From Alistipes sp. (GTDB lineage: Bacteria > Bacillota > Clostridia > Oscillospirales > Ruminococcaceae): 36,266 nucleotides of DNA. The stretch lies in assembly GCA_023667265.1 (NCBI GenBank), contig JAMPAJ010000009.1, forward strand, positions 1 to 36,266. Direction: 5' to 3'. Of this stretch, positions 1-36,266 are shown piece by piece. The position numbers and the translations under genes are program-made. Under the pieces are notes generated by a model, which did no database searches, was not told the DNA's origin, and saw nothing but the letters and a program-made list of their open reading frames with translations. The first letter of the stretch is position 1. Each line of letters begins with the position of its first letter.

Positions 1-47
1 CTGTCAAGGGTAAAATGCACGCTTCGCGCCCTTGACAGTATTTTTTT
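1..47 (+). terminator. Intrinsic terminator of a gene left of the window
   Basis: A 10-base-pair perfect stem (1-10 with 29-38) is followed by a run of seven T at 41-47 on the plus strand. It probably ends a plus-strand gene outside the window. It may also serve the minus-strand cotJ operon that ends at 191, though the T-run orientation favours plus. Confidence 0.75.
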
Positions 48-190
48 ATGAATTGGTTTGCAATTAGCAAATTTAAGGATTATTATAGTTGAAATCAACA
101 GGAAATATGTATACAAAACCGTTTGCTTTTATCCATTTTTCCCTGTGTTGCCTATACGAAATTGCAGCTATGGTAAGGCTCGTCCTACAT

Positions 191-661
191 TTACGTTTTA
201 AAACAGCGTAAAATAGCCACTTTCAAGGCTCGTAGCCTTTGCATGATTGCACCATCTGCTGCCAGATCCTCCATAAGGTCGGTAATAATATCGCCCTTAG
301 ACTGGAAATAGGAAGCGGTAAAAGGAGTTCCCGATGCAGCTATTGGGTAGATTCCGGTGGTGTGGTCTACGAAATAGGTGTCAAAACCGCACGCCTTGAT
401 TTCGTCAATGCTCAGATTCCGGGTCAGCTGGTAGAGGATAGCAGATATCACCTCTACGTGGGCGAGTTCTTCCGTACCAATATCCGTCAGCAGACCCTTG
501 ACCTCGCCGTATGGCATGACATAACGCTGGTTCAGATAGCGGAGGGAGGCAGCCAGCTCGCCGTCCGGACCGCCCAACTGGCTGATAATAGCCATAGCCA
601 GCTTGGGGTTGGGATTCTTGATATTTACAGGATATTGCAGCTTCTTCTCATAACTCCACAT
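191..661 (-). CDS. cotJC: CotJC-type manganese catalase-like spore coat protein, C-terminally truncated
   Basis: The N-terminal ~135 residues match the CotJC / manganese catalase family: MWSYEKKLQYP start, GELAASLRYL helix, EELAHVE metal-binding helix and the SKGDIITDLMEDLAAD segment. CotJC belongs to the spore coat and has the non-haem Mn catalase four-helix fold. Known family members run to about 190-200 residues; this one stops at 156. From about residue 137 the sequence (GAIMQRLRALKV...) no longer resembles the family, so the last helix with its metal-ligand histidine is missing. A GGGAGGTG ribosome site precedes the ATG, and the gene follows cotJB by three bases. It may be a functional short form, a frameshift or a recombinational truncation. 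Confidence 0.8.
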   Translation of the reverse strand: MWSYEKKLQYPVNIKNPNPKLAMAIISQLGGPDGELAASLRYLNQRYVMPYGEVKGLLTDIGTEELAHVEVISAILYQLTRNLSIDEIKACGFDTYFVDHTTGIYPIAASGTPFTASYFQSKGDIITDLMEDLAADGAIMQRLRALKVAILRCFKT

Positions 662-664
662 AAA

Positions 665-913
665 TCACACCTCCCAGGGGAACGGCTCATCGACCCACTG
701 CCAGTGTTGCAGATTCGGATTCGCGTCAACAGTGACCGGGCTGAAACGAGCGTTGTATTCGGCGGCTGCGTCATTGCGGAGTCTGGTGTATTTTTCAAAT
801 GCAGCCAGTCCGTTGGCACAGTTTGGATGAGTGTCGAGGTAGAGCTGAAGCTCTTTAAGCATAAAATCGTACTGCTGGAGCTTGTGCATAAGCGCTTTTC
901 TTGTGTCCGTCAT
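665..913 (-). CDS. cotJB: Spore coat protein CotJB
   Basis: An 82-residue protein with the CotJB pattern: a basic N-terminal helix (TRKALMHKLQQYDFMLKELQ), then YLDTHPN, and a C-terminal aromatic stretch ending in WVDEPFPWEV. CotJB is a small protein encoded between cotJA and cotJC in endospore formers and is needed for coat incorporation of the CotJ set. The start at 913 is preferred over an upstream start at 943 because a strong AAGGAGG site lies just before it. The start overlaps the cotJA stop, suggesting translational coupling. Confidence 0.9.
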   Translation of the reverse strand: MTDTRKALMHKLQQYDFMLKELQLYLDTHPNCANGLAAFEKYTRLRNDAAAEYNARFSPVTVDANPNLQHWQWVDEPFPWEV

Positions 914-1152
914 CTTCTGCCTCCTTCCTGGAAGGGGAAGCAAAGTTCAGGGAAGAGCGTTCCGCTTGCCAGCGCCTTTTCCGGTGAATTGATCTCTCCC
1001 CAGTTCTGGAACGGCACGTAAGCCATACCGACAGGCGTCGCTGCCGGAAAGGGCGTCATTGATGCTCTGACCGCGGAAAATGCGGCAGAATTACGGCTGC
1101 CGTTTTCCCGGGGAGAAAAATTCCGGGAATTGTTATAGGAATTGAAATTCAT
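910..1152 (-). CDS. cotJA: Spore coat associated protein CotJA
   Basis: An 80-residue protein whose C-terminal half carries the CotJA signature: PVGMAYVPFQNW, then a GTLFPEL block and a PF ending. The N-terminus is Asn/Ser-rich and variable, as usual in the family. CotJA is the first gene of the cotJ operon, which in Bacillus subtilis is transcribed in the mother cell. A clear AAGGAGG ribosome site lies before the ATG. Three adjacent genes in the canonical order cotJA-B-C make the assignment secure and suggest an ancestor able to sporulate. Confidence 0.92.
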   Translation of the reverse strand: MNFNSYNNSRNFSPRENGSRNSAAFSAVRASMTPFPAATPVGMAYVPFQNWGEINSPEKALASGTLFPELCFPFQEGGRR

Positions 1153-1270
1153 ATCAAAACCTCCTTGTGCATTTCAAGACGAATTGCCGTCTGCAAACGT
1201 CTCTGTATTATGTTATGCGGCAGGGAGGTATTTTGTCACATCATAGACGGTAGAGCCAAGTATAATAAAG

Positions 1271-1300
1271 GCTTCTCCGAACATAAAAATCCGGAGAAGC
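1271..1300 (-). terminator. Intrinsic terminator of the flavin operon
   Basis: A 9-base-pair stem (1271-1279 with 1292-1300) lies just past the stop of the Gx-family gene at 1309. On the minus strand it is followed by a short T-containing stretch (CCTTTATT). Confidence 0.65.
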
Positions 1301-1308
1301 ACCTTTTG

Positions 1309-1809
1309 TCATAGATCAATATATTTTCCGAGTCTCGCCGTTGCGAACTGAGCGCAAAGCCCGGTAAATGCACCGGCAATGCAGCCTGAGATCAGAAGCA
1401 ATGGCAGATAGGCGATGACCGCCGTTGTACGCATAACAGCCAGAGCCGCTGCCGTCTGACCGATATTGTGCAGTATACCTCCGATTATGCTGCAAAGCCA
1501 GATATACCTCTCGTCGAGTATCTTCCGCATCAGGATCATTCCTGCAAGGCACAGCAGTCCTCCGCTCAGACTATATATCATCGCCGAAAGATTTCCGCCG
1601 AAAACCGAGCCGAGAAAAATACGCACCAGCAGTATCATCGCCGTTTCCCTTGCACGCAGGTGGTAAAGCCCATAAACCGTTATAATATTTGCAAGCCCGA
1701 GCTTTACTCCAGGGATCGGAACAAGATTCGGTATCCGCAGCTCCACGGTAAAAATAATCAGCGCAATTCCCGTCAGCAGCGACATATAGCAGATTTTTTT
1801 TACATTCAT
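1309..1809 (-). CDS. Gx transporter family / EetB-like integral membrane protein
   Basis: A 166-residue hydrophobic protein with about five membrane segments. The N-terminal motif (ELRIPNLVPIPGVKLGLANI) is typical of the family named heptaprenyl diphosphate synthase component I (PF07456, 'Gx transporter'). Members of this family next to ApbE and FMN-binding genes include EetB of the Listeria flavin-based extracellular electron transfer locus; that parallel is from established knowledge. The start overlaps the ApbE stop by four bases (ATGA), so translation is coupled. It probably helps assemble or serve the extracytosolic flavoprotein encoded upstream. A role in quinone or prenyl metabolism is the alternative. 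Confidence 0.78.
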   Translation of the reverse strand: MNVKKICYMSLLTGIALIIFTVELRIPNLVPIPGVKLGLANIITVYGLYHLRARETAMILLVRIFLGSVFGGNLSAMIYSLSGGLLCLAGMILMRKILDERYIWLCSIIGGILHNIGQTAAALAVMRTTAVIAYLPLLLISGCIAGAFTGLCAQFATARLGKYIDL

Positions 1810-2828
1810 GGCTGTATCACCCGGACGTCATAGCTGTCGGCACTGAGCGAAAAGCTTTCCTCGATATCCGGCGTAATGCAGATCGTTCCGTTCTCGTCAA
1901 TGAGGATCATATCAAAATCGCCGTGGTCGCGCCAGAAATCCACCGCATTTTCGTAGCCAGATACGAACATAGCCGTTGAAAGAGCGTCGCACATGAGACC
2001 GCTTTCCGCAATTATAGTCACGGAGACAAGCCCGTTGTCCGCCGGGAAACCGTCCTCCGGGTCGATGATATGATGATACCGGACGCCGTCGTCGCCTATG
2101 AAATACCGCTCGTAGTTGCCGGAGGTTATCACCGCTTTATCGGAGACCTCCACAACGGCAAGGGTAACGTCCGGGAAAAACGGATCGGTAACGGCAATTT
2201 TCCACTGAGAGCCGTCGGGCTTCCTTCCGAGGGTCTGGACGTTTCCGCCAAGGCTTATAACTGCCGATTCCACGCCGTTTTCCGCAAGTATATCCATTAC
2301 CCTGTCCGAGGTGTAGCCCTTAGCCAGCGCGCCAAGATCAAGCTGATAATTCTCCGGAACTGTAACGATACTGTCAGAAAGCTGTATCTGGCGGTAGTCA
2401 ACGTTTTTCAGCAGAGCGTCAATATCCCTCTGTTCAGGAATCTTGTAATCCCCTGTCGTGAATCCCCATTCTCTGAGAACAGGATAAACGGAAATGTCCA
2501 GAGCTCCGTCGGTTTCCGCGCCAAGCTCGAGAGCCTTTGCAATTATCTCCGCCGTGTCCGCGCCAACAGTCACGCCGCTGCCGTTTGCGCTGTTTACAGC
2601 CGAAATATCGCTTTCCGCGCCTGTAACTGAGAGCAGCTCCTCAAGCCGCAGTATCTCCTCTTCCGCGAGCCTGAGCGCTTCCTCGGCTTCCTTTCCGTAT
2701 GCCTTCAGATACATATAGGTATCCATTGCAAAAACGTCTCTGGACGCCTGAACGCTGCTATCTGCTTTTTTTTCGCAGCCAGTAAACAGCATCAGGGCAG
2801 ACGCCGCCAAACACAATAATTTCTTCAT
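1806..2828 (-). CDS. FAD:protein FMN transferase (ApbE/FmnB-like), lipoprotein
   Basis: A 340-residue ApbE family protein. It has a lipoprotein signal peptide (lipobox LFTGC, Cys18), then the MDTYMYLKAYG motif, the DLGALAKGYTSDRV motif near residue 170, and a C-terminal ALSTAMFVSG block. ApbE enzymes move FMN from FAD onto a Thr in D-x-x-[S/T]-G-A-T motifs of extracytosolic proteins. The gene lies three bases after the FMN-binding reductase gene, whose C-terminus carries exactly such a motif (DACSGAT), so enzyme and substrate are encoded side by side. It is equivalent in type to FmnB of Listeria. Confidence in the family is high; the substrate is inferred from context. Confidence 0.93.
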   Translation of the reverse strand: MKKLLCLAASALMLFTGCEKKADSSVQASRDVFAMDTYMYLKAYGKEAEEALRLAEEEILRLEELLSVTGAESDISAVNSANGSGVTVGADTAEIIAKALELGAETDGALDISVYPVLREWGFTTGDYKIPEQRDIDALLKNVDYRQIQLSDSIVTVPENYQLDLGALAKGYTSDRVMDILAENGVESAVISLGGNVQTLGRKPDGSQWKIAVTDPFFPDVTLAVVEVSDKAVITSGNYERYFIGDDGVRYHHIIDPEDGFPADNGLVSVTIIAESGLMCDALSTAMFVSGYENAVDFWRDHGDFDMILIDENGTICITPDIEESFSLSADSYDVRVIQP

Positions 2829-2831
2829 ATT

Positions 2832-4193
2832 TTACCTTTTAGCCGATTTCAGAGCCTTTTCCACTGCCTTCATAATCGCGTTTGAGCTGTAAGTCGCGCC
2901 CGAGCAGGCATCGACCTGAGAGCTCTGGGAATTGAGTATCGCAGGTATAACCTGATTAGCCGCCGAGTCGAAGTATGAGGTGTCAAATTCGTTGGAATAG
3001 CCCGAAATATTGGTTATTACGTCATTTTCAATGGTGATCGTTATCGTGACTTCACCGTCATAGCCGAATGCGCTGGCAGTAAAATCACCGTTATTATAGA
3101 TATACTGAGGTTCTGGTTCGGGAGCAGGCTCAGGCTCGTGGTTCTCCTCCGGCTCCGGGGTTTCCTGCTCCTCCGGAGCTTCCTCCGGTGACTCTTCCTC
3201 CTCAGACTCAGCAGCCTCAGTCTCTGTTTCCTCGGACTCCTCTTCATCCTCAGATGTTGAAGTTGTTACCGTTTCCGCGGAAGCTGTTGTTGTCGTCGCA
3301 TCCGTAAGCGTCGTAAGACCCGACGCTGTTGATGTGACAGCGGCATTATCCGCAGAAGTCGTCGCCGTAGACGTAACTATGGCAAAGGATTTCGATGTGC
3401 TGCCTTCAACCGGAGAATCGCTTTTCTTCACCGGCTGCGCAGCCCAGATCGCCATAGCTATCCCGGCAGCAGCGATAACAGCCATAAGCACAGTCACAGG
3501 TGTTCTGAAGCTGAACTGCTTTTTTACCAGATACTTTCTGATCCTGAAAAAAGCATAGCCTATGAACACCAGACTGTACATAAATACGCTGAAAATATAT
3601 CCCTCTCTGCCCATTCTCGCAATCGGAACAGTCAGCAGCATAACGTGGACGTAGATCAGTCCGTAAAACAGGTATGCCGTCCGCTGCAGCCTCTTCCACA
3701 GCTTTGCGTTCATCTTTCTGCGTATCGCAGGGAACGAAAGTACAGTAAGCGGTATCATGATAACAAGCATAACAATAGTGCATATCGCCGCGCAGATCTG
3801 AGTACTGCTCATTCTGTCAGAATCGGTGAACAGCAGCTTGAAATATGTTCTGCCGTAGCCTATATTATGTCCGAGGGTAAGAATCGCTGTAAAAATACTT
3901 AATTCTCCACGGATAGGCATGAGCTTCTTTATAGCCGCCGAGCCGTTCGGAAGAGCGCCCATGATCATTACAACGCACCACAATGCCGTCGCCAGCGCGC
4001 CGCGTGTGAACAGCCCGATAACATAGTTATTGACAAACGCCGGCAGCTCGCGGGTATTGAAGGAGGGCAGCACAGCCATGACAACGGTCAGCAGAACAGC
4101 CGCCCCGTAAAAGACATACGGACACTTTTTCAAAGCGCCGCCGCAGAAAAACGCAAAAGCGAAAGCCACGATAAGGGCAATGAGGAATAACAT
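2832..4193 (-). CDS. Ferric-reductase-like membrane protein with C-terminal FMN-binding domain
   Basis: A 453-residue, three-part protein. Residues 1-250 hold about six membrane helices with a YedZ/MsrQ-like motif (LWKRLQRTAY then YVHVMLL). His109 and His183 are plausible haem b ligands. Residues ~255-370 form a Ser/Thr- and Glu/Pro-rich linker. Residues ~371-453 are an FMN_bind domain ending in DACSGATYSSNAI, the ApbE flavinylation motif, with Thr434 the expected FMN attachment site. Electrons may pass from quinol or a cytosolic donor through haem to covalent FMN outside the membrane. The gene is 12 bases after the Tp47-like gene and 3 before apbE. Confidence 0.85.
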   Translation of the reverse strand: MLFLIALIVAFAFAFFCGGALKKCPYVFYGAAVLLTVVMAVLPSFNTRELPAFVNNYVIGLFTRGALATALWCVVMIMGALPNGSAAIKKLMPIRGELSIFTAILTLGHNIGYGRTYFKLLFTDSDRMSSTQICAAICTIVMLVIMIPLTVLSFPAIRRKMNAKLWKRLQRTAYLFYGLIYVHVMLLTVPIARMGREGYIFSVFMYSLVFIGYAFFRIRKYLVKKQFSFRTPVTVLMAVIAAAGIAMAIWAAQPVKKSDSPVEGSTSKSFAIVTSTATTSADNAAVTSTASGLTTLTDATTTTASAETVTTSTSEDEEESEETETEAAESEEEESPEEAPEEQETPEPEENHEPEPAPEPEPQYIYNNGDFTASAFGYDGEVTITITIENDVITNISGYSNEFDTSYFDSAANQVIPAILNSQSSQVDACSGATYSSNAIMKAVEKALKSAKR

Positions 4194-4205
4194 TTCAGAC
4201 CACCC

Positions 4206-5693
4206 TTACTTCTTTCTTCTCTTGGAAATTACAGCCGCTGCGCCAGCCATAGCTGCGAAAGCAACAGGGATCGCTGCGCCTGCATCGCCTGTCTTAGGGC
4301 TGTTTGAATCGTTTGACTTAGCTGCAGCTGTAGTCTTGGCAGCTGTAGTTGTCTTGCTGGAGGACGAAGTTCCGTTGCCTGCCTTAGTTGTTGCAGCAGG
4401 TGCAGGAGCAGCTGTCGTAGCAGGAGCTTCTGTAGACCCGCCGGGAACATTAGCCTCCTCAGCAACATAGTCGACCATGATCTTTTTAATGATATAATTG
4501 TCGCAGCTGAACTCAACTGTGTATGTAGTTTCGTCTACCAGCTCGCCGTATTCAACAGTAGTGCCAGCCTTGTTTGTAACGCTGCCCTTTACGATAGAAA
4601 CAGCATTGTTCTCCAGAGAAACAAATTCCGGATCAATGTCGTCGTCAGCCGGGTCAACGAATACAGGAGTAATGTATGTCAGAACAGGATTTCTTCCGCC
4701 TGTAGTGTGGTAAACCTTTACCTTGATATTCTCGCCGTCCTCGGGCAGACCGCTGAGCACAAGAGAATTGCCCTTGAACGAAGCTGTAACAGCGCCTGTG
4801 TAAACCTCAGCTACATCTGTGCTGAACGCATAGTCGTAAACATAATTCTCGTACGCAGGAACTTCGCCGTCAGTCAGGTCGGTGTCCTTTGCAGAGCAGT
4901 AGAAGCGGACATTTGTGAGCTTCTTTCCGTCAAGACCGGGAGTTGAAGCAACCTTCCATGCGATATCGCTGTATGACCAGATCTGATCCAGATGATACAG
5001 ACCCTTTGACGTGCCGTCTTCAGCTGTGATTACCATAGCGTTGACGATCTTGTCGGAAGCATTCTCAGCAGCAGCAATGTCGATCTGAATATCGCCCCAG
5101 TTTGTGCCGTATGAAACGGGAACTTCGATATTTCCGCCGTTTACTGCGCTTGTCTTGCCTGTTGTAAATGATGTTCCGTCAAGAACCAGATAGTTTTCAG
5201 GCTCGCTGTCGAGAACATAGTAGGAATATGCAGGCGCTTCTGTCAGAGCCTGGTAGCCCTGGAGAGTGCTTGTTGAAGTCTGACCTCTTCCGAGAGTTGC
5301 TGTAGTAACTGTGGAATCAGCTGTGATCTCAGTTCCGCCAAGAGCCTTTACAGCGTCGAGACTGTCAGCCTTTACAGCCCAAGTTACGCCCTGCACCTTA
5401 GAATTTGTATCCTTACCTGTAGCAACAGCGTTGCCCTCAGCGTCAGTACCGGCAGTTGTGCCTGAGTGGTAAGCGCCGCCGGTTTTACCGTAATTTCCGG
5501 TTTTATTTGTTGCGGAGGAAACGGCATCGACATCGCAGATGTCGGCAGCGTCAGCGCCGTAGAAAGCGCTGTAGGGCACGTTCATGAGAACATAGCCGCT
5601 GAACGAGCTGTCTTCTGCAAAGGCGGCAGCGGGAACGACTGACGCAGCCATAGCCATAGCCGAGACAATACCGAGCATTTTTGTTTTCTTCAT
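4206..5693 (-). CDS. Secreted Tp47-domain-like protein with cell-wall sorting signal
   Basis: A 495-residue secreted protein. It has a signal peptide (cleavage near residue 26), then GYVLMNVPYSAFYGAD and DVDAVSSATNKT, which resemble the first domain of Treponema Tp47 and its gut Clostridia relatives. Beta-rich repeats follow, then a Thr/Ala/Ser-rich linker (~420-462). The C-terminus has an SPKTGD sorting motif, a hydrophobic segment and a KRRKK tail, indicating sortase anchoring. Residues 56-62 (DAVSSAT) fit the loose ApbE target pattern D-x-x-[S/T]-x-A-T, so this protein could itself be flavinylated at Thr62; that is inference. It is the first gene of the operon with the reductase and apbE. 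The Tp47 assignment is from pattern memory; the function is unknown. Confidence 0.65.
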   Translation of the reverse strand: MKKTKMLGIVSAMAMAASVVPAAAFAEDSSFSGYVLMNVPYSAFYGADAADICDVDAVSSATNKTGNYGKTGGAYHSGTTAGTDAEGNAVATGKDTNSKVQGVTWAVKADSLDAVKALGGTEITADSTVTTATLGRGQTSTSTLQGYQALTEAPAYSYYVLDSEPENYLVLDGTSFTTGKTSAVNGGNIEVPVSYGTNWGDIQIDIAAAENASDKIVNAMVITAEDGTSKGLYHLDQIWSYSDIAWKVASTPGLDGKKLTNVRFYCSAKDTDLTDGEVPAYENYVYDYAFSTDVAEVYTGAVTASFKGNSLVLSGLPEDGENIKVKVYHTTGGRNPVLTYITPVFVDPADDDIDPEFVSLENNAVSIVKGSVTNKAGTTVEYGELVDETTYTVEFSCDNYIIKKIMVDYVAEEANVPGGSTEAPATTAAPAPAATTKAGNGTSSSSKTTTAAKTTAAAKSNDSNSPKTGDAGAAIPVAFAAMAGAAAVISKRRKK

Positions 5694-5869
5694 AGATAAG
5701 ATCTCCTTGAATATATTTGGTTAGACATCACTAACCAGTGCAGGAATATTTTATCATAAAAAAGACTAAGTGTCAAGACAGCTAAAATAAGTTTGTGAAA
5801 ACTAACTATTTCTCGTGTTATCGTCCGCTAACAAATGTATCAAGATTGCACAGTTTCTTTGTATGATTT

Positions 5870-5991
5870 ATTATAGCATATAAACTGCCAAATTGCAACC
5901 CACGAGGAAAAAATATTGATTGCAAATATTTATAACGCGAAATTGCCAGCGGAGGCGCTCCGCTTATAGCATAAAATCAGAACAATGTCCA
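5870..5991 (-). promoter_or_regulatory. Tandem promoters with upstream box, for the flavin operon
   Basis: On the minus strand the proximal promoter has -35 TTGCAA (5893-5898), a 17-base spacer and an extended -10 TATAAT (5870-5875). A GGCAATTTCGCG box lies at 5936-5947, 37 bases upstream of the -35. A second promoter (TGGACA 5986-5991, 17-base spacer, TATAAG 5963-5968) lies 93 bases further up, its -10 touching a perfect 7-base palindrome (5948-5964). The arrangement recurs at 36001-36168. The rest of the 540-base gap (5694-6232) shows no credible gene. Confidence 0.7.
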
Positions 5992-6190
5992 GCATATTAT
6001 ATAAACTTTTCAGAGCGTGTCCACATAAAATTAATGTGCGGTTTTTCAAGCATAATTTTGGCGGATGCAATGCAAAAAAGCGAAAGCATACTGTCGTATG
6101 GCGAGGAGGATGACACAGACAGACGGATTTTCTGTCAGCATTACTGGATAGTTTGCAATAGAGGCAAGTATATATTTTATAAAATCAAGA

Positions 6191-6229
6191 AACACCGCAC
6201 AAATACCGACGATGGTGTTGTGCGGTGTT
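6191..6229 (-). terminator. Terminator of the MATE gene
   Basis: A perfect 12-base-pair stem (6191-6202 with 6218-6229) lies 15 bases past the MATE stop. On the minus strand it is followed by TCTTGATTTTAT. It could work for either direction. Confidence 0.65.
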
Positions 6230-6243
6230 GTTTCAGTTCATAC

Positions 6244-7584
6244 TCATAAGCTTGAATTCTTTTTCCATATTCCGCTCAGATAGCAGCTCCAGGTGATAAG
6301 AAAACCGAGACCGAAGCCGAATATACCGTTCCACCAGATAATGGAATATCCAAAAAGCTCGCTGTATCTGAAAAGATATGTCACAACCACTCTTATTCCC
6401 AGCGCGCCTGTTGCCACAATTGTCGGCAGTCCGCTGTGGCCAGCTCCCTGAAACACGCCGAATATTGGAATATACATGGACAATACGATGTTGATAAGCG
6501 AAACTGCCCGCAAATGCGCAAGACAGTATTCTGCCGACTGCTCGCTGAGACTGAACAGCGTGATGATATTTCCTGCAAAGATCCACACAAATGCTGAAAT
6601 AATCACCGTCATTATAAGCGAAATTATCAGCGTCTGCCTTACGCCCGGTTTTACGCGGTCAATTTTTCCTGCGCCGATATTCTGTCCGGTATAGGTTGCA
6701 AGCGTTGTCTGAAATGCGTTGCATGGAAGATTAAGATACATCTCAATACGCTGTCCAACTGTAAAGGAGGCTGTCATAACCTTCCCGAAGCCGTTGACAG
6801 CTCTCTGGATAAAAGTAAGTCCGAAGGATACTATCATGAGCTGCAGTGATATGGGAAATCCTATTCTGACGGTTTTTCTTACAAGTCCACTGTCCCATTT
6901 GTACTCATTCAGCCGGAATCTGAACTGGGGATATTTGGCTCTCATGTAAATGTATGCAGCGGCAAATGAAGCAGCCTGGGAAATATCTGTAGCGATCGCA
7001 GCTCCAGCCACGCCCCACTTGAATACAGCGACGAATAGTATATCCAGTCCAATATTCATTACAGAGGAGATCAACAGGAAATAAAGCGTTGCCGCACTGT
7101 CGCCAACTGCACGCAATATCGCGGAAAATATGTTATATCCGTACTGGAAGACCAGTCCCAATGCGTACCATCTGAAATATGTGACTGTCATGTCAAGTAT
7201 GCTCTTATCTACATTCAGCACATATGTATAGGCTGGTCGTGCGATAATACAGGCAACCACAGCGGAAGCTGCGCCAAGAAGCATAAGAAACAAAATACCT
7301 GTTGAAGCGTTCGCCCTGACAGCCTTTTCCTTTCCTGCGCCATAATTCTGCGCTACAACTACGCCGTTGCCTGACGAAAATCCCATTGCAAGGGCAAGAA
7401 ACAGAAATGTAAGGCTTCCTGTTGTTCCGACAGCCGAAAGCGCGTCCTCACTTGCATATTTACCAACGATAATAGTATCAACGGTATTGTAAAGCTGCTG
7501 CAAAAGCGAGCCGGCAAGCACGGGCAGCGAAAAATTCAGAATATGTTTCCACGGAGCGCCCTCCGTCATTGTTTTTGTTTGCAT
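6244..7584 (-). CDS. MATE family efflux transporter
   Basis: A 446-residue polytopic membrane protein with about twelve helices. The N-terminal motif (PVLAGSLLQQLYNTVDTIIV) is diagnostic of MATE (MOP superfamily) transporters of the DinF/NorM-like type. The repeat structure shows in the second half, where another Q-rich helix pair begins near ISLQLMIVSFG. These proteins export drugs or metabolites using Na+ or H+ gradients. The start at 7584 (MQTKTM) is preferred because a GGAGG site lies seven bases upstream; a TTG further up is less likely. It is a single gene flanked by hairpins on both sides. The substrate cannot be told from the sequence. Confidence 0.92.
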   Translation of the reverse strand: MQTKTMTEGAPWKHILNFSLPVLAGSLLQQLYNTVDTIIVGKYASEDALSAVGTTGSLTFLFLALAMGFSSGNGVVVAQNYGAGKEKAVRANASTGILFLMLLGAASAVVACIIARPAYTYVLNVDKSILDMTVTYFRWYALGLVFQYGYNIFSAILRAVGDSAATLYFLLISSVMNIGLDILFVAVFKWGVAGAAIATDISQAASFAAAYIYMRAKYPQFRFRLNEYKWDSGLVRKTVRIGFPISLQLMIVSFGLTFIQRAVNGFGKVMTASFTVGQRIEMYLNLPCNAFQTTLATYTGQNIGAGKIDRVKPGVRQTLIISLIMTVIISAFVWIFAGNIITLFSLSEQSAEYCLAHLRAVSLINIVLSMYIPIFGVFQGAGHSGLPTIVATGALGIRVVVTYLFRYSELFGYSIIWWNGIFGFGLGFLITWSCYLSGIWKKNSSL

Positions 7585-7656
7585 TTTATCAACCTCCAAA
7601 ATCGCTATAGGACCTTCATAGAAAGCTACTGGGCCAGAGCGTGTTCACATTCAAAA

Positions 7657-7679
7657 GGGCTGCGAAAATCCCGCAGCCC
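7657..7679 (-). terminator. Terminator of the GH5 gene
   Basis: An 8-base-pair GC-rich stem (7657-7664 with 7672-7679) is followed on the minus strand by TTTTGA. It lies just after the dockerin GH5 stop codon at 7688. Confidence 0.8.
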
Positions 7680-7687
7680 CGATAGTA

Positions 7688-9412
7688 TTACAATAGTCCG
7701 TCATATGGGAGAGCATTAATGACCTTTGCGTCGTACATTTGTATCACCAGTGCGTCCATGGCGGTAATGCCGCCTCCGTTTTGATAAACATCCGCATTGC
7801 GTTTTCCGTTTTCTGAAAGTGCATACTTGTCCTGGTTTCCTATGCTCTGAAGAATTATCGTAGCGTCGGAGATATCAATGATACCGTCTTCATTTGCATC
7901 GCCGTACGTAACACCGTCTTCCGATGCTGTGGGCTGAGCTGTCGGTGAATCTGTAGCCGGCGACGTGGTTGTATCTTTCGTAGACGGCTGAGATGTACCT
8001 CCGCCGTAGTAATCAGAAATCGAGATACCGTTTCCGCCTTGCCCGAGGGGTCTCGCATGGTCAAGGCTGATAAATTTTCCGTTATCGTCCTGCCAGAGCG
8101 CAGGCTCTACAAGAGCGTATTTTTCCTCATCCCATGTTCCGAAATTGTCATATACAAGTCCGCCTGTATCTCCGGAATTTTCATTGAAGCACCAGAATGT
8201 GTGGTGTATTCTCTTTTCAATCATGTAGTCGCGGAGGATAGTCATCCACTTTGTATTGTCGCCGGTCGGATCGTGAGTTTCGTCGATAAATCCTCCCCAT
8301 TCGCCCATGAGAAGCGGATGTCTGTTCTCCTCCACCATATATGCCCAGGTGTCGTACCAGTAATCGTCAAGAAGAGTTTCGCGGCTGAAATCCTTGTCGA
8401 ACCAGGTCTGATTATAAACCAGCGGGCCATAATCATGGGGCGACATTACAAGCTGGGACTGGTATTCGCCGAAATCCATGGGATGATCCTTCTCGCCGCG
8501 GAAGTTTCCGCCCCACCATGCGCCATGGTATGGCTGCTTGCTTTCATCGCCATAATTCGCATAATCAACGGCAGGCGAGTTCCAATCGCTTCCATTTTCA
8601 AATTTCGGATAAACCTCGATACCCTCGACCATTATCAGAAGGTTCGGATTGATGTCAAGAATTGCCTTTCCGCAGGTTTCAGCGGCATATTTCCAGTTTG
8701 TAGGATCGGTAGAATCGTCCCACTTTGCCATGCCCTGACCGTCATTTTTGCCATGAGGCTCGTTTTTCAGGTCGATAGCTATGATAGTATCGTCGTCCTT
8801 ATAATAGTCGGCAAACCATGTAAGCGCCTCGATCCAGTCCTCCGCAGAATAATTTGAATCATACCATAGCGGTATCTGATGTCCGGCGGAGTTTGTAGAC
8901 GCGCTGTGAATATCTATCATGATCTTCATGCCGTTTTCCCGACACCACTCGACAGCCTTATTCCAGATGTCGAAGCTGTACATGGGAGTTCCGCCGACCT
9001 CGCCGCTGAGAGTAAGCTCCGGATTTTCCCATTCGTTTATTTTTATCATCGGGTCGGGATCGCCGTTCTTCCATTGCAGAAGAATTTCAGTGGACATGGG
9101 AACACGAAGCAAATTGAATCCGTGGTCTGCAATTTCATTAAGCATTTCGTGCATATTACGCGACCAGACGCCGTCGAAAACCTGGCTTCCGACATTATAG
9201 CCGAACCAGTTGCAGCCTGTAAGCCAGACAGGATCTCCGTTCATATCAACAATTTCAGCATTTTCGTTAACATGAAGCCAGTCGTCATGATATTCGTCCG
9301 GAGCTGCACTTGCCGTGTCCTGATAGGTATTTGCCGCTGTTACGGCAGTTGTTAAGCCGAGCATAACGGCAGATATCGCCATAGCGGCAGATTTCTTGAA
9401 GAGATTATTCAT
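7688..9412 (-). CDS. Secreted GH5 endoglucanase with C-terminal type I dockerin
   Basis: A 574-residue cellulosomal enzyme. Residues 1-~37 form a signal peptide region. A GH5 TIM barrel spans ~45-450: GCNWFGYN, FNLLRVPMS (Arg103), the acid/base Glu218 in DLKNEPHG and the nucleophile Glu371 in MGEWGGF. A Thr/Ser/Pro linker (~471-501) leads to a dockerin (~503-570). The first Ca-binding loop is canonical (D505, N507, D509, D516). The second (D541, Y543, N545, D553) is degenerate. The enzyme should cut beta-1,4-glucan such as cellulose or related beta-glucans outside the cell, held to a scaffoldin by the dockerin. It is a single gene with its own promoter and terminator. The GH5 subfamily and exact substrate are not resolved. 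Confidence 0.94.
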   Translation of the reverse strand: MNNLFKKSAAMAISAVMLGLTTAVTAANTYQDTASAAPDEYHDDWLHVNENAEIVDMNGDPVWLTGCNWFGYNVGSQVFDGVWSRNMHEMLNEIADHGFNLLRVPMSTEILLQWKNGDPDPMIKINEWENPELTLSGEVGGTPMYSFDIWNKAVEWCRENGMKIMIDIHSASTNSAGHQIPLWYDSNYSAEDWIEALTWFADYYKDDDTIIAIDLKNEPHGKNDGQGMAKWDDSTDPTNWKYAAETCGKAILDINPNLLIMVEGIEVYPKFENGSDWNSPAVDYANYGDESKQPYHGAWWGGNFRGEKDHPMDFGEYQSQLVMSPHDYGPLVYNQTWFDKDFSRETLLDDYWYDTWAYMVEENRHPLLMGEWGGFIDETHDPTGDNTKWMTILRDYMIEKRIHHTFWCFNENSGDTGGLVYDNFGTWDEEKYALVEPALWQDDNGKFISLDHARPLGQGGNGISISDYYGGGTSQPSTKDTTTSPATDSPTAQPTASEDGVTYGDANEDGIIDISDATIILQSIGNQDKYALSENGKRNADVYQNGGGITAMDALVIQMYDAKVINALPYDGLL

Positions 9413-9444
9413 AAATATTTACCTCACAAAATTTTTCTGTACTA

Positions 9445-9523
9445 ATTATAACATATTTACTGCAAAAAATCAACACTTGCGGGAATAAATTTGAATTTAA
9501 AATAATTGCAGCGCGAGCTTGCC
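9445..9523 (-). promoter_or_regulatory. Promoter and upstream box of the GH5 gene
   Basis: On the minus strand: -35 TTGATT (9468-9473), a 17-base spacer, extended -10 TATAAT (9445-9450). The box GGCAAGCTCGCG (9512-9523) lies 38 bases upstream of the -35, matching the spacing at 5936-5947 and 36068-36079. Confidence 0.7.
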
Positions 9524-9573
9524 GGCGGTATTATTATGTAAATCTTTTAAAAATAAATTTATTTCCGCTCAGG

Positions 9574-9602
9574 TTGCAATTTTAGAAAATATATGTTATA
9601 AT
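9574..9602 (+). promoter_or_regulatory. Promoter of the UDP-sugar pyrophosphorylase gene
   Basis: TTGCAA (9574-9579), a 17-base spacer, and TATAAT (9597-9602) with a TG one base upstream (extended -10). It is divergent from the GH5 promoter. The 9512-9523 box lies 50 bases upstream in inverted orientation, so it could affect both. Confidence 0.75.
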
Positions 9603-9641
9603 AAGGATATTAACTAATTCTTATGGATAAGGAGAAAAACA

Positions 9642-10871
9642 ATGACCTACGAATCAGCCAAAAAAATACTGACGGACTGCGGACAGTCCCATCTGCTTAA
9701 ATATTACGACGAACTTAACGAAGCTGAAAAACAAGCTCTTCTTGACCAGATAGAGTCAACGGATCTTTCGCTGCTGGACAACTTAAAGGCAGAGAACCGT
9801 TTCTCTGCCCAGCGCGGCGAGATCGAGCCGCTTGGCGCAGTGACTGTTGACGACATTGCAAAAAACAGCGAAAGCTATCGCTCTGCAGGCATAGACGCAA
9901 TACGCAGCGGAAAGATTGCAGCCGTCCTTCTGGCAGGCGGTCAGGGCACACGTCTCGGCTTCGACAAACCGAAAGGAATGTTCAATATCGGCGTGACTCA
10001 TGAGCTTTTTATTTTCCAGTGCCTTATAAACAACCTGATGAAGGTGGTCGAGGAAACCGGAAGCTATATTCCGCTTTGCATCATGACGAGTGAAAAAAAC
10101 AATGAAGACACCGTGAATTTCTTCCGTGAAAAAGATTATTTCGGCTACAACAGCGAATATGTCAGCTTCTTTATCCAGGACATGGCGCCCTCTGTAGATT
10201 TCGACGGCAAGATACTCATGGAAAGCAAGTGCCGCATCTCCTCGTCTCCCAACGGCAACGGAGGCTGGTTCTCATCGCTGGTGCGTTCGGGACTTATGGA
10301 AAAGCTGAGAGCTCAGGGTGTGGAATGGCTCAACGTTTTCGCTGTTGACAACGTCCTGCAGCAGATCGCAGATCCTATGTTCATCGGCGCAGTCATCAAG
10401 TCCGGCTGCGAATCCGGCAGCAAGTGCGTTGCAAAGGCAGACCCATATGAAAGAGTCGGAGCAATGTGCCTGGAGGACGGTATGCCCTCGATCGTAGAAT
10501 ATTACGAGCTGACAGAAGAAATGGCGAACCAGCGTCTCGAAAACGGCGAGCTTGCCTATAAATTCGGCGTTATCCTCAACTATCTTTTCAGAATAGACAG
10601 ATTAATGGAAATAAATAACAGCAGGATGCCCGTACACGTGGTTGAGAAAAAGATACCTCACATCGACGAAAACGGCTGTCTGACAAGTCCTGAAAAGCCC
10701 AACGGCTTCAAATTCGAGACGCTTATTCTGGATATGATACACATGAACAGGAGCTGCCTGCCCTACGAGGTGGTGCGAAACAGGGAATTTGCCCCGATAA
10801 AGAATCCCACGGGCGTTGATTCCGTAGAATCCGCAAGGGCGCTTCTTGCGGAAAACGGCGTAGAGCTCTGA
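9642..10871 (+). CDS. UTP-dependent UDP-sugar (UDP-GlcNAc-type) pyrophosphorylase
   Basis: A 409-residue protein of the UDPGP family (PF01704). The nucleotide-binding loop LAGGQGTRLG (97-106) is followed by FDKPKGMFNIG. The eukaryote-like NVFAVDNVL motif, conserved around the sugar-nucleotide site, lies downstream. Such enzymes make UDP-GlcNAc, UDP-GalNAc or UDP-glucose from the sugar-1-phosphate and UTP. The size suits the bacterial branch of the eukaryotic-type UDP-N-acetylhexosamine pyrophosphorylases rather than GalU or GlmU. It has an AAGGAG ribosome site, its own promoter and no operon partner. Which sugar it uses is not visible. Confidence 0.87.
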   Translation: MTYESAKKILTDCGQSHLLKYYDELNEAEKQALLDQIESTDLSLLDNLKAENRFSAQRGEIEPLGAVTVDDIAKNSESYRSAGIDAIRSGKIAAVLLAGGQGTRLGFDKPKGMFNIGVTHELFIFQCLINNLMKVVEETGSYIPLCIMTSEKNNEDTVNFFREKDYFGYNSEYVSFFIQDMAPSVDFDGKILMESKCRISSSPNGNGGWFSSLVRSGLMEKLRAQGVEWLNVFAVDNVLQQIADPMFIGAVIKSGCESGSKCVAKADPYERVGAMCLEDGMPSIVEYYELTEEMANQRLENGELAYKFGVILNYLFRIDRLMEINNSRMPVHVVEKKIPHIDENGCLTSPEKPNGFKFETLILDMIHMNRSCLPYEVVRNREFAPIKNPTGVDSVESARALLAENGVEL

Positions 10872-10889
10872 TTTTTAATTTTTTCCGGA

Positions 10890-10948
10890 GAGTGTTGACG
10901 CTGCTGCGCAACGGCGGCTTGCAGTCATTTCGTATAGCGTCAACACTC
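10890..10948 (+). repeat. Long-loop inverted repeat after the pyrophosphorylase gene
   Basis: Thirteen bases at 10890-10902 are the exact reverse complement of 10936-10948, with a 33-base loop and no T-run. A smaller hairpin (10966-10971 with 10981-10986) follows. These may form the 3' end of the upstream mRNA or the leader of the ABC operon. Confidence 0.5.
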
Positions 10949-11009
10949 CATAAATAAAATCTTAGGCGGACTTATTAGTAGTCCGCTGAATTTGCGTTAA
11001 GGTGAAAAT

Positions 11010-12731
11010 ATGAAAAAGCTGTTAAAATATTTGAAGAACTACAAAAAAGAACTTGTCTTCGGACCGTTTTTCAAGCTTCTGGAAGCTATTTTCGAGCTTA
11101 TTGTCCCTTTCGTCATGGCAAATATCATTGACAAGGGAATTGCTAATAACGACACAGCGTACATACTGAAAATGTGCGGAGTTATCGTTATTTTAGGTGT
11201 CTGCGGTCTTGGATTCGCGCTTACCTGCCAGTACCTTGCGGCAAGATGCGCATACGGCTTCGGAACTGAGCTGCGGCGCGCCATGTACAGCCACATCAAT
11301 TCCCTGTCCCACAGCAGCGTTGACCAAATCGGAACTGCATCGCTGGTAAACAGACTGACAAACGACACGAATACCGTCCAGAACGGCGTGAATATGTTCA
11401 TCCGGCTTGCCGTCCGCGCACCGTTTCTCGTCATCGGAGCGGCGGTCATGGCGGTGACCATAGATGTAAAGCTCTCCCTGATCTTCTTCATTGCCGCTCC
11501 GCTTATCTCCGCAATTATTTTCGTTATAATGAAAAAAACCGTGCCCATGTACAAAAAAACTCAGCAGAAGCTCGACCGCGCCGCTCTTCTTACACGGGAA
11601 AACATCGAGGGAACTCGTGTTATACGCGCATTTTCCCGTCAGCAGGAGGAAATCGAGGAATTCGATTCGGCAGTCGACGAAATCGCTGAAAGCTCGATAG
11701 CAGTCGGAAAGATCTCCGCTGTCCTCAATCCTGCCGCTTTTATGATAATGAATCTTGGCATCGTCGCCATTATCTGGTTCGGAGGAGTCCGCATAGACGC
11801 CGGAAGCCTGACCCAGGGCGAGCTGACTGCCTTTACCAATTACATGACTCAGATACTTCTTGCACTGGTAGTACTGGCTAACCTTATTGTCACCTTCACC
11901 AAGGCTTTCGCCTCGGCAAACCGCGTAAGCGAGGTTTTCGACCTTCCTCCGGAGGAAAACGGCAGCTGTTATCACGGCTGTCCCGACGGAAATATCATTG
12001 AGTTCCGCAGCGTTTCCTTTGCTTATGAGGGTGCAGGCGACTGCTCTGTCCACGATCTTTCATTCGAGCTGAGATCCGGCGAAATGCTGGGAATTATCGG
12101 CGGCACAGGCAGCGGAAAATCCACCGCAGCAGCCCTCATCCCCTGCTTCTATCAGCCCACCGAGGGCGAGGTTCTCGTAGAAGGCGTAAACGTGCTGAAC
12201 CGGGACAGAGACGAGCTCCGCGGAATGATCGGCTACGTACCGCAGAAAACAGTACTTTTCACCGGAACCGTCCGGGAAAATATGCGTTGGCGCAAGGCAG
12301 GCGCTTCCGATGAGGAAATTATCGCAGCTTTAAAAACCGCTCAGGCATGGGAGTTTGTTGAAAAAATGCCTGATGGACTGGATACGCTTATATCTCAGGG
12401 CGGAAAAAATCTCTCCGGCGGTCAGAAGCAGCGTATCGCCATTGCCAGAGCTCTTGTGGGCGAGCCGAAAATATTGATACTGGACGACTCCACAAGCGCG
12501 CTGGATTACGCAACTGACCTGCGGCTGCGCAAGGCGCTGAAAGAGAACATGGCTGATACGACCGTAATAATGATCTCGCAGCGGACCACATCTCTCAAGG
12601 ACGCTGCAAAAATCATCGTCATGGACGACGGCGAACCGGCTGGCATCGGCACTCACGAAGAGCTGCTCCGGAGCTGTGAGGTCTATCGGGAAATTTACGA
12701 ATCACAGATGAACGAAAGGGAGGAAGCGTGA
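11010..12731 (+). CDS. Heterodimeric ABC exporter, subunit with degenerate ATP site
   Basis: A 573-residue half-transporter: six-helix exporter membrane domain (~1-310), then an ATPase domain with Walker A GGTGSGKST (~residue 364), signature LSGGQKQR and Walker B ILILDD. The residue after the Walker B Asp is Asp rather than the catalytic Glu, as in the degenerate half of heterodimeric exporters such as TM287/288 and BmrCD. The partner starts one base after this stop and has the complementary change. An AAGGTG ribosome site precedes the ATG. Likely substrates are drugs, lipids or peptides; nothing nearby specifies which. Confidence 0.92.
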   Translation: MKKLLKYLKNYKKELVFGPFFKLLEAIFELIVPFVMANIIDKGIANNDTAYILKMCGVIVILGVCGLGFALTCQYLAARCAYGFGTELRRAMYSHINSLSHSSVDQIGTASLVNRLTNDTNTVQNGVNMFIRLAVRAPFLVIGAAVMAVTIDVKLSLIFFIAAPLISAIIFVIMKKTVPMYKKTQQKLDRAALLTRENIEGTRVIRAFSRQQEEIEEFDSAVDEIAESSIAVGKISAVLNPAAFMIMNLGIVAIIWFGGVRIDAGSLTQGELTAFTNYMTQILLALVVLANLIVTFTKAFASANRVSEVFDLPPEENGSCYHGCPDGNIIEFRSVSFAYEGAGDCSVHDLSFELRSGEMLGIIGGTGSGKSTAAALIPCFYQPTEGEVLVEGVNVLNRDRDELRGMIGYVPQKTVLFTGTVRENMRWRKAGASDEEIIAALKTAQAWEFVEKMPDGLDTLISQGGKNLSGGQKQRIAIARALVGEPKILILDDSTSALDYATDLRLRKALKENMADTTVIMISQRTTSLKDAAKIIVMDDGEPAGIGTHEELLRSCEVYREIYESQMNEREEA

Positions 12732-12732
12732 A

Positions 12733-14472
12733 ATGTTTACAGCGTTAAAGAGAATTTTTTCATACGCAAGACCATATATGTCGTACTTCGTTCTGACGCT
12801 GGCTTACGCGCTTATCAGCGTTTCGCTTTCGTTGACCGTCCCGGTGTTCATCGGCAGGGCTGTCGATTGCTGCACAGGCAAGGGTCTTGTAGATTTTTCC
12901 GAGTTGGAGAAGATCGCGGTCGAGCTTGGAGCAATGGTCGTCGGCAGCGGTATTTTTCAGTGGCTAATGAGTCTTTGCACTAACAAACTCGCCTTTCTCA
13001 CCGTCCGTGATCTGCGAAGCGACGTATTCGCCAAGCTGGAGCGCGTACCTCTGCGGTTCATTGACAGAACCACAAAGGGCGAACTGACGAGCCGCGTCAT
13101 TAACGATATAGAGATAATCTCCGACGGTCTGCTCCAGGGCTTTACCCAGTTTTTCAGCGGAATCATAACGATCCTGGGCACTCTTGTATTCATGATGTTC
13201 ATTAATTTCAAGATTGCCATAGTTGTAGTGCTGCTGACTCCCCTTTCATTTCTGGCTGCTTCAAAAATCACGAAAGCGACTCACAATTCATATGCCCGTC
13301 AATCTGAAATGCGCGGAAAAATGGTCAGCTTTGCGGAAGAAATGGCTGGAAATCAGAAAATCGTCAAGGCGTTTGTGTACGACAAGCGCGCGGAGGAAAA
13401 ATTTGAGGAGATAAATTGCGAATACGGGAAAATCGGCGTAAAAGCAACGTTTTTCAGCTCTATGACCAACCCTGTCACAAGGTTTGTAAACGGTCTTATC
13501 TACGCCTCGGTAGGACTTTTAGGCTCGCTGGGAGCTGTCGGCTCACTTTCATTCGTCGGCAAAATGACCGTAGGTAATCTCTCCAGTTTCCTCGCCTATT
13601 CCAACCAGTACACCAAGCCGTTCAACGAAATTTCAGGCGTTTTTGCGGAGCTGCAAAATGCCATTGCCTCGGCTCAGCGCGTTTTCAGCGTCCTTGACCA
13701 GGAAGAGGTAAGCGACGATTCGGAAAAGGCGGCTCTTTCGGACTGCTCCGGAGCTGTAAAATTCGAGAACGTATTTTTCTCCTACGACCCGAAAGTCAAG
13801 CTTATCCAGGATTTCAGCCTCGACGTAAAACCCGGTCAGCGGATAGCCATTGTAGGCCCTACAGGCTGCGGAAAATCGACTATCATCAATCTGCTTCTGA
13901 GATTCTACGACATAGAAAGCGGCAGAATACTGATTTCCGGAAAAAATATCAATGATATCACACGCGACAGTCTCCGAAGCAGTTTTGGAATGGTTTTACA
14001 GGAGACCTGGGTATTCACCGGCACTGTAGCCGAAAATATCAGCTACGGCAAAGACGGCGCGACCATGGAAGAGATCATCGCCGCCGCAAAATCAGTCCAC
14101 GCCCACGGCTTTATCAAGCGTCTGCCAAAGGGCTACAACACCGTTATCTCCGAGGACAGCGGTCTTTCCCAGGGTCAGAAGCAGCTCATCTGTATCGCCC
14201 GGATCATGCTGATGAATCCGCCCATGCTTATTCTCGACGAAGCCACAAGCTCCATTGACCTGCGGACGGAGCATCGTATTCAGAGAGCTTTTATCAAGCT
14301 TATGGAGGGCAAGACCAGCTTCATTATAGCTCATCGTCTGTCAACTATCAAAAACTCCGATATGATACTTGTCCTGAAAAACGGAAATATCATTGAGCAG
14401 GGCAGCCATGACGCACTTATGAAACAAGACGGATTCTATGCTCAGCTTTACAACAGCCAGTTTGCATCATAA
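12733..14472 (+). CDS. Heterodimeric ABC exporter, subunit with catalytic ATP site
   Basis: A 579-residue half-transporter pairing with the preceding gene. It has an exporter-type membrane domain, Walker A GPTGCGKST (~residue 375), signature LSQGQKQ, Walker B LILDEATSSID and an AHRLST H-loop. Its Walker B glutamate is intact, but the signature is LSQGQ instead of LSGGQ. Together with the Asp in the partner's Walker B this gives one complete and one crippled ATP site, the expected heterodimer layout. The gene starts one base after its partner's stop, with GGGAGGAAGCG overlapping that stop, so the two are translationally linked. Confidence 0.93.
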   Translation: MFTALKRIFSYARPYMSYFVLTLAYALISVSLSLTVPVFIGRAVDCCTGKGLVDFSELEKIAVELGAMVVGSGIFQWLMSLCTNKLAFLTVRDLRSDVFAKLERVPLRFIDRTTKGELTSRVINDIEIISDGLLQGFTQFFSGIITILGTLVFMMFINFKIAIVVVLLTPLSFLAASKITKATHNSYARQSEMRGKMVSFAEEMAGNQKIVKAFVYDKRAEEKFEEINCEYGKIGVKATFFSSMTNPVTRFVNGLIYASVGLLGSLGAVGSLSFVGKMTVGNLSSFLAYSNQYTKPFNEISGVFAELQNAIASAQRVFSVLDQEEVSDDSEKAALSDCSGAVKFENVFFSYDPKVKLIQDFSLDVKPGQRIAIVGPTGCGKSTIINLLLRFYDIESGRILISGKNINDITRDSLRSSFGMVLQETWVFTGTVAENISYGKDGATMEEIIAAAKSVHAHGFIKRLPKGYNTVISEDSGLSQGQKQLICIARIMLMNPPMLILDEATSSIDLRTEHRIQRAFIKLMEGKTSFIIAHRLSTIKNSDMILVLKNGNIIEQGSHDALMKQDGFYAQLYNSQFAS

Positions 14473-14554
14473 CAGTGGTTTGTGCAAATTGCATAAAGAT
14501 AATACTTGAAAAATATTAAACTGCACAATTTTACTTTGCATACAAAAAAGTTCT

Positions 14555-14583
14555 TTGACAAATGGCGAATTTTGTGATATAAT
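14555..14583 (+). promoter_or_regulatory. Promoter of the minD-mgs pair
   Basis: A consensus TTGACA (14555-14560), a 17-base spacer and TATAAT (14578-14583) lie upstream of the MinD-like gene. The leader up to 14645 contains a small GAGTC/GACTC hairpin and an AAAGGAAAG ribosome site. Confidence 0.85.
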
Positions 14584-14645
14584 ATACATTAGAGTTATAA
14601 TTTTTTATGATGTGAGTCTGTGCCAGGACTCTGAAAGGAAAGAAA

Positions 14646-15383
14646 ATGTCGAAAATAATTGCTGTTACTTCCGGAAAAGGCGGAACCGGAAAATCTACCG
14701 TTTGTGCCGGTCTCGGTTACACCCTCGCTAAACAGGGTCACAGAACTCTTCTTATAGAGCTTGACTTCGGTCTTCGCTGTCTTGATATTATGTTTGGTCT
14801 TGATAATGATATCAAGTACGACCTGGGCGACGTACTTAAAGGCAGCAAAACGGCTCTGGAGGCTGTTGCACAGGTGCCTATGGCTTCAAATCTCAGCATT
14901 CTCTGCGCCCCTAAGACACTCACTACAGTTACTGCCGCTCAGATCGTTGAGATATGCCGTTCTGTAAAAAAATATTTTGAATATATCATCATCGACACCG
15001 GCGCAGGAATCAGCTCCCATGTTTTCGACATTGTAGAGCAGGCTAACCTCATTCTGGTAGTTTCAACTCCCGACCCTGTCTGCATCCGTGACGCAAGTCT
15101 GATGTCCGACGAGTTCTACAACAGAGGAAATAAGAGCCAGCGTCTTATTATAAATAAGATAAGCAAAAAGGTTATCGGAGAGTCGCTGGTCAACAACCTT
15201 GACGAGATCATTGATAAGATCGGAGTTCAGCTTATCGGCGTTATTCCCGATGATTTCAAGATGACAGTTGCAACGGGCAAGGGCAATCCTATTCCCACAG
15301 ATTCTGCTGCATTAAAGGCTTTCGACGCGATCTCAAAGCGTCTCGGCGGAGAATTTGTTCCGCTTACAGTTAAAACTTCATGA
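14646..15383 (+). CDS. minD: MinD/ParA-like septum-site ATPase
   Basis: A 245-residue P-loop ATPase with the deviant Walker A GKGGTGKST (10-18), whose first Lys11 is the signature lysine. It also has the LLIELDFGLRCLDIMFG switch region and an IIIDTGAGIS Walker B/A' segment. These mark the MinD family, which positions the division site by membrane-bound dimers. The usual C-terminal amphipathic membrane helix is not obvious: the chain ends in FVPLTVKTS. No minC or minE is adjacent; the next gene is a methylglyoxal synthase-like protein. Regulation is from a strong promoter at 14555. Another MinD/ParA-type role (for example FlhG-like) is possible. Confidence 0.82.
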   Translation: MSKIIAVTSGKGGTGKSTVCAGLGYTLAKQGHRTLLIELDFGLRCLDIMFGLDNDIKYDLGDVLKGSKTALEAVAQVPMASNLSILCAPKTLTTVTAAQIVEICRSVKKYFEYIIIDTGAGISSHVFDIVEQANLILVVSTPDPVCIRDASLMSDEFYNRGNKSQRLIINKISKKVIGESLVNNLDEIIDKIGVQLIGVIPDDFKMTVATGKGNPIPTDSAALKAFDAISKRLGGEFVPLTVKTS

Positions 15384-15417
15384 TGATAATTCCGCTGTGC
15401 GGGGAAAGGATAAAAAA

Positions 15418-15819
15418 ATGAAGATTGCAATAATCGCTCATGACGCAAAAAAGGAACTTATGGTGCAGTTTTGCAGCGCATACTGCGGCATTCTTTCAAA
15501 ACACTCACTGATCGCAACTAACACTACCGGAAAACAGGTAAGTGAGGCAACAGGTCTTCCTATCAAACGCTATTTAAGCGGACGAGGCGGAGCTGAACAG
15601 ATTCTTGCTCTTCTTTCCTGCAACGAGGTGGACGTCCTGCTGTTTTTCAGAGACCCTATCAATCCGAAGTCTACGGATGCAAATGATATCGACCTGCTGA
15701 GACTCTGCGACGTTCACAATGTCCCTGTTGCCACAAATATCGCAACAGCGGAGGCGCTTATCCTTGCCCTCGAAAGAGGAGACCTTGACTGGCGCGAGGC
15801 TGGCAGCGTTTCTATCTGA
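15418..15819 (+). CDS. Methylglyoxal synthase-like protein with altered active site
   Basis: A 133-residue protein clearly of the MGS family: MKIAIIAHDAKK, the ATNTTGK phosphate loop, LLFFRDPINP, and VPVATNIATAEALI. Active methylglyoxal synthases convert dihydroxyacetone phosphate to methylglyoxal. Here the GPxGGDQQ segment reads GRGGAEQ, one residue shorter, with Ala59 in place of the catalytic Asp (Asp71 in E. coli). The His98 and Asp101 positions read Thr86 and Asn89; Asp9 and Asp79 remain. Activity is therefore doubtful, and a regulatory or changed function is plausible. The start at 15418 has an AAAGGA site; a frame upstream is open but lacks one. It is 34 bases after minD and is followed by a terminator. 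Confidence 0.82.
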   Translation: MKIAIIAHDAKKELMVQFCSAYCGILSKHSLIATNTTGKQVSEATGLPIKRYLSGRGGAEQILALLSCNEVDVLLFFRDPINPKSTDANDIDLLRLCDVHNVPVATNIATAEALILALERGDLDWREAGSVSI

Positions 15820-15850
15820 TCTATGCTTTTTATGTCCAGAAACAGGGCAA

Positions 15851-15879
15851 AAAATTCTCCCTGAAAAAGGGAGAATTTT
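15851..15879 (+). terminator. Intrinsic terminator after the mgs-like gene
   Basis: A perfect 11-base-pair stem (15851-15861 with 15869-15879) ending in TTTT. It separates the minD-mgs unit from hisS. Confidence 0.85.
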
Positions 15880-15906
15880 CATGTTAACACAAGAAAGGTT
15901 GATTTT

Positions 15907-17247
15907 ATGGCTTTGAATATAAAGCGTCCTAACGGCACTGAGGATGTTCTTCCTAAAAATGTCCACAAGTGGCACACCGTTGAAAAAATTGTACGGGATG
16001 TTGCGACCTCCTTCGGCTTCGGGGAAATAAGAGTCCCCACCTTTGAAAACACCGACCTTTTCCTCCGCTCCGTAGGCGAGACCACTGACGTTGTGCAGAA
16101 GGAAATGTATACGGTCATGGCGAAGGAATCCAAGTTCACGCTCCGTCCCGAGGGTACAGCAGGAACTATCCGCGCTATGCTCCAGAACGGTCTCCTCAAC
16201 GAGGCGCTTCCACAGCGAGTTTTCTACATTCTTTCATGCTTCCGCCATGAGAGACCGCAGGCAGGACGTCTCCGCGAGTTCCACCAATTCGGAGTGGAAA
16301 TGGCTGGAAGTCCTTCCCCTGCCGCTGATGCAGAGGTCATTTCACTGGCTAATACTATCCTCAACCGTCTGGGGATCAGAAATATTATGCTGTACATCAA
16401 CTCCATAGGCTGTCCCACCTGCCGCGCTAAGTATCACGAGGCTCTGCGCAGCTATTTTGAGGCACGCAAGGACGAGCTTTGCGACACCTGCCGCGAGCGT
16501 CTCGTAAAAAATCCCATGCGTATTCTGGACTGCAAAAGCCCTATATGCCAGGAAATCGGCAAGGACGCACCGGTCATCATCGACTATCTCTGCGACGAAT
16601 GCAGCGATCACTTCGAGAGCCTGAAAAAATACCTCACGAAGCTGAATATCGAGTTCCAGGTAAATCCTCGTATCGTCCGCGGACTTGACTACTACACAAA
16701 GACCGTTTTCGAGTTTGTCACCACCGAGATCGGCGCGCAGGGCACTGTCTGCGGCGGCGGACGTTACGACGGTCTCATTGAACAGCTTAGCGGTCAGCGT
16801 ACTCCCGCTCTCGGCTTCGGAATGGGTCTGGAAAGACTGCTTCTTGTCATGGAAAAGCAGGGATGCGACTTCCTGCCGGAGAAAAAATGCGACATCTACT
16901 TCGCGACTATGGGCGATAACGCTCTGGAAAAGGCTATGGAGCTGTCGGCGATCCTCCGGGGCTACGGCTACTTTGCGGAGTTCGACATGATGGGCAGAGG
17001 TCTCAAGGCGCAGATGAAATACGCAAACAAGATCGGCGCGGTATTTACCGTTGTTCTGGGCGATAACGAGCTGGAGAGCGGAAAAGTGCGCCTGAAAGAA
17101 ATGGAAAAGGGCGGCGAAACGGAGCTTGCACTTGACGATAAATTTGCTCTGAACTTTGAGGAGCTTTACTTTAATAAGGTTATGGAACAGCTTGACGTGG
17201 AGGACAAAACAGGTCCGCTGTTCTCATTCAACGGAGGAGAGAATTAA
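15907..17247 (+). CDS. hisS: Histidyl-tRNA synthetase
   Basis: A 446-residue class II synthetase that charges tRNA-His. Visible motifs: the N-terminal KRPNGTEDVLP, motif 2 FRHERPQAGRLREFHQFGVE, the histidine-binding GLDYYTKTVFEF and motif 3 GFGMGLERLLLVM. A C-terminal anticodon-binding domain follows. Length and order are normal for bacterial HisRS. The ribosome site AAGAAAGGTTG lies close to the preceding terminator, leaving no room for a T-box leader. It is one base from aspS, the common Firmicutes hisS-aspS pair. Confidence 0.97.
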   Translation: MALNIKRPNGTEDVLPKNVHKWHTVEKIVRDVATSFGFGEIRVPTFENTDLFLRSVGETTDVVQKEMYTVMAKESKFTLRPEGTAGTIRAMLQNGLLNEALPQRVFYILSCFRHERPQAGRLREFHQFGVEMAGSPSPAADAEVISLANTILNRLGIRNIMLYINSIGCPTCRAKYHEALRSYFEARKDELCDTCRERLVKNPMRILDCKSPICQEIGKDAPVIIDYLCDECSDHFESLKKYLTKLNIEFQVNPRIVRGLDYYTKTVFEFVTTEIGAQGTVCGGGRYDGLIEQLSGQRTPALGFGMGLERLLLVMEKQGCDFLPEKKCDIYFATMGDNALEKAMELSAILRGYGYFAEFDMMGRGLKAQMKYANKIGAVFTVVLGDNELESGKVRLKEMEKGGETELALDDKFALNFEELYFNKVMEQLDVEDKTGPLFSFNGGEN

Positions 17248-17248
17248 A

Positions 17249-19021
17249 ATGGCAGATTCCATGAAAGGGCTGAAAAGAACCCATTACTGCGGCGAAGTTA
17301 CAGAAATTGGTCAGGAGGTCGTTGTAGGCGGCTTTGCCGAGCGCGTGCGCGATAAGGGCGGAGTTATCTTTATTGTTCTACGCGACAGAACAGGCGTTGT
17401 GCAGCTCGCTTTCAATGACAAGACAGATGCTTCTGTGTTCGAGAAGGCTTCCTCATGTAAGAGCGAGTATGTTCTTATGGCAAAGGGTACGGTAATTGAA
17501 CGCGAGAGCAAGAATGATAAGCTGAAAACAGGTAATGTTGAGATTTTCGTCACTGACCTGCGTATTCTCTCAAAGGCGCAGACTCCGCCTTTTGAAATCA
17601 CTGCCGAGACAAAGGTGAATGAGGAGCTGAGACTGAAATACAGGTATCTCGATCTCCGTCGTGAGCCGCTCCAGCAGAACATAATCCGCCGTCACGAGAT
17701 CGCGCGCGTTACCCGTGAATATTTCTACGAGAACGGCTTCCTGGAAATCGAAACTCCTATGATGATGAAGTCCACTCCAGAGGGCGCTCGCGACTATCTC
17801 ATTCCCTCCCGTGTACACCCCGGAAAATTCTACGCTCTGCCGCAGTCTCCGCAGATCTACAAGCAGCTTCTGATGATTGCCGGCTATGACAGATATATTC
17901 AGCTTGCGCGCTGCTTCCGCGACGAGGATCTCCGTGCCGACAGACAGCCGGAGTTCACGCAGATCGACCTTGAAATGTCCTTCGTTGAGGCTGAGGATAT
18001 CCAGAGCTGTGTTGAAGGCTTTATCCAGCGTGTATTCAAGGAAGTCATCGGCGTGGACATTCCCCTGCCCCTGCCTCGTATCACCTTTGCAGACGCAATG
18101 AACCGCTACGGTTCGGACAAGCCCGACACAAGATTCGGCTTCGAGATACAGGACATCACCGACGCTGTGAAGGACATCGACTTCGTCGTTTTCAAGAGCG
18201 CAGTGGAGTCCGGCGGCTCTGTACGTGCTATCAATGTGAAAAACGGCGCGGCTACATATACCCGCAAGGAGATCGACAAGCTTGTTGACCATGCAAAGGG
18301 CATCGGCGCAAAGGGTCTTGCCTACATTCGCTGGGCTGACGAGCCGAATTGCAGCTTTAAGAAATTCCTTGGTGAGGGTGACCTGGAAAAAATTTGCACA
18401 GCTGTTGGCGCTGAACAGGGAGATCTCGTGCTTATCTGTGCCGACAGGACAAAGACGGTTCTGTCAACTCTCGGCGCTCTGAGACTTATCTGCGGCAAAA
18501 AGCTTGACGTGATCGACGAGGACAAGTACAACTTCCTGTGGATAACCGAAATGCCTTTCTTCGAGTACGACGAGGACAGCAGCACATGGGTTGCTGCTCA
18601 TCATCCTTTCACTATGCCCATGGAGGAGTGCATGGATTACCTCGACAGCGACCCGGCAAATGTCCGTGCTAAGGCGTGGGATCTGGTTCTCAACGGAACT
18701 GAGCTTTCCAGTGGCTCGATGCGTATAACTGATTTTGAGCTTCAGCAGCGTATGTTCGAGGCTTTGGGTATGACCGATGAGGAGATCCAAGCTAAATTTG
18801 GCTTTCTGGTTGATGCTTACCGTTACGCAGCGCCGCCTCACGGTGGAATGGGAATCGGACTGGATCGTCTGGCAATGATAATGTGCAAGGCTGACAGTCT
18901 CCGTGACGTTACTGCATTCCCGAAGGTACAGAATGCCAGCGAGCTCATGTCAGAGTGTCCGTCAGTTGTGGACAATGCCAACCTGGAGGTTCTCGGCATC
19001 CAGGTCACTGAACAGGAATAA
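17249..19021 (+). CDS. aspS: Aspartyl-tRNA synthetase, bacterial type
   Basis: A 590-residue class II synthetase charging tRNA-Asp. An N-terminal OB-fold anticodon domain (~15-115) leads to the catalytic core with FLEIETPMM and RCFRDEDLRADRQPEFTQID (motif 2). A GAD-type insertion lies in the middle, and GIGLDRLAMIM is motif 3 near the C-terminus. The start at 17249 (MADSMKG) is chosen over the longer open frame because an ACGGAGGAGAG site precedes it and it sits one base after the hisS stop. The downstream terminator at 19037 ends the unit. Confidence 0.97.
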   Translation: MADSMKGLKRTHYCGEVTEIGQEVVVGGFAERVRDKGGVIFIVLRDRTGVVQLAFNDKTDASVFEKASSCKSEYVLMAKGTVIERESKNDKLKTGNVEIFVTDLRILSKAQTPPFEITAETKVNEELRLKYRYLDLRREPLQQNIIRRHEIARVTREYFYENGFLEIETPMMMKSTPEGARDYLIPSRVHPGKFYALPQSPQIYKQLLMIAGYDRYIQLARCFRDEDLRADRQPEFTQIDLEMSFVEAEDIQSCVEGFIQRVFKEVIGVDIPLPLPRITFADAMNRYGSDKPDTRFGFEIQDITDAVKDIDFVVFKSAVESGGSVRAINVKNGAATYTRKEIDKLVDHAKGIGAKGLAYIRWADEPNCSFKKFLGEGDLEKICTAVGAEQGDLVLICADRTKTVLSTLGALRLICGKKLDVIDEDKYNFLWITEMPFFEYDEDSSTWVAAHHPFTMPMEECMDYLDSDPANVRAKAWDLVLNGTELSSGSMRITDFELQQRMFEALGMTDEEIQAKFGFLVDAYRYAAPPHGGMGIGLDRLAMIMCKADSLRDVTAFPKVQNASELMSECPSVVDNANLEVLGIQVTEQE

Positions 19022-19036
19022 AAACTATAAAAAGTT

Positions 19037-19067
19037 ACAGCATCGCAGAAATGCGGTGCTGTTTTTT
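19037..19067 (+). terminator. Intrinsic terminator after aspS
   Basis: An 11-base-pair stem (19037-19047 with 19052-19062, one G-U pair) followed by six T. The next gene starts only 11 bases later, so read-through or an internal promoter must supply it. Confidence 0.88.
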
Positions 19068-19078
19068 CGGAGAAATAT

Positions 19079-20017
19079 ATGAAAAATCCCTTTATTTTTT
19101 CACTGGACAACAAACGTTATCACACCCTGAATTACCACTATAAGACCGTATATGGCGAAAAACTACATAAAGCTGTTATCGACTGCGGATTCACCTGCCC
19201 TAATATTGACGGCATAGCAGGCACAGGCGGCTGCATCTTCTGCGACGGCGGCAGCGGATACTTCACCCAAAATGGAATTTCGGTTTCAGAGCAGCTTGAG
19301 CTGGAGTGGAGGAGGATAAGCAAAAGAAGCGGAGACGTTCCGATCATTGCCTATTTTCAGGCAAATACCAATACATATGCCCCAGTGGAAAGGCTGCGGA
19401 AAATATATGAGGAGGCGTTGGCATTTCCTCATGTGAAAGGGCTTTCGATCGGAACGCGCGCTGACTGCCTGCCGAAAGACGTGCTTGATCTGCTGACTGA
19501 GCTGAACCAGAAAACGCTGCTCACCGTGGAGCTCGGAATGCAGTCTGTACACGAGGAAACCATAAACTCCATAAATCGCGGCTACTCCCATGAAGAGTTC
19601 AAAAACGGCTATTTTAAGCTAAAAAAACGTGGTATAAGATTATGCCTGCACATCATAAACGGTTTACCGGGAGAGACGCCGGAAATGATGATCGAAAGCG
19701 CGCGCCAGGCTGGCAGGCTTCGTCCGGATGGCGTAAAGTTGCAAATGCTTCATGTCATACAGGGAACGCGGCTTGCGGAAATGTTCGGGAATGGCAAATT
19801 TACACTGATGAGCCGAGAGCAATATATTGACATAATTGTCCGCCAATTGGAGACACTTCCTCCCGAAACAGTGATCGAGCGCATCACCGGAGACGGCGAT
19901 AAATTAAAGCTGATCGCGCCGATGTGGAGCGCCGACAAAATCGCTGTACTCGGCGGAATTGATAAAGCCCTTGCGGAAAGAGATACCTTCCAGGGCAGGC
20001 TTTTTACTGGAATATAG
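19079..20017 (+). CDS. Radical SAM protein, TIGR01212/YtqA family
   Basis: A 312-residue radical SAM enzyme of the YtqA/YhcC type. The iron-sulfur cysteines have the family's long spacing: DCGFTCPN, then GGCIFC, a CX(n)CX2C variant rather than CX3CX2C. Further family blocks are YFQANTNTYAP, GTRADCLP, ELGMQSVHEET, NRGYSHEEF and HIINGLPGET. The biological reaction is not settled for most members; related proteins act in tRNA modification or sulfur insertion. It has a GGAGA ribosome site within the 11 bases after the aspS terminator. It converges with the P-type ATPase gene. Confidence 0.9.
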   Translation: MKNPFIFSLDNKRYHTLNYHYKTVYGEKLHKAVIDCGFTCPNIDGIAGTGGCIFCDGGSGYFTQNGISVSEQLELEWRRISKRSGDVPIIAYFQANTNTYAPVERLRKIYEEALAFPHVKGLSIGTRADCLPKDVLDLLTELNQKTLLTVELGMQSVHEETINSINRGYSHEEFKNGYFKLKKRGIRLCLHIINGLPGETPEMMIESARQAGRLRPDGVKLQMLHVIQGTRLAEMFGNGKFTLMSREQYIDIIVRQLETLPPETVIERITGDGDKLKLIAPMWSADKIAVLGGIDKALAERDTFQGRLFTGI

Positions 20018-20020
20018 AGA

Positions 20021-20053
20021 AAAACCGCACAGAACAAAAATCTGTGCGGTTTT
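20021..20053. terminator. Bidirectional intrinsic terminator
   Basis: A perfect 13-base-pair stem (20021-20033 with 20041-20053) with A-run before and T-run after. It is shared by the convergent radical SAM and P-type ATPase genes. Confidence 0.92.
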
Positions 20054-20057
20054 GATT

Positions 20058-22532
20058 TTATGATTTTTTCTGACTTTTTGTATTGAGCGCCCTGACGGAA
20101 TTGAGGATCAGCAGCATTGCCGTTCCGGAGTCCGCAAAAACAGCCAGCCACATATTCGGGTGACCAAGAAGTCCCAAGATAAGTACTACAGCCTTTATCG
20201 CAAGGGCAAAAATGATGTTCTCATAGGAAATTCGCAGAGTCTTATCGGCAATTTTCTTTGCTGAAACAACAGATTCCGGCTCGCTGCTCATGAACACTGC
20301 ATCCGCAGCCTCGAGAGCCAGATCCGCTCCGGTCTGCATAGCGCCTCCGATATCCGCTCCTGCGAGAACAGGCGCGTCGTTTATGCCGTCGCCGACGAAC
20401 ATTACCGAGCCCTTTTCCTGTCGAATATTGTTCAGCTCCGCCAGCTTATCGTCAGGCATAAGTCCGCCTCTTACTGTGTCGAGACCAAGCTGTTTTCCCA
20501 CAGCTTCGGCATTTTCCGGCTTATCTCCGGTGAGCATAGCCGTGTGGATACCCATTGCTCTGAGCTCCGCAATGGCAGCTCCGGAGGTCGCCTTCACGGA
20601 ATCCGAAACCACGATTCTGCCATGGACTTTTCCATCCACAGCTACAAAAACTACGCTTCCCGTCGAAGTCTTAGGCAGCTTCGGCATGGAAATATTTTTC
20701 TCGGTCATCATTTTTTCACTGCCGCAGAAAATCTCCCTGCCTTCAAGAACCGCATACACGCCTCTTCCGGCTGCTTCACCTGATCTCTCTGGCTCGGAAA
20801 TAACTATATTCCGCGAATTACAATAATCTGCAATGCTCTTTGCAACAGGGTGTGACGACACGCTTTCACAGCTTCCGCATATCCTGAGAAGCTCAGCCTC
20901 ATCCATATCGCCGCAAAGCGCAATATCAGTTACAGAAAAGCTGCCGTTTGTGAGCGTTCCGGTTTTGTCGAAAATAACTGATTTTACCTTTGCAAGAGCC
21001 TCTATTGCATTTCCGCCCTTAAAGAGTATTCCAAGCTTTGAAGCTGCTCCGATGCCCGAAAAATAGGCAAGAGGCACACTGAGCACCAGTGCGCAGGGAC
21101 AGCTGATGACCAGGAAAGTGAGCGCTGAATATATCCATTTTGACGGATCGTGAGTTATCAGTGAGCCAAGAACAGCCGTCAGCAACGCAGCCGCAATGAC
21201 AAGGGGCGTATAGATTCTGGAAAATCTGGTAATAAAGCGGTCAATCTGAGGTTTTTCGGCGGTTGCGTCCTCAACAGCCTGAGCAATTTTGGAAATCATA
21301 GAATCAGCGGCGGCAGCAGTTGCACGAAGCGTTACCGTCTCCGCAAGATTTATGCAGCCGGACATAACGCAGTCGCCGGGCTGAATCCGCACTGGAACAG
21401 GCTCGCCGTTAACTGCTGATGTGTCGATTCTGGATTCGCCGGACTCAACAATACCGTCGGCAGCAATGCGCTCGCCTGCCTTGATACGAATAATATCGCC
21501 TATCTCAATTCTGTCCGCGTCCATTCTTACGAATTCGCCATTCCGCAGCACATCAGCCTCGTCTACACGGAGAGACGCGATGTCAGTGATCGCCTTTCGA
21601 CTCCGGGACACGGCAAAATCCTCAAAAAGCTCGCCTATGCGGAAGAAAAGAACGACGCCCACAGCCTCGGCGTACTCACCGAGAATAAATGCACCTATAG
21701 TAGCGATGGTCATGAGAAAATTCTCGTCGAAAATATTTCCCTTTGAAACGTTTTTCACCGTCGCGATCAGAACGTTATATCCCATAAGCAGATATGCAGC
21801 TATGTACAGTGCAAGGTAAACAGGGAAAATATGCACCGTATGCTGAACTATCAGCGCGCCTGCGAAGAGCAGAACCCCTGCAATGAGCATAAACAGCGGC
21901 ATTTTTGAACTGTCGCTGCGCTCATGGGAATGGTGGTCGTGTTCATGACATCCACAATGGTCATCATGGCAGTGTTCATGATGCTCGTGATCGCCGCAGT
22001 GGCAGTCCTCATCATGGCAATGTCCGTGCTCTTGCTTATGTTCGTGATGCTCATGTCCAGCCGCTCCCATGGGGACGATCTCCACGCCTGCTTCAATTTT
22101 TCCGGCAAGCTCGTTTATCTTCTCCAGCAGCTCATCGGAAAGCTCTCCGCTTATCTTGATTTTCCGCATCGGGAAATTAAGCACAGCCTTTTCGACTTCG
22201 TCAAGACGGTTTATTGCTTCCTCGATTTTGCCGCCGCAGTGTGCGCAGCCGAGATTTTTTACCTCGTAGGTTTTCTCCGTATGACGGTGTTCATGGTGAT
22301 GCTCGCTGCCCTTTGCGCCAACGGGGACGATCTCCACACCTGCTTCAATTTTTCCGGCAAGCTCGTTTATCTTCTCCAGCAGCTCATCGGAAAGCTCTCC
22401 GCTTATCTTGATTTTCCGCATCGGGAAATTAAGCACAGCCTTTTCGACTTCGTCAAGACGGTTTATTGCTTCCTCGATTTTGCCGCCGCAGTGTGCGCAG
22501 CCGAGATTTTTTATCTCATAAGTTTTTTCCAT
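20058..22532 (-). CDS. Zinc/cadmium-translocating P1B-type ATPase with duplicated metal-binding domain
   Basis: An 824-residue metal pump of the ZntA/CadA type. Two nearly identical heavy-metal-associated domains open it, each with GCAHC (Cys12/15 and Cys96/99). A strongly His/Asp-rich stretch follows, then the membrane and catalytic regions: SCPCALVLSVPLA, DKTGTLT, SSHPVAKSIA and GDGINDAPVL. The C-terminal helix motif FADSGTAMLLILNSVRAL fits Zn/Cd rather than Cu pumps. The start at 22532 (MEKTYEIKN) is chosen because AGGAGTG precedes it; the upstream ATG at 22550 lies inside the operator. It is probably repressed by an ArsR-family regulator encoded elsewhere and induced by excess metal. Confidence 0.94.
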   Translation of the reverse strand: MEKTYEIKNLGCAHCGGKIEEAINRLDEVEKAVLNFPMRKIKISGELSDELLEKINELAGKIEAGVEIVPVGAKGSEHHHEHRHTEKTYEVKNLGCAHCGGKIEEAINRLDEVEKAVLNFPMRKIKISGELSDELLEKINELAGKIEAGVEIVPMGAAGHEHHEHKQEHGHCHDEDCHCGDHEHHEHCHDDHCGCHEHDHHSHERSDSSKMPLFMLIAGVLLFAGALIVQHTVHIFPVYLALYIAAYLLMGYNVLIATVKNVSKGNIFDENFLMTIATIGAFILGEYAEAVGVVLFFRIGELFEDFAVSRSRKAITDIASLRVDEADVLRNGEFVRMDADRIEIGDIIRIKAGERIAADGIVESGESRIDTSAVNGEPVPVRIQPGDCVMSGCINLAETVTLRATAAAADSMISKIAQAVEDATAEKPQIDRFITRFSRIYTPLVIAAALLTAVLGSLITHDPSKWIYSALTFLVISCPCALVLSVPLAYFSGIGAASKLGILFKGGNAIEALAKVKSVIFDKTGTLTNGSFSVTDIALCGDMDEAELLRICGSCESVSSHPVAKSIADYCNSRNIVISEPERSGEAAGRGVYAVLEGREIFCGSEKMMTEKNISMPKLPKTSTGSVVFVAVDGKVHGRIVVSDSVKATSGAAIAELRAMGIHTAMLTGDKPENAEAVGKQLGLDTVRGGLMPDDKLAELNNIRQEKGSVMFVGDGINDAPVLAGADIGGAMQTGADLALEAADAVFMSSEPESVVSAKKIADKTLRISYENIIFALAIKAVVLILGLLGHPNMWLAVFADSGTAMLLILNSVRALNTKSQKKS
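22071..22532 (-). repeat. 252-base direct repeat encoding two metal-binding domains
   Basis: Two copies with a period of 252 bases (84 codons), about 22071-22280 and 22323-22532. They differ at only a few positions over roughly 200 bases. Synonymous positions are conserved too, so the duplication is recent or kept alike by gene conversion. Confidence 0.9.
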
Positions 22533-22546
22533 TAGTGACACTCCTG

Positions 22547-22570
22547 ACATATGAATATTTGTTCATATGT
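22547..22570 (-). promoter_or_regulatory. ArsR/SmtB-type operator
   Basis: A 9-6-9 perfect inverted repeat (ACATATGAA, six bases, TTCATATGT). It is close to the ATATGAACAAATATTCAT operators of CadC/CzrA/SmtB repressors. It sits between the -10 element and the ATPase start, where binding would block transcription. Confidence 0.85.
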
Positions 22571-22572
22571 TT

Positions 22573-22601
22573 ATAATATCACATTCCATTGGACTTGTCA
22601 A
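22573..22601 (-). promoter_or_regulatory. Promoter of the Zn/Cd ATPase gene
   Basis: On the minus strand: consensus TTGACA (22596-22601), a 17-base spacer, TATTAT (22573-22578), directly followed by the operator. The remaining gap to 22804 holds only an imperfect GC-rich stem-loop (about 22748-22781), perhaps the terminator of the next minus-strand gene. Confidence 0.85.
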
Positions 22602-22804
22602 TACATATTTCAAGTTAAAATAAAAAAATAAATCATTTCAGATATTCGTCATTATGCAGGAGATCTCTGTTACAATACTGTACCCTATCGAACTACGCGG
22701 TGTTCCGGACATGGCATTGTGCAGTTTCTTCTCCGGTATAAATTTTAGGCAACACAGCACGATCTACGCGCGGTGCTGCCTTAGTTAAGAAATATATCGT
22801 TTTA

Positions 22805-23107
22805 TCAGATAGAAATGCACAAATAGCCAAGCGCTTTTGAATAGAGCCGGCTGGGTCTTATTTTCTGGGAGATCAGTGTTTCGGCAAAGTCGACTGCATC
22901 CTCAATATCAGGTGAAAAATCAGGTATCGTCTCTTTTTCTCCAGCCTTCTGATCCTCAACCTCTATACCATATGTAACAGACTGCCTGCCGTTTTTCAGT
23001 ATCCGGGCAGCCGTAACCCTGTAGGACACCTTATTATCTCCGTAAACCTCCATATACACTGTGCGATCCCTTATCTCGCACCTGCTCCTGACTGTTGCTC
23101 CGAACAT
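22805..23107 (-). CDS. DUF6514-like small protein
   Basis: A 100-residue soluble protein: a beta-rich first half (VRSRCEIRDRTVYMEVYG, then a YGIEVED strand) and a C-terminal half with an acidic region and a helix ending in a Pro-containing RPSRLYSKALGYL motif. This resembles the DUF6514 family found in Clostridia, which has no known function. The start at 23107 is chosen because AAAGGAG precedes it; an ATG 18 bases upstream overlaps that ribosome site. It is a single gene with its own promoter at 23138. Confidence 0.65.
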   Translation of the reverse strand: MFGATVRSRCEIRDRTVYMEVYGDNKVSYRVTAARILKNGRQSVTYGIEVEDQKAGEKETIPDFSPDIEDAVDFAETLISQKIRPSRLYSKALGYLCISI

Positions 23108-23137
23108 TTCTCCGTCTCCTTTCAAAGATATAGTACT

Positions 23138-23166
23138 ATTATATCATAATAAAAGGCTCTTGTGAA
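23138..23166 (-). promoter_or_regulatory. Promoter of the DUF6514-like gene
   Basis: On the minus strand: TTCACA (23161-23166), a 17-base spacer, extended -10 TATAAT (23138-23143), about 30 bases upstream of the start codon. Confidence 0.7.
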
Positions 23167-23215
23167 CGGGTATTTTTTGCGGAAAAACAATAATTATTGT
23201 CGAAATGCAGATGCA

Positions 23216-23911
23216 CTATCTTCCATATACCTGCGTATATATCTTCTGCATCTGATAGTCAGTTTCCGCGATCCTTTCCGCACATTGCCGGAGCTCTTCC
23301 GAAATTTCGGGTGTAATTTCAGCCGAGGGCTTATATTTCAGCTGATGCTCAAGGCTTGCCCAGAAATCCATTGCAATGGTACGGATCTGGATCTCCACCG
23401 GGGCGTATTGTTTTTTGGCGGAAAGATGTACCGGAACATTCAGCACCAGATGATAGCTTCTGTAGCCGCTTGGCTTAGGATTTTTTATATAGTCCTTCTG
23501 TTTCAGAACAACAAAATCATCGCGCCTTGCAAGCATCTCTGCCAGCACATAAATGTCGTTTATATAGTAGCAGGTAACGCGTATTCCGGCAATGTCAAGC
23601 AGATTTTTACCGGCATTTTCCGGGGTAAAGGGTATGCCCTTCTTACTCAGCTTATTCATCATGGAATCGGCAGATTTCAGTCTGCTCTCAATGTTATGTA
23701 TGGGATTTCTCTGGAATTTTATATTAAACTCGTTATCTAAAATTCCAAGGTAGGTTTTCACAACCTCAATTGCCGACTCGTATAAATGAGCAAACTGCAT
23801 AAATTCCATAAAAGCCTGCGCCATTTTCTCCTGAGCCGTAGGACCTTTATCAACAACAGCCGGCAGCTGCTGGATGCCCTCTACAATAAAATCAATTTCT
23901 CTGTCCTTCAT
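23216..23911 (-). CDS. Small alarmone synthetase (RelQ/YjbM-type GTP pyrophosphokinase)
   Basis: A 231-residue RelA/SpoT synthetase-domain protein without hydrolase or regulatory domains. Motifs: DIAGIRVTCYYINDIYVLAE, KNPKPSGYRSYHLVL and VEIQIRTIAMDFWASLEHQL, the conserved catalytic and GTP-binding blocks of SAS1/RelQ enzymes. A C-terminal helix (ISEELRQCAERIAETDYQMQ) matches the tetramer-forming helices of that group. It makes (p)ppGpp from ATP and GTP/GDP in the cytoplasm. It starts nine bases after the GH2 stop with an AAGGAG site, so it is probably transcribed with the glycosidase gene. Confidence 0.92.
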   Translation of the reverse strand: MKDREIDFIVEGIQQLPAVVDKGPTAQEKMAQAFMEFMQFAHLYESAIEVVKTYLGILDNEFNIKFQRNPIHNIESRLKSADSMMNKLSKKGIPFTPENAGKNLLDIAGIRVTCYYINDIYVLAEMLARRDDFVVLKQKDYIKNPKPSGYRSYHLVLNVPVHLSAKKQYAPVEIQIRTIAMDFWASLEHQLKYKPSAEITPEISEELRQCAERIAETDYQMQKIYTQVYGR

Positions 23912-23920
23912 AGAATCTCC

Positions 23921-26722
23921 TTATAAACTAGCCAACGCCTCCGTCGATATATTAATATCCGGTGCAAATTTGTCCGATCTTATATAGCTGAGCAGGCTTC
24001 TGGCATACGCCTGGACCTCCGGTATATCAATGCACTCCCGAAGCCGGCTTGTGCAAACCAATATCCTATTGCCGCCGGAATTGACCTCAAAAAGATTTCC
24101 AAGCCTATGATTACGTTCAAAATTATCTATGGTCTGAACAATAGGCTCAAGCTCCGGGAAATCATCCAGAACAGCGCAGTCACCGCAGCTTACTATCTCA
24201 TACCATTGCGGAGTTGAGTACGCCTCGCAGGGAAATTCCGACAGTGCAGGATGCTTATTGTCAATGAGCAGTCCAAGAGTTCCCACAGGCACATCCTTTC
24301 CCATGCTTTCGGAAATTGAACGGAACATAGGATAACACCAGAAATCAGTGCAGTAGAAGCCCTTGACGCTGTTTTTAAGCTTTTCCGGAATATAGAGAAT
24401 GTTAACTCCCCTGCCCTCCAGCTTTTTCAGTTCTTCCGGCTCAGTTGCAATAATAACATCGTCGCTGCTGTACAGCTTAAAGTCCTCCGACTTTGGATAA
24501 ACGTAAAAATCATAGCTGTTTTCTGAGCTTATCGGCAGAATATCGTCATTTTCACGGACATTTTCTATAACAAGCGTCAGTGTGTATGTTCCGGGCTCTG
24601 TTGCAGTCAGCTCAATTTCGCCGACCTTTCCGAGTCCGCGGAATCCGTCGGGAACTGCTATTTCACCTGCTATTCTTCCGAATTTCCAGCTTATACTTTT
24701 GCCAGTGAGACTTCCGCTGCCGGAATATCTCAGCTTTACCGGCACTTTGACAGTCTGACCCTTTGTGAGGACAAAATCCTCAATTTCGCAAAGTATTACG
24801 CAGTCGGAGCAGAATCCCAGCCATTTTTTTCTGAGATCATTTTCACGGACAAAAGCTTTCTCCTCCATTAAGCCGTTGAGCATTCCCACAAATGCCATGC
24901 CCTGACCCGTAAAATCCTGTAGATCAAGAAGCTGAAATCCGGAAATGTACTGTGAACGCATGACTGCTTCGATTTCTGATTTATAGCAGTTATAAGCGAA
25001 CATTCCTGATGAATAGTGGAATTTCTCCGCCAGATGAAGCATATTCCTTGCCCTCAGCCGCTCCTTGAAGGCTTCCATATTAAATGGCTTCAACGCTCCG
25101 GAAAAATGTGGTATATCATTAAGATCGGGATATGAGCAGTACTGACCTGTTTCATGGGTGATTATTGGCTTATCCGGGATGAGACCTCCGGAGCTTTTAT
25201 CCACACGAACCTTTTTAACGCCAGTGCCGTACTGAATTTCTATCTCATCGCCGCTTTGTCCCTGGTCAGAACCGCTGTCCTCCGGAAAAATCATGCTGTC
25301 GAAGGAATGAGCAGTATTCGGCTTTTCTGTCTGAACAAAGCCCAGCGGTGCGTCGCATTGGGCATAGGAGCCGCGTATAAGGCGTTCCCTGCTCAGGCGG
25401 ACTCCCGAGAAGAAATCGTCCTCGGGCTGGATGTTAGGAAAAAACTGGAAATTATTGCTGCCCTGGGTATAAAGATGTCTGTTGTCAATACTATGATATT
25501 CAGCTAATATCCGCCCCATTCGTTTTGGATCGCCCCAAAGCTCATTTCCCAGAGACATCATGGCAAATGATGGGTGATCGCCGAAACAGCGGAGAATACG
25601 CTTTCCCTCTTCGATGAGATACGCCTGCTCTTCAGCCTTGAAGCCCTCATCCGTTTCACCGTGTATCGTGCCCCAGAACGGCAGCTCCGGCTGCATATAG
25701 ACGCCAAGCATATCCGCAGCTGTAAATGCAGCCTCCGGCGGACAGCAGGTGTGAAAGCGCACATGATCAAAGCCCCAGCTTTTCACGGTATACAAATAAC
25801 TATACCACTGCTCAACTGTTGTTGGAGCGGCTCCTGTCAGAGGGAAAATAAGTCCGTCGTGCCTGCCGCGAAGCTGAACTGTCTCGCCGTTCACATTGAT
25901 GTTCATACCGCTTGCCGCGATCTCACGCATTCCGAATGTAACCGAAGCAATGTCGCAGCTTCCGCAGACCGCAGCCTTAACAGTATATGTAACAGGCGAA
26001 TATTCGCTCCAGAGAGAGGGCTCATCTCCTAAATCAACGTATACTTCACATTCATTGCTTATTTTCCGGCAAATTTTTTCGACGACTTTTCCGTCGGAGG
26101 ACGCACCCCAGAGCTCAGCCTCACACTCATTGATATTTTCAGTTCTGAATTTCAGTCTTACTGCTTTTTTGGCAATGTCCGGATATGCGGTCATCTCTCT
26201 GATACGCGCCTTATCCGACTCTATAAGCGATATCTCACCGGTTATGCCGTTCCAGTTGGACTGCGTATCAGGCGACGTGAGATGTCCGCCTGCCGTTGGG
26301 TATCCGCAGTTGCACACAGCGACGCAGATCGTATTTTCTCCGCTTTTCAAGTACTCAGTGATGTCATATGTATGAGGTGTACAGAGACTGTCATACTCCC
26401 CGGCAGGCTGACCATTGACCCACACTCTTGTAAGCCTTGTACGCTCCAGAAGCAGCTCGTATCTGTGCTCCGTGCTTTTCTCGCCTAAATCAAAGCTCCG
26501 GAGGTAATATGCCGTTCCTTCAAAGGCGTATTCATCTGTAAGATATCCCTCGTCGATCTCAGTATTCCGCTCGCCCTTCGCTGCGGCAGAGGTAGTTCCG
26601 GGAAGCGCGATCGTATCGCTGACTGAGGGCAGCTCCAATGAAGCTGCTGTTTTATCGGCAAAGGATTTTCCGCTTTCGAGGAAAAGCTTCCATTCCCCTG
26701 CTAAATTGATCTTTCTAATCAT
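23921..26722 (-). CDS. GH2 family glycoside hydrolase (beta-galactosidase/glucuronidase-like)
   Basis: A 933-residue intracellular enzyme without a signal peptide. An N-terminal sugar-binding jelly roll (~1-165; YYLRSF, RVWVNGQPAGEYDS, YDITEYLKSGEN) leads to an immunoglobulin-like domain (~170-270). A TIM barrel follows with DHVRFHTCCPPEAAF, the acid/base Glu394 in LGNELWG and the nucleophile Glu524 in THETGQY. It is extended by further beta domains. GH2 enzymes remove terminal galactose, glucuronate, mannose or similar beta-linked sugars. Its cytoplasmic location suggests action on imported oligosaccharides. No transporter is adjacent. A large palindrome overlaps the likely transcription start. 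Confidence 0.88.
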   Translation of the reverse strand: MIRKINLAGEWKLFLESGKSFADKTAASLELPSVSDTIALPGTTSAAAKGERNTEIDEGYLTDEYAFEGTAYYLRSFDLGEKSTEHRYELLLERTRLTRVWVNGQPAGEYDSLCTPHTYDITEYLKSGENTICVAVCNCGYPTAGGHLTSPDTQSNWNGITGEISLIESDKARIREMTAYPDIAKKAVRLKFRTENINECEAELWGASSDGKVVEKICRKISNECEVYVDLGDEPSLWSEYSPVTYTVKAAVCGSCDIASVTFGMREIAASGMNINVNGETVQLRGRHDGLIFPLTGAAPTTVEQWYSYLYTVKSWGFDHVRFHTCCPPEAAFTAADMLGVYMQPELPFWGTIHGETDEGFKAEEQAYLIEEGKRILRCFGDHPSFAMMSLGNELWGDPKRMGRILAEYHSIDNRHLYTQGSNNFQFFPNIQPEDDFFSGVRLSRERLIRGSYAQCDAPLGFVQTEKPNTAHSFDSMIFPEDSGSDQGQSGDEIEIQYGTGVKKVRVDKSSGGLIPDKPIITHETGQYCSYPDLNDIPHFSGALKPFNMEAFKERLRARNMLHLAEKFHYSSGMFAYNCYKSEIEAVMRSQYISGFQLLDLQDFTGQGMAFVGMLNGLMEEKAFVRENDLRKKWLGFCSDCVILCEIEDFVLTKGQTVKVPVKLRYSGSGSLTGKSISWKFGRIAGEIAVPDGFRGLGKVGEIELTATEPGTYTLTLVIENVRENDDILPISSENSYDFYVYPKSEDFKLYSSDDVIIATEPEELKKLEGRGVNILYIPEKLKNSVKGFYCTDFWCYPMFRSISESMGKDVPVGTLGLLIDNKHPALSEFPCEAYSTPQWYEIVSCGDCAVLDDFPELEPIVQTIDNFERNHRLGNLFEVNSGGNRILVCTSRLRECIDIPEVQAYARSLLSYIRSDKFAPDINISTEALASL

Positions 26723-26744
26723 TGTAAACTCCGTTAAAAAAAAT

Positions 26745-26776
26745 AATTATATATGCAGGTACTTGCATTTATAATT
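26745..26776 (-). promoter_or_regulatory. 32-base palindrome at the GH2 transcription start (candidate operator)
   Basis: The 32 bases are nearly identical to their own reverse complement (28 of 32 positions). The central core is ATGCAGGTACTTGCAT (26753-26768). It lies just downstream of the GH2 -10 element, a repressor-like position. Confidence 0.6.
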
Positions 26777-26778
26777 AT

Positions 26779-26807
26779 ATTTTAGTATAATTAAATAGAA
26801 AAATCAA
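26779..26807 (-). promoter_or_regulatory. Promoter of the GH2-alarmone synthetase operon
   Basis: On the minus strand: TTGATT (26802-26807), a 17-base spacer, TAAAAT (26779-26784). The region is AT-rich, so other -10 choices exist. Confidence 0.55.
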
Positions 26808-26846
26808 GTCTTTTATGTAAATTTATCATTTTGGGAGTTGAAAAAT

Positions 26847-27653
26847 ATGGAATATTATGTTAAAAACAATGACATTTTGCTTTACCAGCCCGATCTTGAT
26901 CTTGATGAGACACTGGACTGCGGTCAGGCATTCCGATGGACAAAGATCGACGGCGGTGAATCCTCATATACAGGAAGCTTTTTGGATTCACAGCTGACTG
27001 TTACGCAGCTTAAAAAGGGCGAATTTCTGTTCAGAAATGTCAGTGAGGAAGAGTTTTTAGAAAAATGGTCGGTTTACTTTGATCTGGAGACAGACTACGG
27101 CGAGCTGAAACGCCGGTTTTCCGAGGACGCAACTCTTGCAAAAGCCTGCGGCTTTGCCGGAGGTATACGGCTTCTCCGTCAGGACAGCTGGGAATGTCTT
27201 GTCTCATTCATTATTTCCCAGAACAATAATATTCCGCGTATAAAGGGGATCATTCAGCGCCTATGCGACAATTACGGCGGACATTTTCCAACAGCCAAGG
27301 AAATGGCAATTGAAACTCCCGAAAGTCTTTCTTATCTCCGGAGCGGCTTCCGTGGAAAGTATCTCTGTGACGCCGCTCAAAAAGTCAGCAGCGGAGAAAT
27401 AAACCTTGAAGAAATTGCAGGAATGCCAATTGAAGAGGCTCGAACCGAGCTGAAAAAAATCAAGGGCGTCGGTCCGAAGGTGGCGGAGTGCGTCCTTCTC
27501 TTCGGTATGAACCGCAGGTCAGCTTTCCCGGTGGACGTCTGGATAAAAAGGGTTCTCGCTGAATATTATCCCGGCGGTTTCCCGGAATTTGCCAGTGAAA
27601 ATGCCGGAATTGCACAGCAATATCTTTTTCACTACATACGAAGCCTTAACTGA
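26847..27653 (+). CDS. OGG1/AlkA-type DNA glycosylase (8-oxoguanine DNA glycosylase-like)
   Basis: A 268-residue base-excision repair enzyme. The N-terminal GQAFRW motif matches the OGG1 damage-recognition domain. The helix-hairpin-helix-GPD core reads IKGVGPKVAECV with catalytic Lys211 and FPVDVW with catalytic Asp230. FIISQNNNIPRI is the conserved DNA-reading helix. The enzyme should remove oxidised guanine and nick the strand by beta-elimination. The ATG at 26847 is chosen because GGGAG lies nine bases upstream; a TTG at 26838 directly abuts that site. The next gene follows after 43 bases. Confidence 0.92.
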   Translation: MEYYVKNNDILLYQPDLDLDETLDCGQAFRWTKIDGGESSYTGSFLDSQLTVTQLKKGEFLFRNVSEEEFLEKWSVYFDLETDYGELKRRFSEDATLAKACGFAGGIRLLRQDSWECLVSFIISQNNNIPRIKGIIQRLCDNYGGHFPTAKEMAIETPESLSYLRSGFRGKYLCDAAQKVSSGEINLEEIAGMPIEEARTELKKIKGVGPKVAECVLLFGMNRRSAFPVDVWIKRVLAEYYPGGFPEFASENAGIAQQYLFHYIRSLN

Positions 27654-27696
27654 ATAATTAAATATAATTATCCAATAATCACCATGAGGTGATAAA

Positions 27697-27942
27697 ATGA
27701 TAAAAGGGATCAGCAGGCAGATAATCGAGGTCAATAACACTGAAAGCATCTATTTCGACAAGGCAGTTTTTTATCTAAAACCAGGCGTCAGAATACTTCC
27801 GGATGAGATAAGCTCGCGGGAGATCGAAGGATATCTGGAAAAAAATAATATCCACCATCCGGCGTGCAATAAATTCCGCAGAGGAAAAATTGTATCTGCG
27901 TTAACATTTATTCGCAATATTATTCAACGCATAAGGCTGTAA
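27697..27942 (+). CDS. Unknown 81-residue basic protein
   Basis: Not recognised. It is supported as a gene by a strong GAGGTGATAAA ribosome site, its position 43 bases after the glycosylase gene in the same direction, and a hairpin at its end. The N-terminal half looks beta-rich (QIIEVNNTESIYFDKAVFYL). A DEISSREIEGYLEKNNI helix and an Arg/Ile-rich amphipathic C-terminus (IRNIIQRIRL) follow. No signal peptide or cysteine cluster is present. Confidence 0.6.
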   Translation: MIKGISRQIIEVNNTESIYFDKAVFYLKPGVRILPDEISSREIEGYLEKNNIHHPACNKFRRGKIVSALTFIRNIIQRIRL

Positions 27943-27970
27943 GAGTAATACCGTACAGCTTTATGCGTTG
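27925..27970. terminator. Hairpin between convergent genes
   Basis: A 17-base stem (27925-27941 with 27954-27970, one mismatch-type G-U position) overlaps the end of the 81-residue gene and lies just past the nucleotidyltransferase stop. Neither side has a strong T-run, so it may be an mRNA end-stabilising structure rather than a classical terminator. Confidence 0.6.
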
Positions 27971-28011
27971 AATCGCAAAAAGCTCGATATGGCTGCAAAC
28001 GGAAATTCAGA

Positions 28012-29145
28012 TCATATGCTATCGTACACATAATTTTTAATATGCTCCAATTCAGACCTTATAGCTTTTCTTTTGAAAAATACTCCTCTGACTAATCTGA
28101 AAAACCAGCCTACAGGAAGAAGCAGTCTGTTCTTATAAAAAAATGGAAAATATTTCTTATAAAACTCCAATGACGGAAAAATTCTATTCCATATGTATCT
28201 GAATTTTGAGAAACAGCCTGCTTGCTCCTTTAATTTTTTCACGCGTTTATTAACCATGTTTTTTTCCGTTCCATATGTTCCGGAAAAAAGGTAATATTCC
28301 AGCATATCTTTTTCGCTGTCTGATAACGATTCACATTTGGTGTCATTAAAAAGCTTCACGCATAATTCACGGGACTGACGTTCAAATTCCGATATTCCAA
28401 GAATATCTGTCTGCTGCGCAATATAGTCCCAATTCAAATACTTTCCCTTTTTCTCACAAAACACAAAACGATCTAAAAGCGAGCGCAGACCTGTACCACG
28501 ACCGCTGTAATGCTTATATTCGTGAACTGTCATATAAACATAAAAATCTTCGTCTGTAAAATGATAAGCACAATTTTTCTCTGCATCCTTTATAAGGCGT
28601 TTCTTGATATCTGAGTAATAATTGCAGAACTGCTCATCAGCTGTCCTTCCGATCAGACTCGTGTGCATCTCGAAATTATACACCGGCGGCTTTATATATG
28701 TATCGTGGTGACACTTTCCGATACTTTCGACAGTATATCCGCTTTTTTTCATGAAATGCAGCACGCTGTCCTGGTAGGAACGATCATAGAGTATATCAAT
28801 ATCAGCCATCTGGCGCATACCGATTTTGGGGTAAAGCTCCTTCAGAACCGAACCTTTCAAGGGCATATGCCATATTCGATTCTGTTCAAAAAAATTACAT
28901 ATTCTTTTCATTTCAGCATCAAGAAGAATATTTTTTCGTATGGCTTTCGACTTCGCTTCAATGAAGCTTCTGTTTGAGATCCCCGCCGATTCCAACGCCG
29001 TACATACAAGCGATGTCAAGCTGTGAAACTGACACATCTGAAATAATTTATCATAATCAATTTGAGCAATATGCTCCGGATCCGGATTTTCCTCTTTTAA
29101 CGCACATACGGATAAATGCAGCATATCATAGCTTGTCTTTTTCAT
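28012..29145 (-). CDS. PF14907-type nucleotidyltransferase of the peptide cluster
   Basis: A 377-residue cytosolic protein. Residues ~92-120 carry MPLKGSVLKELYPKIG and RQMADIDILY: the GS motif (Ser99) and the two metal-binding aspartates (Asp115, Asp117) of the uncharacterised nucleotidyltransferase family NTP_transf_5. Such genes occur in several peptide-modification clusters, including kinase-containing lasso peptide clusters, where they are thought to add a nucleotide or other group to a phosphorylated peptide. Here it is the last gene and overlaps the ABC exporter gene by 20 bases. The C-terminus is strongly basic (KKYFPFFYKNRLLL). Substrate and product are unknown. Confidence 0.82.
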   Translation of the reverse strand: MKKTSYDMLHLSVCALKEENPDPEHIAQIDYDKLFQMCQFHSLTSLVCTALESAGISNRSFIEAKSKAIRKNILLDAEMKRICNFFEQNRIWHMPLKGSVLKELYPKIGMRQMADIDILYDRSYQDSVLHFMKKSGYTVESIGKCHHDTYIKPPVYNFEMHTSLIGRTADEQFCNYYSDIKKRLIKDAEKNCAYHFTDEDFYVYMTVHEYKHYSGRGTGLRSLLDRFVFCEKKGKYLNWDYIAQQTDILGISEFERQSRELCVKLFNDTKCESLSDSEKDMLEYYLFSGTYGTEKNMVNKRVKKLKEQAGCFSKFRYIWNRIFPSLEFYKKYFPFFYKNRLLLPVGWFFRLVRGVFFKRKAIRSELEHIKNYVYDSI

Positions 29146-30835
29146 TTTTCACCTCAGTTTCTATTCCGTTTTCTGTCATTTTCATAATTTTATCACAAAT
29201 ATCCAATGCCGCAGGACGGTGCGTTACTATCAACACGGTTTTATCTGTCATACAGCGCAGATTTTCAAGTAGTTTTTTCTCCGTATATTCATCCAGCGCG
29301 CTTGTTGATTCATCAAGCAGCAGGATCGGATTGCCTGATAATACAGCTCTCGCAACGGCAAGTCTCTGCGTCTGACCTTCCGAAAGTCCCGAACCTCTTT
29401 CGCCCAACACCGCATCAAGACCTTTATCAAGAGCTTGTACAAACTCATAGGAGCATGATATTTTCAAGGCTTTTTTTATGGCGTCTTCACTCGGCGTCTC
29501 AGATTCGCTTCCAAAAGACAGAACATCGCGTACAGTGCCGAAAACAAGGTGATTTTCCTGCGGAACATATGCGAAAAGTCTGCTCCAGCGGCTTGTAAGC
29601 GTTTCTTTTTCTCCGTTGTTTTTTATTAAAGAAATATTTCCGCTTTCCAGGGGATACAAGCACATCAGAATTTTCAGAAGCGTAGATTTTCCGCAGCCTG
29701 AATTACCTGTGAAAGCAATAAATTCGCCCTTTTTAATTTGCAGATCAACATTGCTGAGCACAGTGAAGCCTTCGCGGCTCGGGTAAGAAAAGCTCACGTT
29801 TTTCAATACGATTTCCGCCAACTCTTCGTTGTAAAATTGATTTACTTCGGAACTGGAGATCCTGTCCTCCGGACAATCGTCAGCAAAATTTTCAATCTCC
29901 ATCAGGCGTTCCGCACTTGCAGCCATAGCATAAAATTTAGGGAAATATCCTGTTATATTGGCAAACGGCGACTGTATCTGGGAAATCAATTGTAAAATCG
30001 CCGTAAGCGTTCCGTATGATATCGCTCCTTTTAAAATGCCTGTTCCGCAATAAGCGAGTCCAAGCAAATACATTCCGTTCATTGCAAATGAAAATCCCGC
30101 ATTGCACAGATTTGAAAAACGATTTCTTTGCAGACGCGCCTCACGATGTGCCGACATTTTTTCTTCCGCCTCTTTTTCAACCTGATTTTCAGCGGAAAAA
30201 GAGCGTACGATCATCAGATCTCCAAGATATTCCTGCATGAATACTCGCAGCTCTCCGTCTTTTTCCTGAACATTCCTGTGCATTTTTTTCAGAGATCTTC
30301 GGAATATGTATGTTAGGAAAATCATTATCATTCCGCCGGGAAAAAGAATATATGCAAATTCTGGCTGCAGGACAATGATCATTGCCAGCGCACCGGACAT
30401 TTTCACCATCATTCCTAAAACATTCGGCAGTATCTCAGTTACTCCGTTCGCACATACAACAGTGTCGGAGGTAAGACGATTCATCCATTCTCCGGAGTGA
30501 ACGGCAGTCACAGAGGCAAAGCTTTTTCTCAGCAGCTCCGAAAACAGCTTTTTTTTCAGAACATTTTCGACCGCCGAACGCGTTTGCTCCTCATACCGGC
30601 GAAGCAGTACACGGAACAGGATCTGAATTACGGAAATTGATATAAGAAGCAAAAGAGATCCGGCGAAGCCTGTACGGTCACGCGACACAGCGGCGTCGAT
30701 AACGCTGCGAAGCATCAATGCAAAAAGGACGCTGCTAAATCCGAGAAGCGCCTGGAGCATCGTGAGCAATATAATACCGTTTTTTCGTTTGCCTATGACT
30801 CTGTACAGCCACTTTACAAAAGAAGATCGTTTCAT
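29126..30835 (-). CDS. ABC exporter of the peptide cluster
   Basis: A 569-residue half-transporter: six membrane helices (~1-310), then an ATPase domain with Walker A FTGNSGCGKST, signature GLSEGQTQR, Walker B ILLLDESTSALDE and a THRPAA H-loop. All catalytic residues are intact, so it should work as a homodimer. It lacks the N-terminal C39 peptidase found in double-glycine peptide exporters, so leader removal must be done by another enzyme, plausibly the S26-type peptidase encoded just before it. Its ATG overlaps that gene's stop. It likely exports the modified product of the 36-residue peptide. Confidence 0.88.
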   Translation of the reverse strand: MKRSSFVKWLYRVIGKRKNGIILLTMLQALLGFSSVLFALMLRSVIDAAVSRDRTGFAGSLLLLISISVIQILFRVLLRRYEEQTRSAVENVLKKKLFSELLRKSFASVTAVHSGEWMNRLTSDTVVCANGVTEILPNVLGMMVKMSGALAMIIVLQPEFAYILFPGGMIMIFLTYIFRRSLKKMHRNVQEKDGELRVFMQEYLGDLMIVRSFSAENQVEKEAEEKMSAHREARLQRNRFSNLCNAGFSFAMNGMYLLGLAYCGTGILKGAISYGTLTAILQLISQIQSPFANITGYFPKFYAMAASAERLMEIENFADDCPEDRISSSEVNQFYNEELAEIVLKNVSFSYPSREGFTVLSNVDLQIKKGEFIAFTGNSGCGKSTLLKILMCLYPLESGNISLIKNNGEKETLTSRWSRLFAYVPQENHLVFGTVRDVLSFGSESETPSEDAIKKALKISCSYEFVQALDKGLDAVLGERGSGLSEGQTQRLAVARAVLSGNPILLLDESTSALDEYTEKKLLENLRCMTDKTVLIVTHRPAALDICDKIMKMTENGIETEVKNEKDKL

Positions 30836-31260
30836 TTCATCAGCCTTTTTAAATATTTTTTTACACGAAGAATGAACGCACGAACATAAAAAAAGTCACA
30901 TCGCAAATGCACATACAAACGATATTTTTTATCCTTTACCGATATTGTTTTTCCGTCGCGCACTATTCCTGTCAGCACCCCGATAATATGTCTGTCGGTA
31001 ATTCCATATTCTTTGTTCCAGCGATTGTCGCCGCAGATAACGTAATCATTTTTCCGCACCTTCAGAATACGGTGAAGAACATACTGTCCGGAATCTCTCT
31101 TATACAACGGAACGTCGTATTTTTTAAGTCTGCCATTTACCTTTTCAATAATGAGCAGATCGCGGTTCTGGCGAATTATCGGCATCATACTGTCCCCTAC
31201 ATTTGTATAGATCAATTTGCCTGTCCTTGTGATAACCTCTTCAAAAGATGATTTATTCAT
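30832..31260 (-). CDS. S24/S26-type signal-peptidase-like serine protease
   Basis: A 142-residue protein. GDSMMP holds the nucleophile serine of the signal peptidase fold. YVLHRI places a histidine where bacterial SPase I has its lysine, as in Sec11/archaeal-type S26B peptidases. GDNRWNKEYG is the conserved GDN box. It lacks an N-terminal membrane anchor; the basic C-terminal end (FILRVKKYLKRLMK) may touch the membrane. It probably cleaves the leader of the adjacent precursor peptide or the lipoprotein. The ATG at 31260 overlaps the PqqD stop by eight bases; a TTG at 31272 is the alternative start. Confidence 0.82.
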   Translation of the reverse strand: MNKSSFEEVITRTGKLIYTNVGDSMMPIIRQNRDLLIIEKVNGRLKKYDVPLYKRDSGQYVLHRILKVRKNDYVICGDNRWNKEYGITDRHIIGVLTGIVRDGKTISVKDKKYRLYVHLRCDFFYVRAFILRVKKYLKRLMK

Positions 31261-31513
31261 TGATAGCGCCAATACTGCGGAGCGTACTCAAAATCTTTTT
31301 CAGATCAGCCGAAATGCGTTCTTCAGGAGCGTCATATTTTTCAGTCATTTTTTTAACGATTTCATCCTCAGTGACGTCATCTTTCAGACATTCTACAATA
31401 AAGGCAGCCGTTTTATTGCTGCGTACAAGTCCGCTGAAGCTCGTGCTGCCGTCAGATACCATTATCTGCTCTCCGTCCATTTCGTGTGTAATAAAGCCTT
31501 CCTTCAGCTTCAT
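31253..31513 (-). CDS. PqqD-like peptide recognition protein (RRE)
   Basis: An 86-residue protein of the PqqD family (PF05402). It has an N-terminal beta strand region (FITHEMDGEQIMVSDGS), NKTAAFIVECLKDDVTEDEI, and a C-terminal helix pair ending in LRSIGAINE. These domains bind leader peptides of RiPP precursors and present them to modifying enzymes; in lasso clusters the B1 protein does this by gripping a YxxP motif. The ATG at 31513 is preferred over 31522 because AAAGGA sits eight bases upstream; the earlier ATG abuts that site and overlaps the kinase stop. Confidence 0.88.
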   Translation of the reverse strand: MKLKEGFITHEMDGEQIMVSDGSTSFSGLVRSNKTAAFIVECLKDDVTEDEIVKKMTEKYDAPEERISADLKKILSTLRSIGAINE

Positions 31514-31518
31514 AAAAA

Positions 31519-32250
31519 TCATCCTTTCATTGCGTTATATGCGGTCTCTGCCGCCTCAATATCCATATTACAGCCCAATTTGTACAGAGCAATATTATCC
31601 GAAAGCTTATCCAGGAGTTTCAATGTCCTTAACATCCCCGAGGAATCGTTCGGACGGTATGTCTGCTGCAAAAGCATTGGATAGGCAGAGGTTTTTGAAA
31701 TTCGTTCAATTATATTTTGCTCTGATCTTGTAAGAATACAAATTGCTTTCAGCGGAACTGATATATTGCTGCTCAGATGATGCTTGCCGTCCCATGGAGT
31801 ACCGTGCACAACAGCTCCATTTTCCGTGATCTGCAAAAGCGGCTTATCGTCGTTTATCATTACTGCGCTGCTGCCTAAATACTCTCTCCATAGCCGTGTA
31901 TGAGTTGATTTACCCGTGCCGCTTTTTGCTGTGAATAAATAGCCTGCTCCGTCTACAGCTATTGCCGAACCGTGGAATAAAAGTGTGCCATACTCCGTCA
32001 TTGTCTCTGCAATTTTACGATATACCGCCAATGTTTCAAGATAGCTGTCTGAAAAATTTCTTACCCTTATCCCATTTTTTTCATCTTCCAAAGCCGATTT
32101 TCTTCGTTCATAGTCAATATCCGACCGGGAGATAACTATTGAGATTTCCTCGCTGCCGCTGCATTCATACTCACGGCACATATCATGAATTTCACTGTAA
32201 ACGGAATCTATTCCTATTATTTTTCCGCCTATTTTAAATGTATTCCGCAT
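31519..32250 (-). CDS. HPr kinase-like peptide kinase
   Basis: A 243-residue protein with the HprK C-terminal fold: LLFHGSAIAVDGAGYLF, then a P-loop AKSGTGKST (Lys114), INDDKPLL (Asp134/135) and GTPWDGKHHL. HPr serine is the classical substrate, but relatives lacking the HprK N-terminal domain and sitting beside PqqD proteins phosphorylate lasso-type peptides. That context applies here: PqqD-like protein next door, peptide gene 500 bases upstream. The 36-residue peptide offers Thr22, Thr23, Ser24 and Thr33 as possible sites. A GAGGTGAATT ribosome site overlaps the lipoprotein stop. Confidence 0.85.
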   Translation of the reverse strand: MRNTFKIGGKIIGIDSVYSEIHDMCREYECSGSEEISIVISRSDIDYERRKSALEDEKNGIRVRNFSDSYLETLAVYRKIAETMTEYGTLLFHGSAIAVDGAGYLFTAKSGTGKSTHTRLWREYLGSSAVMINDDKPLLQITENGAVVHGTPWDGKHHLSSNISVPLKAICILTRSEQNIIERISKTSAYPMLLQQTYRPNDSSGMLRTLKLLDKLSDNIALYKLGCNMDIEAAETAYNAMKG

Positions 32251-32253
32251 AAT

Positions 32254-32682
32254 TCACCTCACGGGCACAAATGGCAGCTCTATCACGTCGTCATTGACAG
32301 CAGCCGTTGTTGCTTCTGTTTTTGAGGAAGCGCTTACGGAGGTGGTGACGCTGATGTCTGATCCCTGATCCTTCTCATTTATTATCGGCAGCTCACCCTG
32401 CTCCGTTTTATCCGAAAAAACATTTTCCCGCACTTCATCATCATGGGACTTTGTAAAAGGCTCATCATGATCTGTAGCAGCGGCAGACGTCGGGCTGTCA
32501 TTTACAGCTGTCGTATTTTTTTCTGCAAAGGAATCCTGATCTCCGGTTTTCTCCGACCCATCCAGCCTATCTTCTGTCACAACAGCGGATATTATATCAG
32601 AGCTGCTGTCCTTATCCAAATCGCCATTGCAGGCTGTAAGAAAAAGTGTTGATATAATAAAAATAACAAGTATTTTTTTCAT
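32254..32682 (-). CDS. Small acidic Ser/Thr-rich lipoprotein of unknown function
   Basis: A 142-residue protein with a clear lipoprotein signal (FLTACNGD, Cys18). The mature part is low-complexity, rich in Asp, Glu, Ser and Thr, with no recognisable domain. It ends in VNDDVIELPFVPVR, a sharp switch to hydrophobic residues. It lies between the precursor peptide and the kinase and abuts the kinase ribosome site, so it is part of the operon. It could be an immunity or anchoring protein, or a second substrate of the modification enzymes through its C-terminus; both are speculation. Confidence 0.75.
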   Translation of the reverse strand: MKKILVIFIISTLFLTACNGDLDKDSSSDIISAVVTEDRLDGSEKTGDQDSFAEKNTTAVNDSPTSAAATDHDEPFTKSHDDEVRENVFSDKTEQGELPIINEKDQGSDISVTTSVSASSKTEATTAAVNDDVIELPFVPVR

Positions 32683-32723
32683 GATCGCTCCTTTGAGCCT
32701 GAACAGGCTTAGTTATGGAAACA

Positions 32724-32746
32724 GACGCCGCTTGCATAACGGCGTC
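32724..32746 (-). terminator. Hairpin between peptide and lipoprotein genes
   Basis: A 7-base-pair GC-rich stem (32724-32730 with 32740-32746) followed on the minus strand by TGTTTCC. It may be a weak attenuator that lets the peptide gene be expressed more than the downstream genes, or an mRNA stabiliser. Confidence 0.5.
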
Positions 32747-32762
32747 CGCTTCATTGTTACGT

Positions 32763-32873
32763 TCACATTACGGGGGTTTCGTTATCGTCCGGAATAATAC
32801 CGCTTGTAGTAATAACGTCCTCGCACTCGAACCGGATAACTTCCATTTCCGGTACTACGTATGTTTCTCTCAT
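32763..32873 (-). CDS. 36-residue putative RiPP precursor peptide
   Basis: A short gene with a near-ideal GGAGGTGA ribosome site six bases before the ATG. The product starts MRETYVVPEMEVIRFECED, continues VITTSG, and ends IIPDDNETPVM. Tyr5-x-x-Pro8-x-Met10 with a Phe at 15 resembles the YxxPxL leader motif that PqqD-type proteins bind in lasso peptide precursors. The tail after Gly25 (11 residues, acidic, one Thr) would be the core. It lies 14 bases after the toroid protein gene and upstream of the kinase, PqqD, protease, exporter and nucleotidyltransferase genes. It has a single Cys17 and no Lys. Precursor status is inference from size, motif and context. Confidence 0.72.
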   Translation of the reverse strand: MRETYVVPEMEVIRFECEDVITTSGIIPDDNETPVM

Positions 32874-32887
32874 CGCTCTCACCTCCA

Positions 32888-35398
32888 TTAGTTCTTATAT
32901 GCGTCTGCTGCCTTCTCGTACAGATACAGAGCCTTTACAAGATTTTTAAGGTTCTCGTCTGCGGAGTCGCTTTTCAGAACTGCATATGCGTAACTCATCG
33001 GACTATATGAAATAGTATAGTCGCCTATTGTCACATTCTGAACCTCATCAAGCTTTCCTGCCGGAATATCGGTGATTTCCTTGTAGTAACAGCCGTCCTT
33101 CTCGCTGAACGCATACGAGTCGGTCTTAGCGCCCTTTGCCGCCTTGAAATAATGACGTACAGATGTATTTGACTCAAGAACAAGGCTTGAACCGTAATAC
33201 TCTATGCCCTCGGGTAAATCGCCGTTTTCCTTTATTTCATAAGCTGACAGAACCTTTTCTGTAACCTTGTTCATGTCGGAAGTAGCAGCAGAATTTTTAC
33301 CGCTGAAATATGCCTCTGCATAGTCTCCGTAGTTTGTCATTGCCTCAACAAGCTCCTTAGCCTCGCTTGTGTAGTCGCCATTAACTAATTCGTCTGCGTA
33401 TTCCTCTACAGAATAATCGTACTTGCTGCCGACCGCAGAACCGCTTCCTGAGAACATCTGAGCATTTATAGAGTCAGCCATTTCCTTTGCAGCAACCTCG
33501 CAGGAGAATACATAATATGTTGTATTATCAACTACAGTTTCCTTTGCGTCGCTTACATAAACGCGTGAAACCTCTCCGTTTGGCAGCTCAAACTGCATAT
33601 ACGCGTTCTTATCATTGATTACGGATTCGTCAAGAGTCATGTAGAAGTTAACTCCGATATTTCCGCTGAGGCTTATGGATGCGCCGCCGAATTTTACAGG
33701 AGAAACAGCTTCAAACTCGACATCAGACATATCATAAAGAGAAGTCTGACCATTCATCAGGCGGTTATATGAAACAAGAGCGTAAGCAGCCTGATCTGTT
33801 GCCATACCGTTTCCGCCATCGCCTGCAATGTGTGAGAACGTTCTGTTATCGCTGTTGTAGAAGGAAAGAAGTGCATCAACTGCGGAATTGCCGTTCTTGA
33901 TAAATCTTGCGTCTGTATCGGGGTTGATGCCGAGAGCAGTACACGCAACGATGACCTGGGCGATACTTTCAGCATTTACAGAACCCCATGATGCGTAACC
34001 GCCTGTTTCTGTCTGGAGAGAAGAAAGAGCGTTTACAGCCTTGTCAAGAGCAGCCTTTACATCGCTGTCGTCAGTGTATCTTGCAAGAGCCTGAATCGTC
34101 ATTGCAGTCATATCAGGATCGGCAGAAGATCCGGACAATGCCCAGCCGCCGTCGGGAGTCTGCTTATCAAGGATATAGTCAATACACTGCTGGCGGATAG
34201 TGCTGTCAGCTGTCTGATAATCGTTTGTATCAAGCGCGATCAAAGCAAATACCGGTCCATTGATGCCCTGTTTCTTTATCCAGTTAAAATCGTTATACGG
34301 CGCAATAAGATTCCAGTCGCCTACCTGATCAGCATTTTTTCCAAGTGCTGAAAGAGCAATGATGAGACGTGAATTTTCCGTAGACTTTACTCTGTGCAGC
34401 GCGCCGTTCATATTCATGCTTGCAGCTGTTGTGTTTACTGTTTCAACGATCCTGTCATAATAATCGCTGAAATATGCGTCATTTTTATCGAAATAGCCGC
34501 CTCGCGCAAGGCTGAGCACGCTCCATTCGCCTCCGCTTGTTCCGAAAGCAGGTACAGGAACGTCCATTGAAAGCTGCTCTAAAACACCGTCGAGAAGTTC
34601 TGAAACATCCTGTGCTGCAGCTTCTTTTTTAACGTTGATAGTATAGGCGCTTGTTTCACCGTCAGGATTCATGCTTTTGGAATCCTCATAATTACACTCA
34701 ACAACTATCTGTGTGCCGTCGGAAACAGGTACTCGCTTGGTTCTTTTATACTCCGTACCATCTGCTAATGTGCGAACCTGATAATTCTTGTTGCTTGCCG
34801 TAGGCGTTACAAAAATGCTGTCAACGTCAGAAGGAACAGTAAGCACATATTCGTGAGTATCTTTGTCAAAATCAGGAGAAAGCGTGCCATACTCAAAATC
34901 AAGAGCCTTGACTGTGGTATCATTGTTTCCCCAGCTTCCGCCTAAATCATCGCCGTATGCGCAGGTGTACATTACACGAATAAGGTCGCCGGCTTCAAGC
35001 TCGCCCTCTGCAACAGTGAAATTTCCGAAGCCTTCGTTGGTGAACCAATCGTTGAGCGTTCCCATCCAGCCGGACATAAATCCGCCGTCAAATTCGCCCA
35101 TATCGTTGATATACGAAATGTAGTTGCTCTCCGCGCCTACCTGTGTACCGCCTACAGATTCGATAGCTTCAACGATACAGCTCATCATTGTGGAATCTTC
35201 GTCAATGGTGATCCAGGTATCAACAAGCGTGCCATACCAGAACTGATCGTCCCAATATTCAGATTCAGGAGTGAACGTTGTGTTCTCTACGATAACGCGC
35301 ACCTGATTTTCGTGTTCATCCACAGCAAAAACGGCAAACGGAACAGCATTTGCAGTAAGCGCCATTGCTGTCAGAACACCTAAAAATTTGTTCTTCAT
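32888..35398 (-). CDS. Secreted transcobalamin/intrinsic factor-like protein (DUF4430 plus alpha/alpha toroid)
   Basis: An 836-residue exported protein. Residues 1-~25 are a signal peptide. ~62-148 is DUF4430 (GWMGTLNDWF, then LEAGDLIRVMYT), a domain like the beta domain of transcobalamin. ~165-257 is a cadherin-like beta sandwich (LSPDFDKDTHEYVLTVP). ~265-550 is an alpha/alpha toroid with prenyltransferase-type repeats (CIDYILDKQTPDGGW; VNALSSLQTETGGYASW). ~565-836 is an unrecognised repeat region beginning near GNIGVNFYM. Mammalian intrinsic factor pairs the same two folds in the opposite order to trap cobalamin between them. With a cobalamin riboswitch upstream, extracellular corrinoid binding is a strong inference. 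The start at 35398 follows AAAGGA; an ATG 18 bases upstream is possible. Confidence 0.83.
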   Translation of the reverse strand: MKNKFLGVLTAMALTANAVPFAVFAVDEHENQVRVIVENTTFTPESEYWDDQFWYGTLVDTWITIDEDSTMMSCIVEAIESVGGTQVGAESNYISYINDMGEFDGGFMSGWMGTLNDWFTNEGFGNFTVAEGELEAGDLIRVMYTCAYGDDLGGSWGNNDTTVKALDFEYGTLSPDFDKDTHEYVLTVPSDVDSIFVTPTASNKNYQVRTLADGTEYKRTKRVPVSDGTQIVVECNYEDSKSMNPDGETSAYTINVKKEAAAQDVSELLDGVLEQLSMDVPVPAFGTSGGEWSVLSLARGGYFDKNDAYFSDYYDRIVETVNTTAASMNMNGALHRVKSTENSRLIIALSALGKNADQVGDWNLIAPYNDFNWIKKQGINGPVFALIALDTNDYQTADSTIRQQCIDYILDKQTPDGGWALSGSSADPDMTAMTIQALARYTDDSDVKAALDKAVNALSSLQTETGGYASWGSVNAESIAQVIVACTALGINPDTDARFIKNGNSAVDALLSFYNSDNRTFSHIAGDGGNGMATDQAAYALVSYNRLMNGQTSLYDMSDVEFEAVSPVKFGGASISLSGNIGVNFYMTLDESVINDKNAYMQFELPNGEVSRVYVSDAKETVVDNTTYYVFSCEVAAKEMADSINAQMFSGSGSAVGSKYDYSVEEYADELVNGDYTSEAKELVEAMTNYGDYAEAYFSGKNSAATSDMNKVTEKVLSAYEIKENGDLPEGIEYYGSSLVLESNTSVRHYFKAAKGAKTDSYAFSEKDGCYYKEITDIPAGKLDEVQNVTIGDYTISYSPMSYAYAVLKSDSADENLKNLVKALYLYEKAADAYKN

Positions 35399-35412
35399 TT
35401 TTTTAATTCCTT

Positions 35413-35601
35413 TCATTTTTTCTTTGCTCTCGGCTCTTTCAGTCCGGCAGCTTCAAGAGCTCTTGGCCATGGACCGAGAAAAGCCTTGATACGAGAACGG
35501 GATGCCTCGTCGAAATCCTCCTTTTTCGGCAGTCTTTCGAGTTCTTCGTATTTGAGCTGGAGCTGTCTTATCGCCCATTGTTTTTTCTCCTCCGACGTCA
35601 T
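35413..35601 (-). CDS. 62-residue HNH-repeat (HARE)-like protein
   Basis: A small basic protein: MTSEEKKQWAIRQLQLKYEE, LPKKEDF, and FLGPWPRALEAAGLKEP. The last segment matches the FGSWxxALxAAGL hallmark of the homing-endonuclease-associated repeat (HNH_repeat, PF18780), a small DNA-binding helical module. No nuclease motif is present, so it is a stand-alone module. The start at 35601 is chosen because GGAGGTGAT lies just upstream; the frame is open to 35643 but that part belongs to the terminator. It is the first gene after the cobalamin riboswitch and its end abuts the toroid protein start region. Confidence 0.75.
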   Translation of the reverse strand: MTSEEKKQWAIRQLQLKYEELERLPKKEDFDEASRSRIKAFLGPWPRALEAAGLKEPRAKKK

Positions 35602-35619
35602 ATCATCACCTCCGGAAAT

Positions 35620-35650
35620 AAAAAACTCTCCCTGAAAAATCAAGGAGAGT
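35620..35650 (-). terminator. Terminator of the cobalamin riboswitch expression platform
   Basis: A 10-base stem (35641-35650 with 35625-35634, one mismatch) is followed on the minus strand by TTTTT. It lies between the aptamer and the first gene. Cobalamin binding should favour it and switch the operon off; low corrinoid should allow read-through. Confidence 0.85.
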
Positions 35651-35780
35651 ACAGACGATCATTCAAGCACAGCAAACAAAGCCATGGAAGTGTACTGATA
35701 AAAAAGAGCACACTGATCCAAAGCCTCTGAGGCGTGATAAATCGGCTGCACTCTTCTCACCAAAGTTATGTTACCTTAAA

Positions 35781-35973
35781 AGATACGGCAGGTCTCCTGA
35801 CTTATGATCTGCGATATATCGCAAAAAGAGAACCTTCTCAGGACGCGGCGCGCCCCAATGGCAAAATACTCTTACCCGGAAAAACCGGGTCAAATACAGT
35901 AATGGCGGTTGTTCAGGATTCAAACCTGATTCCCTTTTCATCTACTCAGCTTACAACTTTTCAAACCGTATCT
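35781..35973 (-). ncRNA. Cobalamin riboswitch aptamer
   Basis: On the minus strand the leader has GGGAATCAGGTTTGAATCC and, about 20 bases on, CCGCCATTACTGT. A GC-rich region follows, then the B12 box CAGGAGACCTGCC near the 3' side. The ends pair as an 8-base P1 helix (AGATACGG at 35966-35973 with CCGTATCT at 35781-35788). These are defining elements of the cobalamin riboswitch (RF00174). It controls the genes starting at 35601. The stretch 35651-35780 holds the expression platform, with a GCCTCAGAGGC palindrome and no gene. Confidence 0.96.
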
Positions 35974-36000
35974 TCTTATCCAAATATTAACTTTATAACT

Positions 36001-36168
36001 ATTATATCATATTATTTGCAAAATTGCAAGAGCCGCGGTAAATTTTTTTGTTCACATATATTTGCAGCGCGAAATTGCCAGCGTGGGCTCCCCGCTTATA
36101 CCATATAATTTGCAAAATTGCAAGAACCGCGGAAATTTTTTTGTTCGCATATATTTGCAGCGCGAAAT
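36001..36168 (-). promoter_or_regulatory. Tandem promoters with repeated upstream box, before the riboswitch
   Basis: Minus strand, proximal: TTGCAA (36024-36029), a 17-base spacer, TATAAT (36001-36006), with box GGCAATTTCGCG at 36068-36079. Distal: TTGCAA (36118-36123), a 17-base spacer, TATAAG (36095-36100), with a partial box at 36161-36168. The two units are a tandem duplication of about 70 bases with a 93-94 base period. From 36169 to the window end the sequence is AT-rich, with no gene visible. Confidence 0.7.
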
Positions 36169-36266
36169 CAATTTTCGTTCAATCCATATTTCACTTTTAT
36201 CCTGTCCAGTTTTTCCCGACTTTGCCACTTACAAGAACAAATTAAAATAAAAAAATATGGAAAAAA

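Follow-up and report, generated by a model that had tools for sequence, protein, structure and literature searches.

A cobalamin riboswitch operon joins an intrinsic-factor-like protein to an LPP-type RiPP cassette with a possible role in surface retention

We found that an operon in the window (the whole 36,266-nucleotide stretch of DNA analysed here) joins an intrinsic-factor-like secreted protein to a RiPP cassette behind a cobalamin riboswitch, as the first-pass annotation had proposed, and that this arrangement recurs in three relatives. In its gene order, and in those residues that could be checked, the cassette matches a kind of RiPP cluster described in May 2026, that of the Linear Polyphosphorylated Peptides (LPP), for example lpp of Paenibacillus alginolyticus (PMC13381572), and is thus not of an unknown kind. 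Sequence comparison identifies the riboswitch, the LPP-type cassette, a recurrent pairing of precursors with secreted proteins, and a C-terminal domain (CTD), peptide and cassette in the place of dockerin and cohesin. We give slightly less than even chances to the interpretation that LPP peptides help to keep secreted proteins attached to the cell, in this case a B12 scavenger at its surface; the anchoring itself we infer. The operon comprises the following features.

36001..36029, minus strand: candidate sigma-70 promoter (TTGCAA-17-TATAAT with TG) immediately upstream of the aptamer, from a consensus scan only
35770..35985, minus strand: cobalamin riboswitch aptamer (RF00174, 76.7 bits)
35625..35650, minus strand: intrinsic terminator-like hairpin of the expression platform (11-pair stem and U run)
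35413..35601, minus strand: small ORF with a homing-endonuclease-associated repeat (HNH_repeat; PF18780, 42 bits)
32888..35416, minus strand: secreted DUF4430/cadherin-like/alpha-alpha toroid protein with a C-terminal CTD, candidate corrinoid binder
32891..33697, minus strand: CTD, a C-terminal domain of about 269 residues common to other peptide-partner proteins (blast/HMM; AF2 pLDDT 93.6)
32763..32873, minus strand: LPP-type precursor peptide of 36 residues, MRETYVVPEMEVIRFECEDVITTSGIIPDDNETPVM (family alignment A1 and 102-member alignment)
32718..32752, minus strand: 15-bp hairpin between the peptide and lipoprotein genes (-35.5 kcal/mol, z -4.2)
32254..32682, minus strand: lipoprotein with a low-complexity stalk and the C-terminus ...VIELPFVPVR (lipobox pattern)
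31519..32250, minus strand: HprK/ScmC-like kinase, LppK-like (family search; all matches below curated cut-offs)
31253..31522, minus strand: PqqD-family discrete RRE, LppB-like (PF05402, 49.5 bits)
30832..31260, minus strand: SipW/archaeal-type S26 leader peptidase, LppS-like (TIGR02228 below cut-off; S24/H63/D78 conserved in the loci)
29126..30835, minus strand: MsbA-like ABC exporter, LppD-like (PF00664/PF00005)
28012..29145, minus strand: NTP_transf_5 nucleotidyltransferase, LppN-like (PF14907, 148.6 bits)

The aptamer score compares with a curated cut-off of 31.5 bits in the Rfam covariance model (E 2e-17), and the aptamer extends to 35985, 12 bases past the limit of 35973 given in the first-pass annotation. 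Together with the hairpin, its U run and the gene calls, it confirms that a B12 riboswitch and terminator precede nine minus-strand genes, in the order HNH_repeat ORF, toroid protein, peptide, lipoprotein, HprK-like kinase, PqqD, S26-like, ABC and NTP_transf_5. The 36-codon peptide gene does lie 14 bases past the toroid stop codon. The HNH_repeat ORF, which as the first gene is a correction to the earlier account, occupies the same operon place in relatives L296, L305-L308 and L310-L315. The host is a gut bacterium, with likely B12-capture protein, peptide, and modification and export machinery all behind one B12-sensing switch. A single uniform transcript of the nine genes is not assured, because the hairpin at 32752-32718, without a U run, separates the peptide and lipoprotein genes, and hairpins of different sequence keep this position in L310, L311 and L312. 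The earlier remark that there was no obvious new promoter is neither established nor overturned: promoter-like matches on both strands over 8.7 kb are somewhat more frequent than chance (26, against 17.5 +/- 3.9 in shuffles) and include one at the 3' end of the toroid gene (33042-33014, 9/12) and one within the lipoprotein gene (32618-32591, 10/12), none of them proven.

We then compared the cassette with the LPP gene set, and an HprK-like kinase, a discrete RRE, a SipW-like SpI, an MsbA-like ABC exporter and an NTP transferase are all present together. PqqD, ABC and NTP_transf_5 exceed their Pfam cut-offs; the kinase and the S26 protease are assigned from sub-threshold matches plus conserved residues. 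In the latter, S24 and H63 are 39 residues apart, like S29/H68 of LppS, with D78 or D89 as the candidate for LppS D93. A tblastn search matched the protease in 89 of 123 kinase loci, which conserve the Ser (89), the His (88), D78 (88) and D89 (66). Residues N36, Y63 and D73 of PqqD are in register with N33, Y60 and D70 of LppB. In 297 family genomes, the kinase is found in 46, the peptide in 32 and both in 29 (Fisher p 5e-25). No peptide was found in 17 of the 46 kinase genomes at E 0.01, or within reach of 45 of 80 public kinase loci. The C-terminal motif ELPFVP is similar between lipoproteins and peptides; relatives have nearly the same lipoprotein C-terminus, and a simple rule finds an ELPFVP-type lipoprotein at 24 of the 123 kinase loci.

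The 36-residue peptide is one of a family, of which we compared 102 unique members; genes of this family mostly lie directly behind that of a large secreted protein. Alignment A1 and the 102-member alignment show conserved Y5, F15, D19, I21 and S24, with Ser24 in 100, Tyr5 in 95 and Pro8 in 70 of the 102. The cores are highly variable. The window peptide has both the YxxP leader motif (Y5-V-V-P8) and the core-start Ser (S24). Compared with the leader consensus YxxPxVLxHQxIxFETxxS, YxxP agrees, whereas the middle (FxxEDVITTS) differs and the Tyr-Ser distance is 19 instead of 18.

What is new is the pairing of precursors with secreted proteins, a CTD common to many partners, and, in single genomes, several scattered pairs beside one cassette. 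A crude hydropathy rule predicts secretion for 36 of the 41 genes of 300 aa or more that lie upstream of a peptide, whereas for the remaining ORFs of this size in the same loci it does so in 58 of 188 (p 1e-11). L048 and L161, which are among the five partners of this size called non-secreted, look secreted by eye. The median gap between peptide and secreted-looking partner is 18 nt. Of the 47 partners, 30 carry the CTD, for which Pfam gave no match; among 188 controls it was found in three (p 2e-22), one of which (L166) turned out to precede a peptide as well. Neither the p-values nor the counts over 123 loci rest on fully independent samples, since the genomes and loci share ancestry and a few loci entered the set two times (for example, L217 = L312). 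The toroid domain was rejected as the source of the partner-protein matches, the similarity being in the C-terminal 270 residues. A modest link between the peptide C-terminal motif and CTD partners is suggested by 23/49 versus 2/21 (p 0.003, post hoc and the best of three patterns). A terminator-like site is found within 150 nt behind the peptide in 29 of 62 cases, with about 0.5 expected from single-base shuffling, suggesting that peptide genes often end their transcription unit. Known anchors are rare in the partners (dockerin in 1 of 47, LPxTG and C-terminal TM in none); this is a weak argument, because the 58 secreted controls mostly lack them too (4, 0 and 3).

We then investigated what takes this place in relatives. 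Of 16 loci retrieved from relatives, 13 have a cohesin gene next after the candidate B12 binder, and the dockerin end was confirmed where tested. The window and three relatives have toroid-CTD-peptide-LPP where other relatives have dockerin/cohesin. The window protein has no C-terminal dockerin (PF00404), which is present in the paralogue L053, in the homologue L307 and in the homologue of the first operon of L310. When 19 toroid domains were placed in a tree, the CTD-type toroid of the window fell inside a dockerin-type group (81% to L304, support 0.98), apart from the other three CTD-type toroids, which would mean two replacements or a recombination of the two C-terminal modules. The exchange is seen in one protein family only, and no dockerin form was found in a transglutaminase family (matched in 4 of 125 genomes, with C-termini fetched for some). 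Alternatively, the LPP product might be a diffusible signal or antimicrobial that shares a transcript with surface-protein genes merely for expression under the same conditions. The variable cores are consistent with this, and so is the patchy distribution of LPP clusters, which were often gained and lost, as is usual in biological conflicts (PMC13381572, discussion). We consider it unlikely, since it leaves unexplained the regular position behind large secreted proteins, the exchange with dockerin/cohesin and the lipoproteins with a similar C-terminus.

Tight gene pairing with short gaps, and the CTD lying at or near the C-terminus of most CTD partners, would also suit a peptide that has no anchoring role and is devoted to folding or maturing the CTD protein, for instance as a chaperone-like clamp or a protease inhibitor. 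However, the CTD is missing from 17 of the 47 partners, and only about half of the CTD proteins (33 of 67) have a peptide gene behind them; 5 of 6 in G117 and 7 of 8 in G113 have none. An export cassette with a kinase and an NTP transferase is also elaborate for a chaperone, so we regard such a role as quite improbable.

The first-pass annotation had named conservation of the linkage as a check, and a like operon is indeed present in three genus relatives, L310 (G378), L312 = L217 (G405) and L311 (G402). The riboswitch is seen in two of them and is cut off by the contig end in L311, the toroid frame of which contains a stop. The B12 link had at first looked unique to the window: toroid matches were listed for 57 of 297 family genomes, and of those listed, only that of the window adjoins a peptide match; the riboswitch was absent from 49 other loci. 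This was rejected once L217 and a search of 125 genus genomes gave the three relatives. An LPP cassette landing by chance behind a B12 gene, with incidental B12 control, might explain why the toroid gene is in only 1 of 80 public kinase loci and the toroid-CTD-LPP arrangement in at least 4 of the 125 genus genomes. We doubt this strongly, as the four genomes keep 60-62% identity over toroid and CTD and the same order of CTD, peptide, lipoprotein and cassette. Moreover, a single cassette, peptide and CTD were found in the window genome, indicating that in this genome the B12 protein is the system's sole client. The earlier idea that the peptide acts in corrinoid capture, as a corrinoid ligand, signal or competitor toxin, fits the riboswitch shared by the window and two relatives but is highly improbable, as homologues follow B12-unrelated secreted proteins of many kinds (LRR, transglutaminase, GH5 and papain), and an Rfam scan of 59 further loci with a peptide or kinase gene, some of them ending close upstream, gave a cobalamin riboswitch in L217 alone.

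For surface retention by LPP peptides, we propose the following course. When B12 is scarce, the riboswitch would let transcription through, and the cell would make the secreted toroid/DUF4430 corrinoid-capture protein ending in the CTD, its partner LPP precursor and the LPP machinery. PqqD would bind the YxxP leader, the kinase would phosphorylate the near-invariant S24, the S26 protease would cut off the leader, NTP_transf_5 might attach a further group, and the ABC exporter would secrete the product. The exported phosphopeptide and the membrane-anchored stalk lipoprotein, with its similar C-terminal motif, would then hold the CTD protein at the cell surface; CTD, peptide and lipoprotein would do the job of the dockerin-cohesin pair of relatives. 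Phosphorylation and RRE-guided cleavage are presumed by analogy with PMC13381572; that the toroid protein binds B12, that it is kept at the surface and that the lipoprotein takes part we infer ourselves. The alpha-alpha toroid and the DUF4430 beta domain are both present in the window protein, a likely B12-capture protein; riboswitch and ECF operon homologues provide context only, and a toroid fold does not by itself mark a B12 binder.

More broadly, and with odds clearly short of even, LPP phosphopeptides of Clostridia may constitute a genome-wide surface-attachment system, in which one cassette matures many small anchor peptides, the gene for each lying next after that of the secreted client it serves, and peptide and stalk lipoprotein dock the client's C-terminal domain. 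RiPPs would then do what cohesin-dockerin pairs or sortases do elsewhere; the only client found here is the B12-riboswitch corrinoid scavenger, for which relatives use dockerin/cohesin. The paper that defined LPP peptides (PMC13381572) states that their biological role is not known. The precursor-secreted protein pairing, the common CTD and a natural exchange with dockerin/cohesin in the same kind of B12 operon suggest a concrete, testable one. If true, RiPPs would join the known ways of fixing proteins to the Gram-positive cell surface, and this would account for the way in which the B12 scavenger is kept in place in some relatives of Ruminococcus.

The window shares with the published lpp cluster the gene set in the order A-(lipoprotein)-K-B-S-D-N, a YxxP leader with a conserved Ser near its end, the catalytic Ser/His spacing and the equivalent RRE residues (PMC13381572). 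In contrast, its leader continues with FxxEDVITTS instead of HQxIxFETxxS and is followed by a short acidic core, the precursors here are scattered in the genome and paired with secreted, often CTD-bearing proteins, and a lipoprotein with a core-like C-terminus and B12 riboswitch control are present. The words 'secreted', 'lipoprotein' and 'cobalamin' were not found in the main text of that paper. The first-pass statement that no peptide system of this kind had been described is out of date for the cassette; as for control of such a cassette by a B12 riboswitch, our literature searches likewise turned up no published case. Paeninodin-type lasso clusters also have an HprK-like kinase, a PqqD RRE, an NTP transferase and an ABC exporter, but the nine operon genes include neither a macrolactam cyclase (PF00733) nor a B2 protease, and we count the S26 protease as a further difference. 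PF00733 occurs at 8 places elsewhere in the window genome, 6 of them above cut-off. A lasso peptide was considered, since 'TSG' is followed by an acidic residue at position 7-9; the cluster has no cyclase, and cores such as L034 and L036 lack the residue by eye.

Like transcobalamin and intrinsic factor, the window protein combines an alpha-alpha toroid with a DUF4430 domain, which is reported in TCN proteins (PMC4350170), but it has the reversed domain order, an extra cadherin-like domain and the CTD. BtuG and BtuH, the surface B12 lipoproteins of Bacteroides, likewise capture B12 at the surface of gut bacteria and, as described in PMC10404256 and PMC8941943, are unlike the window system in proteins and anchoring. 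With the cellulosome-type cohesin-dockerin pair, no sequence relation was seen; the likeness is a C-terminal module on the secreted protein and a separately encoded partner, at the same operon position in relatives, where the window has the CTD and a modified peptide instead.

The first-pass annotation had described a cobalamin riboswitch operon of nine minus-strand genes, and such an operon is indeed present and has relatives. The riboswitch and a terminator head nine genes in an 8 kb region, annotated by Pfam and NCBIfam as follows.

35770-35985, minus strand, cobalamin riboswitch (76.7 bits)
35413-35601, minus strand, gene 1, HNH_repeat ORF (Pfam/NCBIfam)
32888-35416, minus strand, gene 2, DUF4430/cadherin-like/toroid protein (Pfam/NCBIfam)
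32763-32873, minus strand, gene 3, peptide (no Pfam/NCBIfam family)
32254-32682, minus strand, gene 4, lipoprotein
Minus strand, gene 5, HprK/ScmC-like kinase (Pfam/NCBIfam matches under cut-offs)
Minus strand, gene 6, PqqD (Pfam/NCBIfam)
Minus strand, gene 7, S26-type peptidase (Pfam/NCBIfam matches under cut-offs)
Minus strand, gene 8, ABC exporter (Pfam/NCBIfam)
Minus strand, gene 9, NTP_transf_5 (Pfam/NCBIfam)

The host genome (2.57 Mb, 45 contigs) has one such kinase, one such peptide, one protein with the C-terminal domain (CTD) of the toroid protein (E 1e-8) and two cobalamin riboswitches. The 62-residue HNH_repeat ORF, of a homing-endonuclease-associated type, keeps its position between the riboswitch and the toroid gene in the related loci L296, L305-L308 and L310-L315; in L316 a similar ORF lies 3' of the ECF genes instead. 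Elsewhere in the window, ORFs at 1806-5693 resemble, by eye, an ApbE-type protein, a membrane protein that binds FMN and a secreted one with a TM at its C-terminus, possibly for flavin-based extracellular electron transfer. Also by eye, 20058-22550 encodes a P-type metal ATPase with a His-rich stretch between two near-identical N-terminal metal-binding domains.

From a search of 125 genomes of the genus we retrieved 16 loci whose toroid genes are nearest to that of the window among the matches listed. The toroid gene is followed by a cohesin gene in 13 of them, and seven of these (the first operon of L310, and L305, L306, L307, L313, L314 and L316) continue through both ECF genes. The operons of this type, mostly with a cobalamin riboswitch, encode a toroid-dockerin protein, a separate small cohesin, an ECF transporter and a DUF4430 protein (the same seven, the one in L310 lying at 533-7840, and the host's own L053). 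Pfam detects a C-terminal dockerin in all three proteins tested (L307, the first operon of L310 and L053). This is a predicted cellulosome-like docking of a B12 scavenger, on which our literature search found no paper. The linkage of toroid, peptide and kinase genes, for which the first-pass annotation had suggested a search, is also kept in relatives: the order toroid-CTD-peptide-lipoprotein-kinase-PqqD-S26-exporter-NTP_transf_5 occurs in the window and in three loci, namely L310 (second operon), L311 (where the toroid frame has a stop and the peptide was read by frame) and L312, the same locus as L217 (L312 stops inside the NTP gene). A riboswitch is found in 9 of the 12 toroid loci scanned (10 sites; L316-L318 were outside the scan), and in the other three (L309, L311 and L315) the contig starts inside the operon or a short way upstream of it. 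The Rfam scan of 59 further peptide or kinase loci found a cobalamin riboswitch only in L217 (87.8 bits).

The second riboswitch of the host genome (L053, contig C42) is followed by genes for a toroid-dockerin protein, a cohesin just under the cut-off, a DUF4430-type lipoprotein and an ECF-type transporter (Pfam on L053 and L310). The ends of C42 and of the window contig (36000-36266) have a common repeat with 87.5% identity over 168 bases. Since L310 carries both operon types in tandem on a single contig and L217 has an ECF gene tail directly 5' of its riboswitch, the two contigs are probably neighbours, and the repeat probably marks an assembly break between two adjacent B12 operons.

Over residues 1-262 the window toroid protein is 82% identical to the dockerin-type L304 and L296, and at E 1e-8 this part matches nothing in L310, L311 or L312. 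Its CTD shares 56-57% identity with the CTDs of these three. A tree of 19 toroid domains nests the window in a group of dockerin-type genes with support 0.98; the other CTD-type genes, three in number, lie outside that group. The window toroid gene looks chimeric, with a dockerin-type front and a CTD of another lineage, and is not just the CTD-type gene of L310, L311 and L312. From the tree and the identities, either the CTD and its Linear Polyphosphorylated Peptide (LPP) cassette replaced dockerin and cohesin at least twice, or the gene front was exchanged once. Under either history, the CTD and the dockerin behave as interchangeable C-terminal modules on one capture protein. Our proposal that the LPP system would do a docking job rests mainly on this, and we infer from sequence that it may serve surface anchoring.

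The similarity of the window toroid protein to other partners, as we call the products of genes directly upstream of peptide genes, falls in residues 575-842, the CTD. An iterated CTD profile matches 30 of 47 partners versus 3 of 188 ORFs used as controls (p 2e-22), and behind one of the three matching controls (L166) there is likewise a short peptide. The structure model (pLDDT 93.6) predicts two halves, each of strands then helices, with only Ig/Fn3-like resemblance in Foldseek and VIA-align. Of 297 genomes, 26 encode CTD proteins, and 21 of these 26 have the kinase. A CTD protein need not have a peptide: one lies within 900 nt of 33 of the 67 CTD proteins, and when 32 further CTD ends were inspected, just three peptide-like ORFs (L198, L207 and L211) were added or confirmed. 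Two genomes (G113 and G117) have many CTD proteins and only one detected peptide each; either their peptides have diverged, or the CTD can also function in the absence of a peptide.

A search of 297 family genomes with our peptide-family alignment found peptides in 32; the kinase occurs in 46 of the 297 and both in 29 (Fisher p 5e-25), with no peptide seen in 17 of the 46 kinase genomes. Scattered peptides number 10 in G288, 6 in G246 and 5 in G226, with one kinase each among the matches listed. The retrieved neighbourhoods hold 66 peptide ORFs, 63 of which were tested (two set aside for weak E-values, one at a contig edge). Their upstream genes are secreted-looking in 39 cases and not in 11; eight are cut by a contig or fetch edge and five peptides have none within reach. 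Among upstream genes of at least 300 aa, 36/41 look secreted versus 58/188 for the remaining ORFs of such length at these loci (p 1e-11). Secreted-looking partners have a median gap of 18 nt and a median length of 842 aa. Partner domains (n=47) include LRR_5 (10), InlB (6), Listeria repeats (6), transglutaminase (5), GH5 (2) and other surface-protein domains; two (one a DNA ligase, the other a glycosyltransferase) clearly do not count as secreted partners. Few partners have a known anchor (dockerin 1/47, LPxTG 0/47, C-terminal TM 0/47), and the same is true of secreted controls (4/58, 0/58 and 3/58). An independent set, the best 80 of 583 loci from public genomes scanned with the kinase alignment, includes Faecalibacterium prausnitzii, Kandleria vitulina, Coprococcus catus and Ruminococcus flavefaciens; a peptide is seen at 35 of these 80 loci (40 ORFs) and a toroid at one (L217). 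Pooling both sets gives 70 unique peptides with a partner of at least 300 aa, with the CTD in 49. A Synergistaceae MAG contig (L293) has four consecutive LPP-like precursors directly 5' of the kinase.

By a simple rule, a small exported ORF lies directly upstream of the kinase in 38 of 123 loci, and 24 of these ORFs end in a P-hydrophobic motif, mostly ELPFVPV-like. This C-terminus recurs in lipoproteins and anchored stalk proteins beside the kinase (window 32254-32682; L042, L214, L217, L310-L312 and others). Peptide cores often have similar ends (ELPFVPAE, ETPFVPI), and LP or TP occurs within the last 12 residues in 23/49 peptides with a CTD partner versus 2/21 without (p 0.003; of three patterns compared post hoc, this one was the strongest). 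One lead is that the common motif may be a common CTD ligand.

Peptide genes are often the last of their transcription unit: a terminator-like site follows within 150 nt in 29 of 62 cases, where base shuffles predict about 0.5. The window has a strong hairpin without a U run at this place, and L310, L311 and L312 have a hairpin of different sequence there, so expression of the cassette may be lower than that of toroid and peptide. Promoter-like matches slightly outnumber those in shuffles (26 versus 17.5 +/- 3.9), and an internal promoter, for example at 32618-32591, is therefore possible.

The gene set and order of the window cassette are those of the LPP clusters of PMC13381572, the sole LPP paper found. 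As described in its main text, LppB (an RRE) and LppS (SipW-like) jointly cleave the leader, and LppK places several phosphates on core Ser3. Window PqqD residues N36, Y63 and D73 are in register with LppB N33, Y60 and D70; among the 95 of 123 kinase loci with PqqD, these positions hold N (94 loci), Y (72 loci; F at 19) and D (86 loci). The S26 peptidase, present in 89 of the 123, has Ser24 in 89/89 and His63 in 88/89, with the same spacing as S29/H68 of LppS. In the peptide, YxxP is present along with a Ser that is near-invariant (Tyr 95, Pro 70, Asp19 100 and Ser24 100 among 102 unique relatives), although its leader is unlike the LPP leader beyond YxxP. Our literature search, with subscription journals mostly outside it, found no paper linking LPP to B12, secreted proteins or dockerins, and "secreted", "lipoprotein", "cobalamin", "Clostridi", "Ruminococc" and "Oscillospir" do not occur in that main text. 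The first-pass annotation's statement that it knew of no such peptide system under a B12 riboswitch is out of date for the cassette type; for a cassette under a B12 riboswitch our search likewise found no paper. Because gene order, PqqD and S26 residues, and YxxP with Ser all match, we file the window cassette as LPP, with putative phosphorylation: a known type in a new setting, and with it a new clue, open to test, to what LPP peptides do.
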